DNA of 38,619 nucleotides. Origin: Tranquillimonas alkanivorans (lineage in GTDB: Bacteria > Pseudomonadota > Alphaproteobacteria > Rhodobacterales > Rhodobacteraceae). The stretch lies in contig NZ_FOXA01000024.1 in the NCBI RefSeq assembly GCF_900115595.1, positions 1 through 38,619 of the forward strand, read 5' to 3'. Shown here piece by piece: positions 1 to 38,619 of this stretch (positions within the stretch are counted from its first letter, which is position 1; every line of letters begins with the position of its first letter). Made by a program: the position numbers and the translations under genes. The notes under the pieces are model-generated. The model had not been told where the DNA came from. It worked only from the letters and a program-made list of their open reading frames with translations, and did no database searches.

Positions 1-1215
1 GATTGCGCCAAGCTCATAGCTGTACTCGTCGTAGTGGTGATCTTCACCAAGCTGCATGCCTTCCTCGATATGCAGCTGGATCTCGGTGCCGGGGTACTGC
101 TCCTCCAAGGCCTGTATCTCGGGCTTCGAGGGCGCATGGGTCACGATCTCATCGGCGGAGTGTCCGTACAACCTCGGCATGAACTTTGCCGCGTACCGGA
201 ATGCGCCTTGCCGCGCCGGGTAGTCCGGCTTCCGCCCCAGCGCCACATCGATCATCACCTCCTTGTGGGGAACGCCCTCGACCTTGTCGAAGAGCGGACT
301 GTGGGACTTGGAGATGCGGGCGTTGATCTCGAGGAGCGCCAGGCTGTCGTCGGCGGCATGATAGAAAAACTCCATGTTGAACGGCGTGTCGTCCAGCCCA
401 ATTTGTCCCAGAACCTTGGCCGCCGAAGCGCGCAGGCGCGCCTTCACGGGGTCCGGCAGCGCCGAGGGGTACTCGTAGCGTTCGAGGCTGGAGCGGTTGG
501 GGCCGCGGATCGAGTCGACGATGCCATAGACCTCGGCCTCGCCGTTCAGCACGTAGCCTTCCAGCGTACATTGCCGCCCGGCGGAGATGATCTCCTCGGC
601 GATGCACTTCCAGGCTCCCGCCTCCGCAATCTCGGCGGGCAGGTCGGCGTACTCCATCAGCACGTCGAGGGGCCGGGCGAAGCGGTGGATGCCGGCACGG
701 GTCTCGGCGAGCGCGTGCCGGTACTCGCTCACATCCTTCACCAGGAAGCCAAGAAGAGAGGAATGCGCCGTCACCGGCTTTAGCCAAAATGGGAAGCTCA
801 GAGGCGGCGCGGCGGGATCGTCCTCAAAAGGATCGACAAGCGCGAAACGGGGCACCTGGTCGGGCAATGCCTTGGCCTGCTCAAGCCGGCTCCAGTACTT
901 GTGCTGGCAGCGCAGGACGCTTTCGAGGCTCGGCCCCGGCAACCCGAGCTCGCGCCTCAGGATCGGGATCATCAGGATCGATGGGAAATCCCAATAGCCG
1001 ACGATGGCGTCGACGGGGCCGTCGAACGCGCGCAAGACGCGCCGCCCCTCGTCGAGGAGCGCCGCCATGTCGAAGCTTTTCGCATAGGTGATTTGTTGCC
1101 GTTCGTAGAGCGTGTGGAATGCATAGCGTTCGGCATGACGAACGCTATGCAAAAGCCGCAGGTTGAACGGGTCGAGTCCAGCGACGAAGATGTTCTTTAT
1201 CCGCTCTTGAGGCAT
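1..1215 (-). CDS. ATP-grasp domain protein (3' end beyond the left edge)
   Basis: An uninterrupted minus-strand frame starts at the ATG at 1213-1215 and is still open at base 1, so at least 405 residues are present and the C-terminus is missing. Visible ATP-grasp features are a lysine in FWLKPVTAHSS (about residues 144-152), an EEIISAGRQCTLEGYV strand (about 207-222), and a metal-binding FNMEFF...LLEINARIS segment (about 279-302). These are typical of carboxylate-amine/thiol ligases, which form an acyl-phosphate from ATP and join it to a nucleophile. The substrate cannot be read from the sequence. The start lies 32 bp downstream of the ClpK/ClpG-like stop on the same strand, so the two are probably co-transcribed. 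The Shine-Dalgarno sequence is weak, so the exact start is less certain than the frame. Confidence 0.82.
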   Translation of the reverse strand, partial: MPQERIKNIFVAGLDPFNLRLLHSVRHAERYAFHTLYERQQITYAKSFDMAALLDEGRRVLRAFDGPVDAIVGYWDFPSILMIPILRRELGLPGPSLESVLRCQHKYWSRLEQAKALPDQVPRFALVDPFEDDPAAPPLSFPFWLKPVTAHSSLLGFLVKDVSEYRHALAETRAGIHRFARPLDVLMEYADLPAEIAEAGAWKCIAEEIISAGRQCTLEGYVLNGEAEVYGIVDSIRGPNRSSLERYEYPSALPDPVKARLRASAAKVLGQIGLDDTPFNMEFFYHAADDSLALLEINARISKSHSPLFDKVEGVPHKEVMIDVALGRKPDYPARQGAFRYAAKFMPRLYGHSADEIVTHAPSKPEIQALEEQYPGTEIQLHIEEGMQLGEDHHYDEYSYELGAI

Positions 1216-1247
1216 GGCGCTACTTTCAGCCTCTACCGCACGCCCGA

Positions 1248-4064
1248 TCAGGCGGCACTGTCTTCGCTCGATGTCTCTTTGCCTCCTTCGCCCGGTTTCG
1301 CGGCACCGCTTTCGAGGCTGTCGAAGGAAATTCCCCGGTCCTCGTCGGACCAGTGTGCACACACCCGGTCTCCATCCTGGATGCGGCCCGACAGCATGTC
1401 GCGGGCGAGCTTCGTCTCGAGCTCGCTCCGGATCAGGCGGCGCAGTTCGCGGGCGCCGTATTCGGGCCGGAAGCCGACATCGGCCAAGTGGTTCACCACG
1501 CTGAAATCATACTCGAGGTCCACACCCTGACCGCGCGCGGTCTTCGCGACGCGGTCGAGCTGCATCTCGACGATCTGGCGGATTTCCGACTGGTTCAATG
1601 AGTGGAAGACGATGATCTCGTCGATCCGGTTGAGGAACTCCGGCCGAAAATGGCCGCGAAGGATCTCCATCAGATCGTCCCGCTGCCGCGCCTCGTCGAA
1701 GGACTCCGTGCCACGCTTCTGCAGGTTGCGCTGGATGATGTCCGACCCGAGGTTCGAGGTGGCGATGATGACGGTGTTCGAGAAGTCCACGACACGCCCC
1801 TTGCCGTCCGTCAGCCTCCCGTCGTCGAAAACCTGCAGCAGTATGTTGTAGACATCCGTGTGCGCCTTCTCGATCTCGTCGAGCAGCACGACGGAATAGG
1901 GTCGGCGGCGCACGCGTTCGGTCAGTTGGCCGCCCTCGTCGTAGCCGACATAACCAGGCGGAGCGCCGACCAGGCGCGCCACCGTGTGGCGCTCGCCATA
2001 CTCCGACATGTCGATCCGGATCATCGCGTCCTCCTCGCCGAAGATCACTTCGGCCAGCGTCTTGGCAAGCTCCGTCTTCCCGACGCCTGTCGGCCCGAGG
2101 AAGAGGAAGGTCGCCGTCGGCCCTCCGGCCTCGCGCAATCCCGCACGGGCAAGCCGCACGGCGTCCGACACCGCGCCGATCGCCTCGTCCTGTCCGATCA
2201 CCCGCGCGTGCAAGCGCTCCTCCAGCTTCAGCAGCTTCTCCTTCTCCTCAGTTGTGAGTTCGCTCACCGGCACGCCCGTCAGCTTGGACACGATCTGCGC
2301 GACGTGATCCTCGCGCACTTCGGTGGTGGCCGAGGCCCGGTCGCGCTTCCAGGTTGCGAGCATCTGGTCGAGCTGCGTTTTCTTCCTCTCGTGCTCGTTC
2401 TTCAGTTCCGCCGCCCGGTCGAACTGCTTCCGGGTCGCGGCATAGTCCTGTTCCCGCTCGATCTGCCTGACCTCTGCCTCCAGTTCCTGGACATCCACGG
2501 GACGCGCGGTGGCGCTGATCTTCACGCGCGCTGCGGCCTGATCGATCACGTCGATCGCCTTGTCCGGCATGAAGCGGCCGGTGATGTAGCGGTCCGAAAG
2601 CTCGGCCGCAGCCACGATGGCCTCTTCGGTGATGGTTACCTTGTGATGGCTCTCGAGGGTGTCGCGAAGGCCATGCAGGATCATGATGGTCTGCGCGACA
2701 GTGGGCTCGTCGATGTAGACCGGCTGGAAGCGGCGCTCGAGCGCGGCGTCCTTCTCGATGTGCTTCTGATACTCGTTGAGCGTCGTCGCCCCGATCAGGT
2801 TCAACTCGCCGCGCGCCAGCGCCGGCTTGAACGTGTTGGCCACGTCGAGCCCGCCTTCGCCGCCGCCCTGCCCCGCGCCTACGATGGTGTGTACCTCGTC
2901 GATGAAGAGAAGCAGTTCGTCCTTCTGCGCCTCGATCTCGCGCAGGATCTTCTGGACCCGCTCCTCGAACTCGCCGCGATACTTCGATCCGGCGACCATC
3001 GAATTGATGTTGAGTTCGACCAGCCGCTTGTCGCGCAGGGCCTCGGGCACCTCGCCGGCGACGATGCGCTGCGCGAGCCCCTCGACGATGGCCGTCTTGC
3101 CGACGCCCGGCTCGCCAATGAGCACGGGGTTGTTCTTCTTGCGCCGCGCGAGCACCTCGATCGTCGTCTCGATCTCTCGCGCGCGGCCGATCACCGGGTC
3201 GAGCTTGCCGTCGCGGGCGAGCCTGGTGAGGTCGCGAGAATACGCGTCGAGATCGGGCGTCTGCGATGGCGTCTCGACGCGCCCCTCCTCGGCACCACGG
3301 CCGACCACCCGACCAACCTGCTGTCGCAATGCCTGCGGCGTGAGCCCGGTGCGGCGGAGGATTGAGGAGGCGAGCCCCTCGCCCTCCTCGGCAAGCCCAA
3401 TCAGCAGATGCTCGGGCCCGACATAGCTGTGCCCGAACTCGTTCGATGCGATGAAGGACCGGTTCAGCGCGTCCTTGAGACGCGGACTGACGCCCATCTC
3501 GCCTTCTGGCTGCGCCTCCCCACGCCGTGCCTCCCCATCCACCTGCCGGCGCAGTTCGTCCGGGTCGACCTTCACCTGCTCCAGCACGGCACGTACGACC
3601 TCGCTGTCGACGAGCGCGTGCAGAAGATGCTCCGTATCCACCTCGCTTCGTCCGAACTCTCCCGCCGTGTTCGCCGCCTTCTGAAGCATCTCGCTGGCCT
3701 GTGCACTGAGACGCGCACCGAGGCCGCCTCCGCCTGCACTTCTCCTGGGCAGATCTGCGGAGCGAGCTTCGATGTCCTCTCCCGGCTCCTCTTCAGGCAC
3801 GTCGTGCGGCGTGCCGGGACGGTCTGTCCGCTCGCTGCCGCCGCGCATCGGAGGGGCGGCGAAGGGGCGCTCGCCGAAGAACTCGTCGAGGAGCGAGCCG
3901 CGCCCGAACAGCGACTCCAGCGGCGACCGGCTCCGCGTCTGACGCGCGAGCCTCCGGTAGTCCTCGTCGCAAAGTTCCATGACCTGGCGTTCGCCGTTGA
4001 CGTTCACCACGGCTCGGAAGCTCGCCGGTCGTGACTTGCAGACGTCGCAGATGCCTCGTGCCAT
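1248..4064 (-). CDS. ClpK/ClpG-like AAA+ chaperone (Clp/Hsp100 disaggregase)
   Basis: This 938-residue Hsp100 protein unfolds or disaggregates proteins using ATP. In order it has a short cysteine-bearing N-terminus (C6, C9, C32), an SPLESLFGRG linker, two Clp N repeats (about 135-225), AAA domain 1 (Walker A GEPGVGKT 317-324, Walker B LLLFIDE ending at 390, pore loop KYRG 361-364), a short middle domain with a UVR-like stretch (about 540-570), and AAA domain 2 (GPTGVGKT 657-664, pore loop GYVG). The N-terminus and short middle domain resemble the ClpK/ClpG stand-alone disaggregases linked to heat tolerance. I see no ClpP-docking IGF/LGF-type tripeptide between Walker B2 and the sensor region (about 770-800), which fits a ClpP-independent role. 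I place the start at 4064 because a GGGGGG Shine-Dalgarno run precedes it; the upstream in-frame extension is not protein-like. ClpC/ClpE is the alternative family label. Confidence 0.88.
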   Translation of the reverse strand: MARGICDVCKSRPASFRAVVNVNGERQVMELCDEDYRRLARQTRSRSPLESLFGRGSLLDEFFGERPFAAPPMRGGSERTDRPGTPHDVPEEEPGEDIEARSADLPRRSAGGGGLGARLSAQASEMLQKAANTAGEFGRSEVDTEHLLHALVDSEVVRAVLEQVKVDPDELRRQVDGEARRGEAQPEGEMGVSPRLKDALNRSFIASNEFGHSYVGPEHLLIGLAEEGEGLASSILRRTGLTPQALRQQVGRVVGRGAEEGRVETPSQTPDLDAYSRDLTRLARDGKLDPVIGRAREIETTIEVLARRKKNNPVLIGEPGVGKTAIVEGLAQRIVAGEVPEALRDKRLVELNINSMVAGSKYRGEFEERVQKILREIEAQKDELLLFIDEVHTIVGAGQGGGEGGLDVANTFKPALARGELNLIGATTLNEYQKHIEKDAALERRFQPVYIDEPTVAQTIMILHGLRDTLESHHKVTITEEAIVAAAELSDRYITGRFMPDKAIDVIDQAAARVKISATARPVDVQELEAEVRQIEREQDYAATRKQFDRAAELKNEHERKKTQLDQMLATWKRDRASATTEVREDHVAQIVSKLTGVPVSELTTEEKEKLLKLEERLHARVIGQDEAIGAVSDAVRLARAGLREAGGPTATFLFLGPTGVGKTELAKTLAEVIFGEEDAMIRIDMSEYGERHTVARLVGAPPGYVGYDEGGQLTERVRRRPYSVVLLDEIEKAHTDVYNILLQVFDDGRLTDGKGRVVDFSNTVIIATSNLGSDIIQRNLQKRGTESFDEARQRDDLMEILRGHFRPEFLNRIDEIIVFHSLNQSEIRQIVEMQLDRVAKTARGQGVDLEYDFSVVNHLADVGFRPEYGARELRRLIRSELETKLARDMLSGRIQDGDRVCAHWSDEDRGISFDSLESGAAKPGEGGKETSSEDSAA

Positions 4065-4351
4065 CGTTTCGCCCCCCGATCCGAATCCGGTGAATCGAGC
4101 CTGCGCAGATGCTTTCGATCCCGCCTTGACCGGCATCAATGAGGGGCGCCGAGATGGGCGAGACCAACTTCTGAACGGTGCTGACGGGGTTCGCGCCCTT
4201 CGAAATCGAGCTGGATTGAACAACCCGCACCATCACACGTGCCTGTTGCTGTTGCGCTCCCTAATACTCCAGCATGTGCTTGCGATGGACTCGGACGGGA
4301 ACGACGTGCGGGCCGACGCATGGAAGGCAACGAAATTCGGGGGAGCAAGAC
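4065..4351. other. Divergent intergenic region, Clp / CBS-BON
   Basis: This 287-bp gap separates the leftward Clp gene from the rightward CBS-BON gene and must hold both promoters. A TAATAC hexamer at 4262-4267 could be a rightward -10 box, but no good -35 is paired with it. I see no clear heat-shock promoter and no gene. The purine-rich run GGGGGAGCAAG at 4340-4350 is the likely ribosome-binding site of the CBS-BON gene. Confidence 0.4.
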
Positions 4352-5038
4352 ATGCAAGCGAGAGACGTGATGACGCGCGAGGTCGTCTCGGCGCGTCCTG
4401 ACACGCCGGTGGCCGAGGTCGCCCGGCTGATGATGGCGCGCGGGATCAGTGGCGTCCCGATCGTCGACGACGGCGGGACGCTCCTCGGGCTGGTCAGCGA
4501 AGGCGACCTCCTGCGGCGGGTCGAGCCCGAGCGGTCCGGCGGCCGGTCGTGGTGGTTGAGGCTCTTCGCCGGAGAGAACGCCGAGGACTTCGTGAAGACC
4601 GAGGGCCGGCACGCGCGGGACGTGATGACGAAGGAAGTCGTGACCGCGACGCCCGACACGCACCTGGGCGAGATCGCCCGCCTGCTCGAGTCGCGCCGCA
4701 TCAAGCGGGTTCCCGTCGTCGAAGGCGGCCGGCTCGTCGGGATCGTCAGCCGCGCCAACCTGCTGCACGCGGTCGCCGCCAACCCCGCGCCGGCGCCCGA
4801 AACGGCAGTGCAGGACCGTGACCTGCGGGACGCTGTCACGAAGGCGCTTGAGGACGCGCCCGGCGTGAGCGCCATGCAGATGAACGTCGTCGTCGCCGGC
4901 GGCACGGTCGACATCTGGGGTTACGTCCACACCGACGCAGAGCGCGACGCCGCCCGGGTGGCGGCCGAGAACGTGCCGGGGGTCAGGCACGTGCAACTCC
5001 ATCTCGGCACCGTGCCGGCGGCCGGCTACTGGGTCTGA
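4352..5038 (+). CDS. CBS-pair and BON domain protein
   Basis: This 228-residue soluble protein has two CBS motifs, which typically bind adenosine nucleotides as energy sensors, and a C-terminal BON domain, a small fold often tied to membranes or lipid. CBS1 begins at the N-terminus (MQARDVMTREVV) with the GISGVPIVDD core. CBS2 begins near residue 90 (HARDVMTKEVV) with the core RIKRVPVVEGG. BON covers roughly 155-220 (DAVTKALEDAPGVSAMQMNV, then a GTVDIWGYV strand). I chose the ATG at 4352 because a GGGGGAG ribosome-binding site precedes it and the CBS motif starts immediately. The BON domain lacks an obvious signal peptide. It diverges from the Clp chaperone and lies 96 bp before the trehalose genes, consistent with a stress-response block. 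No specific function can be assigned. Confidence 0.88.
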   Translation: MQARDVMTREVVSARPDTPVAEVARLMMARGISGVPIVDDGGTLLGLVSEGDLLRRVEPERSGGRSWWLRLFAGENAEDFVKTEGRHARDVMTKEVVTATPDTHLGEIARLLESRRIKRVPVVEGGRLVGIVSRANLLHAVAANPAPAPETAVQDRDLRDAVTKALEDAPGVSAMQMNVVVAGGTVDIWGYVHTDAERDAARVAAENVPGVRHVQLHLGTVPAAGYWV

Positions 5039-5123
5039 CGCCCGACGCGCCGCGGCGTGCGGCAAGACTGCTATGAGGGACCGAGCAGGCGGCTGCCGTC
5101 GGCCGCGGTCCCGGGACCGCAAT

Positions 5124-5137
5124 GGAGGCCGATCTTG
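5124..5137 (+). promoter_or_regulatory. Ribosome-binding site fixing a TTG start
   Basis: GGAGG at 5124-5128 is followed by six bases and then TTG at 5135-5137. This spacing is close to ideal. The residues encoded upstream in the same frame have no family resemblance, so TTG is preferred over the ATG at 5057. Confidence 0.7.
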
Positions 5138-6700
5138 AGCGAACCCGCTCCGAACCGTCCGGAACTTCCCCCGGCCATCGCCCGCTTCCTCGGCGATGGC
5201 CCGGCGGGACGGCGCGGGGCGATCTTCGATCTGGACGGCGTGGTCACGCGCACCGCGCGTGTGCACTTCGCGGCGTGGAAGCGCCTTTTCGACGCGTTCC
5301 TGGCGGAGCGGTGGGACGCGGCGCCTTTCACCAAGGAAGACTACCACCGCTACGTCGACGGGCTGCCGCGGTACGACGGAGTCGCGACCTTCCTGCGTGC
5401 GCGGGGGATCTATCTGCCACGCGGGACGCCCTCCGACCCGCCCGAGGCGGAGACGATCTGCGGGCTGGGCAACCGCAAGAACATCCACTTTCGCGAGGCG
5501 CTCCAGCGCGACGGCGTCGACGTCTACCGGAGCACCGTCACGCTGATCGAACGGCTGCATGCGGACGGGTTCGGCACCGCGCTCGTCTCGTCCAGTCGTA
5601 ACGCCCGCGCGGTGCTGGAGGCGGCGGGGCTGACGCGCCTTTTCGATGTGATCCTCGACGGCTCGGACGCGGCGGCGGAGGGGCTCGGCGGCAAACCCGC
5701 CCCCGACATCTTCCTTGCCGCCGCCGCGCGCCTGGGTGTCGAGCCGGCGCGGGCATTCGTCGTGGAGGATGCAACGAGCGGTGTCGCGGCGGCCCGCGCG
5801 GGCGGTTTCGGTCTGGTCATGGGCGTGGACCGGGCCGGACAAGCGCGCGCGCTGCGGGAGGCGGGCGCGGACATCGTGGTGCCGGATCTCGCCGCCACCG
5901 AGGACATGCCTCGGCCCTTCCCCTCGAACCCGGACGACCTGCGGCGGCTCCTGGCAGAGCGAAGGCCGGCGGTCTTCCTCGACTATGACGGAACGCTCAC
6001 GCCCATCGTGGCGCGCCCCGACCTCGCGGTGCTTTCGGACGACATGCGCCGGGCGGTACAGCGGCTCGCCGGGTTGTGCCCCGTCGCGATCGTTTCCGGA
6101 CGGGACCGGGCGGACGTGGAACGCCTCGTCGGGCTCGACGGGCTGATCTACGCCGGAAGTCACGGCTTCGACATCGCCGGGCCGGACGGCCTGCGGATCG
6201 AGCACGACAAGGGCGCCGCGTTCTCCGCCGCGGTGGGGCGTGCTGCGGAGCGCCTGACAGCGGGGCTTGCCGACATCGGGGGCGCACTGGTCGAGCCCAA
6301 GCGGTTCGCCGTCGCCGTTCACTATCGTCAGGTCGCGGAAGCCGATGTTCGGAAGGTCGAGCGGGTGGTCGATGACGTGATCGCCGCCGTGCCGGAGCTG
6401 AAGAAGACCCACGGCAAGAAGGTCTTCGAGCTGCGCCCGCGCTTCGACTGGGACAAGGGCAAGGCGGTGCTGTGGCTGCTGGATGCACTCGACCTCGACC
6501 GTCCCGAGGTTCTGCCGATCTATGTCGGCGACGACGAGACGGACGAGGATGCGTTCCGTGCGCTGACGGCCCGGGGTTCGGGCATCGTCGTCGCCGATCA
6601 CGACCGCCCGAGTGCGGCGCGTTACCGCCTCGAGACCGTCGAGGATGTGGGCCACCTGCTGGATGCACTGGCCGAAACACTGGAGCTGCGTGATGGCTGA
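5135..6700 (+). CDS. Fused beta-phosphoglucomutase-like HAD / trehalose-6-phosphate phosphatase
   Basis: This 521-residue cytoplasmic protein contains two complete HAD phosphotransferase domains. The N-terminal one has FDLDGVV (nucleophile D32, acid/base D34) followed by HFAAWKRLF, the hallmark of beta-phosphoglucomutase, which interconverts beta-glucose 1-phosphate and glucose 6-phosphate. The second starts at [11 protein letters not shown] (D283, D285) and ends with [10 protein letters not shown] (465-474), the OtsB-type phosphatase signature that removes phosphate from trehalose 6-phosphate. The TTG start is supported by an optimal GGAGG. The stop overlaps the GH65 gene by 8 bp, so translation is probably coupled. 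From family knowledge, this HAD-OtsB-GH65 order matches single-chain mycobacterial OtsB1 (Rv2006). No OtsA synthase lies in the window. Domain calls are firm; the activity of each domain is inferred. Confidence 0.9.
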
Positions 6701-9209
6701 GAACCCTTGGGTGCTGTCCTACGACGGGTTTGACCCTGCGGGCGAAAGCCTGCGAGAAGCGCTCTGCACGCTGGGAAACGGGTATTTCGCCACGCGCGGG
6801 GCGGCCGAGGAATCAGAGGCCGACGAGGTGCACTATCCGGGCACGTACCTTGCCGGGGGCTACAACCGGCGCGTCACGGATCTGTCCGGGCGGAGCATCG
6901 AGAACGAGGATCTGGTCAACCTGCCGAACTGGCTGCCGCTCAGCTTCCGGCCCGAGGGCGGCGACTGGCTGAACCTGCGGCGGATGGGGATCCTCGACTA
7001 CCGGCAGAGGCTCGACCTGAAGCGCGGCGTGCTGGAGCGCCACCTCCGGGTGACGGACGGCGCGGGACACGTGACCGCCCTCGCCTTCCGCCGTATCGTG
7101 CACATGCGTCACCCGAACCTTGCCGCCATCGAGATGCGGATCACGCCCGAGACGTGGTCGGGCCGGGTCGAGGTCGCCTCGGCCCTCGACGGACGGGTGA
7201 TCAACGCCGGGGTGGAGCGCTACCGCGAGCTCAACAGCAAGCACCTCGCCCCGCTCGAGGCGCGCGAGGCGGAGGAGCCCGACACGATGCTTCTGGTTGC
7301 CGAAACGAACCAGTCGCACATCCGCATCGCGCAGGCGGCCCGCACCCGTGTCTATCGCGACGGGGCCGAGCCCGCCGTTGAACGGGTCACGGATGTGGAG
7401 GACGATCACGTGGCCCAGACCCTCACGCTCGAGCTTCAGCGCGGAGAGACGCTGAGCGTGGAGAAGACCGTCGCGCTTTTCACCTCGCGCGACCGGGGCA
7501 TCTCGGAACCCGCGCAGGCCGCGCTCCGGGCCACGCGCGAGGCCGGGCGGTTCGAGGACCTGCTGGCCACCCACGTCCAGGCCTGGCAGCTTTTGTGGGA
7601 CCGGGGCGACATCGTCGTGGACCGCCACCCGCGCACCCAGATGATCCTGCGGCTGCACGTGTTCCACCTGCTGCAGACCGTGTCGCCCAACACCATCGAC
7701 CAGGACGCGGGCGTGCCCGCGCGCGGGCTGCACGGCGAGGCCTATCGCGGGCACATCTTCTGGGACGAGCTGTTCATCCTGCCGTATCTCGACTTCCACT
7801 TCCCCGAGATCGCGCGCAGCCTTCTGCTCTATCGCTACCGCCGCCTGCCCGACGCCCGCCGCCTCGCGCGCGAGGCCGGGCTGGCGGGCGCGAAGTTTCC
7901 CTGGCAGAGCGGGTCGAGCGGGCGGGAGGAGAGCCAGGTGCTCCACCTAAACCCGCGCTCGGGGCGCTGGACGCCGGACAACTCGCACATCCAGCGCCAC
8001 GTGGGTGCCGCCATCGCGCTGAACGTCTGGCGCTACTGGCAATCGACCTGCGACCGCGACTTCCTGGGCCAGTACGGCGCCGAGATGCTGATCGAGATCG
8101 CCCGCTTCTGGGCGAGCCTGGCGAAGTGGAACGACGCCACCGGCCGCTACGACATCCGCGGCGTCATGGGCCCCGACGAGTTCCACGACGCCTATCCCTG
8201 GTCCGACGTGCCCGGCCTCGACAACAACGCCTATACCAACGTGCTCGCCGCCTGGGTGCTCCGGCGTGCGGGAGAGGTGCTGGGTCACGTCGAGCCGGTG
8301 CGCAGGAAGGAGCTCGAGCGCCTGCTCGCCCTCGAACCCGAAGAGGTGGCGGGGTGGGGTCGCATCGCCGGCAAGCTGACGCTGCCCTTCATCGACGGCG
8401 GCATCATCGCGCAGTTCGAAGGCTATGACCGGCTGGAAGAGCTGGACTGGGACGGCTACCGCGCGAAATACGGCGACATTCACCGCCTCGACCGCATCCT
8501 CGAGGCCGAGGGCGACAGCGTGAACCGCTACAAGGCGTCCAAGCAGGCCGACGTGCTGATGCTGTTCTACCTGTTCTCGTCGGCCGAGCTGCGCGACCTG
8601 ATCACGGGCATGGGATACGACTTCGACCCGCAGGTGATCCCGCGGACGGTGGATTATTACCTCGCGCGGACATCGCACGGCTCGACGCTCAGCCGGGTGG
8701 TGCATTCGTGGGTGCTGGCCCGCAGCGACCGCGCGCGGTCGTGGGAGCTGCTGAAGGGGGCGCTGGAAAGCGACATCTCGGACATCCAGGGCGGGACCAC
8801 GGCCGAGGGCATCCACCTGGGCGCCATGGCCGGCACGGTGGACCTGGTGCAGCGCGGGCAGACGGGGCTGGAGTTCTACGACGACACGCTCGCGCTCAGC
8901 CCATGCCTGCCGCAAGAGCTTCAGGGGCTCCACCTCGGCCTCATGCACCGCGGCCACTGGCTGCGGCTCGACATAAGCTGCGACGAGGTGCGGGTGGCGG
9001 TTCCGGTGGGGTGGCCGGGGCCGCACCGCATCCGCGTGCGCAACGAGGTTCACGACCTGGCGGCCGGAGAGGAACTGCGCTTCCCCTGCCAGCTTCACGG
9101 CGGCGGATGGCGCCCGGCGCCCGAGGCTTCGCCTCCCGATACGGCCGTTACGACCGAACCAGAGCGAGGGAAGCGCAGTGCGGGCGGCACGCCGACTGGA
9201 TCATCGTGA
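6693..9209 (+). CDS. Glycoside hydrolase family 65 protein (trehalose/disaccharide phosphorylase-like)
   Basis: This 838-residue protein has the full GH65 layout: an N-terminal beta-sandwich, an (alpha/alpha)6 barrel and a small C-terminal beta domain. The predicted general acid is E496 in GVMGPDEFHD, followed by the family motif NNAYTN. The phosphate-binding HGSTLS loop starts at H662, which favours a phosphorylase over a hydrolase. Family enzymes split trehalose, kojibiose, maltose or their phosphates with inorganic phosphate to give beta-glucose 1-phosphate, the substrate of the beta-phosphoglucomutase domain encoded just upstream. The ATG at 6693 lies inside the end of the upstream gene (8-bp overlap), and homology begins right there ([13 protein letters not shown]). 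The last 25 or so residues are low in complexity and not conserved-looking. The exact disaccharide is not deducible. Confidence 0.9.
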   Translation: MAENPWVLSYDGFDPAGESLREALCTLGNGYFATRGAAEESEADEVHYPGTYLAGGYNRRVTDLSGRSIENEDLVNLPNWLPLSFRPEGGDWLNLRRMGILDYRQRLDLKRGVLERHLRVTDGAGHVTALAFRRIVHMRHPNLAAIEMRITPETWSGRVEVASALDGRVINAGVERYRELNSKHLAPLEAREAEEPDTMLLVAETNQSHIRIAQAARTRVYRDGAEPAVERVTDVEDDHVAQTLTLELQRGETLSVEKTVALFTSRDRGISEPAQAALRATREAGRFEDLLATHVQAWQLLWDRGDIVVDRHPRTQMILRLHVFHLLQTVSPNTIDQDAGVPARGLHGEAYRGHIFWDELFILPYLDFHFPEIARSLLLYRYRRLPDARRLAREAGLAGAKFPWQSGSSGREESQVLHLNPRSGRWTPDNSHIQRHVGAAIALNVWRYWQSTCDRDFLGQYGAEMLIEIARFWASLAKWNDATGRYDIRGVMGPDEFHDAYPWSDVPGLDNNAYTNVLAAWVLRRAGEVLGHVEPVRRKELERLLALEPEEVAGWGRIAGKLTLPFIDGGIIAQFEGYDRLEELDWDGYRAKYGDIHRLDRILEAEGDSVNRYKASKQADVLMLFYLFSSAELRDLITGMGYDFDPQVIPRTVDYYLARTSHGSTLSRVVHSWVLARSDRARSWELLKGALESDISDIQGGTTAEGIHLGAMAGTVDLVQRGQTGLEFYDDTLALSPCLPQELQGLHLGLMHRGHWLRLDISCDEVRVAVPVGWPGPHRIRVRNEVHDLAAGEELRFPCQLHGGGWRPAPEASPPDTAVTTEPERGKRSAGGTPTGSS

Positions 9210-9276
9210 TGTACGAGGTGCAGGTGCCCCAGCGGGCGGTGTCCCTCTGAAGCCGTGCAGGCGGGCAGCGTAGAAC

Positions 9277-10770
9277 TTATCCGCCGAACTTTCCGCGCAG
9301 GTAGGTCAGGTAGTCCCCCACATCGTTCGGCTCTTGCCCGACTGAGCGCAGGATATCGGCGCGCGACCGCGACCGGCCGTGCCGCCAGACAAGGTCGTGC
9401 AACGTCTCGCGCAGCGGGCCGGTCTCGCCGTGATCGAGGGCGGTGCGGACGTCCGGGCGCGCGCTGTCGAGGTGGGCCATCAACTGCGCCGCGGTGGCGT
9501 TGCCGATCGTGTAGGTCGGGAACGAGCCGATGTAGCCGTGCGACCAGTGCACGTCCTGCAGGCAGCCCAGCCCGTCGTGGGGCACCTCGAGCCCCAGATC
9601 CTCGCGCATCGCCGCGTTCCACGCCTCGGGCACGTCGTCCACCGAAAGCGAGCCGTCCATCAGCGCCATCTCGATGCGCACGCGCAGCATGATGTGCAGG
9701 TCGTATGTCAGCTCGTCCGCCTCGACCCGGATCAGCCCCGGCTCGACGCGGTTGACGGCGGCAACGAACTCGTCCTCGCTCACGTCGCCCAGCTGCTCAG
9801 GGAAGGTATCGCGCAGGCGGCTGAAGTGCCGGGCCCAGAAGGCCGGCGAGCGGCCCACGTGGTTTTCCAGCAGGCGCGACTGGCTTTCATGCATCCCGAA
9901 GCTGGTGCCGCCGACGGCGTAGAGGCCAATCATGTCGGTGGCGTGCGCGGTGCGGGTGAAGGCCGGGTCGACGCCCATCTCGTAAAGCGCGTGGCCGGTT
10001 TCGTGGATCGTGCCGAAAATCGACATCGGCAGGTAGCCCGGGTTCCAGCGCGAGGTGATGCGCACGTCTTGCCGGGTAAAGCTTATCTCGAACGGATGCA
10101 CCGCCGTGTCCAGCCGACCGCGCGTCGTGTCGTAGCCGAGCGACTCGGCAGTGTCGCGGCAGAAGGCCTGCTGCGCCTCCACGGGGTAGTCGCGGTACAG
10201 GAAGTCCGTGCGCGGCTTCGGCTTTCCGAGCGCGGTGTCCAGGATCGGCTTGAGGCCCGCGCGCAGCGTCTCGAAGAAGGTCGAGAGCGAGGCGGCGGTC
10301 TCTCCCGGCTCGAACACCTGCGCCATGGGATCATAGGGGTGGCCGTCGTGGCCGAGCGCCTCGGCCTCCTGCCGGGCGAGGCCCACGATCTCCTCCAGGT
10401 GCGGACGGAACAGGGCGAAGTCCCCTTTCGCCCGCGCCTCGGCCCAGGCGGCGCCCGCGACGGCGGACTTCTCGGCCTGCCGGCGCAGCAGGTCGGCCGG
10501 GATGCGCGCATGGTGATCACGCGCCTCCAGCACTGCCTGCGCGGCGCGGCGGGTCACGTCGTCGGCGGCGGTGTGCAGAACCGTTTGGGCCGCGTCCTCC
10601 ATCCCCGGATCCAGGATCATCTCGCGCGCCAGCCCCTTGAGCGTGGCGATCTGGTGGCCGCGCGTCTCGGCCCCGCCCGGCGGCATCATCACCCGCGCGT
10701 CCCATTGCAGCGCGTTCACGGTACAGAGCACGTCGTTCAGCCGCGCGACGCGGGTGTGCAGGTCGCTCAT
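9277..10770 (-). CDS. M32-family metallocarboxypeptidase (carboxypeptidase Taq)
   Basis: This 497-residue enzyme is predicted to remove C-terminal amino acids from peptides in the cytoplasm. The zinc site is visible as HETGH (256-260) with the third ligand in HESQSR (E295). The M32 signature HPFEISFTRQDVRIT (225-239) precedes it. There is no signal peptide. It is the last gene of the leftward binding-protein/DppBCDF operon, with its start overlapping the DppF-type stop by 4 bp (ATGA). This suggests it processes peptides brought in by that transporter. The gene converges with the GH65 gene, leaving about 67 bp in which I see no convincing terminator. Confidence 0.94.
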   Translation of the reverse strand: MSDLHTRVARLNDVLCTVNALQWDARVMMPPGGAETRGHQIATLKGLAREMILDPGMEDAAQTVLHTAADDVTRRAAQAVLEARDHHARIPADLLRRQAEKSAVAGAAWAEARAKGDFALFRPHLEEIVGLARQEAEALGHDGHPYDPMAQVFEPGETAASLSTFFETLRAGLKPILDTALGKPKPRTDFLYRDYPVEAQQAFCRDTAESLGYDTTRGRLDTAVHPFEISFTRQDVRITSRWNPGYLPMSIFGTIHETGHALYEMGVDPAFTRTAHATDMIGLYAVGGTSFGMHESQSRLLENHVGRSPAFWARHFSRLRDTFPEQLGDVSEDEFVAAVNRVEPGLIRVEADELTYDLHIMLRVRIEMALMDGSLSVDDVPEAWNAAMREDLGLEVPHDGLGCLQDVHWSHGYIGSFPTYTIGNATAAQLMAHLDSARPDVRTALDHGETGPLRETLHDLVWRHGRSRSRADILRSVGQEPNDVGDYLTYLRGKFGG

Positions 10771-11801
10771 GCCGCCACCTCCCTTGGGGTTTCTTCCGAA
10801 CCGGTGCCTCCGTCGTGCAGGTGGCAGGCGACCGAGCGTCCCTGAGGGGACGGCTTCAGCCTCGGCACCTCCGCCCTGCAGCGCGGGCCCGCGAACGGGC
10901 AGCGCGGATGGAAGGCACAGCCCGGGGGCGGGTCGATGGGCGACGGGATCTCGCCCTTGATCGGCTTGAACGCCGCGCGTCCGGTGCCGAGCGTGGGAAC
11001 CGAGGCGAAGAGCGCCTCGGTATAGGGGTGCATGGGGCGCGCATAGAGTTCCTCGGCCGTGGCCAGCTCGACCACGCGCCCGAGATACATGATGGCCACC
11101 CGGTCGCAGACGTGGCGCACGACGGACAGATCGTGGCTGATGAACAGCGCGGTCAGGTCCAGCTCGCGTCGCAGATCCATGAACAGGTTGAGCACCTGCG
11201 CCTGGATCGAAACGTCGAGCGAGGCCACCGCCTCGTCCAGCACCAGAAGCTCGGGCTCCATCGCCAGCGCGCGGGCGATGGCGATGCGCTGACGCTGCCC
11301 GCCGGAGAACTGGTGCGGCAGCCGGTTGGCATAAGCCCCTTCGAGCCCGACCTGTCGCAGCAGTTGCCGCACGCGCTGGCGCGCCTCCTCGCCCGTCATC
11401 AGGCCATGCAGGCGCGGCCCCTCGGCGATGGTCTCGCCGACCTTCATGCGGGGGTTGAGGCTGGCGAACGGGTCCTGGTGGATCATCTGGACGCGCGTAG
11501 TCAGTTTCTGGACGTTGCCGTCCGGCCCCTGGGCCACCGGCTTCCCGTCCAGCTTAACCTCGCCGTCCGTCGGGGCGTAGATGCCCGACACGATGCGGCC
11601 CAGCGTGGACTTGCCGCAGCCGCTTTCGCCCACGATGCCCATCACCTCGCCCCGCGGGACGTCGAGCGACACGTCGGTGAGCGCATGGACGGTGACGGCG
11701 GAGTCGGTGCCGGTCAGCCGGTCGAGCCCGCGAGTCAGCAGCCCCGGCCTGCGCGAGAACCGCTTCGACACGGCGTCGATCTGCAAAAGGGGCTCGGTCA
11801 T
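10767..11801 (-). CDS. Oligopeptide/dipeptide ABC transporter ATPase (DppF/OppF-type)
   Basis: This 344-residue nucleotide-binding subunit powers import through the two permeases encoded upstream. It has Walker A GESGCGKST (58-66), the signature FSGGQRQRIAIARAL, a Walker B LLVLDEA, and the C-terminal oligopeptide-transporter extension with PPGCAFHPRCPFA. I start it at the ATG at 11799-11801, which overlaps the preceding ATPase stop by 4 bp; the longer upstream frame is not homologous. Its stop overlaps the M32 peptidase start. The five-gene transporter plus peptidase arrangement supports uptake of short peptides or peptide-like compounds. Nickel, opine or glutathione transport by the same family cannot be excluded. 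Confidence 0.93.
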   Translation of the reverse strand: MTEPLLQIDAVSKRFSRRPGLLTRGLDRLTGTDSAVTVHALTDVSLDVPRGEVMGIVGESGCGKSTLGRIVSGIYAPTDGEVKLDGKPVAQGPDGNVQKLTTRVQMIHQDPFASLNPRMKVGETIAEGPRLHGLMTGEEARQRVRQLLRQVGLEGAYANRLPHQFSGGQRQRIAIARALAMEPELLVLDEAVASLDVSIQAQVLNLFMDLRRELDLTALFISHDLSVVRHVCDRVAIMYLGRVVELATAEELYARPMHPYTEALFASVPTLGTGRAAFKPIKGEIPSPIDPPPGCAFHPRCPFAGPRCRAEVPRLKPSPQGRSVACHLHDGGTGSEETPREVAA

Positions 11802-12763
11802 GTCGTCTCCAGCGGGTGGTGGCACAGGACGTGGCGGCCGTCGGTGTCCAGGCGCGGCGGCTCGGTCGCGCAGATGTCGGTCGCGCGCGGGCAACGCGGG
11901 CGGAACGGGCAGCCGGTCGGCAGGTTCAGAAGTTGCGGCGTCGATCCGGGGATCTGCGGCAGCTTGCGCCCGGGTTCGTGCAGGCTGGGCACCGACTCGA
12001 TGAGGCCCTTGGTATAGGGATGCCGCGGCGCGGTGATCACCTGCTCGGAGGTGCCGCTTTCGACGATGCGGCCTGCGTACATCACGCAGATGTCGTCGGC
12101 CAGCGAAGAGACCACGGCGAGATCGTGCGTGACCCAGACGATCGCGGTCCCGGTCTCGTCCGCCAGCCGGCGCACCTCGGCCAGGATCTGGCCCTGGATC
12201 GACACGTCGAGCGCGGTGGTCGGTTCGTCCGCGATGATGACGGCGGGACGGTGCAGCAGCGCGGTCGCGATGGCGACGCGCTGGCGCATGCCGCCCGAAA
12301 GCTGGTGCGGATATGCCTTCAGCCGCTCGGCCGGTGCCGGGATGCCGACGATCTCGAGCGCCTCCCGCGCCCGGTCCCAGGCGGCGCGCTTCGACATCTT
12401 CTCGTGCACGCGCACCGCCATCGACATCTGGTCGCCCACCCGCAGTACCGGATTCAGCGTCATCATCGGGTCCTGGAACACCATCGAGACCTTGCGCCCC
12501 CGCATGCGGCGCATCTGGTCGGGCTTGAGGGCCCGCAGATCCTGCCCCTCGACCAGCACCGAGCCGCCGGTCACGCGGCCCGGCTCCTCGATCAGGCCGA
12601 GGATGGAAAAGCCGGTAACGCTCTTGCCCGAGCCGCTTTCGCCGACAAGCCCCATGATCCGGCCCGGCGCGACCGAGAAGCTGACGTCGTTGACGGCGGT
12701 GACGGGTCCCGCGCGGGTTTCAAAGCGGGTGGTCAGGCCCCGGACCTCCAGCGCGCCGGTCAT
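11798..12763 (-). CDS. Oligopeptide/dipeptide ABC transporter ATPase (DppD/OppD-type)
   Basis: This 321-residue ATPase pairs with the DppF-type subunit to form the motor of the importer. It shows Walker A GESGSGKSV, the LSGGMRQRVAIATAL signature, Walker B VIIADEPTTALDV, the switch histidine in VTHDLAV, and the C-terminal GCPFRPRCP motif. The start at 12763 (MTGALEVRGLTTRFE) sits 4 bp inside the end of the permease gene. A much longer open frame runs upstream, but it is only an out-of-frame reading of the DppC-type gene. Confidence 0.93.
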   Translation of the reverse strand: MTGALEVRGLTTRFETRAGPVTAVNDVSFSVAPGRIMGLVGESGSGKSVTGFSILGLIEEPGRVTGGSVLVEGQDLRALKPDQMRRMRGRKVSMVFQDPMMTLNPVLRVGDQMSMAVRVHEKMSKRAAWDRAREALEIVGIPAPAERLKAYPHQLSGGMRQRVAIATALLHRPAVIIADEPTTALDVSIQGQILAEVRRLADETGTAIVWVTHDLAVVSSLADDICVMYAGRIVESGTSEQVITAPRHPYTKGLIESVPSLHEPGRKLPQIPGSTPQLLNLPTGCPFRPRCPRATDICATEPPRLDTDGRHVLCHHPLETT

Positions 12764-13698
12764 CGGCTGCGCCTCGGGTCGAGGACGGTGCGGACCTGGT
12801 CGCCGACCAGGTTGATCGCGACGACGGTGATCATCAGGAAAATCCCCGGGTAGATCGACAGCCAGTAGCGGTCGGTGTGGATGTACTTGAAGCCGTTCGA
12901 GATCATCGAGCCCAGCGACGGCTCGGTCAGCGGCAGGCCGACGCCCAGGAACGACAGCGTCGCCTCGAGCGCGATGGCGCTCGCGACCTGCACCGTGGCT
13001 ACCACGATCAGCGGCGGCATGACGTTCGGCAGCAGGTGCCGGAACAGCACCCGGCGGGTGGGCAGCGGAGTGGACCGCGCGGCCTCGATATAGTCCTTGC
13101 CGCGTTCGACGGTCGCGGCCCCGTGGGTGGTCCGTGCGAAATAGGCGTACTGCGCCACGACCAGCGCCAGCACGATCTGCCCGATCCCCTGCCCCAGCAC
13201 GGCCACCAGGACCAGCGCCAGCAGGATGGCGGGCATCGACAGCTGAAGATCGACGATCCGCATAAGCAGCGCCTCGATCCGGCCGCCGAAATAGGCTGCG
13301 GTCAGGCCGACGCATATCCCAATCGTCAGGGCCAGCGCCCCGGCCGAGAGTCCGATCACGAAGCTCGTGCGCAGGCCGTAGAAGATCGCCGACAGCATGT
13401 CGCGCCCGGCATTGTCGGTTCCCAGCACGTGGACGTAGCCGCCCGAGCCGACGGTGCCGGGCCCGAGGAACGCGTCCATCCAGTCCAGGGCGGCCATGTC
13501 ATAGGGGTCCTGCGGCGATACCAGCGGGGCGCCGAAGGACACGAACAGCAGCACCACGATCACCGCGAGAGAGACGACGGCGACGGGCGAGCGGCGGTAG
13601 TCGGACCAGAAGTTGCGCAGCCGCGTCGCCCGCGTCTCGGCCGGCGCGGCCGAGGGCACGGCCAGCGTGCCGCCGGTGGTGGTGGCGGTATCGGACAT
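12760..13698 (-). CDS. Peptide-type ABC transporter permease (DppC/OppC-type)
   Basis: This 312-residue inner-membrane permease has the OppC N-terminal domain (first membrane segment near residues 37-60, then the APLVSPQDPYD motif) and a binding-protein-dependent transport core with about six membrane segments. The ATPase-coupling EAA loop is visible at YIEAARSTPLPTRRVLFRHLLPN, here lacking the usual conserved glycine. It overlaps the upstream permease by one base (TGATG) and the downstream ATPase by four, implying coupled translation and a DppB-DppC heterodimer. Confidence 0.93.
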   Translation of the reverse strand: MSDTATTTGGTLAVPSAAPAETRATRLRNFWSDYRRSPVAVVSLAVIVVLLFVSFGAPLVSPQDPYDMAALDWMDAFLGPGTVGSGGYVHVLGTDNAGRDMLSAIFYGLRTSFVIGLSAGALALTIGICVGLTAAYFGGRIEALLMRIVDLQLSMPAILLALVLVAVLGQGIGQIVLALVVAQYAYFARTTHGAATVERGKDYIEAARSTPLPTRRVLFRHLLPNVMPPLIVVATVQVASAIALEATLSFLGVGLPLTEPSLGSMISNGFKYIHTDRYWLSIYPGIFLMITVVAINLVGDQVRTVLDPRRSR

Positions 13699-14672
13699 CA
13701 GGCGCCTCCCTTCAGGCGGACGCGCGGATCGAGGCGCGCATAGATCAGGTCGACGGTCAGGTTGATGAGCACGAACAGGATCACGACCATGATCAGGTAG
13801 GAGACCATGACCGGGCGATCGAGCTGGAGGATCGAGTCGATGATCAGCTTGCCCACGCCGGGCCAGTTGAACACGCTCTCGGTCACCACGGCGAAGGCCA
13901 GCGTCGAGCCAAGCTCGAGCCCGAAGACCGTCACGATAGGAATCGAGATGTTGCGCAGGATGTGGCGGAACACGATCTGCCGGTCGGGCAGACCTTGCGC
14001 GCGCGCGAACTTGACGTAGTCGGTGCTCATCGCCTCGACCATCCCGGCGCGGGTCAGGCGGATCAGCAGGCCCATCTTGAACAGCGATAGGTTGATCGCG
14101 GGCATGATCACGTGGCTCCAGCCGTCCGCCGTCGCGAGCGAGGTGTGCAGCCCCAGGACCTCGCCCACGTCGCCGCGGCCGCCCGAGGGCAGCCAGCCCA
14201 GGTTCACGGCGAAGGCCATGATCAGCAGCATCCCGATCCAGAACGTCGGCACCGAGAAGCCCAGCACCGACAGCGCCATGATCGCCTTGGCCCCGATGCT
14301 GTCGGGGCGGTAGCCCGCATAGAGGCCGGCGGGAATGCCGACGACGCCGGCGATGGTCACGGACACCAGCACCAGCTCGACCGTCGCGGGAAGCCGCGAG
14401 AAGACAAGGTCGACGACCGGGATGTTATAGACCATCGAGGTGCCGAGGTCGCCCTCGGCCACGTTCGCCAGGAAGACGAAGTATTGCTGCCAGAGCGGCT
14501 GATCCAGGCCGTACTGCTCGATGAGCTTCGCGCGGATCTCCTGTGTAGCGCCGGGGTCGATCATGACGTCGATCGGATTGCCGATGGCATAGACGCCGAC
14601 GAAGACGATCACCGACATCGCGAAGACGACGGCGACGGCCTGCGCGAGCCGTCTGACCAGATATCCGAGCAT
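13698..14672 (-). CDS. Peptide-type ABC transporter permease (DppB/OppB-type)
   Basis: This 324-residue permease has a first membrane helix (MLGYLVRRLAQAVAVVFAM) followed by the family segment GNPIDVMIDPGATQEIRAKL. The core has about five further helices and an EAA loop in FARAQGLPDRQIVFRHILRN. It is expected to form the translocation pore with the DppC-type partner. It lies 92 bp downstream of the binding-protein gene, with a strong hairpin in between, a common arrangement that leaves the binding protein in excess over the membrane parts. Confidence 0.94.
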   Translation of the reverse strand: MLGYLVRRLAQAVAVVFAMSVIVFVGVYAIGNPIDVMIDPGATQEIRAKLIEQYGLDQPLWQQYFVFLANVAEGDLGTSMVYNIPVVDLVFSRLPATVELVLVSVTIAGVVGIPAGLYAGYRPDSIGAKAIMALSVLGFSVPTFWIGMLLIMAFAVNLGWLPSGGRGDVGEVLGLHTSLATADGWSHVIMPAINLSLFKMGLLIRLTRAGMVEAMSTDYVKFARAQGLPDRQIVFRHILRNISIPIVTVFGLELGSTLAFAVVTESVFNWPGVGKLIIDSILQLDRPVMVSYLIMVVILFVLINLTVDLIYARLDPRVRLKGGA

Positions 14673-14731
14673 TGAGGGGCCTCGCTTGGGCTGGCGGCGC
14701 CCGCCCGAAGGGGCAGGCGCCTGTGCAGGAT

Positions 14732-14755
14732 GGGCCGTCCGTCGCGGGACGGCCC
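14732..14755 (-). terminator. Intercistronic hairpin after the solute-binding protein gene
   Basis: GGGCCGTCC (14732-14740) and GGACGGCCC (14747-14755) form a perfect 9-bp stem with a 6-base loop, just past the binding-protein stop and before the DppB-type gene. No U-run follows, so it more likely stabilises the 3' end of the upstream message or attenuates transcription than fully terminates it. Confidence 0.65.
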
Positions 14756-14764
14756 GCGGTCAGG

Positions 14765-16339
14765 TCACTCGCCGGCCGGCTCGATGGCGTAGGCGCGGGT
14801 TTCCTGGTCGACGCGCGGCTGGAAGTCGAGCGTGTCGGCGTCGGCGGCCCAGACGGTCTGCAGGATGACCGTCGGGATCAGCGCCCGGTCGTCCATCGCG
14901 ATGAACGACGCTTGCTCGTAAAGCTCGCGGCGTGCCTCGGCATCCAGCGTCTGGGTGCCTTCACCGAAGACCTTGTCGAACTCGGGGCTCGAGTACCCGG
15001 TGCGGTTGAAGTTGCCGAAGCCCTTCTCGGCGTCCTTCGAGTGGGTCAGCGCGCCGTAGGTATAGGCCGCTTCACCGGTCAGGGTGCCCCAGGCCGACAT
15101 CGTCATCGTGTATTCTTCGCGCGCTGCGGCGGGGAAGAAGACGGTGCCGTTGAGCGCCTGCGCGTTCACGTCGAGGCCCAGGCGGGACCACATCTGCGCC
15201 AGCGCCTCGCACACAACGGCGTCGCCGGGCACGCGGTTGTTGGTGCAGGTGAAGTCGATCTCGAAGCCGTCGGGATAGCCGGCCTCGGCCAGCAGTTCCT
15301 TGGCCTGCTCGATGTCGTACTCGCGCTTGCCCAGCTCGTCGGTGTAGCCGAAGAAGCCCTCTGGCATCAGCTGCGTCGCCGGGGTGCCGAGCCCTTCGAG
15401 CACGACGTCGACCAGCACGTCGCGGTTGATGGCCAGGTCGAGCGCCTTGCGCACGCGCAGGTCCTGAAGCGGGTTGCCGTCGACAGGCTCGCCGTCGATG
15501 GTGATCGGCTGCGGCTCCTCGTCCTTCACCGACGGCGCGATGTTGAGGATGTAGACCGAGTCCGACACGAACGTCTCGATGTCGCTGTCGTTCTGCATCG
15601 CAAGGTAATCCGAGGCGGGGACATAGTTGATCAGGTCCACCTGGCCCGACCGCAGCGCCGCGACGCGGGCGGCGTCGTCGGGGATCTCCTTGCGCACCAC
15701 GCGCTCCCATTCCGGCTGCTCGCCCCAGTATCCGTCGAAGCGTTCGAGCACGAGGTCGCCCTTGGGCTGCCACGAAACGAATTCATAGGGGCCGGTGCCG
15801 ATGGCCTTCTCGCCCGCGTTGAATTCCTCGTTGCCGGCTTCCATGCCGGTTTCCGAGGGAACGACGAACAGGCGGGTGAAGTCGTTCGGCAGCGCCGGGG
15901 CGATGCCCTTGGTGTGCACGCGCAGGGTGTAGTCGTCGATCACTTCCACCGAGTCCACGTACTTGGTGTAGAGCGTCATCGACATCGGGCCGGTCACGTC
16001 GGGGATACGCTCGATCGAGAACTTGGCGTCCTCGGCGGTGAAGTCGCTGCCGTCGTGGAATTTCACGCCCTCGCGCAGCTTGAAGTCCCACGTCGTCTCG
16101 TCGACCGGCTCCCAGCTGACGGCGAGGCCGGGCTGAAGCTGCAGGTTCTCGTCCACGTCGACCAGGGTGTCGAAGATGTGGCGCAGCGCTTCGGCCTGGC
16201 TGCCGAGCGTCGACCAGTGCGGATCGATGGAGTCCGGTCCGGCGCGAAGGCCGATGACAAGCTCCTGTGCCATCGCCGCCGGCGCGGCGGCGACAAGCGC
16301 CACGGCGGCGACAGCCGTTCTGAGTGTCGTTCTGGTCAT
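14765..16339 (-). CDS. ABC transporter solute-binding protein, family 5 (peptide-type)
   Basis: This 524-residue periplasmic protein begins with a clear signal peptide (MTRTTLRTAVAAVALVAAAP, cleavage probably after AMA near residue 24). It continues with the family 5 pattern: GPDSIDPHW, a WDFKLREGVKFHDGS block near 85-100, and the RVRKALDLAINRDVLV segment. Such proteins capture peptides, nickel, glutathione, sugars or opines and pass them to DppBC-type permeases. The start is supported by AGGGAG nine bases upstream and a plausible sigma70 promoter. It is the first gene of a six-gene leftward operon that ends with a carboxypeptidase, and it diverges from a GntR gene that probably controls it. 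The ligand is unknown, but the linked amidohydrolases point to peptides or peptide-derived amides. Confidence 0.95.
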   Translation of the reverse strand: MTRTTLRTAVAAVALVAAAPAAMAQELVIGLRAGPDSIDPHWSTLGSQAEALRHIFDTLVDVDENLQLQPGLAVSWEPVDETTWDFKLREGVKFHDGSDFTAEDAKFSIERIPDVTGPMSMTLYTKYVDSVEVIDDYTLRVHTKGIAPALPNDFTRLFVVPSETGMEAGNEEFNAGEKAIGTGPYEFVSWQPKGDLVLERFDGYWGEQPEWERVVRKEIPDDAARVAALRSGQVDLINYVPASDYLAMQNDSDIETFVSDSVYILNIAPSVKDEEPQPITIDGEPVDGNPLQDLRVRKALDLAINRDVLVDVVLEGLGTPATQLMPEGFFGYTDELGKREYDIEQAKELLAEAGYPDGFEIDFTCTNNRVPGDAVVCEALAQMWSRLGLDVNAQALNGTVFFPAAAREEYTMTMSAWGTLTGEAAYTYGALTHSKDAEKGFGNFNRTGYSSPEFDKVFGEGTQTLDAEARRELYEQASFIAMDDRALIPTVILQTVWAADADTLDFQPRVDQETRAYAIEPAGE

Positions 16340-16355
16340 GGACGGAAACTCCCTG

Positions 16356-16375
16356 TGTTACATTATGTAGAAACA
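16356..16375. promoter_or_regulatory. Imperfect palindrome, candidate GntR operator
   Basis: Read on the minus strand the site is TGTTTCTACATAATGTAACA, with TGTT/AACA ends and a partly symmetric interior. It overlaps the -10 region and start-point area of the predicted promoter for the binding-protein operon, a position suited to repression by the adjacent GntR protein. This is sequence inspection only. Confidence 0.35.
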
Positions 16376-16402
16376 TTAGGTCGGCGATTTCCGAGCGGTC
16401 AA
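16373..16402 (-). promoter_or_regulatory. Predicted sigma70 promoter of the binding-protein/ABC operon
   Basis: On the minus strand TTGACC (16397-16402) and TAATGT (16373-16378) are separated by 18 bases and precede the binding-protein start by about 35 bp. The -35 is good and the -10 is moderate. Confidence 0.45.
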
Positions 16403-16457
16403 GACATTTTCGTTACACCTATCGCGTAGCAGCGGGAATATTCTTCCATATATTGTG

Positions 16458-16471
16458 CTTGGCAGGCCAAG
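16458..16471. promoter_or_regulatory. Palindrome upstream of the GntR gene
   Basis: CTTGGC and GCCAAG form a perfect inverted repeat around a 2-base centre, 22 bp before the GntR start codon. It may be an autoregulatory operator. Its sequence differs from the palindrome at 16356-16375, so the same protein need not bind both. Confidence 0.35.
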
Positions 16472-16493
16472 TGTTTTGCGACATTGTCACATC

Positions 16494-17495
16494 ATGAGCG
16501 AAAAACAGGCGGAACTCGAACAGGCGGTAGAGCGCATCGCCGGGGCCATCGACCGGGCGTCGTCGGTGTCGTTGTCGGTCCAGTTGCGCGGTGCGCTCGA
16601 ATTCGGAATCGCTTCGGGCGAGTTGCCTGCCGGCGCGCGGCTGCCCTCGGTACGCGCACTCGCGGGGCGGCTGAAGATCTCGCCCGTCACCGTCAGCCAC
16701 GTGTATTCCGCGCTGCAGGAAGCAGGCCACATCGAGGGGCGCGTCGGCAACGGGACCTTCGTGAGCAGCAGCGCCGCCAGCGCCCCGGCGCCGAAGCTGC
16801 GCGAACTGGAGGACCGTATCGCGGAACTGGTGACCCTGGGCCGGGAATGCGGCCTGAGCCCCGCCGAACTGGCGATGCGCGTGTCGATGAGCACCGCGCA
16901 AAAGCGCCGAAACGTCCGGATCCTGATGGTGGGCAACTTCCACGACGCGACCGAGTCCTACGCCGCGGAGTTGCGCCCCCACCTGCGCCAGCACGACACG
17001 CTGGCGGCCGCCACGCTGAGCGAGGTTGCCGAGGCCCCGCCGCGCGACGTGGACCTGATCGTCGCGCCCCGCACGCTGCTCCCGCGCCTGCGCGAGCTGT
17101 GTCCCGGCACCGCCATCGCCGGCCTGACGCTCATCCCGAACGAGGCGACGCGCGTGGCGCTCGCCTCGATCCCGCCGGACGCGCGGGTGGTGGCGTACTC
17201 CTATTTCCCCGGCTTCGTCGCCATCATGAAGACCGGCATCCAGCGCTTCGCCCCGCACGTGGCCGACCTGACGATGATCGTGCGCGACGAGCCCGGCACC
17301 GACGCCGCGATCGCGCGGGCCGACGTGCTGATCTACGCCACCGGCTCCGAATACCTGACCGAGGGTCTGCGCCCCGATCAGACAGCGTGCGAATATCGCC
17401 ACACCCCGGATGTTCAAGCCGTTCGCAGCGAACTTCTGCCTGCGATCGAGACCTGCCGCACCCGACTTGCTGACACGAAGGAACCCGCGACGTGA
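16494..17495 (+). CDS. GntR-family transcriptional regulator with an unusual C-terminal sensor domain
   Basis: This 333-residue protein has an N-terminal GntR winged helix (about residues 20-85: LRGALEFGIASGELPAGARL, then the recognition region SPVTVSHVYSALQEAGHIEG). The roughly 200-residue C-terminal part begins at VRILMVGNFHDATESYAAEL and looks like an alternating alpha/beta fold. It has neither the aminotransferase domain of MocR proteins nor a UTRA domain I recognise, so the ligand is unknown. The ATG at 16494 is preferred over the one at 16455 because the helix-turn-helix spacing is normal from there. It diverges from the ABC operon and overlaps the creatininase gene by 4 bp (GTGA), so it is probably the regulator of both directions. 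Confidence 0.85.
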   Translation: MSEKQAELEQAVERIAGAIDRASSVSLSVQLRGALEFGIASGELPAGARLPSVRALAGRLKISPVTVSHVYSALQEAGHIEGRVGNGTFVSSSAASAPAPKLRELEDRIAELVTLGRECGLSPAELAMRVSMSTAQKRRNVRILMVGNFHDATESYAAELRPHLRQHDTLAAATLSEVAEAPPRDVDLIVAPRTLLPRLRELCPGTAIAGLTLIPNEATRVALASIPPDARVVAYSYFPGFVAIMKTGIQRFAPHVADLTMIVRDEPGTDAAIARADVLIYATGSEYLTEGLRPDQTACEYRHTPDVQAVRSELLPAIETCRTRLADTKEPAT

Positions 17496-18193
17496 GGATT
17501 ACCGATAGTAACTGGTTCGAGATCGAGGAGTACCTCAGGACCGACGACCGCTGCGTGCTGCCGCTGGGCAGTACCGAACAGCACGCCTATCTCAGCCTCT
17601 CGGTCGACTCGATCCTGTCCGAGAAGGTTGGCGCGGACGCTGCCGAACCGCTGGGCGTGCCGGTGTTTCCGGCGGTGCCCTACGGGCTGACGCCGTACTT
17701 CATGGGCTTCCCCGGCTCCGTCACGCTGAAGCTTTCGACCTATGCCGCGCTGGTGCGCGACATCCTCGACAGCCTCTACGCCACCGGCTTCCGCCGGGTG
17801 CTGATCGTCAACGGCCACGGTGGCAACAGCCCGGTGCAGCCGGTAACGATGGAGTGGATGGAGGCCAATCCGGGCGCCCGCTGCCGCTTCCACGACTGGT
17901 GGCGCGCGCCGAAGACCTGGGCCTGCGTGCAAGAGATCGACCCGGTCGCCAGCCATGCCAGCTGGATGGAGAACTTCCCTTGGACGCGCCTGCCCGGCCG
18001 CGATCTGCCGGACGAACAGAAACCCTTCGTGCCCTTCGACAAGCTGCGCGACCGCAACGCCGCCGCCGTGCGCGAGCTGATCGGCGACGGGAACTACGGC
18101 GGCGTCTACCAGAAGCCCGACGCCGACACCGACCGGCTCTGGTCCACCGCCGTCGAGGAAACGCGCGAGCTGCTCGAAGGCGACTGGGCATGA
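17492..18193 (+). CDS. Creatininase-family amidohydrolase
   Basis: This 233-residue protein belongs to the creatininase/arginine-formamide hydrolase fold, metal-dependent enzymes that open cyclic or linear amides. Visible ligands are E29 and H31 in PLGSTEQH, D39, and H109 in VNGHGGN. The usual HGPHLP stretch after EQH is changed to HAYLSL, so the active-site mouth differs from true creatininases and creatinine itself is not a safe guess. The GTG start overlaps the GntR stop by 4 bp. The next gene overlaps its stop by 4 bp (ATGA). The chain of amidohydrolases in this operon suggests stepwise hydrolysis of an imported peptide-like or cyclic amide compound. Confidence 0.87.
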   Translation: MRITDSNWFEIEEYLRTDDRCVLPLGSTEQHAYLSLSVDSILSEKVGADAAEPLGVPVFPAVPYGLTPYFMGFPGSVTLKLSTYAALVRDILDSLYATGFRRVLIVNGHGGNSPVQPVTMEWMEANPGARCRFHDWWRAPKTWACVQEIDPVASHASWMENFPWTRLPGRDLPDEQKPFVPFDKLRDRNAAAVRELIGDGNYGGVYQKPDADTDRLWSTAVEETRELLEGDWA

Positions 18194-19209
18194 GCGAGCG
18201 CCCGATCCTGATCTGGGGCGCGGGCGCCATCGGCGGCGTGCTCGGCGCATACTTCGCCCGCGCCGGCCACGCCGTGCACATGGTCGACATCGTGCCCGAA
18301 CACGTCGAGGCGATGCGCACCGGCGGCCTGCGGATCGAGGGCCCGGTCGAGGAGTTCACCCAGGTCCTGCCGGCCAGTGTACCGGCAGAGCTGGACGGCC
18401 AGTACGACCGCGTGTTCCTGGCCGTGAAGGCCCACCATACCGAGCGCGCGCTTGATATGCTTATCCCGCACCTCGCGCCCGGCGGCTACGTCGTCTCGGC
18501 GCAGAACGGGCTGAACGAGCGCACCATCGCCGCCCGCATGGGCGCGGACAACACCGTCGGCTGCTTCGTCAACTTCGGCGCCGACTGGCTGGAGCCGGGC
18601 CGCATCCTTTACGGCAACCGCGCGGCGGTGGCGGTGGGCGAACTCGACGGCCGGATGACGGACCGGGTGGCCGAGGTGCACGCCCTGCTGTCGCTGGTCG
18701 AGCCGGACGCCGTCGCGACCGACAACATCTGGGGCTACCTCTGGGGCAAGATGGGGTATGGCGCGCTCTTGTTCTGCACGGCACTGACGCCCGATTCCAT
18801 GTCCGACGCCATGGCGCGGCCCGAGCACCGGGCGGTTTACCGGACGCTGGGGCACGAGGTGATGCGCCTCGCCGCCGCGCAGGATGTGCAACCTCTGGGA
18901 TTTAACGGGTTTGACCCCGCGGCATTCCGGGCCGCCGACGAACCCGGGATGGACGCCTCGCTCGAACTGATGGTGGCGCACAACCGCAAGACGGCCAAGA
19001 CGCATTCGGGCATCTGGCGCGACCTCGCCGTGCGCAAGCGCAAGACCGAGGTGGACGCGCAGATTGGCGTGATGGTCGAACTCGGGCGCGAGCTGGGCGT
19101 GGAGACGCCGACGCTCGCCCGCATGGTCGAGCTGATCCACGATATCGAGGAAGGGCGGCGCGAGCAGTCGAGGGACCTTGTCGACCTGATGGTGCCGCTA
19201 TGCGCCTGA
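18190..19209 (+). CDS. Ketopantoate reductase (ApbA/PanE)-family NAD(P)-dependent oxidoreductase
   Basis: This 339-residue dehydrogenase starts with the nucleotide-binding GAGAIGGVLGAYFARAG loop. It continues with a VKAHHTERAL strand and a QNGLNE motif and has the family's helical C-terminal domain. True PanE reduces 2-dehydropantoate to pantoate. Proteins of this wider family inside catabolic operons often act on other 2-oxo or 2-hydroxy acids, so pantothenate synthesis is unlikely to be its job here. It overlaps the creatininase gene by 4 bp and the next SDR gene by 10 bp. Confidence 0.85.
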   Translation: MSERPILIWGAGAIGGVLGAYFARAGHAVHMVDIVPEHVEAMRTGGLRIEGPVEEFTQVLPASVPAELDGQYDRVFLAVKAHHTERALDMLIPHLAPGGYVVSAQNGLNERTIAARMGADNTVGCFVNFGADWLEPGRILYGNRAAVAVGELDGRMTDRVAEVHALLSLVEPDAVATDNIWGYLWGKMGYGALLFCTALTPDSMSDAMARPEHRAVYRTLGHEVMRLAAAQDVQPLGFNGFDPAAFRAADEPGMDASLELMVAHNRKTAKTHSGIWRDLAVRKRKTEVDAQIGVMVELGRELGVETPTLARMVELIHDIEEGRREQSRDLVDLMVPLCA

Positions 19210-19952
19210 GGTTCGACGGACAGGTCTACGCCGTCACCGGTGCGGCGCAGGGCATTGGCGCGTCCATCGCGCGTGCGCTAAGCGAGGCCGGCGCGACCGT
19301 TGCGGCCATCGACGTCGACGCGGACGGCATGGCGCCGCTGCGATCAAAGGGCATCACCTGCCACGCCGCCGATCTTGGCACCCGCGACGGCGCGCATGCC
19401 GCCATCGCCGAGGTGCTGGAGCGGCATGGCCGGATAGACGGTCTGGTGACCTCCGCCGGTGGCGTGCGCGGACAGGTGGGCCGCCCGGTCGAGGAGATCG
19501 GCGAGGACGACTGGCGCGCGATCTTCCAGGCGAACGTGGACGCCGCCATGTGGTGCGCGCAGGCCGTCGCGCCGGGGATGAAGGCGCACGGGTCGGGGCG
19601 GATCGTGACGATTTCCTCGGGCGCGGGGCTGCGGCCCAGCCTGACGGGCATACAGGCCTATGCCTCGGCCAAGCATGCGCTGGTGGGTCTAACCAAGCAG
19701 CTGGCGCTCGAACTCGGGCCGTACGGGGTCACGGTGAACTCGGTCGCGCCGGGTTTCGTGCTGTCGAACCCCTCGACCGAGAAGCAGTGGCAGGCGTTCG
19801 GCGAAGAACGCCAGAACGCCGTGGTGCAGAACATCCACATGCGCCGGCTGGGCCGGGCCGAGGACATCGCCGACGCGGTCGTCTTCCTGGCCTCCGACCG
19901 CGCGGGCTGGATCAGCGGGCAGATCCTGTCCGTCGACGGAGGACACGCATGA
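19200..19952 (+). CDS. Short-chain dehydrogenase/reductase (canonical)
   Basis: This 250-residue classical SDR has the cofactor loop GAAQGIG (about residues 14-20), a SAGG motif, the catalytic serine in TISSGAG, and the YASAKHA motif supplying Tyr and Lys, so it should be active. The acidic residue in IDVDAD after the second strand favours NAD(H). It begins 10 bp inside the ketopantoate-reductase-like gene and overlaps the next gene by 4 bp. Its substrate is probably a hydroxy intermediate of the peptide/amide pathway in this operon. Confidence 0.9.
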   Translation: MRLRFDGQVYAVTGAAQGIGASIARALSEAGATVAAIDVDADGMAPLRSKGITCHAADLGTRDGAHAAIAEVLERHGRIDGLVTSAGGVRGQVGRPVEEIGEDDWRAIFQANVDAAMWCAQAVAPGMKAHGSGRIVTISSGAGLRPSLTGIQAYASAKHALVGLTKQLALELGPYGVTVNSVAPGFVLSNPSTEKQWQAFGEERQNAVVQNIHMRRLGRAEDIADAVVFLASDRAGWISGQILSVDGGHA

Positions 19953-20848
19953 GCGACCCGTGGGAGTGGGACGAGGGCACCTGGCGGGGCCTCGTCGAGC
20001 AGGTGCGCGCGGGCCGCAGCCTGTTGCCCGACCGCTGGCCGAACGGCGCGCGCTGCGCCGTCGCGCTGAGCTTCGACAGCGACCACGAGACGAACGAGCT
20101 ACGCGACGGCGCGACGTCCATCGCGCGGCTTGGCTGGGGCGAATACGGCAGCCGCCGCGGCATCCCGCGCATCCGCAAGGTGCTGGACCGCTTCGGCGCC
20201 AAGGCGAGCTTCTTCGTCCCGGCCGTTTCGGCGCTTCTGCACCCCGAGGAGCAGCGCTCGCTGGCCAACGACGGGCACGAGATCGGGCTGCACGGCTGGA
20301 TACACGAACGCAACACGCAGGTGCCGGCGCAGGCCGAGCGGAACCTGATGCTCCGCGCCGCCGATACGTTGGAGCAGATCGCGGGCGTTCGCCCGGTGGG
20401 GATGCGCACGCCGTCGTGGGACTATAGCGGCGCGACGCTGAAGATCGCGCGCGAGATGGGCCTGCTGTACGACAGCTCGTTGTTCTCGGACGACGACCCC
20501 TATGAGATCCTCGACCACGGTGAAGAGACAGGGATCGTCGAGCTTCCGGTCGAATGGATTCGCGACGACGCAGTCTACTTCATGATGAACCGCTTCGGCG
20601 CGCAGCGGCCCTATACGCCGCCCACTGACGTGCTCGACATCTTCCGCCGCGAATTTGACGGGGCGCGTGAGGAAGGCGGGCTGTTCCTGCTGACCATGCA
20701 TCCGCACATCACCGGTTACCGCTCGCGGATCTTCATCCTTGAGGAACTGCTCGACCACATAACCGCGACCGGCGATTGCTGGATCGCGACCCATGCCGAC
20801 ATCGCCCGCTACTGCGCCGAGCAGGCCGGGCTGAAAGGACCGCGATGA
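19949..20848 (+). CDS. Polysaccharide deacetylase-fold hydrolase (imidase/allantoinase-like)
   Basis: This 299-residue NodB-fold protein shows the metal motif SFDSDHE (about residues 33-39) and the second metal motif HEIGLHGWIH (about 110-119). There is no signal peptide, so it is cytoplasmic and unlikely to act on cell-wall polysaccharide. From family knowledge, cytoplasmic members of this type include PuuE allantoinase and bacterial cyclic imide hydrolase, which open ring amides. That fits its place between an SDR and an isoaspartyl peptidase in a peptide-import locus. The ATG overlaps the SDR stop by 4 bp. Ring-amide hydrolysis is an inference; the fold call is firm. Confidence 0.85.
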   Translation: MSDPWEWDEGTWRGLVEQVRAGRSLLPDRWPNGARCAVALSFDSDHETNELRDGATSIARLGWGEYGSRRGIPRIRKVLDRFGAKASFFVPAVSALLHPEEQRSLANDGHEIGLHGWIHERNTQVPAQAERNLMLRAADTLEQIAGVRPVGMRTPSWDYSGATLKIAREMGLLYDSSLFSDDDPYEILDHGEETGIVELPVEWIRDDAVYFMMNRFGAQRPYTPPTDVLDIFRREFDGAREEGGLFLLTMHPHITGYRSRIFILEELLDHITATGDCWIATHADIARYCAEQAGLKGPR

Positions 20849-21771
20849 CCTATTCCCTCGCCATCCACGGCGGCGCCGGGACCATCCTGAAATCGACGAT
20901 GACGCCCGAGAAGGAAGCCGCCTATCACGCCGGCCTGCGCCGCGCGCTCGACGCGGGCGAGGCGGTGCTGCGCGACGGCGGTGCGGCGCTTGACGCCGTG
21001 ACCGCGGCAGTCTGTGCGCTGGAGGACGAGCCGCTGTTCAACGCCGGGCGCGGTGCCGTCTACACCTCGGAAGGCAAGCAGGAGATGGACGCCGCCATGA
21101 TGGACGGCCGCGACCGCCGCGCCGGCGCCGTCGCCGGCATCTTCGGGCCCCGCAACCCCGTCCGCGCAGCCCGCGCGGTGATGGAGCGGACTGAACACGT
21201 CTGCCTGGTCGGCCCGAACGCGCTGGCGGTCGCGCGCGACGCCGGACTGCCGTTCGAGGACGCGGACTACTTCTTCACCCAGGCCCGCTGGGACACCCTG
21301 CAAGAGACGCTTCGGATGCGCGAGGCGGGCGAGGTGGACGACGACCCCGCACGCAAGCACGGCACCGTCGGCGCGGTGGCGCGGGACTTTCGAGGCAATC
21401 TCGCCGCCGCGACCTCGACCGGCGGGATGACCGCCAAGGCGCCCGGCCGCGTGGGCGACACGCCCGTGATCGGCGCGGGCACTTATGCCGACAACGCGAC
21501 CTGCGCCGTCTCGGGCACCGGCCACGGCGAGATCTTCATCCGCTGGACCGCCGGCGCGGAGATCGCTGCGCGCATGCGATACGCCAGCGAGACGCTGGAG
21601 GCGGCGGCGCGCCACGTGGTGATGAACGACCTCGCGCCCAACGACGGCTCGGGCGGCGTCATCGCGGTGGACGCCGAAGGCAACATCGCCCTGCCCTTCA
21701 ACTGTGAAGGCATGTATCGCGGGTTTGTCCGTGCCGGTGAGACACCGGTAACGAAAATCTACGAGGAGTGA
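20845..21771 (+). CDS. Isoaspartyl peptidase / L-asparaginase (Ntn-hydrolase family)
   Basis: This 308-residue precursor has the family start (LAIHGGAGTI), the FNAGRGAVYTSEGKQEMDA block near residues 65-83, and the self-cleavage site before T174 in KHGTVGAVARD. That threonine becomes the N-terminal nucleophile. Mature enzymes hydrolyse beta-aspartyl (isoaspartyl) dipeptides and asparagine. The ATG overlaps the preceding stop by 4 bp and this is the last gene of the rightward operon. It fits a route that breaks down isoaspartyl or damaged peptides imported by the divergent ABC system. The intergenic stretch of about 157 bp that follows, to the convergent SDR, shows no strong terminator. Confidence 0.93.
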   Translation: MTYSLAIHGGAGTILKSTMTPEKEAAYHAGLRRALDAGEAVLRDGGAALDAVTAAVCALEDEPLFNAGRGAVYTSEGKQEMDAAMMDGRDRRAGAVAGIFGPRNPVRAARAVMERTEHVCLVGPNALAVARDAGLPFEDADYFFTQARWDTLQETLRMREAGEVDDDPARKHGTVGAVARDFRGNLAAATSTGGMTAKAPGRVGDTPVIGAGTYADNATCAVSGTGHGEIFIRWTAGAEIAARMRYASETLEAAARHVVMNDLAPNDGSGGVIAVDAEGNIALPFNCEGMYRGFVRAGETPVTKIYEE

Positions 21772-21928
21772 CGCGACGCGCGGCGCCGGGTTGGCACTGA
21801 CATTGAGGGCCCTGCCAGATCTGGGAGATCGGGGCCTGCGGTGGCAATGCCTGACAGAGCCGTCCGGTGCGTCTGGCGTTCTGCGCCTACAGCGTCTTCC
21901 GCCTGCATCCGTCGTCCGACGAGAGACT

Positions 21929-22654
21929 TCAGATTGCGAGGGTTCCGACACTCGCGCCACCGCAGACGTAAAGCGTCTGGCCCGTGACGAAGCCGTTCTG
22001 CGGATCACAGAAGAACAGGAAGGCGCGGGATACGTCGTCTGCTCGTCCGAGCCGCCCGACGGGAATGCGTTTGGCGAGGTCGGCTTCCTGTTCGCTGCCT
22101 TTCGGCACGATGCCCCAGAAGTTGTCGGTCAGGATCGGCCCCGGCGCGACGACGTTCACGGTGATCCCGTGCTTCGCCAACTCCAGCGCCCAGGTCCTCG
22201 CCATGCCGATCATCCCGGCCTTCGACGCGCCATAGGCCGTACGCGTCGCCGCCCCCAGCGCCGCGCGGGAGGAGTTGAACATCACCCGTCCGAACTGCCG
22301 CTTCTTCATCGCGGGCAGAAACGCCTGCAACAGCGTCAGCGCCGAGCCGAGGTGGAGTTGGGCAAGGCCGGTAATGTCCTCCGGCTTCGCCTCCTCAACG
22401 AGGTTGGGCCAGATGACGCCGGCGTTGTGGACCAGGTGCGTGACCTCGTGGCGGCCGGCGATCTGCTTCGCGGCGGCCTCGACCGCGGCGGGGTCGAGCA
22501 GGTCGCAGGCGACGTGCTCCAGCCGCTCGTGCGTGAAGTCGGGCGCGTGACGGGCGATGCTCACCACGGTATATCCCTGCTCGAGCAGCCGCTGCGCCAG
22601 GTCCGCGCCGATGCCCTTGTTGCCGCCGGTGATGACGGCGGTGTAATCGCTCAT
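21929..22654 (-). CDS. Short-chain dehydrogenase/reductase (canonical, aromatic-cluster operon)
   Basis: This 241-residue classical SDR has the cofactor loop GGNKGIG (10-16), HNAG, the catalytic Ser in NSSRAALG, and YGASKAG with catalytic Tyr and Lys. It ends with the usual FVTGQTLYVCGG segment. It is the last gene of the leftward Rieske/CoA-ligase operon and overlaps the cyclase gene by 4 bp. In such clusters an SDR commonly oxidises a cis-dihydrodiol or a hydroxyacyl-CoA. It contrasts with the degenerate SDR domain encoded two genes upstream. Confidence 0.9.
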   Translation of the reverse strand: MSDYTAVITGGNKGIGADLAQRLLEQGYTVVSIARHAPDFTHERLEHVACDLLDPAAVEAAAKQIAGRHEVTHLVHNAGVIWPNLVEEAKPEDITGLAQLHLGSALTLLQAFLPAMKKRQFGRVMFNSSRAALGAATRTAYGASKAGMIGMARTWALELAKHGITVNVVAPGPILTDNFWGIVPKGSEQEADLAKRIPVGRLGRADDVSRAFLFFCDPQNGFVTGQTLYVCGGASVGTLAI

Positions 22655-23433
22655 GCCCCCTCCTTCGGCACCAGGGCCAGCACCCGAAGCGGGCTGCCCG
22701 TGCCGTTTCTGATCTTCAGCGGCGCGGCCATCAGGATCGCGCCGGTCGCCGGTAGCCGGTCCAGCCCCTTGAGGCATTGCAGACCGTACTTCCCCGCCCC
22801 GTGCAGGTAGTAGTGCGCCGGGAACGGGGGCGAGTAGTGCATCCCCTGCCCCGCGTCGGTGCCCACCGTCTCGGTTCCGAAGCCGCGGATGTGGCGCTCT
22901 TCGATCAGGAAGCGGATCGCGTCGGGCGTCGGCCCCGGCGAATGCGCCCCGTCCTCGCGCATGTTGAGGTACTCCGCCCCCGACCGCTTCGACCAGTCGG
23001 TGCGCATCAGCACCCAGGCGTCGGCGGGGATGGGGCCGTGCCCGGCCTCCCACGCCTCGATCGCCTCGACCGTCAGTTCGAAATCCTCGTCCTCGGCCGC
23101 GCCCTCCGAGCAGTCGATGACGCAGACCGGGCCGACGAAGGCCTCGGGCGGGATCTCGTCCACCGCGCCGTTCGCCACGTCGCGGCCCGAGACCCAGTGC
23201 ACCGGCGCGTCGAAATGGGTGCCCGTGTGCTCGGACATGGAGATGTTGTGCCACTTCCACGACGGGCCACGGTGATCGTAGGCCGAGACCTCCTCCATCC
23301 GGAAACGCGCGCATTGCCCGAACTCGGGCGGCAGGACGATCACCGGGAAATCGGGGTCGAGCGTGTGGGTCAGGTCCACCACCTCGACCGCGCCGCCCGC
23401 CAGCGCGGCGGCGAGATCCGTCAGCACGCTCAT
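22651..23433 (-). CDS. Cyclase-family (kynurenine formamidase-like) metal-dependent hydrolase
   Basis: This 260-residue protein belongs to the PF04199 cyclase/formamidase family. The metal motif HTGTHFDAPVH is visible at H69, H73, D75 and H79, with FGTETVGTDAG and a late HYYLHGAGKYGLQCL segment that supplies the usual second histidine. Members hydrolyse formamides, lactones or ring-cleavage products, so a hydrolysis step late in the pathway is a fair inference. It overlaps its neighbours by 4 bp on both sides. No signal peptide is present. Confidence 0.87.
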   Translation of the reverse strand: MSVLTDLAAALAGGAVEVVDLTHTLDPDFPVIVLPPEFGQCARFRMEEVSAYDHRGPSWKWHNISMSEHTGTHFDAPVHWVSGRDVANGAVDEIPPEAFVGPVCVIDCSEGAAEDEDFELTVEAIEAWEAGHGPIPADAWVLMRTDWSKRSGAEYLNMREDGAHSPGPTPDAIRFLIEERHIRGFGTETVGTDAGQGMHYSPPFPAHYYLHGAGKYGLQCLKGLDRLPATGAILMAAPLKIRNGTGSPLRVLALVPKEGA

Positions 23434-24680
23434 CCCTCGCCCCCCGTCAGTTCGCGTTCCAGCACCTTCGGATTCTGCCGCCAGCGCTCGACCAGATCGC
23501 GCGCGACGTCGCCGCACCAGACCTCCTCCAACCCGTCGCGAAGCCCGGCGACGACCGCGCGGGCCACCGCGTTCGGCGTGACCTTCGGCGGCGGAACCGC
23601 CTGGTGCCAGTCGTCCTCGGTCGGCCCGGAAAAGACGTTCATCACCCGCACGCCGCCCGGCCGAAGCTCGGCCCGAAGCGCCTGGGACAGCGACAGCGCT
23701 GCCGCGTTCGACGCCGCGAAGGAGCCATAGGCGGGGTCGTTCGACAGCGCGTGGACCGACAGCAGGTTCACCCAGGCCACCGCGTTGTTCACACCGTCCG
23801 CGCCGCGCGACCGCATCGCCGGGCCGAAGGCCTGCGCCAGCCGCATGAGACCGAGGTAGTTCACCTCCATCTCCTCGCGCGCGAAGGTCGTGTCGCCCCG
23901 CTCGAACAGGCCGCCGGGGCGGACGAAGCGGGCGTTGTTGATCAGGATGTCGGTCTTGCCGCCGATCTCGCCCGCCAGTTCCTTCACCGAGGTCGTGTCG
24001 GTCACGTCGAGCGGCAGGAGCGTGACGTGCTCCATCGCCGCCAGCTTCGCGCGCTGCGGATAGGGCCGCCAGCCTTCGGCTTCGCCCACGAAGACCTGCG
24101 CCGCGCCCGCGTCGAGCAGCGCGCGGGCCAGCGCCGGGGCGTTGTCCTGCCGGGCGTCGGTGATCAGCACGCGGCGGTGCTTCGGATCCGCCGTCAGTTC
24201 GCGGAGTTCGGGATCGTCGGCCATGTTCGGTGTCCCCTCCTTCGGCAGCGCCATCAGCACCCCCTGCCCGGCGCGGTCCAGCCGGTTGATCAGCCGCACC
24301 TCGGCGCCCTTCTCGCAGTCGCCATGCACGTGGCAGACGACGGACGGGCCGGCTGCCAGCCGCACGGTGCCGGTGCGCCAGGGCGTCCGGTCGCGGAAAT
24401 AGAGGTTGGGTGAGGCGCGCACGACGGTGACGGCGATGAGCTCGCCGCTCGGATCGGTGTCGCGCCACGGGAGCTTCGTGGACAGGCAGGAACAGCAGGC
24501 GTCGCGCGGCGGGTACTGGACCGTGCCGCACTCGGCGCAGTGCTGGAGCATGAAGCGTCCCTCCGCGGCGGCGGCGGTCAGCCCCATCGCCGCACGGCTG
24601 CGGATGCCCGGCGGCAGCGTCGGGACGCGCTGCGCCTTCTGCGGGTTCTTCTTCGGCGGCGGCGAGAGCGGATCGGTCAT
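23430..24680 (-). CDS. DUF35 (Zn-ribbon/OB-fold) fused to a degenerate short-chain dehydrogenase
   Basis: This 416-residue protein joins two parts. Residues about 35-150 form a DUF35 acyl-CoA-binding module: a rubredoxin-like zinc ribbon with C48, C51, C62 and C65, then an OB-fold. Residues about 168-400 have SDR-like secondary structure, but the cofactor glycine loop reads TDARQDNA instead of TGxxxGxG, and the position of the catalytic Tyr/Lys reads FAASNAA instead of YxASKAA. Redox activity is therefore doubtful, and a structural or substrate-binding role is more likely. DUF35 proteins partner thiolase-fold enzymes, and such a gene lies next to it (4-bp overlap). The nearest known logic is the Ltp2-ChsH2 retro-aldolase of steroid side-chain degradation, where DUF35 is fused to a MaoC domain instead. 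Confidence 0.82.
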   Translation of the reverse strand: MTDPLSPPPKKNPQKAQRVPTLPPGIRSRAAMGLTAAAAEGRFMLQHCAECGTVQYPPRDACCSCLSTKLPWRDTDPSGELIAVTVVRASPNLYFRDRTPWRTGTVRLAAGPSVVCHVHGDCEKGAEVRLINRLDRAGQGVLMALPKEGTPNMADDPELRELTADPKHRRVLITDARQDNAPALARALLDAGAAQVFVGEAEGWRPYPQRAKLAAMEHVTLLPLDVTDTTSVKELAGEIGGKTDILINNARFVRPGGLFERGDTTFAREEMEVNYLGLMRLAQAFGPAMRSRGADGVNNAVAWVNLLSVHALSNDPAYGSFAASNAAALSLSQALRAELRPGGVRVMNVFSGPTEDDWHQAVPPPKVTPNAVARAVVAGLRDGLEEVWCGDVARDLVERWRQNPKVLERELTGGEG

Positions 24681-25849
24681 GCGTCGCCTCCGGTGATGAC
24701 CGCCGCGCCCGAGCAGAGGCCGCGGTCGTAGTTGATCATGCCGAAGCCGGACACCAGCGCGCGCTTCGCGCCTCGCACCTGCGTCGGACCGGCTTGCCCC
24801 GTCACCTGCCGCAGCGCTTCGACCAAACCGAGGAATCCGCCCCCGGCCCCCGCCTGACCGGCAGACAGCTGCCCGCCCGAGGTGTTGTGCGGCAGGTCGC
24901 CCGTCACTTTCAGGTCACGCTCGCGCAGGAAGGCCGGCGCCTCGCCCTTGCCGCAGAAGCCGAGGTCCTCGAACTGCATCATCGAGATCACGGGATAGTC
25001 GTCATAGGTCTGCACAAGGTCCATGTCCCGCGGCGCGCAGCCCGCCATCTGCCAAAGCTCGTCCACGTCCACCGCCCAACCGCCGCGCAGCTGGATCGGG
25101 TCGTCGGGAAACGCGTTGTGCCGCTCGGTGGTCGCGGAAATGCGGGCGAAGGGAAGGTTCCGGCGCACCGCCTCGTCCTCGCGCATCACCAGGAATGCCT
25201 CGGCCCCGGCGCAGGGCATCACGCAGTCGAACAGCGCGATCGGGTCCGAGATGGGGCGCGCGTTCAGATAATCCTTCATCGTCAGCGGCTTCTTCATCAG
25301 CGCGTGCGGGTATCTCAGCGCATTGTCGCGCTGCGCCACGCAGATGCGGCCGAAGTCTTCGCGGGCTGCGCCGTACTCCTGCATGTATCGGTCGGTCAGC
25401 AGCGCGAACATCGCGTTCGGGCCGCCGTAGCCATAGGGGTACGCCGCATCCATCGCGAAGCGCGAAAAGCTGGAGAGCAGCTTGCGGAAACTGTCGATCT
25501 GGTTGGTATCGCCCGCCACGCAAGCCACGATGTCGGCGTCCCCCGCCTGCACCGCCCGCGCCGCGCGCCGCACCGCCACCACGCCGCTCGCCCCGCCCAT
25601 CGGGATCGAGTCGAGCCAGCGCGGGCTAAGGCCCAGGTGCTGGGTCAGCCCGACCGGCGTGTCGGGAAACAGCGTGAAGCTGGCGACCGAGAAGCCGTCG
25701 ATCTGCTCCTTACTCAGCCCCGCCGCATCGAGCGTTCCCTTCAGGCCGCGCGCCAGCCAGTGATGGGCGGTTTCAGTCGAATACCGCTCGTACGGCACGC
25801 TGTGCGGCGCGGCGAGGACGACGCCGTCATAGGCTTGCCTTCGGCTCAT
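24677..25849 (-). CDS. Thiolase-fold (SCP-2/lipid-transfer-like) protein lacking the thiolase Cys and His
   Basis: This 390-residue protein has the thiolase fold of the SCP-2 branch: MGGASGVVAVRRAA near 84-97, QTYDDYPVISMMQFEDLGFC (280-299), NTSGGQLSAGQ (322-332) and a C-terminal LCSGAAV. The nucleophilic Cys position carries S88, and the active-site His of the SAGH motif is Q332, so ordinary thiolysis is not expected. Y282 and C379 remain. Members of this branch that pair with DUF35 proteins include the Ltp2 aldolase, which cuts a C-C bond without coenzyme A. A DUF35 gene is immediately downstream and a CoA ligase immediately upstream, each with a 4-bp overlap. Retro-aldol cleavage of an acyl-CoA side chain is the inferred role. 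Confidence 0.85.
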   Translation of the reverse strand: MSRRQAYDGVVLAAPHSVPYERYSTETAHHWLARGLKGTLDAAGLSKEQIDGFSVASFTLFPDTPVGLTQHLGLSPRWLDSIPMGGASGVVAVRRAARAVQAGDADIVACVAGDTNQIDSFRKLLSSFSRFAMDAAYPYGYGGPNAMFALLTDRYMQEYGAAREDFGRICVAQRDNALRYPHALMKKPLTMKDYLNARPISDPIALFDCVMPCAGAEAFLVMREDEAVRRNLPFARISATTERHNAFPDDPIQLRGGWAVDVDELWQMAGCAPRDMDLVQTYDDYPVISMMQFEDLGFCGKGEAPAFLRERDLKVTGDLPHNTSGGQLSAGQAGAGGGFLGLVEALRQVTGQAGPTQVRGAKRALVSGFGMINYDRGLCSGAAVITGGDA

Positions 25850-27468
25850 GCCGCCTGCCGTTTCTTGAGACTGCGGGTGTCCACTGTCGCCGGGTCGTCC
25901 AGAAGCTCGGCCGCCAGCGCCTTGAGCGCCGCGCGCTGGATCTTGTTGGTCGCCGTCAGCGGCAGGTCCTGCACGAAGGCGACGTAGCCCGGCACCTTGT
26001 AATAGGCGATCTGGCCAAGCGCCCAGTCCACGATCTCGCGCGCCAGCCCCTCGGACGGCGTCTCGACCTTGAGGCAGGCGAACACCTCGTCGCCCCGCAC
26101 CTCGTCCGGCACGGCGGCGACACCCGCGGCCTTGATCGCCGGGTGGCGCATCAGGACGGACTCGACCTCGACGGCGGCGATGTTCTCGCCCGAGCGGCGG
26201 ATGACGTTCTTCTTGCGGTCCACGAAGACCATGTCGCCCGACGGCTCCTGCCGCACCACGTCGCCGGTGTGGAACCAGCCGCCCTGCCAGACCTTCGCGG
26301 TCTCCTCGGGGTTCTTCCAGTACTCGGTGAAGAACCCTTGGCGCGGGTCGTCGCCCGCATGGCGCACCAGCAGCTCGCCCGGCGTGCCGGGGGCCACGTC
26401 CTGCCCGGCGTCATCGACAACGCGGACGTCCAGCTCTGGCCCCGGACGGCCGAAGCAGGCCTGGCCCACGCGGCGCGGCTCGTGGTTCGCGGCGATCACC
26501 GAGCCCGCGCCGGTTTCGGTCATCGCCCAGGCTTCCATCAGCGGGAAGCCGAAGCGGCGCTCGAACGCGGCGTGCAGCTTCGGATCGACGCCTGCGCCGA
26601 AGCCGAAGCGGACGGCGTGCGCGCGGTCCGACGGCGCCTCGGGCGCACCCATCAGCATCGACGGCATGACGCCCAGGTAATGCAGGCAGGTCGCGCCACT
26701 TTCGCGGACAGATGCCCACCAGCTGCGCGGGTGGAAGCGGTCGAGCGCGGTCAGACAGCCCCCCACGGCGATCATCGCCATGAAGGAATAGGCCATGGCG
26801 TTCATGTGGAAGATCGGCAGCGGCGTGAGCATCCGCTCGCCGTCCTCGTTCAGGGCGCAGACGCCGCCGGCGTTCGCGTACCAGCGTCCGGCCTCGAGGA
26901 AATAGGTGTTCGACAGCACGCAGCCCTTGGGCCGCCCCGTCGTCCCCGAGGTGTAGAGCATCGCCGCCTCGCGCGCGGCGTCCGGCCCGTCCGAGTCGAA
27001 CACCGGACCGCCCTGCGCCTGCGGCAGAGGCTCGCCCGGCGCGCAGACCGGCAGCGTCAACCCGGCCGCCTGCCCGGCGGCGCGCAACTCCTCGACCCGC
27101 GGGGGGATCGCGATGGCGAGCGCGGGTTCGGCATGGGCCGCCATGTATTCCAGTTCGGCGGCGCGCAGATCCGGGTTCACCGGGACGACCGACAGACCGA
27201 GCGCGTTCAGCGCCAGCCAGTGCAGGAAGAAGTCCGGCCGGTTCTCGAGCAGCAGCATCACGCGCTGCCCGGCGCGGTAGCCCGCCGCCTCGAACGCGGC
27301 GCGCAGTGTCTCCACCCGCTCGGCGGCTTGCCCGTAGCCCATTTCGCCCGGCTCCGTTCCGTAGATCGCCGCCGTCTCGGGCAGGACGTTCAGGATGGGG
27401 CGGTCGGGCCAGCGCCGCGCCGCCTCGGCGAAGGCGGCGTGGACGGTGTTCAGGTCCACGGGCCTCAT
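25846..27468 (-). CDS. Acyl-CoA synthetase (AMP-forming)
   Basis: This 540-residue ANL-superfamily ligase activates a carboxylic acid to its CoA thioester through an acyl-AMP. It has the P-loop MLYTSGTTGRPKGC, an AWAMTETG motif (A5), the hinge DRKKNVIRRSGENI, and the C-terminal catalytic lysine in LPLTATNKIQRAAL. Length and motifs are complete. The start at 27468 overlaps the Rieske beta-subunit stop by 4 bp, and the stop overlaps the thiolase-fold gene by 4 bp. A CoA ligase between an oxygenase and a DUF35/thiolase pair suggests that an aromatic or alicyclic acid is processed as its CoA ester. The acid is not identifiable from the sequence. Confidence 0.93.
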   Translation of the reverse strand: MRPVDLNTVHAAFAEAARRWPDRPILNVLPETAAIYGTEPGEMGYGQAAERVETLRAAFEAAGYRAGQRVMLLLENRPDFFLHWLALNALGLSVVPVNPDLRAAELEYMAAHAEPALAIAIPPRVEELRAAGQAAGLTLPVCAPGEPLPQAQGGPVFDSDGPDAAREAAMLYTSGTTGRPKGCVLSNTYFLEAGRWYANAGGVCALNEDGERMLTPLPIFHMNAMAYSFMAMIAVGGCLTALDRFHPRSWWASVRESGATCLHYLGVMPSMLMGAPEAPSDRAHAVRFGFGAGVDPKLHAAFERRFGFPLMEAWAMTETGAGSVIAANHEPRRVGQACFGRPGPELDVRVVDDAGQDVAPGTPGELLVRHAGDDPRQGFFTEYWKNPEETAKVWQGGWFHTGDVVRQEPSGDMVFVDRKKNVIRRSGENIAAVEVESVLMRHPAIKAAGVAAVPDEVRGDEVFACLKVETPSEGLAREIVDWALGQIAYYKVPGYVAFVQDLPLTATNKIQRAALKALAAELLDDPATVDTRSLKKRQAA

Positions 27469-27947
27469 GGCAGAAGCTGGATGTTGCCGAAGGCCGCGTC
27501 GCAGTTGAGGATGTCCACCCGCTTCTGCGCGATCTTCAGCTTGCCATCTCGCAGCACCAGGTCGTGCCGGGCGCTGAGCGCCAGCAGGAACTGTTCGTCG
27601 AGCCGGGTTTCGACGTAATGCATCTGCGTCGTCGTGACGTAGCGCCCGGCGTCGTGGTCCATCTCGTCCACGTAGGGGCGCTGGATCACGTGGTGACAGC
27701 GGCTCTTGGGCTTTTGACTGAAGGTGCGGGCGCCATTCAGCCGCTCGACCCGCAGGCGCAGCATGAACTGGTCCTCGTACATCAGCGACGTCTCGTGGAT
27801 CGGGTCCTGCTGCTTGTAGTCGAGCGGCATCCAGTACATGCCGTCCTCGGTCCAGAGCGTGAGCCACTCGTCAAAGCGGCCCTCGTCCAGCATGCGGACC
27901 TCCTCGTACAGGAAGTCGATCAGGTCGTCCTTGCTCGGCGTGCTCAT
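27465..27947 (-). CDS. Aromatic-ring-hydroxylating dioxygenase beta subunit
   Basis: This 160-residue protein has the cystatin-like cone fold of ring-hydroxylating dioxygenase beta subunits: the N-terminal FLYEEVRMLDEGRFDEWL helix, the MYWMPLDY strand, the RLRVERLNGARTFSQKP segment, and a C-terminal KRVDILNCDAAF strand. It has no cofactor of its own and stabilises the catalytic alpha subunits, usually as an alpha3beta3 hexamer. It overlaps the alpha gene by 4 bp (ATGA), supporting 1:1 synthesis. Confidence 0.93.
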   Translation of the reverse strand: MSTPSKDDLIDFLYEEVRMLDEGRFDEWLTLWTEDGMYWMPLDYKQQDPIHETSLMYEDQFMLRLRVERLNGARTFSQKPKSRCHHVIQRPYVDEMDHDAGRYVTTTQMHYVETRLDEQFLLALSARHDLVLRDGKLKIAQKRVDILNCDAAFGNIQLLP

Positions 27948-29284
27948 TCCGCGGCCTCCAGGTTTTCGGGCATCGTGGCCGTCATGAACTTCACCCATGC
28001 GTGAAACTGGTTGCGCATCTGGCGCTCGGTCGTGCCGTTCTCGACCGCCTCCTGCTCCAGGTCCTCGCCCTCGTCGTAAAGCCGCTGCACGTTGACCCAT
28101 TCCAGCCCGTCGGCGGCCAGACCCTCCTGCGCGCGCTCGTACATCTCGAGGTCGTCGTGACCGACGATCGAGGTGGGGGCGTTGATCATGCGATTGTACA
28201 TCGCCGTGCGGGCAACGAGTTGCTCGGGCGCGTCCACCAGCCGGAAGATCCAGCTTTCCACCAGCGTCTTGTCCGGGCCCAGCGGGATGAAGTTCCGAAG
28301 CTGCTGGATCGGGCCCTTGATCATGATGTTCGGGAAATAGACCGTGTTGTGCCGGTTCTCGCCCAGGATCTCCTTCGCCCGCTCCTCGCCGTAGGCCTCC
28401 TTCATCTGGTCGAAGTAGCCCGGGATCTCGGAGTAGTCCGAGTGGATCGAGTGGTGCACGCCGGTGTGCCCGTGGCCGTTGGGCCAGGTACGGATGCCCA
28501 TTTCCTCGAAGAACTCGTAAGGCGACATGAACGGCGCGATGATCTGCATCGCGGCCGGCTTGGGCGCATCGGCGTCGTGGCCCATCTCCTCCCAGATCTT
28601 CACCGCCGTCCCGGCCGAGCTTTCGTGCGCGACCATCGGATGGCAGGTGTCGGTCTGGTTCTCGACCAGCATCTTCCAGTTGCAGCGGTGCATGTAGCGC
28701 AGCGGCTGCCCCGCCACCTCGAGCCGCCCGGCGGGCGAGCGGTCCACCATGTTGTCGAGCGAGCTGAGCGAGCCGCCGAAGAACTCTTCGAAGCCGATGC
28801 CTTCTTCGTTGAGCCGCGCGAAGACGAAACCGCGGTAGTTCTTCACCGCGCCCACGGCCTTCATGCCCTTGCCGCTTTCGGTCTTGTCGAGGCCCGTGCC
28901 CTCGTAGCCCTTCTTCAGCGGGATCGCCAGGAGGCAGCCGTCGGTCTTGAACGACCAGGCGTGATAGGGGCAGCGGAAGAACTTGCCGGTGTTGCCCGTG
29001 CGGTCGATGGCGATCTTGGTGCCCTTGTGGGGGCAGCGGTTGTAGAGGACCTTCACCTCGCCGTCCGAATGCCGGACCATGATCACCGGCTGGTCGCCGA
29101 TCTGCGTGGTGTAGTAATCGCCCTTGTTCGGCACCTGGCTGTCGTGGCCGACATAGACCCAGGTGTTGGCGAACAGGTGGTCCATCTCGAGCCGATAGAC
29201 CTCGGGGTCGATATACACGTCGCGATGCACCTGAAAGGGTGTCACCAGCGCCTCGACGGCGCTGCGGGTGGCGTATCGGGTCAT
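27944..29284 (-). CDS. Rieske non-heme iron oxygenase alpha subunit
   Basis: This 446-residue catalytic subunit inserts oxygen into an aromatic or related ring. The Rieske [2Fe-2S] ligands are C84/H86 (RCPHKG) and C105/H108 (RCPYHAW). The mononuclear iron site is H215 and H220 in DTCHPMVAH, with the bridging D212 and a third ligand among D377/D378 in GHDDLEMYER. A strong AGGAGAA lies right before the ATG. Fifteen bases separate it from the upstream reductase gene, and the beta subunit overlaps its end. Residues that set substrate choice cannot be interpreted here. Benzoate-, anthranilate- or phthalate-type acids are plausible because a CoA ligase and a TRAP acid importer are linked. Confidence 0.95.
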   Translation of the reverse strand: MTRYATRSAVEALVTPFQVHRDVYIDPEVYRLEMDHLFANTWVYVGHDSQVPNKGDYYTTQIGDQPVIMVRHSDGEVKVLYNRCPHKGTKIAIDRTGNTGKFFRCPYHAWSFKTDGCLLAIPLKKGYEGTGLDKTESGKGMKAVGAVKNYRGFVFARLNEEGIGFEEFFGGSLSSLDNMVDRSPAGRLEVAGQPLRYMHRCNWKMLVENQTDTCHPMVAHESSAGTAVKIWEEMGHDADAPKPAAMQIIAPFMSPYEFFEEMGIRTWPNGHGHTGVHHSIHSDYSEIPGYFDQMKEAYGEERAKEILGENRHNTVYFPNIMIKGPIQQLRNFIPLGPDKTLVESWIFRLVDAPEQLVARTAMYNRMINAPTSIVGHDDLEMYERAQEGLAADGLEWVNVQRLYDEGEDLEQEAVENGTTERQMRNQFHAWVKFMTATMPENLEAAE

Positions 29285-29299
29285 TTCTCCTGTCCTCCC

Positions 29300-30256
29300 T
29301 CACAGGTCGAGCTTCAGGCGCGCCGACTTGGCGCGGCTCACGCAGATCTGCATGACCTTGCCGCTGGCGCGCTCGGCGTCCGAGAGCACCACGTCGCGGT
29401 GGTCCGGTTCCCCCTCCAGCACGTCGGTCTGGCAGATGCCGCAGTCGCCGCGCTGGCAGTCATAGATCAGGTCCTCGCCCGCCTCTTCGAGCACGTCGAT
29501 GATGCTCTTGCCCGGCGGGATGGTATAGACCTTGCCGGTCGAGGCGACCTCGACCTCGAAAGCCGTGTCGCCCTCCTGGTCGGCGGGGGCGTCGAACAGT
29601 TCGAAGTGGATGCGGTCGTTCGGGAAGCCCGCCGCCTCGGCCACCTGCCGCGCGGCCTCGATCATCGGCTTCGGACCGCAGACGTAGAGGTGCGCGTTCG
29701 GATCGGCCGCCCCGATGATCGCCTTCAGGTCCAGCGGTCCGCCGGCCTCGTCGTCGAAGTGCAGGCTCAGCCGCTCGCCGTGAATCTCGTCCAGGCGATC
29801 GGTGAAGGCGGCGGCGGAGCGGTCGCGCATGGCATAGTGCAGCGCGTAATTCCGCCCGGCATCCTTCAGAGCAGTGGCCATCGAAATGATCGGCGTGACC
29901 CCGATGCCGCCCGCGATCAGCACCGCCGGGGCATCGCCGTCGGCCAGCGGAAAGTCGTTCTTCGGCACGTCGGCGGTGACGGTATCACCCTCCTTGAGCC
30001 CGTGCATGAAACGCGAGCCGCCGCGGCTCTCCTCCTCCAGCCGCACGCCGAAGCGATAGGCGGCGGGTGCGGCGCAGTCGCCGTCGAAGTCGATCAGGCT
30101 GTAGGGCCGTGTCGCGCCGTCGGGCAGGTGTATCTCCATGTGCGCGCCGGCGGTATAGCCCGGCAGCGCCGCTCCGTTCGCGGGCACCAGCACGACCGAA
30201 CGGATGCGCTCGGCCGGTGATTCCACGCGGACCACCCTGAGTTCGATTGACGCCAT
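29300..30256 (-). CDS. Oxygenase reductase, phthalate dioxygenase reductase type (flavin, NAD, C-terminal 2Fe-2S)
   Basis: This 318-residue electron-transfer protein passes electrons from NAD(P)H to the Rieske oxygenase. The flavin motif is R50-P-Y-S53, the NAD motif is GGIGVTP (116-122) with CGPKPM near 193-198, and the C-terminal plant-type [2Fe-2S] cluster uses C267, C272, C275 and C305. I chose the ATG at 30256 because GGGAGG precedes it; the 21 extra residues upstream are not family-like. It is the first gene of the leftward catabolic operon, facing the TRAP operon across a 172-bp region with palindromes. A ferredoxin-last reductase paired with an alpha/beta oxygenase is an uncommon pairing. 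Confidence 0.94.
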   Translation of the reverse strand: MASIELRVVRVESPAERIRSVVLVPANGAALPGYTAGAHMEIHLPDGATRPYSLIDFDGDCAAPAAYRFGVRLEEESRGGSRFMHGLKEGDTVTADVPKNDFPLADGDAPAVLIAGGIGVTPIISMATALKDAGRNYALHYAMRDRSAAAFTDRLDEIHGERLSLHFDDEAGGPLDLKAIIGAADPNAHLYVCGPKPMIEAARQVAEAAGFPNDRIHFELFDAPADQEGDTAFEVEVASTGKVYTIPPGKSIIDVLEEAGEDLIYDCQRGDCGICQTDVLEGEPDHRDVVLSDAERASGKVMQICVSRAKSARLKLDL

Positions 30257-30303
30257 TCCGCCTCCCGTTGATCCAGCGCCGGAGCGGTTCCGACGCCGAA
30301 ACC

Positions 30304-30315
30304 ATGAAATATCAT
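30304..30315. promoter_or_regulatory. Candidate MarR operator 1
   Basis: ATGAAATATCAT is a near-perfect palindrome (10 of 12 positions symmetric). It overlaps a TATGAT hexamer (minus strand, 30311-30316) that could be the -10 box of the reductase/oxygenase operon, so binding there would block transcription. It shares the pattern ATGwAATwTCAT with a second site 44 bp away. Confidence 0.55.
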
Positions 30316-30347
30316 ACAAACTGCCGTCAAGGTTTAAGTCTGAAAAG

Positions 30348-30359
30348 ATGTAATTTCAT
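30348..30359. promoter_or_regulatory. Candidate MarR operator 2
   Basis: ATGTAATTTCAT is symmetric at 10 of 12 positions and differs from operator 1 at only two bases. Its centre lies 44 bp away, about four helical turns, so both sites face the same side of DNA. It lies immediately upstream of the possible TRAP promoter. Confidence 0.55.
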
Positions 30360-30366
30360 GTTTTTC

Positions 30367-30395
30367 TTGTCAGGCCGGAACGCATGCGCTTAGGC
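30367..30395 (+). promoter_or_regulatory. Possible promoter of the TRAP/MarR operon
   Basis: TTGTCA (30367-30372) is followed after 17 bases by TTAGGC (30390-30395), about 33 bp before the DctP start. The -35 is good but the -10 is weak. Confidence 0.3.
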
Positions 30396-30428
30396 TCGCG
30401 GCAAAAGATCGCAACAGGGAGCGAAATA

Positions 30429-31454
30429 ATGAAGCGAATCGCAACGACCCTCGCCACAAGTGCGCTCGCGCTCACCGCGCTGACCGCCGCGGCCGCCGCG
30501 CAGGAGACCACGCTGCGGGTGTCGAACTGGCTGCCGCCGTCCCACCCCATCGTGAAAGACATCGTGCAGCCGTGGGCCGAGCAGGTCGAGGAAGCCACCG
30601 AGGGCCGGGTCGAGGTGCAGATCCTCGACGCCCCGCTGGGCCCGCCGCCCGCGCACTTCGACCTTGCCGCCACTGGTGCCGCCGACGTCACCTTCGGGGT
30701 TCACGGCTACACGCCCGGCCGCTTCGCTCTGACCGACATTGCCGAACTTCCGTTCCTGACCCCCAGTGCCGAGGCGCTCTCGGTCGGCCTCTGGCGGCTC
30801 CACGAGAACATGCTGGCAGAGCAGAACGAGCACGAGGGCGTGAAGGTGCTGGCGCTCTGGGGCCACGGACCCGGCCACCTGTTCACCACCGGCGGCGACG
30901 TCACGCCGCTTGATGCGCTGGAGGGTGCGAAGGTCCGCGTGGCCGGAGCCGTCACCAATCAACTGGCCGAGGAGATGGGCATGGTGCCGCTTCAGGCCCC
31001 CGCCCCGCAGACGTACGAGCTGCTTTCGGGCGGCGTGGCCGACGGCATCTTCTTCCCCTATGAGTCGATCCCGTTCTTCAAGCTCGACTCCATCATCGAA
31101 AAGGGACTGCGCGTCCCCGGCGGCCTTTACAACGTGTCGTTCTTCTTCGTGATGAACGAGGGCACCTGGAACGAACTGTCGGAGGAGAACAAGGCGGCCA
31201 TCGACAGCGTCTCGGGCGAGCCTCTCGTGCGCATGGCCGGTCAGGCTTGGGACAACGCCGACGCCGCGGGGCTCGAGGCCATCAGGGACACCGTTGAGTT
31301 CCATGACGCGACCGATGCCGAGATGGAGGAGATCCGCGCCGAGGCGCAGGCCATCTACGACGCCGTGCGCGAAAAGGTCGAGGCGAAGGGCGTCGATTTC
31401 GACGCGGCGCTGCAGATGCTTCAGGACGAAACGGCGAAGGTCGCTTCTGAATGA
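30429..31454 (+). CDS. TRAP transporter solute-binding protein (DctP-type)
   Basis: This 341-residue periplasmic receptor starts with a signal peptide (MKRIATTLATSALALTALTA, cleaved after AAA). It has the DctP layout, including the NWLPPSHPIVKDIVQPWAEQ start, the GAKVRVAGAVTNQL segment whose arginine usually binds a ligand carboxylate, and the late FFFVMNEGTWNELSEENK block. Such receptors bind organic acids and hand them to the DctQM membrane parts, driven by a sodium gradient. The ATG at 30429 follows an AGGGAG site; the frame upstream lacks signal-peptide character. The gene diverges from the Rieske operon, so the ligand is probably that pathway's substrate. Confidence 0.94.
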   Translation: MKRIATTLATSALALTALTAAAAAQETTLRVSNWLPPSHPIVKDIVQPWAEQVEEATEGRVEVQILDAPLGPPPAHFDLAATGAADVTFGVHGYTPGRFALTDIAELPFLTPSAEALSVGLWRLHENMLAEQNEHEGVKVLALWGHGPGHLFTTGGDVTPLDALEGAKVRVAGAVTNQLAEEMGMVPLQAPAPQTYELLSGGVADGIFFPYESIPFFKLDSIIEKGLRVPGGLYNVSFFFVMNEGTWNELSEENKAAIDSVSGEPLVRMAGQAWDNADAAGLEAIRDTVEFHDATDAEMEEIRAEAQAIYDAVREKVEAKGVDFDAALQMLQDETAKVASE

Positions 31455-31969
31455 CCCACGACAAGACCGGAGCAGGGCGCCGCGTGCGCGCCCTGCGCCA
31501 AACCTTCCGTCGGATCACTGCGGTGCTCACCGGCGTCCTCCTTCTCGCGTTGACCGGTGTCACGCTCGTGGACGTGCTGGGCCGCTACTTCTTCTCGAGC
31601 CCCCTGCCCGGCGCGTCCGAGATGACGGAGTTGCTGGTGATGGCCATCGTGTTCGCGGGCCTCCCGGCGATATGCCTCGACGACGGGCACATCACGGTTG
31701 ACCTGTTCACGGCGCAGCTTGAAGGGCGCGCGGCCGAGATCCAGACCATGGCCGGCCGGCTGGTCGTCGCGCTGATGCTCGCCATCGTCTCTTGGCAGTT
31801 GTGGGAGCACGGCACCCGCCTCGGCTCCTACGGCGAGACGACCATCTACCTCCGCTTTTCCCTTTCCCCCGTGGCCAAGGCCGCAAGCGCGCTGTGCGGT
31901 GCGTCCGCGCTCATCGTGTTCGCGATGGCCGTGATGTGCCTGCCCAAGGGCGTTTCCGAGGACATCTGA
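31451..31969 (+). CDS. TRAP transporter small membrane subunit (DctQ-type)
   Basis: This 172-residue membrane protein has four predicted helices and the family's GRYFFSSPLPGASEMTELLV segment near residue 45, followed by LDDGHITVDLF. It pairs with the large DctM subunit. Its ATG overlaps the DctP stop by 4 bp and the next gene begins one base after its stop, so the three subunits should be made together. Confidence 0.92.
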   Translation: MTHDKTGAGRRVRALRQTFRRITAVLTGVLLLALTGVTLVDVLGRYFFSSPLPGASEMTELLVMAIVFAGLPAICLDDGHITVDLFTAQLEGRAAEIQTMAGRLVVALMLAIVSWQLWEHGTRLGSYGETTIYLRFSLSPVAKAASALCGASALIVFAMAVMCLPKGVSEDI

Positions 31970-31970
31970 C

Positions 31971-33257
31971 ATGGATTGGCCGATCGGGCTGGCCCTTCTT
32001 CTGGGTCTCATCTTCGCGGGCGTTCCCATCGCCTTCGCGCTCTCGGGTATCGGGCTGATCGGCGTGATCAGCATAATCGGACTCGACCCTGCACTGGCGA
32101 TGCTGGGACAGATCTACTTCGACAGCGGGCGCAGCTATACCCTGTCGGTGGTTCCGCTGTTCCTGCTGATGGGCAACTTCATCGTGCAGTCCGGCATCGC
32201 GTCCGAGCTATACGATGCTGCGAATGCCTGGCTGCGCCACCGCAAGGGCGGCCTGGCGATGGCGACCATCGTGGCCTGCGGCGGCTTTTCGTCGGTCTGC
32301 GGCTCGTCGTTGGCCACAACGGCAACCATGGGCCGCATAAGCCTGCCCGCGATGCGGCGCTACGGCTATTCCGACCGGCTCGCTGCCGCTTCGGTGGCCG
32401 CCGGTGGGACGCTTGGAATCTTGATTCCGCCGTCGGTAATCCTGGTGATCTACGGCATCCTCACCCAGCAGGACATCGGCAAGCTGTTCCTCGCCGGTCT
32501 CGTTCCCGGCCTGATCGGCGTGCTCTTTTACATCGGTGCGGTGCGCCTGTCGCTCGCGGTGCATCCCGAGAATCTGGAAACGATGGAGAAGCTGTCGCTG
32601 CGGGACCGCCTGCGCGCGACGAAAGGCGTGGCCGGCGCGCTGGTTCTCTTCGTCTGGGTCCTCGGAGGCATCTACCTCGGCGTATTCACCGCGACCGAGG
32701 CCGCGGGCATGGGCGCGGGCGGCGCGATCCTGATCACCGCACTGCGCCGGCAACTCACGTGGCGCAACACGCTGGTGACATTATTCGACACCGCCAAAAC
32801 GACCGCAGTGATGTTCTTCATTCTGTTCGGGGCGCTCTATTTCCTGAATTACGTCAACCTGTCCGGCCTGACGAGCGATTTGCGCGACTGGATCATGGCG
32901 CTCGGCGTCGGGCGCATCCCGGTCATCCTGATGATCATCGTGCTGTTCCTGGTGCTGGGCTGCCTGCTGGAAAGCCTGTCGATGATCCTGCTGACCGTGC
33001 CGGTGCTGTTTCCCATCGTCGCCGACCTGGGCTTCGATCTGATCTGGTTCGGCGTGTTCGTCGTCGTGGCGACCGAGCTCAGCTACATCACGCCGCCCAT
33101 CGGAATGAACGTGTTCGTCATGCGCATCGTGGCGCCGGATATCCCTCTGCAGCGTGTCTTCGCCGGCGTCCTGCCTTTCGTCTTCGTTGACATCCTTCGG
33201 TTGTTGCTGCTGATAGCGGTTCCCGCCCTCGTTCTGTTTGTGCCGAACTCAATGTGA
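31971..33257 (+). CDS. TRAP transporter large membrane subunit (DctM-type)
   Basis: This 428-residue protein has about 12 membrane helices and the DctM landmarks GVPIAFALSGIG, FLLMGNFIVQSGIA, the CGSSLATTATMG loop, GGTLGILIPPSVILVIYGI, and the late SYITPPIGMNVFVM. It forms the transport path of a sodium-coupled organic-acid importer. The stop overlaps the MarR start region (TGATG). Confidence 0.95.
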   Translation: MDWPIGLALLLGLIFAGVPIAFALSGIGLIGVISIIGLDPALAMLGQIYFDSGRSYTLSVVPLFLLMGNFIVQSGIASELYDAANAWLRHRKGGLAMATIVACGGFSSVCGSSLATTATMGRISLPAMRRYGYSDRLAAASVAAGGTLGILIPPSVILVIYGILTQQDIGKLFLAGLVPGLIGVLFYIGAVRLSLAVHPENLETMEKLSLRDRLRATKGVAGALVLFVWVLGGIYLGVFTATEAAGMGAGGAILITALRRQLTWRNTLVTLFDTAKTTAVMFFILFGALYFLNYVNLSGLTSDLRDWIMALGVGRIPVILMIIVLFLVLGCLLESLSMILLTVPVLFPIVADLGFDLIWFGVFVVVATELSYITPPIGMNVFVMRIVAPDIPLQRVFAGVLPFVFVDILRLLLLIAVPALVLFVPNSM

Positions 33258-33745
33258 TGAAGATGGATCGCCCGCCCCACCTGAAGGATCTGGAGGAGGA
33301 CGCCGAGAAGCAGCCTTTCCTTCCCAATTACCTGCTGTTTCTCCTGGCCTCCACGAGCGCAGCGGCGAGCGCGGAGTTTCACGCCACGGTGCGCGAACAC
33401 GGGCTACGGGTGCCGGAATGGCGTGTGCTGGCCTGCCTGCACGACGAGGACGGACAGATGGTGACGCGGCTCGCCGGGCTTGCGCTGATGGAGCAGTCCC
33501 GCCTGACGCGCATCATCGACCAGATGGATGCCCGCGGCCTCGTGGAGCGGCGCAGCGACGCCTTGGACCGCCGCCGCGTTCGGGTGCACCTGACCGGAGA
33601 CGGCCGTATCTTGGCCGAGGAGATGGTCCAGCGTGCGGCCGAGCACGAGGCAGCGCTGCTGAGCCGCCTGCCCGACGGAAAGGGGAACGAGCTCAGGCGG
33701 CTGCTGAAGGAAGTGTACCGGCAGTTCTCGGGGGAAGCGGATTAG
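33257..33745 (+). CDS. MarR-family transcriptional regulator
   Basis: This 162-residue winged-helix regulator has a dimer helix at the N-terminus, the helix-turn-helix around ALMEQSRLTRIIDQMDARGL, and the wing RRSDALDRRRVRVHLT. MarR proteins usually repress and release DNA when they bind a phenolic or CoA-linked ligand. Three starts are possible (GTG 33254, ATG 33257, ATG 33263). I give the ATG that shares its A with the DctM stop. As the last gene of the TRAP operon, it is the natural candidate to bind the two palindromes at 30304 and 30348 and to control both divergent operons. Confidence 0.9.
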   Translation: MKMDRPPHLKDLEEDAEKQPFLPNYLLFLLASTSAAASAEFHATVREHGLRVPEWRVLACLHDEDGQMVTRLAGLALMEQSRLTRIIDQMDARGLVERRSDALDRRRVRVHLTGDGRILAEEMVQRAAEHEAALLSRLPDGKGNELRRLLKEVYRQFSGEAD

Positions 33746-34028
33746 AAGACTTCATCGGACCGGCTGATCTGCCGCGATCGAGTCTGTGTCGGTCCACGAC
33801 TTCAAGACGGCGAACCGGGCTGAGCGGCGCTCTGCATGCTCGCGGTCACGGCGGCTCACGTCTGCCCCGATCACAGGCGGCTCTGACGCCGCGTGCGACA
33901 CTTGCGTCCTTTCGCGCGCAGCGTCTGATGGTGTGTGTCGGCTTCTCATACTCTCCTTCGCCGCGGGTCGCACCGGCCAGAAGCCAGTCCTGGCTGCATG
34001 CCTGCAGAACCTGATGCGCGGCGCGGGC
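33746..34028. other. Convergent intergenic region with no recognised gene
   Basis: This 283-bp stretch lies between the MarR stop and the convergent cytochrome c stop. CGGACCG (33756-33762) and CGGTCC (33790-33795) can pair at six positions across a 27-base loop, too weak to call a terminator. Short frames on both strands have no family resemblance. Confidence 0.4.
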
Positions 34029-34610
34029 TCACTCCATGGGCTGAATGTCGAGCGCGATGTCATTGTACCAGTCCGCGAACTCACGGATTTCCGCGTCGGA
34101 GAGATCCGCAGCGATCGGGCTCATGACCTCGTGGACACGCTTGCCGGAGCGGAACGCCTTGAGTTGCGTTTCGATGTAGATGTTCGATTCGGCGGCAAGA
34201 TTGGGCACGTCCTCGGTCACGCCGATGCCGTCGGCACGGTGACAGGCGACGCAAGGCTGCGGCGCGTCCGCCGGGTCGGCCGCCAGCGTCGCGACGGCTT
34301 CGTGCGCGGCATACCATGCGGCGACGTCCGCGATCTGCTGATCGGAAAGGTTTGCCGCGACCACGCTCATCATCTCGTGCTCGCGCCGTCCCTCGCGGAA
34401 GGCGAGAAGTTGGTCGGCCAGATAGCCCGCGGGCTCTCCGCCAATATGCGGTGCGATCGGGATCTGCGCGTAGCCGTCGATGCCGTGACAGGTCCGGCAC
34501 TGCCCGGCGATGCGGCGACCGGCCTCCGGGTCGCCCGGCGGCAAATCCTGCGCGGCGGCCGCACCGGCGAGGAGAACCCCGCCGGCGGCACGTGTCAAAG
34601 CGGCTCTCAT
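34029..34610 (-). CDS. Diheme cytochrome c (cytochrome c4-like)
   Basis: This 193-residue exported protein has a signal peptide (about residues 1-21, ending AAAAQ) and two class I cytochrome c domains. The heme sites are C38-x2-C41-H42 (CRTCH) and C120-x2-C123-H124 (CVACH). Methionines in EHEMMS and HEVMSP are good axial ligand candidates. The two halves repeat the same pattern (LADQLLAFREGRREHEMM and IETQLKAFRSGKRVHEVM), as in c4. It overlaps the dehydrogenase gene by 4 bp and most likely takes electrons from that enzyme and passes them to the respiratory chain. Confidence 0.92.
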   Translation of the reverse strand: MRAALTRAAGGVLLAGAAAAQDLPPGDPEAGRRIAGQCRTCHGIDGYAQIPIAPHIGGEPAGYLADQLLAFREGRREHEMMSVVAANLSDQQIADVAAWYAAHEAVATLAADPADAPQPCVACHRADGIGVTEDVPNLAAESNIYIETQLKAFRSGKRVHEVMSPIAADLSDAEIREFADWYNDIALDIQPME

Positions 34611-35860
34611 TCGCCGTAGCTGATGCGGTAGAGCGCACCGGCGAGGTCGTCGGAGACGAGGATCGAGCCATCCGGCAGCTCTTCGACATCCACCGGGCGG
34701 CCCAAGTATTCGCCATTCTCGGTCAGCCATCCCTCGGCGAAGGGCCGGGTCGAGGCGTTCCCTTCGTCGTCGATCGTCGTGACCATGACCCGCGCGCCCA
34801 CCGGCTCGGTCCGGTTCCACGACCCGTGCTGGGCCGAGAAGATGGCGTTGCGGTACTCGGGCGGGAACATGTTCCCCTCGTAGAAGTCCATGCCGAGGTC
34901 CGCCGCGTGAGCCACGGTTTCGACCGCTGGCATGACGACGTCGGCCGGGATCTCCTCGTCCATGTACTCGTTGGTGCGCACGTCGCCGCCGCCGTACCAC
35001 GGGAAGCCGAAGTTCTGGCCCATGGCGGTCTGGCGGTTGATCTCGCCCGGCGGGATGTCGTCGCCCATGCCGTCGACCTGGTTGTCCGTGAACCACAGCT
35101 CGCCCGTCTCGGGGTGGAAGTCGTGGCCGACGGAGTTGCGGATGCCGCGGGTGTAGACCTCGCGTTCGGTGCCGTCCTGGTTCATGCGGATGATGCCGCC
35201 GATTCCGTGCTCGTTGTAGAGGTCCATCTTCTCCTTCGGCGGCACGTTGAAGGGCTGCCCGAGCGAGATGTAGAGCTTGCCGTCCGGCCCCACGGCGCAG
35301 ACCCGCGCGGAGTGGTTGAACGATTCTTCGCTGGCCGGGATCAGTTCGCCCTGCGGCACCACCTGACCCACGGCGACGTCCGGGCTCTCGTAGAAGAACT
35401 CCGCCGCCGGCAGCACCAGCACGCGGTTCTGCTCCACGACGTAGAGCATGCCGTCGGGGCTGAAGCAGACGCCGTTGGGAATGGTGAACTGGATCGACGG
35501 CGCCAGATCCTTCACCTCGTCGGCCACGCGGTCCTTGTTGCGGTCGGTGACGGACCAGACCTTGTCCTTGCGTGTCCCGACGAAGGTAACGACGCCCTGC
35601 GGCCCCACGGCCATGTGGCGCGCGTCGGGCACGACGGCGTATAGCTCGATGTTGAACCCTTCGGGCAGGGTAACATTCTCCAGGGTGCGACGAATGCCCT
35701 CGGCATAGTCGCTTTCCTGCTCAACCCTTCCAAAATCCCGAACGCCCGTCGACTGAAAATTCTGAAGCTTCTCAAGATTGTCCGGCAACTCGGCCGTCTG
35801 TGCAGTGGCGGCACCAGTCGACAGCGCGACCGCTGCCACGGTCGTGTAAAACGCTTTCAT
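34607..35860 (-). CDS. PQQ-dependent soluble sugar dehydrogenase (sorbosone/glucose dehydrogenase-like)
   Basis: This 417-residue periplasmic beta-propeller starts with a signal peptide (MKAFYTTVAAVALSTGAATA). Family landmarks are VPDARHMAVGPQGVVTFVG, FTIPNGVCFSPDGMLYVVEQ, YTRGIRNSVGHDFHPETGEL, WFTDNQVD and SAQHGSWNRTEPVGARV, which match the GSDH/L-sorbosone dehydrogenase group. These oxidise aldoses, sugar aldehydes or related alcohols using pyrroloquinoline quinone. The ATG is preceded by GGGAGG eight bases upstream. A diheme cytochrome overlapping its end is the likely electron acceptor. No PQQ synthesis gene is in the window, so the cofactor must come from elsewhere. The substrate is not deducible. 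Confidence 0.88.
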   Translation of the reverse strand: MKAFYTTVAAVALSTGAATAQTAELPDNLEKLQNFQSTGVRDFGRVEQESDYAEGIRRTLENVTLPEGFNIELYAVVPDARHMAVGPQGVVTFVGTRKDKVWSVTDRNKDRVADEVKDLAPSIQFTIPNGVCFSPDGMLYVVEQNRVLVLPAAEFFYESPDVAVGQVVPQGELIPASEESFNHSARVCAVGPDGKLYISLGQPFNVPPKEKMDLYNEHGIGGIIRMNQDGTEREVYTRGIRNSVGHDFHPETGELWFTDNQVDGMGDDIPPGEINRQTAMGQNFGFPWYGGGDVRTNEYMDEEIPADVVMPAVETVAHAADLGMDFYEGNMFPPEYRNAIFSAQHGSWNRTEPVGARVMVTTIDDEGNASTRPFAEGWLTENGEYLGRPVDVEELPDGSILVSDDLAGALYRISYGE

Positions 35861-35903
35861 ATCAATCCTCCCTGCGCCCATAAAAGAGGGCGAACTCCTA
35901 GGA

Positions 35904-35935
35904 TTGCAGGTTGCAAACTGGCTGACCCTTGGTCA
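35904..35935. promoter_or_regulatory. Two adjacent palindromes upstream of the PQQ dehydrogenase
   Basis: TTGCA-GGT-TGCAA (35904-35916) and TGACC-CTT-GGTCA (35923-35935) are both perfect inverted repeats with 3-base centres, starting 44 bp upstream of the start codon. The second also contains a minus-strand TTGACC that could serve as a -35 box. They may be operators for one or two regulators not encoded here. Confidence 0.4.
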
Positions 35936-36212
35936 ACTCTTTTGCTGATCACGCACAGACCGGCGCTTAACGACCGGCTGCACCGGCACCGCCGCAAGCA
36001 TCATCCTTGGAAGATTGCGCCGATATCTGCTGAGTGCGAGGTTCTGCGGGGAAGCTGCCGGATCGCGCAAACCGCCGGAAAGGGTCAACGGGCCAGGTCG
36101 AGGCAGAGCTGCTCCCATTCCGGCAAACTGGAGAAGCTACCCGGGGAACCCGGGAAGAATATGACGAGGCCTTGGCCGCACCATCTTCAGTCCATTAAAT
36201 AAGGAAAGCGAT

Positions 36213-36229
36213 ACCCCTTCACCGGGGGT
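36213..36229 (-). terminator. Possible Rho-independent terminator after the HlyD-type adaptor
   Basis: On the minus strand ACCCC and GGGGT (36225-36229 and 36213-36217) pair across a 7-base loop right after the stop codon. A T-rich stretch (CTTTCCTTATTT) follows. The stem is short, so termination is only probable. Confidence 0.45.
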
Positions 36230-36230
36230 C

Positions 36231-37442
36231 TCAGGTCGCATCGACCGGATCCACGAGGCTTCCGTCCGATACTTCCTCGCCGGGGTGGACGATGACGAGG
36301 TCGCCGTTCTCCAGGCCTCCGAGGACCTGCGCGATCCGGTCATTGCGCTGGCCGAGCTCGACCGGCGTGAGAACCGCGTGTCCGTCCCGAACGGCGAAGA
36401 CCGCCCACTCGTCACCCCGCCGAAAGAGCGCGCCGAGCGGCACGCGCAGGGCGTCGGGGGCCTCCCACACGATGATATGCAAGCGCACCGAATAGCCGTC
36501 GCCGAGGCCCGCCCGCTCCGCAGGCGCGTCTTGAAGGTCGAAGATGGCCTCGACCCGCTGTTCCTCGATCCCGAGCGCGGAGACTTCCGTGTAAGCCGAC
36601 GGCTCGATCCGCCGGAGCCGCGCATCAAGCTGCCCGGCACCGCCCCAGCGTTCGATCCGGGCGCGGGCGCCGTCGGGGATGCGGACGGCGTCGCGGGAAA
36701 GCGGATCGGCCACGATTTCCAGGTCGGTCGGATCGCCGATCGCGAGCAGCCGTTCCCCGGCCGTGACCGGCCGCTCGCTCACCCGGCCGATGGATAGGAC
36801 GACACCATCTGCAGGGGCGAGGATGCGAACGCAGCACGCGTCGGCATCCTCGTCACCTGCCTCGGGACCGATAAGCGCGGCCTCTGCCCGTTCCAGGGTG
36901 CCCTGCGCCATCTCGAGGGCGGAGGACGCTGCGTCCCGCGCCGCCTCGCCCGCCTTGAGAGCCTGTGCGGCCTCCTCCATCCGCACGATGGACGCGACTC
37001 CGCGCTCGACCAGCGCCTGTGTCCGGTCGTAGTTGCCCTGGGCGTAGGCCAGGTCCTCCTCGGCCTGGCGCAATTCGCTCTCCGCGACCGCGAGTGCCGC
37101 CTGCGCCTCGTGGACAGCGGCCTGGGCCTGGCTGCGGGCGCGCGCGTCGAGCAGCGACGGCGCCACGGGTTCCACCACGGCCACCAGTGTCTCGTCGGCG
37201 ATCACCCGGTCGCCCTCCCGCACCGGAGACCGCAGTGCCGTGCCAGAGATCGGCGCCGAGACCTCCCACACTTCCCGGATGCGCGTGACGCCGTCCACGT
37301 CCACGGTGACTTCCATCGGGCCCCGCGCAACCTCGGCGACCTCGACCGGCACCGGTGCGGGGCGAAAGGCGGTCCAGGCCAGCGAAACGACGATCAACAT
37401 CCCGATCGCAGCGATGATGAGAAGGCGTGTGCCTCGGTGCAT
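36231..37442 (-). CDS. HlyD/MFP-family efflux periplasmic adaptor
   Basis: This 403-residue protein has an N-terminal membrane anchor (LLIIAAIGMLIVVSLAWTAF), a lipoyl/biotinyl half-motif (about 50-95), a long coiled-coil hairpin (about 105-190, rich in Ala/Gln/Glu), the second lipoyl half (ILAPADGVVLSIGRVSE), and a beta-barrel/membrane-proximal domain. Adaptors of this type bridge an inner-membrane ABC or RND pump to the outer-membrane exit. Its gene begins four bases after the stop of an FtsX-type permease, indicating an ABC-type pump. Because that permease is broken here, the adaptor may be orphaned or poorly expressed. Confidence 0.9.
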   Translation of the reverse strand: MHRGTRLLIIAAIGMLIVVSLAWTAFRPAPVPVEVAEVARGPMEVTVDVDGVTRIREVWEVSAPISGTALRSPVREGDRVIADETLVAVVEPVAPSLLDARARSQAQAAVHEAQAALAVAESELRQAEEDLAYAQGNYDRTQALVERGVASIVRMEEAAQALKAGEAARDAASSALEMAQGTLERAEAALIGPEAGDEDADACCVRILAPADGVVLSIGRVSERPVTAGERLLAIGDPTDLEIVADPLSRDAVRIPDGARARIERWGGAGQLDARLRRIEPSAYTEVSALGIEEQRVEAIFDLQDAPAERAGLGDGYSVRLHIIVWEAPDALRVPLGALFRRGDEWAVFAVRDGHAVLTPVELGQRNDRIAQVLGGLENGDLVIVHPGEEVSDGSLVDPVDAT

Positions 37443-37446
37443 CCGT

Positions 37447-38279
37447 TCATTCCCGTGTCTTGAGGACTTCCACGAGGTCCGCGTGATCGAGCCGCCGCCG
37501 CACCAGGAGCGCGGCCACCGCGACAGCGGCGAGGGCGACAAGGCTCGCCGTGGCGAAGTTCGATGGCGCCAGGACGAGCGGGATCCGGTACAGATCGCTG
37601 TCGAAGCCCGCCACCATCGCCCAGGCGATTATGGCACCGATCGCCCAGCCCAGCGGTTGGGCGGCGACGGCCAGCACGGCCGTCTCGCCCATCAGGATCG
37701 ACGAAACCTCGGTCCGCGTGAAGCCAAGGACGCGCAGGCTGGCCAGTTCGCGGGCCCGTTCGGAAAGCTGGATACGCGCGCCGTTATAGGAGACCCCTGC
37801 CGTGATCAGCACGGCGATCGTGACGAAGACCACCGTGTTGCGGCGGATGTTTTCGCGAATCGTCGTCCGGAAGCTGTCCCGCATGTCCGTCATCAGAATG
37901 GCCGAGGCGAGCGTGGGCAGATCCTTCACGGCGGCGCGGTACTCGGACAACGCGTTCTGGTCCAGCGCAAGGTTCAGCGCCGTTACCCGCGGCGCCTCGC
38001 CCAGCTGGGCGGAGAGCGCGTCGAGGTCCATGTATGCGCCGAGGCCGAGGTACTGCGTGGTCACGGCCGCGACCGGGACCTCGAAACGCGCCGTCCGTCC
38101 CTCTGTGACCTCGACCAGCACGGGATCGCCGACACGGACGCCGAGCTGATCGGCCAGCTGCCGCGACAGCAGCAGGCCCTCCGGTGGCAGGGGCACCGGC
38201 CTGTCGTCCGTGTCGAGCGTCCGGATCAGGTCCCCGCCGGGCAACCGCGCCGATATGGCGACGCGCTTTTCGCGGTGGC
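37447..38279 (-). pseudogene. FtsX-type ABC transporter permease, truncated by an IS21-family insertion
   Basis: About 277 C-terminal residues remain: a periplasmic segment (RPVPLPPEGLLLSRQLADQ and onward), then a membrane helix (NTVVFVTIAVLITAGVSY), the FtsX motif LSERARELASLRVLGFTRTE, and two further helices. Whole permeases of the two-FtsX-domain type are close to 800 residues, so roughly the first 500 are absent. The frame runs on through 38280 into insertion-sequence DNA and opens at 38502, but those 75 or so residues are insertion-sequence sequence, not permease. The rest of the gene and any partner ATPase would lie beyond the element, outside the window. Confidence 0.83.
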
Positions 38280-38292
38280 TGTCAACGGCGGA

Positions 38293-38330
38293 GCAAAATC
38301 CGGCCACCGGGCGGCGCAAAAGTCGGCCAC
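38293..38330. repeat. Multiple terminal repeats of the IS21-family element
   Basis: GCAAAATCCGGCCAC (38293-38307) and GCAAAAGTCGGCCAC (38316-38330) match at 13 of 15 positions with a 23-bp period. IS21-type ends carry such tandem transposase-binding repeats. Confidence 0.8.
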
Positions 38331-38411
38331 TTCGGATTTGGGCGTGACGTGTGCCAGTGGGCTGCGGCCGGGCAGCCGCGCTCTCCAGATAGCTGGCGGC
38401 TTCCCGGCCGC

Positions 38412-38431
38412 CTTGGCCCTTCAGGGCCAAG
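38412..38431 (-). terminator. Hairpin downstream of istB
   Basis: CTTGGCCC and GGGCCAAG form a perfect 8-bp stem around TTCA (extendable by one T-A pair), 15 bases past the istB stop. No clear U-run follows. Confidence 0.5.
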
Positions 38432-38446
38432 CCCTCGCGGGTGGGA

Positions 38447-38619
38447 TCAGAGTGGTTTGGCGGGTTTGAGCGCACGGCTTTGCGCCAAACGATAGCTCTC
38501 ACCGTTCATCTCGACGATGTTGACGTGGTGCGTCAGCCTGTCGAGGAGGGCGCCGGTCAGGCGCTCGGTGCCGAAGGTTTCGGTCCATTCGTCGAATGGC
38601 AGGTTACTCGTGATCAGCG
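38447..38619 (-). CDS. istB: IS21-family helper ATPase IstB (C-terminal 56 residues only)
   Basis: The minus-strand frame enters at the right edge and ends at TGA 38447-38449. It reads LITSNLPFDEWTETFG, TERLTGALLDRLTHHV and EMNGESYRLAQSR, the conserved C-terminus of IstB. This AAA+ protein helps the IstA transposase choose its target. The N-terminus and Walker motifs lie outside the window. Confidence 0.93.
   Translation of the reverse strand, partial: LITSNLPFDEWTETFGTERLTGALLDRLTHHVNIVEMNGESYRLAQSRALKPAKPL

Follow-up and report, generated by a model that had tools for sequence, protein, structure and literature searches.

A thiolase-fold protein and a DUF35-SDR fusion as a probable retro-aldolase in an auxin-degradation operon of Tranquillimonas alkanivorans

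Introduction

How is the acetyl side chain removed when bacteria break down auxin through the iad pathway, and which enzyme chemistry do the two genes at the center of such an operon in T. alkanivorans encode? The excerpts of a 2025 preprint on which we draw (PMC12633357) describe root growth as being shaped by auxin-degrading bacteria and the iad pathway as being transferred to other root bacteria for plant benefit; they give the gene order of the auxin locus of Variovorax paradoxus CL014 as iadCDEFGHIJ and assign the side-chain removal step from annotation, with IadG as a ketothiolase and IadH as an alcohol dehydrogenase. In the literature searched, we found no aldolase proposal for this pathway. 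The stretch of DNA analyzed here (38,619 nucleotides; "the window") encodes a thiolase-fold protein next to a fusion of a DUF35 part with a short-chain dehydrogenase/reductase (SDR) part, and the initial annotation had suggested that the two together cleave a C-C bond in a CoA ester as part of a Rieske pathway, a dead SDR taking the position of MaoC in known systems.

Results

An eight-gene operon of the iad type

The operon comprises the following genes.

29300..30256, minus strand: iadC, PDR/VanB-type reductase (start set at an ATG; the reading frame stays open to 30319)
27944..29284, minus strand: iadD, Rieske dioxygenase alpha subunit (nearest PDB chains 9O71 and 7YLS)
27465..27947, minus strand: iadE, Rieske dioxygenase beta subunit
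25846..27468, minus strand: iadF, AMP-forming acyl-CoA ligase, proposed maker of dioxindole-3-acetyl-CoA
24677..25849, minus strand: iadG, thiolase-fold protein of 390 aa, proposed retro-aldolase catalytic subunit (key residues Gly86, Tyr282, Asp284, Gln332, and Arg198)
23430..24680, minus strand: iadH, 416 aa, a DUF35 part (zinc ribbon plus OB fold) joined to a catalytically dead SDR fold, proposed to act together with IadG
22651..23433, minus strand: iadI, isatin hydrolase, nearest to isatin hydrolase A (PDB 5NNA/5NNB)
21929..22654, minus strand: iadJ, SDR with TGGNKGIG and YGASK intact in sequence, proposed dehydrogenase yielding dioxindole-3-acetate (role from the preprint excerpts, PMC12633357)

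The gene set and its order are those described for the Variovorax locus in the same excerpts (PMC12633357), and the open reading frames of iadG and iadH are intact and overlap by 4 nt. IadD is nearest to chain 9O71 (E 9.9e-174), which is named as IadDE, and to 7YLS (E 1e-171), and the closest solved relative of IadI is isatin hydrolase A (5NNA, 5NNB; E 2.9e-147). On these sequence matches, the operon belongs to the known auxin-degradation locus type iad, and auxin breakdown is predicted for the host.

The arrangement recurs in related genomes. Our survey covered 80 named loci, the best 80 of at least 483 relatives found with one pattern, a sample that leans to close relatives and in which iadH is present by construction. 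A separate scoring of genomes covered at most four first-look candidates in each, and its counts are lower bounds. Within this best 80 of at least 483, all eight iad genes (by identity thresholds) were present in 44 of the 54 loci with full 10-kb flanks, D to J lay in the window order on one strand in 44/54, G ended no more than 400 nt upstream of H on the same strand in all 73 loci with room, and in 75 of 76 loci with room an isatin hydrolase began downstream of H at a distance of up to 400 nt, the sole exception (L088) having it about 3 kb away. The G-H gap was -4 nt in 91 of the 103 pairs with both genes complete. Three Variovorax loci (L097-L099) encode G and H proteins 61 to 63% and 55 to 56% identical, respectively, to those of the window, again with a dead SDR; strain CL014 was compared by description.

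Some loci depart from this pattern. Relatives of IadDE were not found near the G-H-I genes of L062, L065, and L082, nor near those of L225-L228 and L231-L233 (L225, L227, and L233 being on short pieces), and no isatin hydrolase was found within about 25 kb of the ligase-G-H genes of L033 and L035. Auxin therefore need not be the substrate of every member, and these loci would fit a same-fold aldolase acting on a different beta-hydroxyacyl-CoA, derived from another indole or aromatic acid, with auxin incidental. For the window itself we consider this quite improbable, given the full iad set there, an IadD nearest to IadD structures, and an IadI nearest to isatin hydrolases.

IadG resembles the side-chain aldolases Sal and Ltp2

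Two groups of codons in iadG bear on its chemistry.

25592..25594, minus strand: Gly86 codon, at the aligned site where true thiolases have their nucleophile Cys
24998..25006, minus strand: Tyr282-Asp283-Asp284 codons (proposed catalytic base Tyr282, proposed acid Asp284)

A single Pfam family, PF22691 (Thiolase_C_1), matched IadG. The closest PDB chain by sequence was CtSal (9MYR; phmmer 3e-50, and 5.7e-69 with a profile), the Sal of Comamonas testosteroni, and a Foldseek search with the predicted IadG fold, a model that is poor at residues 118 to 142, returned Sal (9MYR) and Ltp2 (6OK1) at ranks 1 to 3. In a quick-search tree with SH-aLRT support, calculated without bootstrap, IadG formed one clade (100) that was sister to the Sal clade (98) and fell among the Gly/Tyr types, separated from the Cys thiolases (100); the paralogues in the tree (n = 41) came from an NF005892 search among the relatives and 40 regions hand-picked from it, with copies removed.

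Conservation was scored in a homologue set from which sequences were removed if their best match was less than 38% identical, their stop codon was unseen, or their length differed from that of the reference by more than 45 aa; L038 was dropped by these filters, L006 was omitted as a copy of the window, and near-copies were kept. The profile alignment to thiolase 7YVY and the residue map place Gly86 at Gly89 of CtSal and at the catalytic Cys of thiolases, and Gly86 is kept in 105 of 106 homologues. The initial annotation was right that the thiolase Cys and His are missing and that Gln332, which corresponds to Gln352 of Sal, aligns with the His; it had placed the Cys at Ser88, whereas the position in question is Gly86. 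Ser88 was also considered as a substitute nucleophile and rejected, because the position varies (S in 93, C in 6, A in 5, and G in 2 of 106) and it is Gly86 that aligns with the Cys. With Gly86 for the nucleophile and Gln332 for the active-site His, IadG lacks what a CoA-dependent thiolase needs, which speaks against a ketothiolase.

Tyr282, the tyrosine of the YDxF/Y motif, is present in 106/106 homologues and corresponds to the catalytic Tyr302 of Sal and Tyr294 of Ltp2, while the motif YDDY (Tyr282-Asp283-Asp284-Tyr285) is invariant in 116/116. Asp284 occupies the site of the acid Cys304 of Sal. Neither known aldolase acid, Sal Cys304 or Ltp2 Tyr344, is found in the residue map of IadG, which has Asp284 and Gln332 at these sites, and strictly speaking IadG is therefore neither a Sal nor an Ltp2. 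The alignment also leaves two other features of Sal unmatched, with Pro144 opposite Gln161 and Met371 opposite Gly391.

PhlC-type acylases share both the fold and a DUF35 partner, which would fit IadG-IadH as a PhlABC-like thioesterase or acyltransferase with no C-C lyase activity. Acyl transfer on the thiolase fold proceeds through the nucleophile Cys, where IadG has Gly86, and PhlC ranked below Sal and Ltp2 in the Foldseek results, appearing first at rank 35 (5M3K_C); we regard this reading as extremely unlikely.

IadH joins a DUF35 part to a dead SDR

The fusion divides into two parts.

24270..24575, minus strand: DUF35 part of iadH (residues ~36 to 137), zf-ChsH2 plus OB_ChsH2_C, with C48, C51, C62, and C65
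23550..24185, minus strand: dead SDR part of iadH (residues ~166 to 377), with the loop TDARQDNA and F321/N325 for Tyr/Lys

The zinc ribbon and OB fold proposed in the initial annotation are borne out by Pfam (PF12172 zf-ChsH2, residues 36 to 70; PF01796 OB_ChsH2_C, 72 to 130), followed by PF00106 adh_short at 171 to 360, and the four cysteines are invariant in the 108/108 homologues kept. The DUF35 part is nearest, if weakly (E 2.7e-5), to the ChsH2 DUF35 chain of 6OK1. The model of the SDR part shows an ordinary SDR fold, with 5U4S as its best match; the glycine loop reads TDARQDNA and the Tyr and Lys sites hold F321 and N325, and the loss of these motifs extends through the family: TGxxxGxG or YxxxK occurred in the expected stretches of 0/108 homologues, and a strict SDR pattern in 0 of 117 sequences having an SDR part, whereas 14 of 20 free-standing relatives used as a control passed it. 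On these grounds, which cover the stretches where the motifs are expected and the overall fold of the model, an intact SDR in IadH was rejected. In IadJ, the other SDR of the operon, both motifs were matched in 70/70 by a loose pattern, a comparison that weighs against IadH as an alcohol dehydrogenase.

The IadH SDR domain is most likely without redox chemistry, a structural or docking remnant. An essential role for it in the pathway is weakened by two loci: an iad-like locus (L224) encodes a free-standing DUF35 protein of 157 aa without an SDR, so that the dead SDR is dispensable there, and at L035 the SDR part of H went undetected by Pfam.

Discussion

Sequence profiles, predicted folds, the tree, the residue map, synteny, and pathway chemistry together support the earlier suggestion of a DUF35-linked C-C lyase, and we conclude, from sequence, models, and analogy, that IadG and the DUF35 domain of IadH very probably act as a retro-aldolase converting dioxindole-3-acetyl-CoA to isatin and acetyl-CoA. 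IadCDE and IadJ would convert auxin to dioxindole-3-acetate (DOAA), as reported for Variovorax, and IadF would form the CoA thioester of DOAA, a tertiary beta-hydroxyacyl-CoA. By analogy with Sal and Ltp2, the thioester would be bound by an IadG dimer with IadH DUF35 domains on its flanks; on the residue map, Tyr282 would remove the C3 hydroxyl proton, leading to cleavage of the C3-CH2 bond, and Asp284 would protonate the acetyl-CoA enolate. IadI would then open isatin to isatinate, en route to anthranilate. CtSal tolerates none of the replacements C304A, C304S, and C304H, activity being wholly lost in each, which weighs against the acid role proposed here for Asp284. Retro-aldol cleavage requires no redox step, and a thiolase needs a 3-keto thioester, which cannot be obtained by oxidizing a tertiary alcohol. 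As an isatin hydrolase, IadI is the enzyme for the very product that cleavage would yield, which counts in favor of the aldolase.

In the published, annotation-based scheme, as excerpted, the ketothiolase IadG and the alcohol dehydrogenase IadH strip the acetyl side chain reductively to give C8H7NO2 (PMC12633357). According to the same excerpts, C10H9NO4 accumulates in each of the Variovorax single deletions of iadF, iadG, iadH, and iadI, which counts in favor of the retro-aldolase. The mass that builds up without iadI is C8H7NO2, the formula of dioxindole, not isatin (C8H5NO2). This C8H7NO2 mass favors the scheme and goes against the retro-aldolase, for which one must suppose that other enzymes of the cell reduce isatin, and the metabolite is not fully explained by our proposal. 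Yet the substrate of the scheme is a tertiary alcohol, and no enzyme of the operon is apparent that would reoxidize dioxindole ahead of isatin hydrolase. Residues and chemistry argue against both labels in the preprint excerpts, and we hold the scheme to be highly improbable.

The nearest relatives of the proposed retro-aldolase act on steroids. Sal-Shy(DUF35), the bile acid side-chain aldolase of C. testosteroni (PDB 9MYR), shares with IadG the thiolase fold, Gly for Cys, the catalytic Tyr, Gln at the His site, and a DUF35 partner; it differs in its motif, YDCY with the acid Cys304 against YDDY with Asp284, in its partner, a MaoC-DUF35 hydratase against the DUF35-dead SDR of IadH, and in its steroid substrate. 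Ltp2-ChsH2(DUF35), a steroid side-chain aldolase (PDB 6OK1), likewise has the thiolase fold, the catalytic Tyr, and a DUF35 partner, and in its substrate, too, the hydroxyl sits on a carbon of a ring (C17); unlike IadG, Ltp2 has YDHF and a second catalytic Tyr (Tyr344) and acts on a C3 steroid side chain, and in ChsH2 the DUF35 is fused to a MaoC domain without catalytic residues instead of an SDR. We speculate, though we hold it less likely than not, that the Tyr-Asp pair gives DUF35-bound aldolases a third type of chemistry, one that cuts the thioester of a tertiary aromatic alcohol, and that the domain fused to DUF35 is a pseudo-SDR that took over from MaoC and docks on the live SDR IadJ, placing ring oxidation and side-chain removal in one assembly.

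A retro-aldolase would provide a redox-free path to isatin with specific residues named. It also suggests that DUF35-bound aldolases extend past steroids and that many annotated thiolases may instead be C-C lyases.

Two minor observations may be added. The iad identity of the operon and the conserved Tyr282-Asp283-Asp284-Tyr285 had both been overlooked in the initial annotation, and the locus of strain DSS-3 is among those surveyed (L031).

Proposed activity of IadG and IadH

Computed evidence (homology, residues, predicted fold, tree and synteny), from which we infer the substrate, proton steps and complex of IadG-IadH, suggests that the two proteins are most likely a DUF35-bound aldolase that relies on a Tyr-Asp pair and acts on an oxidized auxin thioester. 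IadG-IadH most probably works like Sal-Shy and Ltp2-ChsH2, the DUF35-bound steroid aldolases of the same branch; IadG lacks the known catalytic acid of Sal/Ltp2, which sets the pair apart as a variant within that branch. The product of the ligase IadF would be dioxindole-3-acetyl-CoA. The beta-hydroxyl of this thioester sits on a carbon without hydrogen, and therefore cannot be oxidized to the ketone that a thiolase requires. Retro-aldol cleavage would need no redox chemistry to yield acetyl-CoA and isatin, the compound that the family of the next gene product, IadI, hydrolyzes. Our literature search, which covered few subscription journals, found no paper proposing an aldolase for the iad pathway, and we claim no priority.

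Operon and gene models

The genes lie in an operon with 4-nt overlaps at six of its seven junctions:

30256-21929, minus strand: iadCDEFGHIJ, in the order reductase, Rieske alpha, Rieske beta, AMP-forming ligase, IadG, IadH, PF04199 hydrolase, SDR
24677-25849, minus strand: IadG, thiolase-fold protein
23430-24680, minus strand: IadH, DUF35-SDR fusion

Gene order is identical to that of the Variovorax iad locus as described in a preprint (PMC12633357), and the named Variovorax loci L097-L099 carry the same eight genes in the same order. The Rieske alpha subunit is nearest to 9O71 (E 9.9e-174), which that preprint identifies as IadDE, and to 7YLS (E 1e-171); the nearest relative of the PF04199 hydrolase is isatin hydrolase A (E 2.9e-147).

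Both open reading frames were present as the initial annotation described. In IadH, the DUF35 families PF12172 and PF01796 precede an SDR fold; the IadH model has a mean pLDDT of 91, and its top structural match is the SDR 5U4S. IadG matches PF22691, and its model has a mean pLDDT of 87 and a pTM of 0.90, with residues 118-142 and 372-375 below pLDDT 50.

Active site and family position of IadG

The base and acid of Sal are Tyr302 and Cys304, and those of Ltp2 are Tyr294 and Tyr344, according to PMC12329534. In IadG, Tyr282 occupies the base position and Asp284 stands where Sal has Cys304; Arg198 corresponds to Sal Arg216, and Gln332, already recognized in the initial annotation, to the inert Gln352, while Sal Gln161 and Gly391 have no match. 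Ser88 had been taken for the nucleophile position, but the thiolase Cys aligns with Gly86, and position 88 is variable. The motif YDDY occurs in all 116 IadG sequences, and no Asp was found at the Asp284 position among the 41 paralogues and five PDB fragments aligned with IadG. IadG is monophyletic (SH-aLRT 100), and the Sal clade is its sister (98) within a Gly/Tyr group that is separated from the Cys thiolases (100).

Among thiolase-family paralogues (L119-L173), a sample biased towards the family model used as query, 27 of the 41 distinct aligned sequences carry Gly instead of the nucleophile Cys and Tyr instead of the HDxF His, with YDAF, YDSF, YDCF and other motifs; many lie beside a DUF35 gene. 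These Gly/Tyr paralogues are likely not thiolases.

The SDR part of IadH

The zinc cysteines, glycine-loop loss and Phe/Asn substitution noted initially in IadH were all borne out. Neither TGxxxGxG nor YxxxK was found in the expected stretches of any of 108 IadH sequences, and none of the 117 with an SDR part passed a strict pattern for live SDR motifs. The Lys is kept in 21 of the 108, Variovorax included, none of which has the Tyr; in those of the 21 that were listed, the first glycine-loop Gly is Asp. Since both motifs occur in 70/70 IadJ (loose pattern) and 14/20 free-standing relatives pass the strict one, the test separates live from dead SDRs.

In an iad-like locus (L224:6092-17331; identities D 47%, F 50%, G 58%, I 56%, J 51%), DUF35 is a free-standing protein of 157 aa; the gene immediately after it encodes a live IadJ, and the dead SDR is absent. 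Pfam did not recognize the SDR part of a 366-aa IadH relative (L035:12004-13101), which reads as further decay of the domain. The dead SDR is therefore not essential everywhere. By analogy with the MaoC domain of ChsH2, devoid of the catalytic residues and paired with ChsH1 (PMC11321319), our guess is that it might dock towards IadJ. The isatin hydrolase gene of L224 is followed by two genes that encode TPP-enzyme and 2-oxoacid:ferredoxin oxidoreductase domains.

Spread and synteny

IadG was found at E <=1e-60 in 22 of 248 family genomes, the window's included. Full-length IadH occurs in at least 8 of 398 phylum genomes (one of the eight with an internal stop) and a near full-length match in at least 8 of 385 class genomes, both including the window's; at least two more class genomes have a partial match and at least one a free-standing DUF35. 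At most four candidates per genome were scored in these two surveys, so that the counts are lower bounds.

Full flanks were available for 54 of the 80 named loci (the best 80 of 483 relatives). All eight genes are present in 44 of these 54 (G and I 54 each, J 50, D, E and F 48 each, C 46). The end of G lies no more than 400 nt upstream of H in 73/73 named loci with room on that side; in 75/76 with downstream room, I begins no more than 400 nt after H, and in the remaining one (L088) it lies about 3 kb away. Ligase-IadG-IadH sets also occur at L033:9159-13218 and L035:9189-13104, where neither an isatin hydrolase nor relatives of IadDE lie within about 25 kb; the substrate of these sets may be different.

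Fit to published metabolite data

According to the Variovorax preprint, loss of iadF, iadG, iadH or iadI leads each time to accumulation of C10H9NO4 (dioxindole-3-acetate, DOAA); this fits a single joint step of IadG and IadH (PMC12633357). The same preprint describes "reductive removal" of the side chain and reports C8H7NO2 when iadI is missing, whereas an aldolase predicts isatin, C8H5NO2, in those strains; we assume that isatin is reduced to dioxindole inside the cell. Dioxindole, isatin and isatinic acid have been detected in Variovorax cultures (PMC9613470). The preprint's C8H7NO3, which its authors state is not N-formylanthranilic acid, matches isatinic acid in formula (PMC12633357). DOAA, isatin and isatinic acid are also reported for Pseudomonas sp. 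LY1, whose gene cluster, likewise named iad, has a different composition (PMC8383072).

Divergent from iadC, TRAP transporter genes DctP/DctQ/DctM (30384-33254) are candidates for the uptake of auxin-like acids; TRAP genes are also close to the operon in L029, L030 and L036. Dihydrodiols are the usual product type of Rieske dioxygenases. The preprint's C10H11NO4 has the formula of auxin 2,3-dihydrodiol, in which case IadJ would be a diol dehydrogenase; because of water labelling, its authors favor an epoxide and hydration (PMC12633357). Elsewhere in the window, at 5060-9209, one protein combines a HAD domain with a trehalose-phosphatase domain after it (PF00702, PF02358) and has a GH65 family protein as its neighbor.
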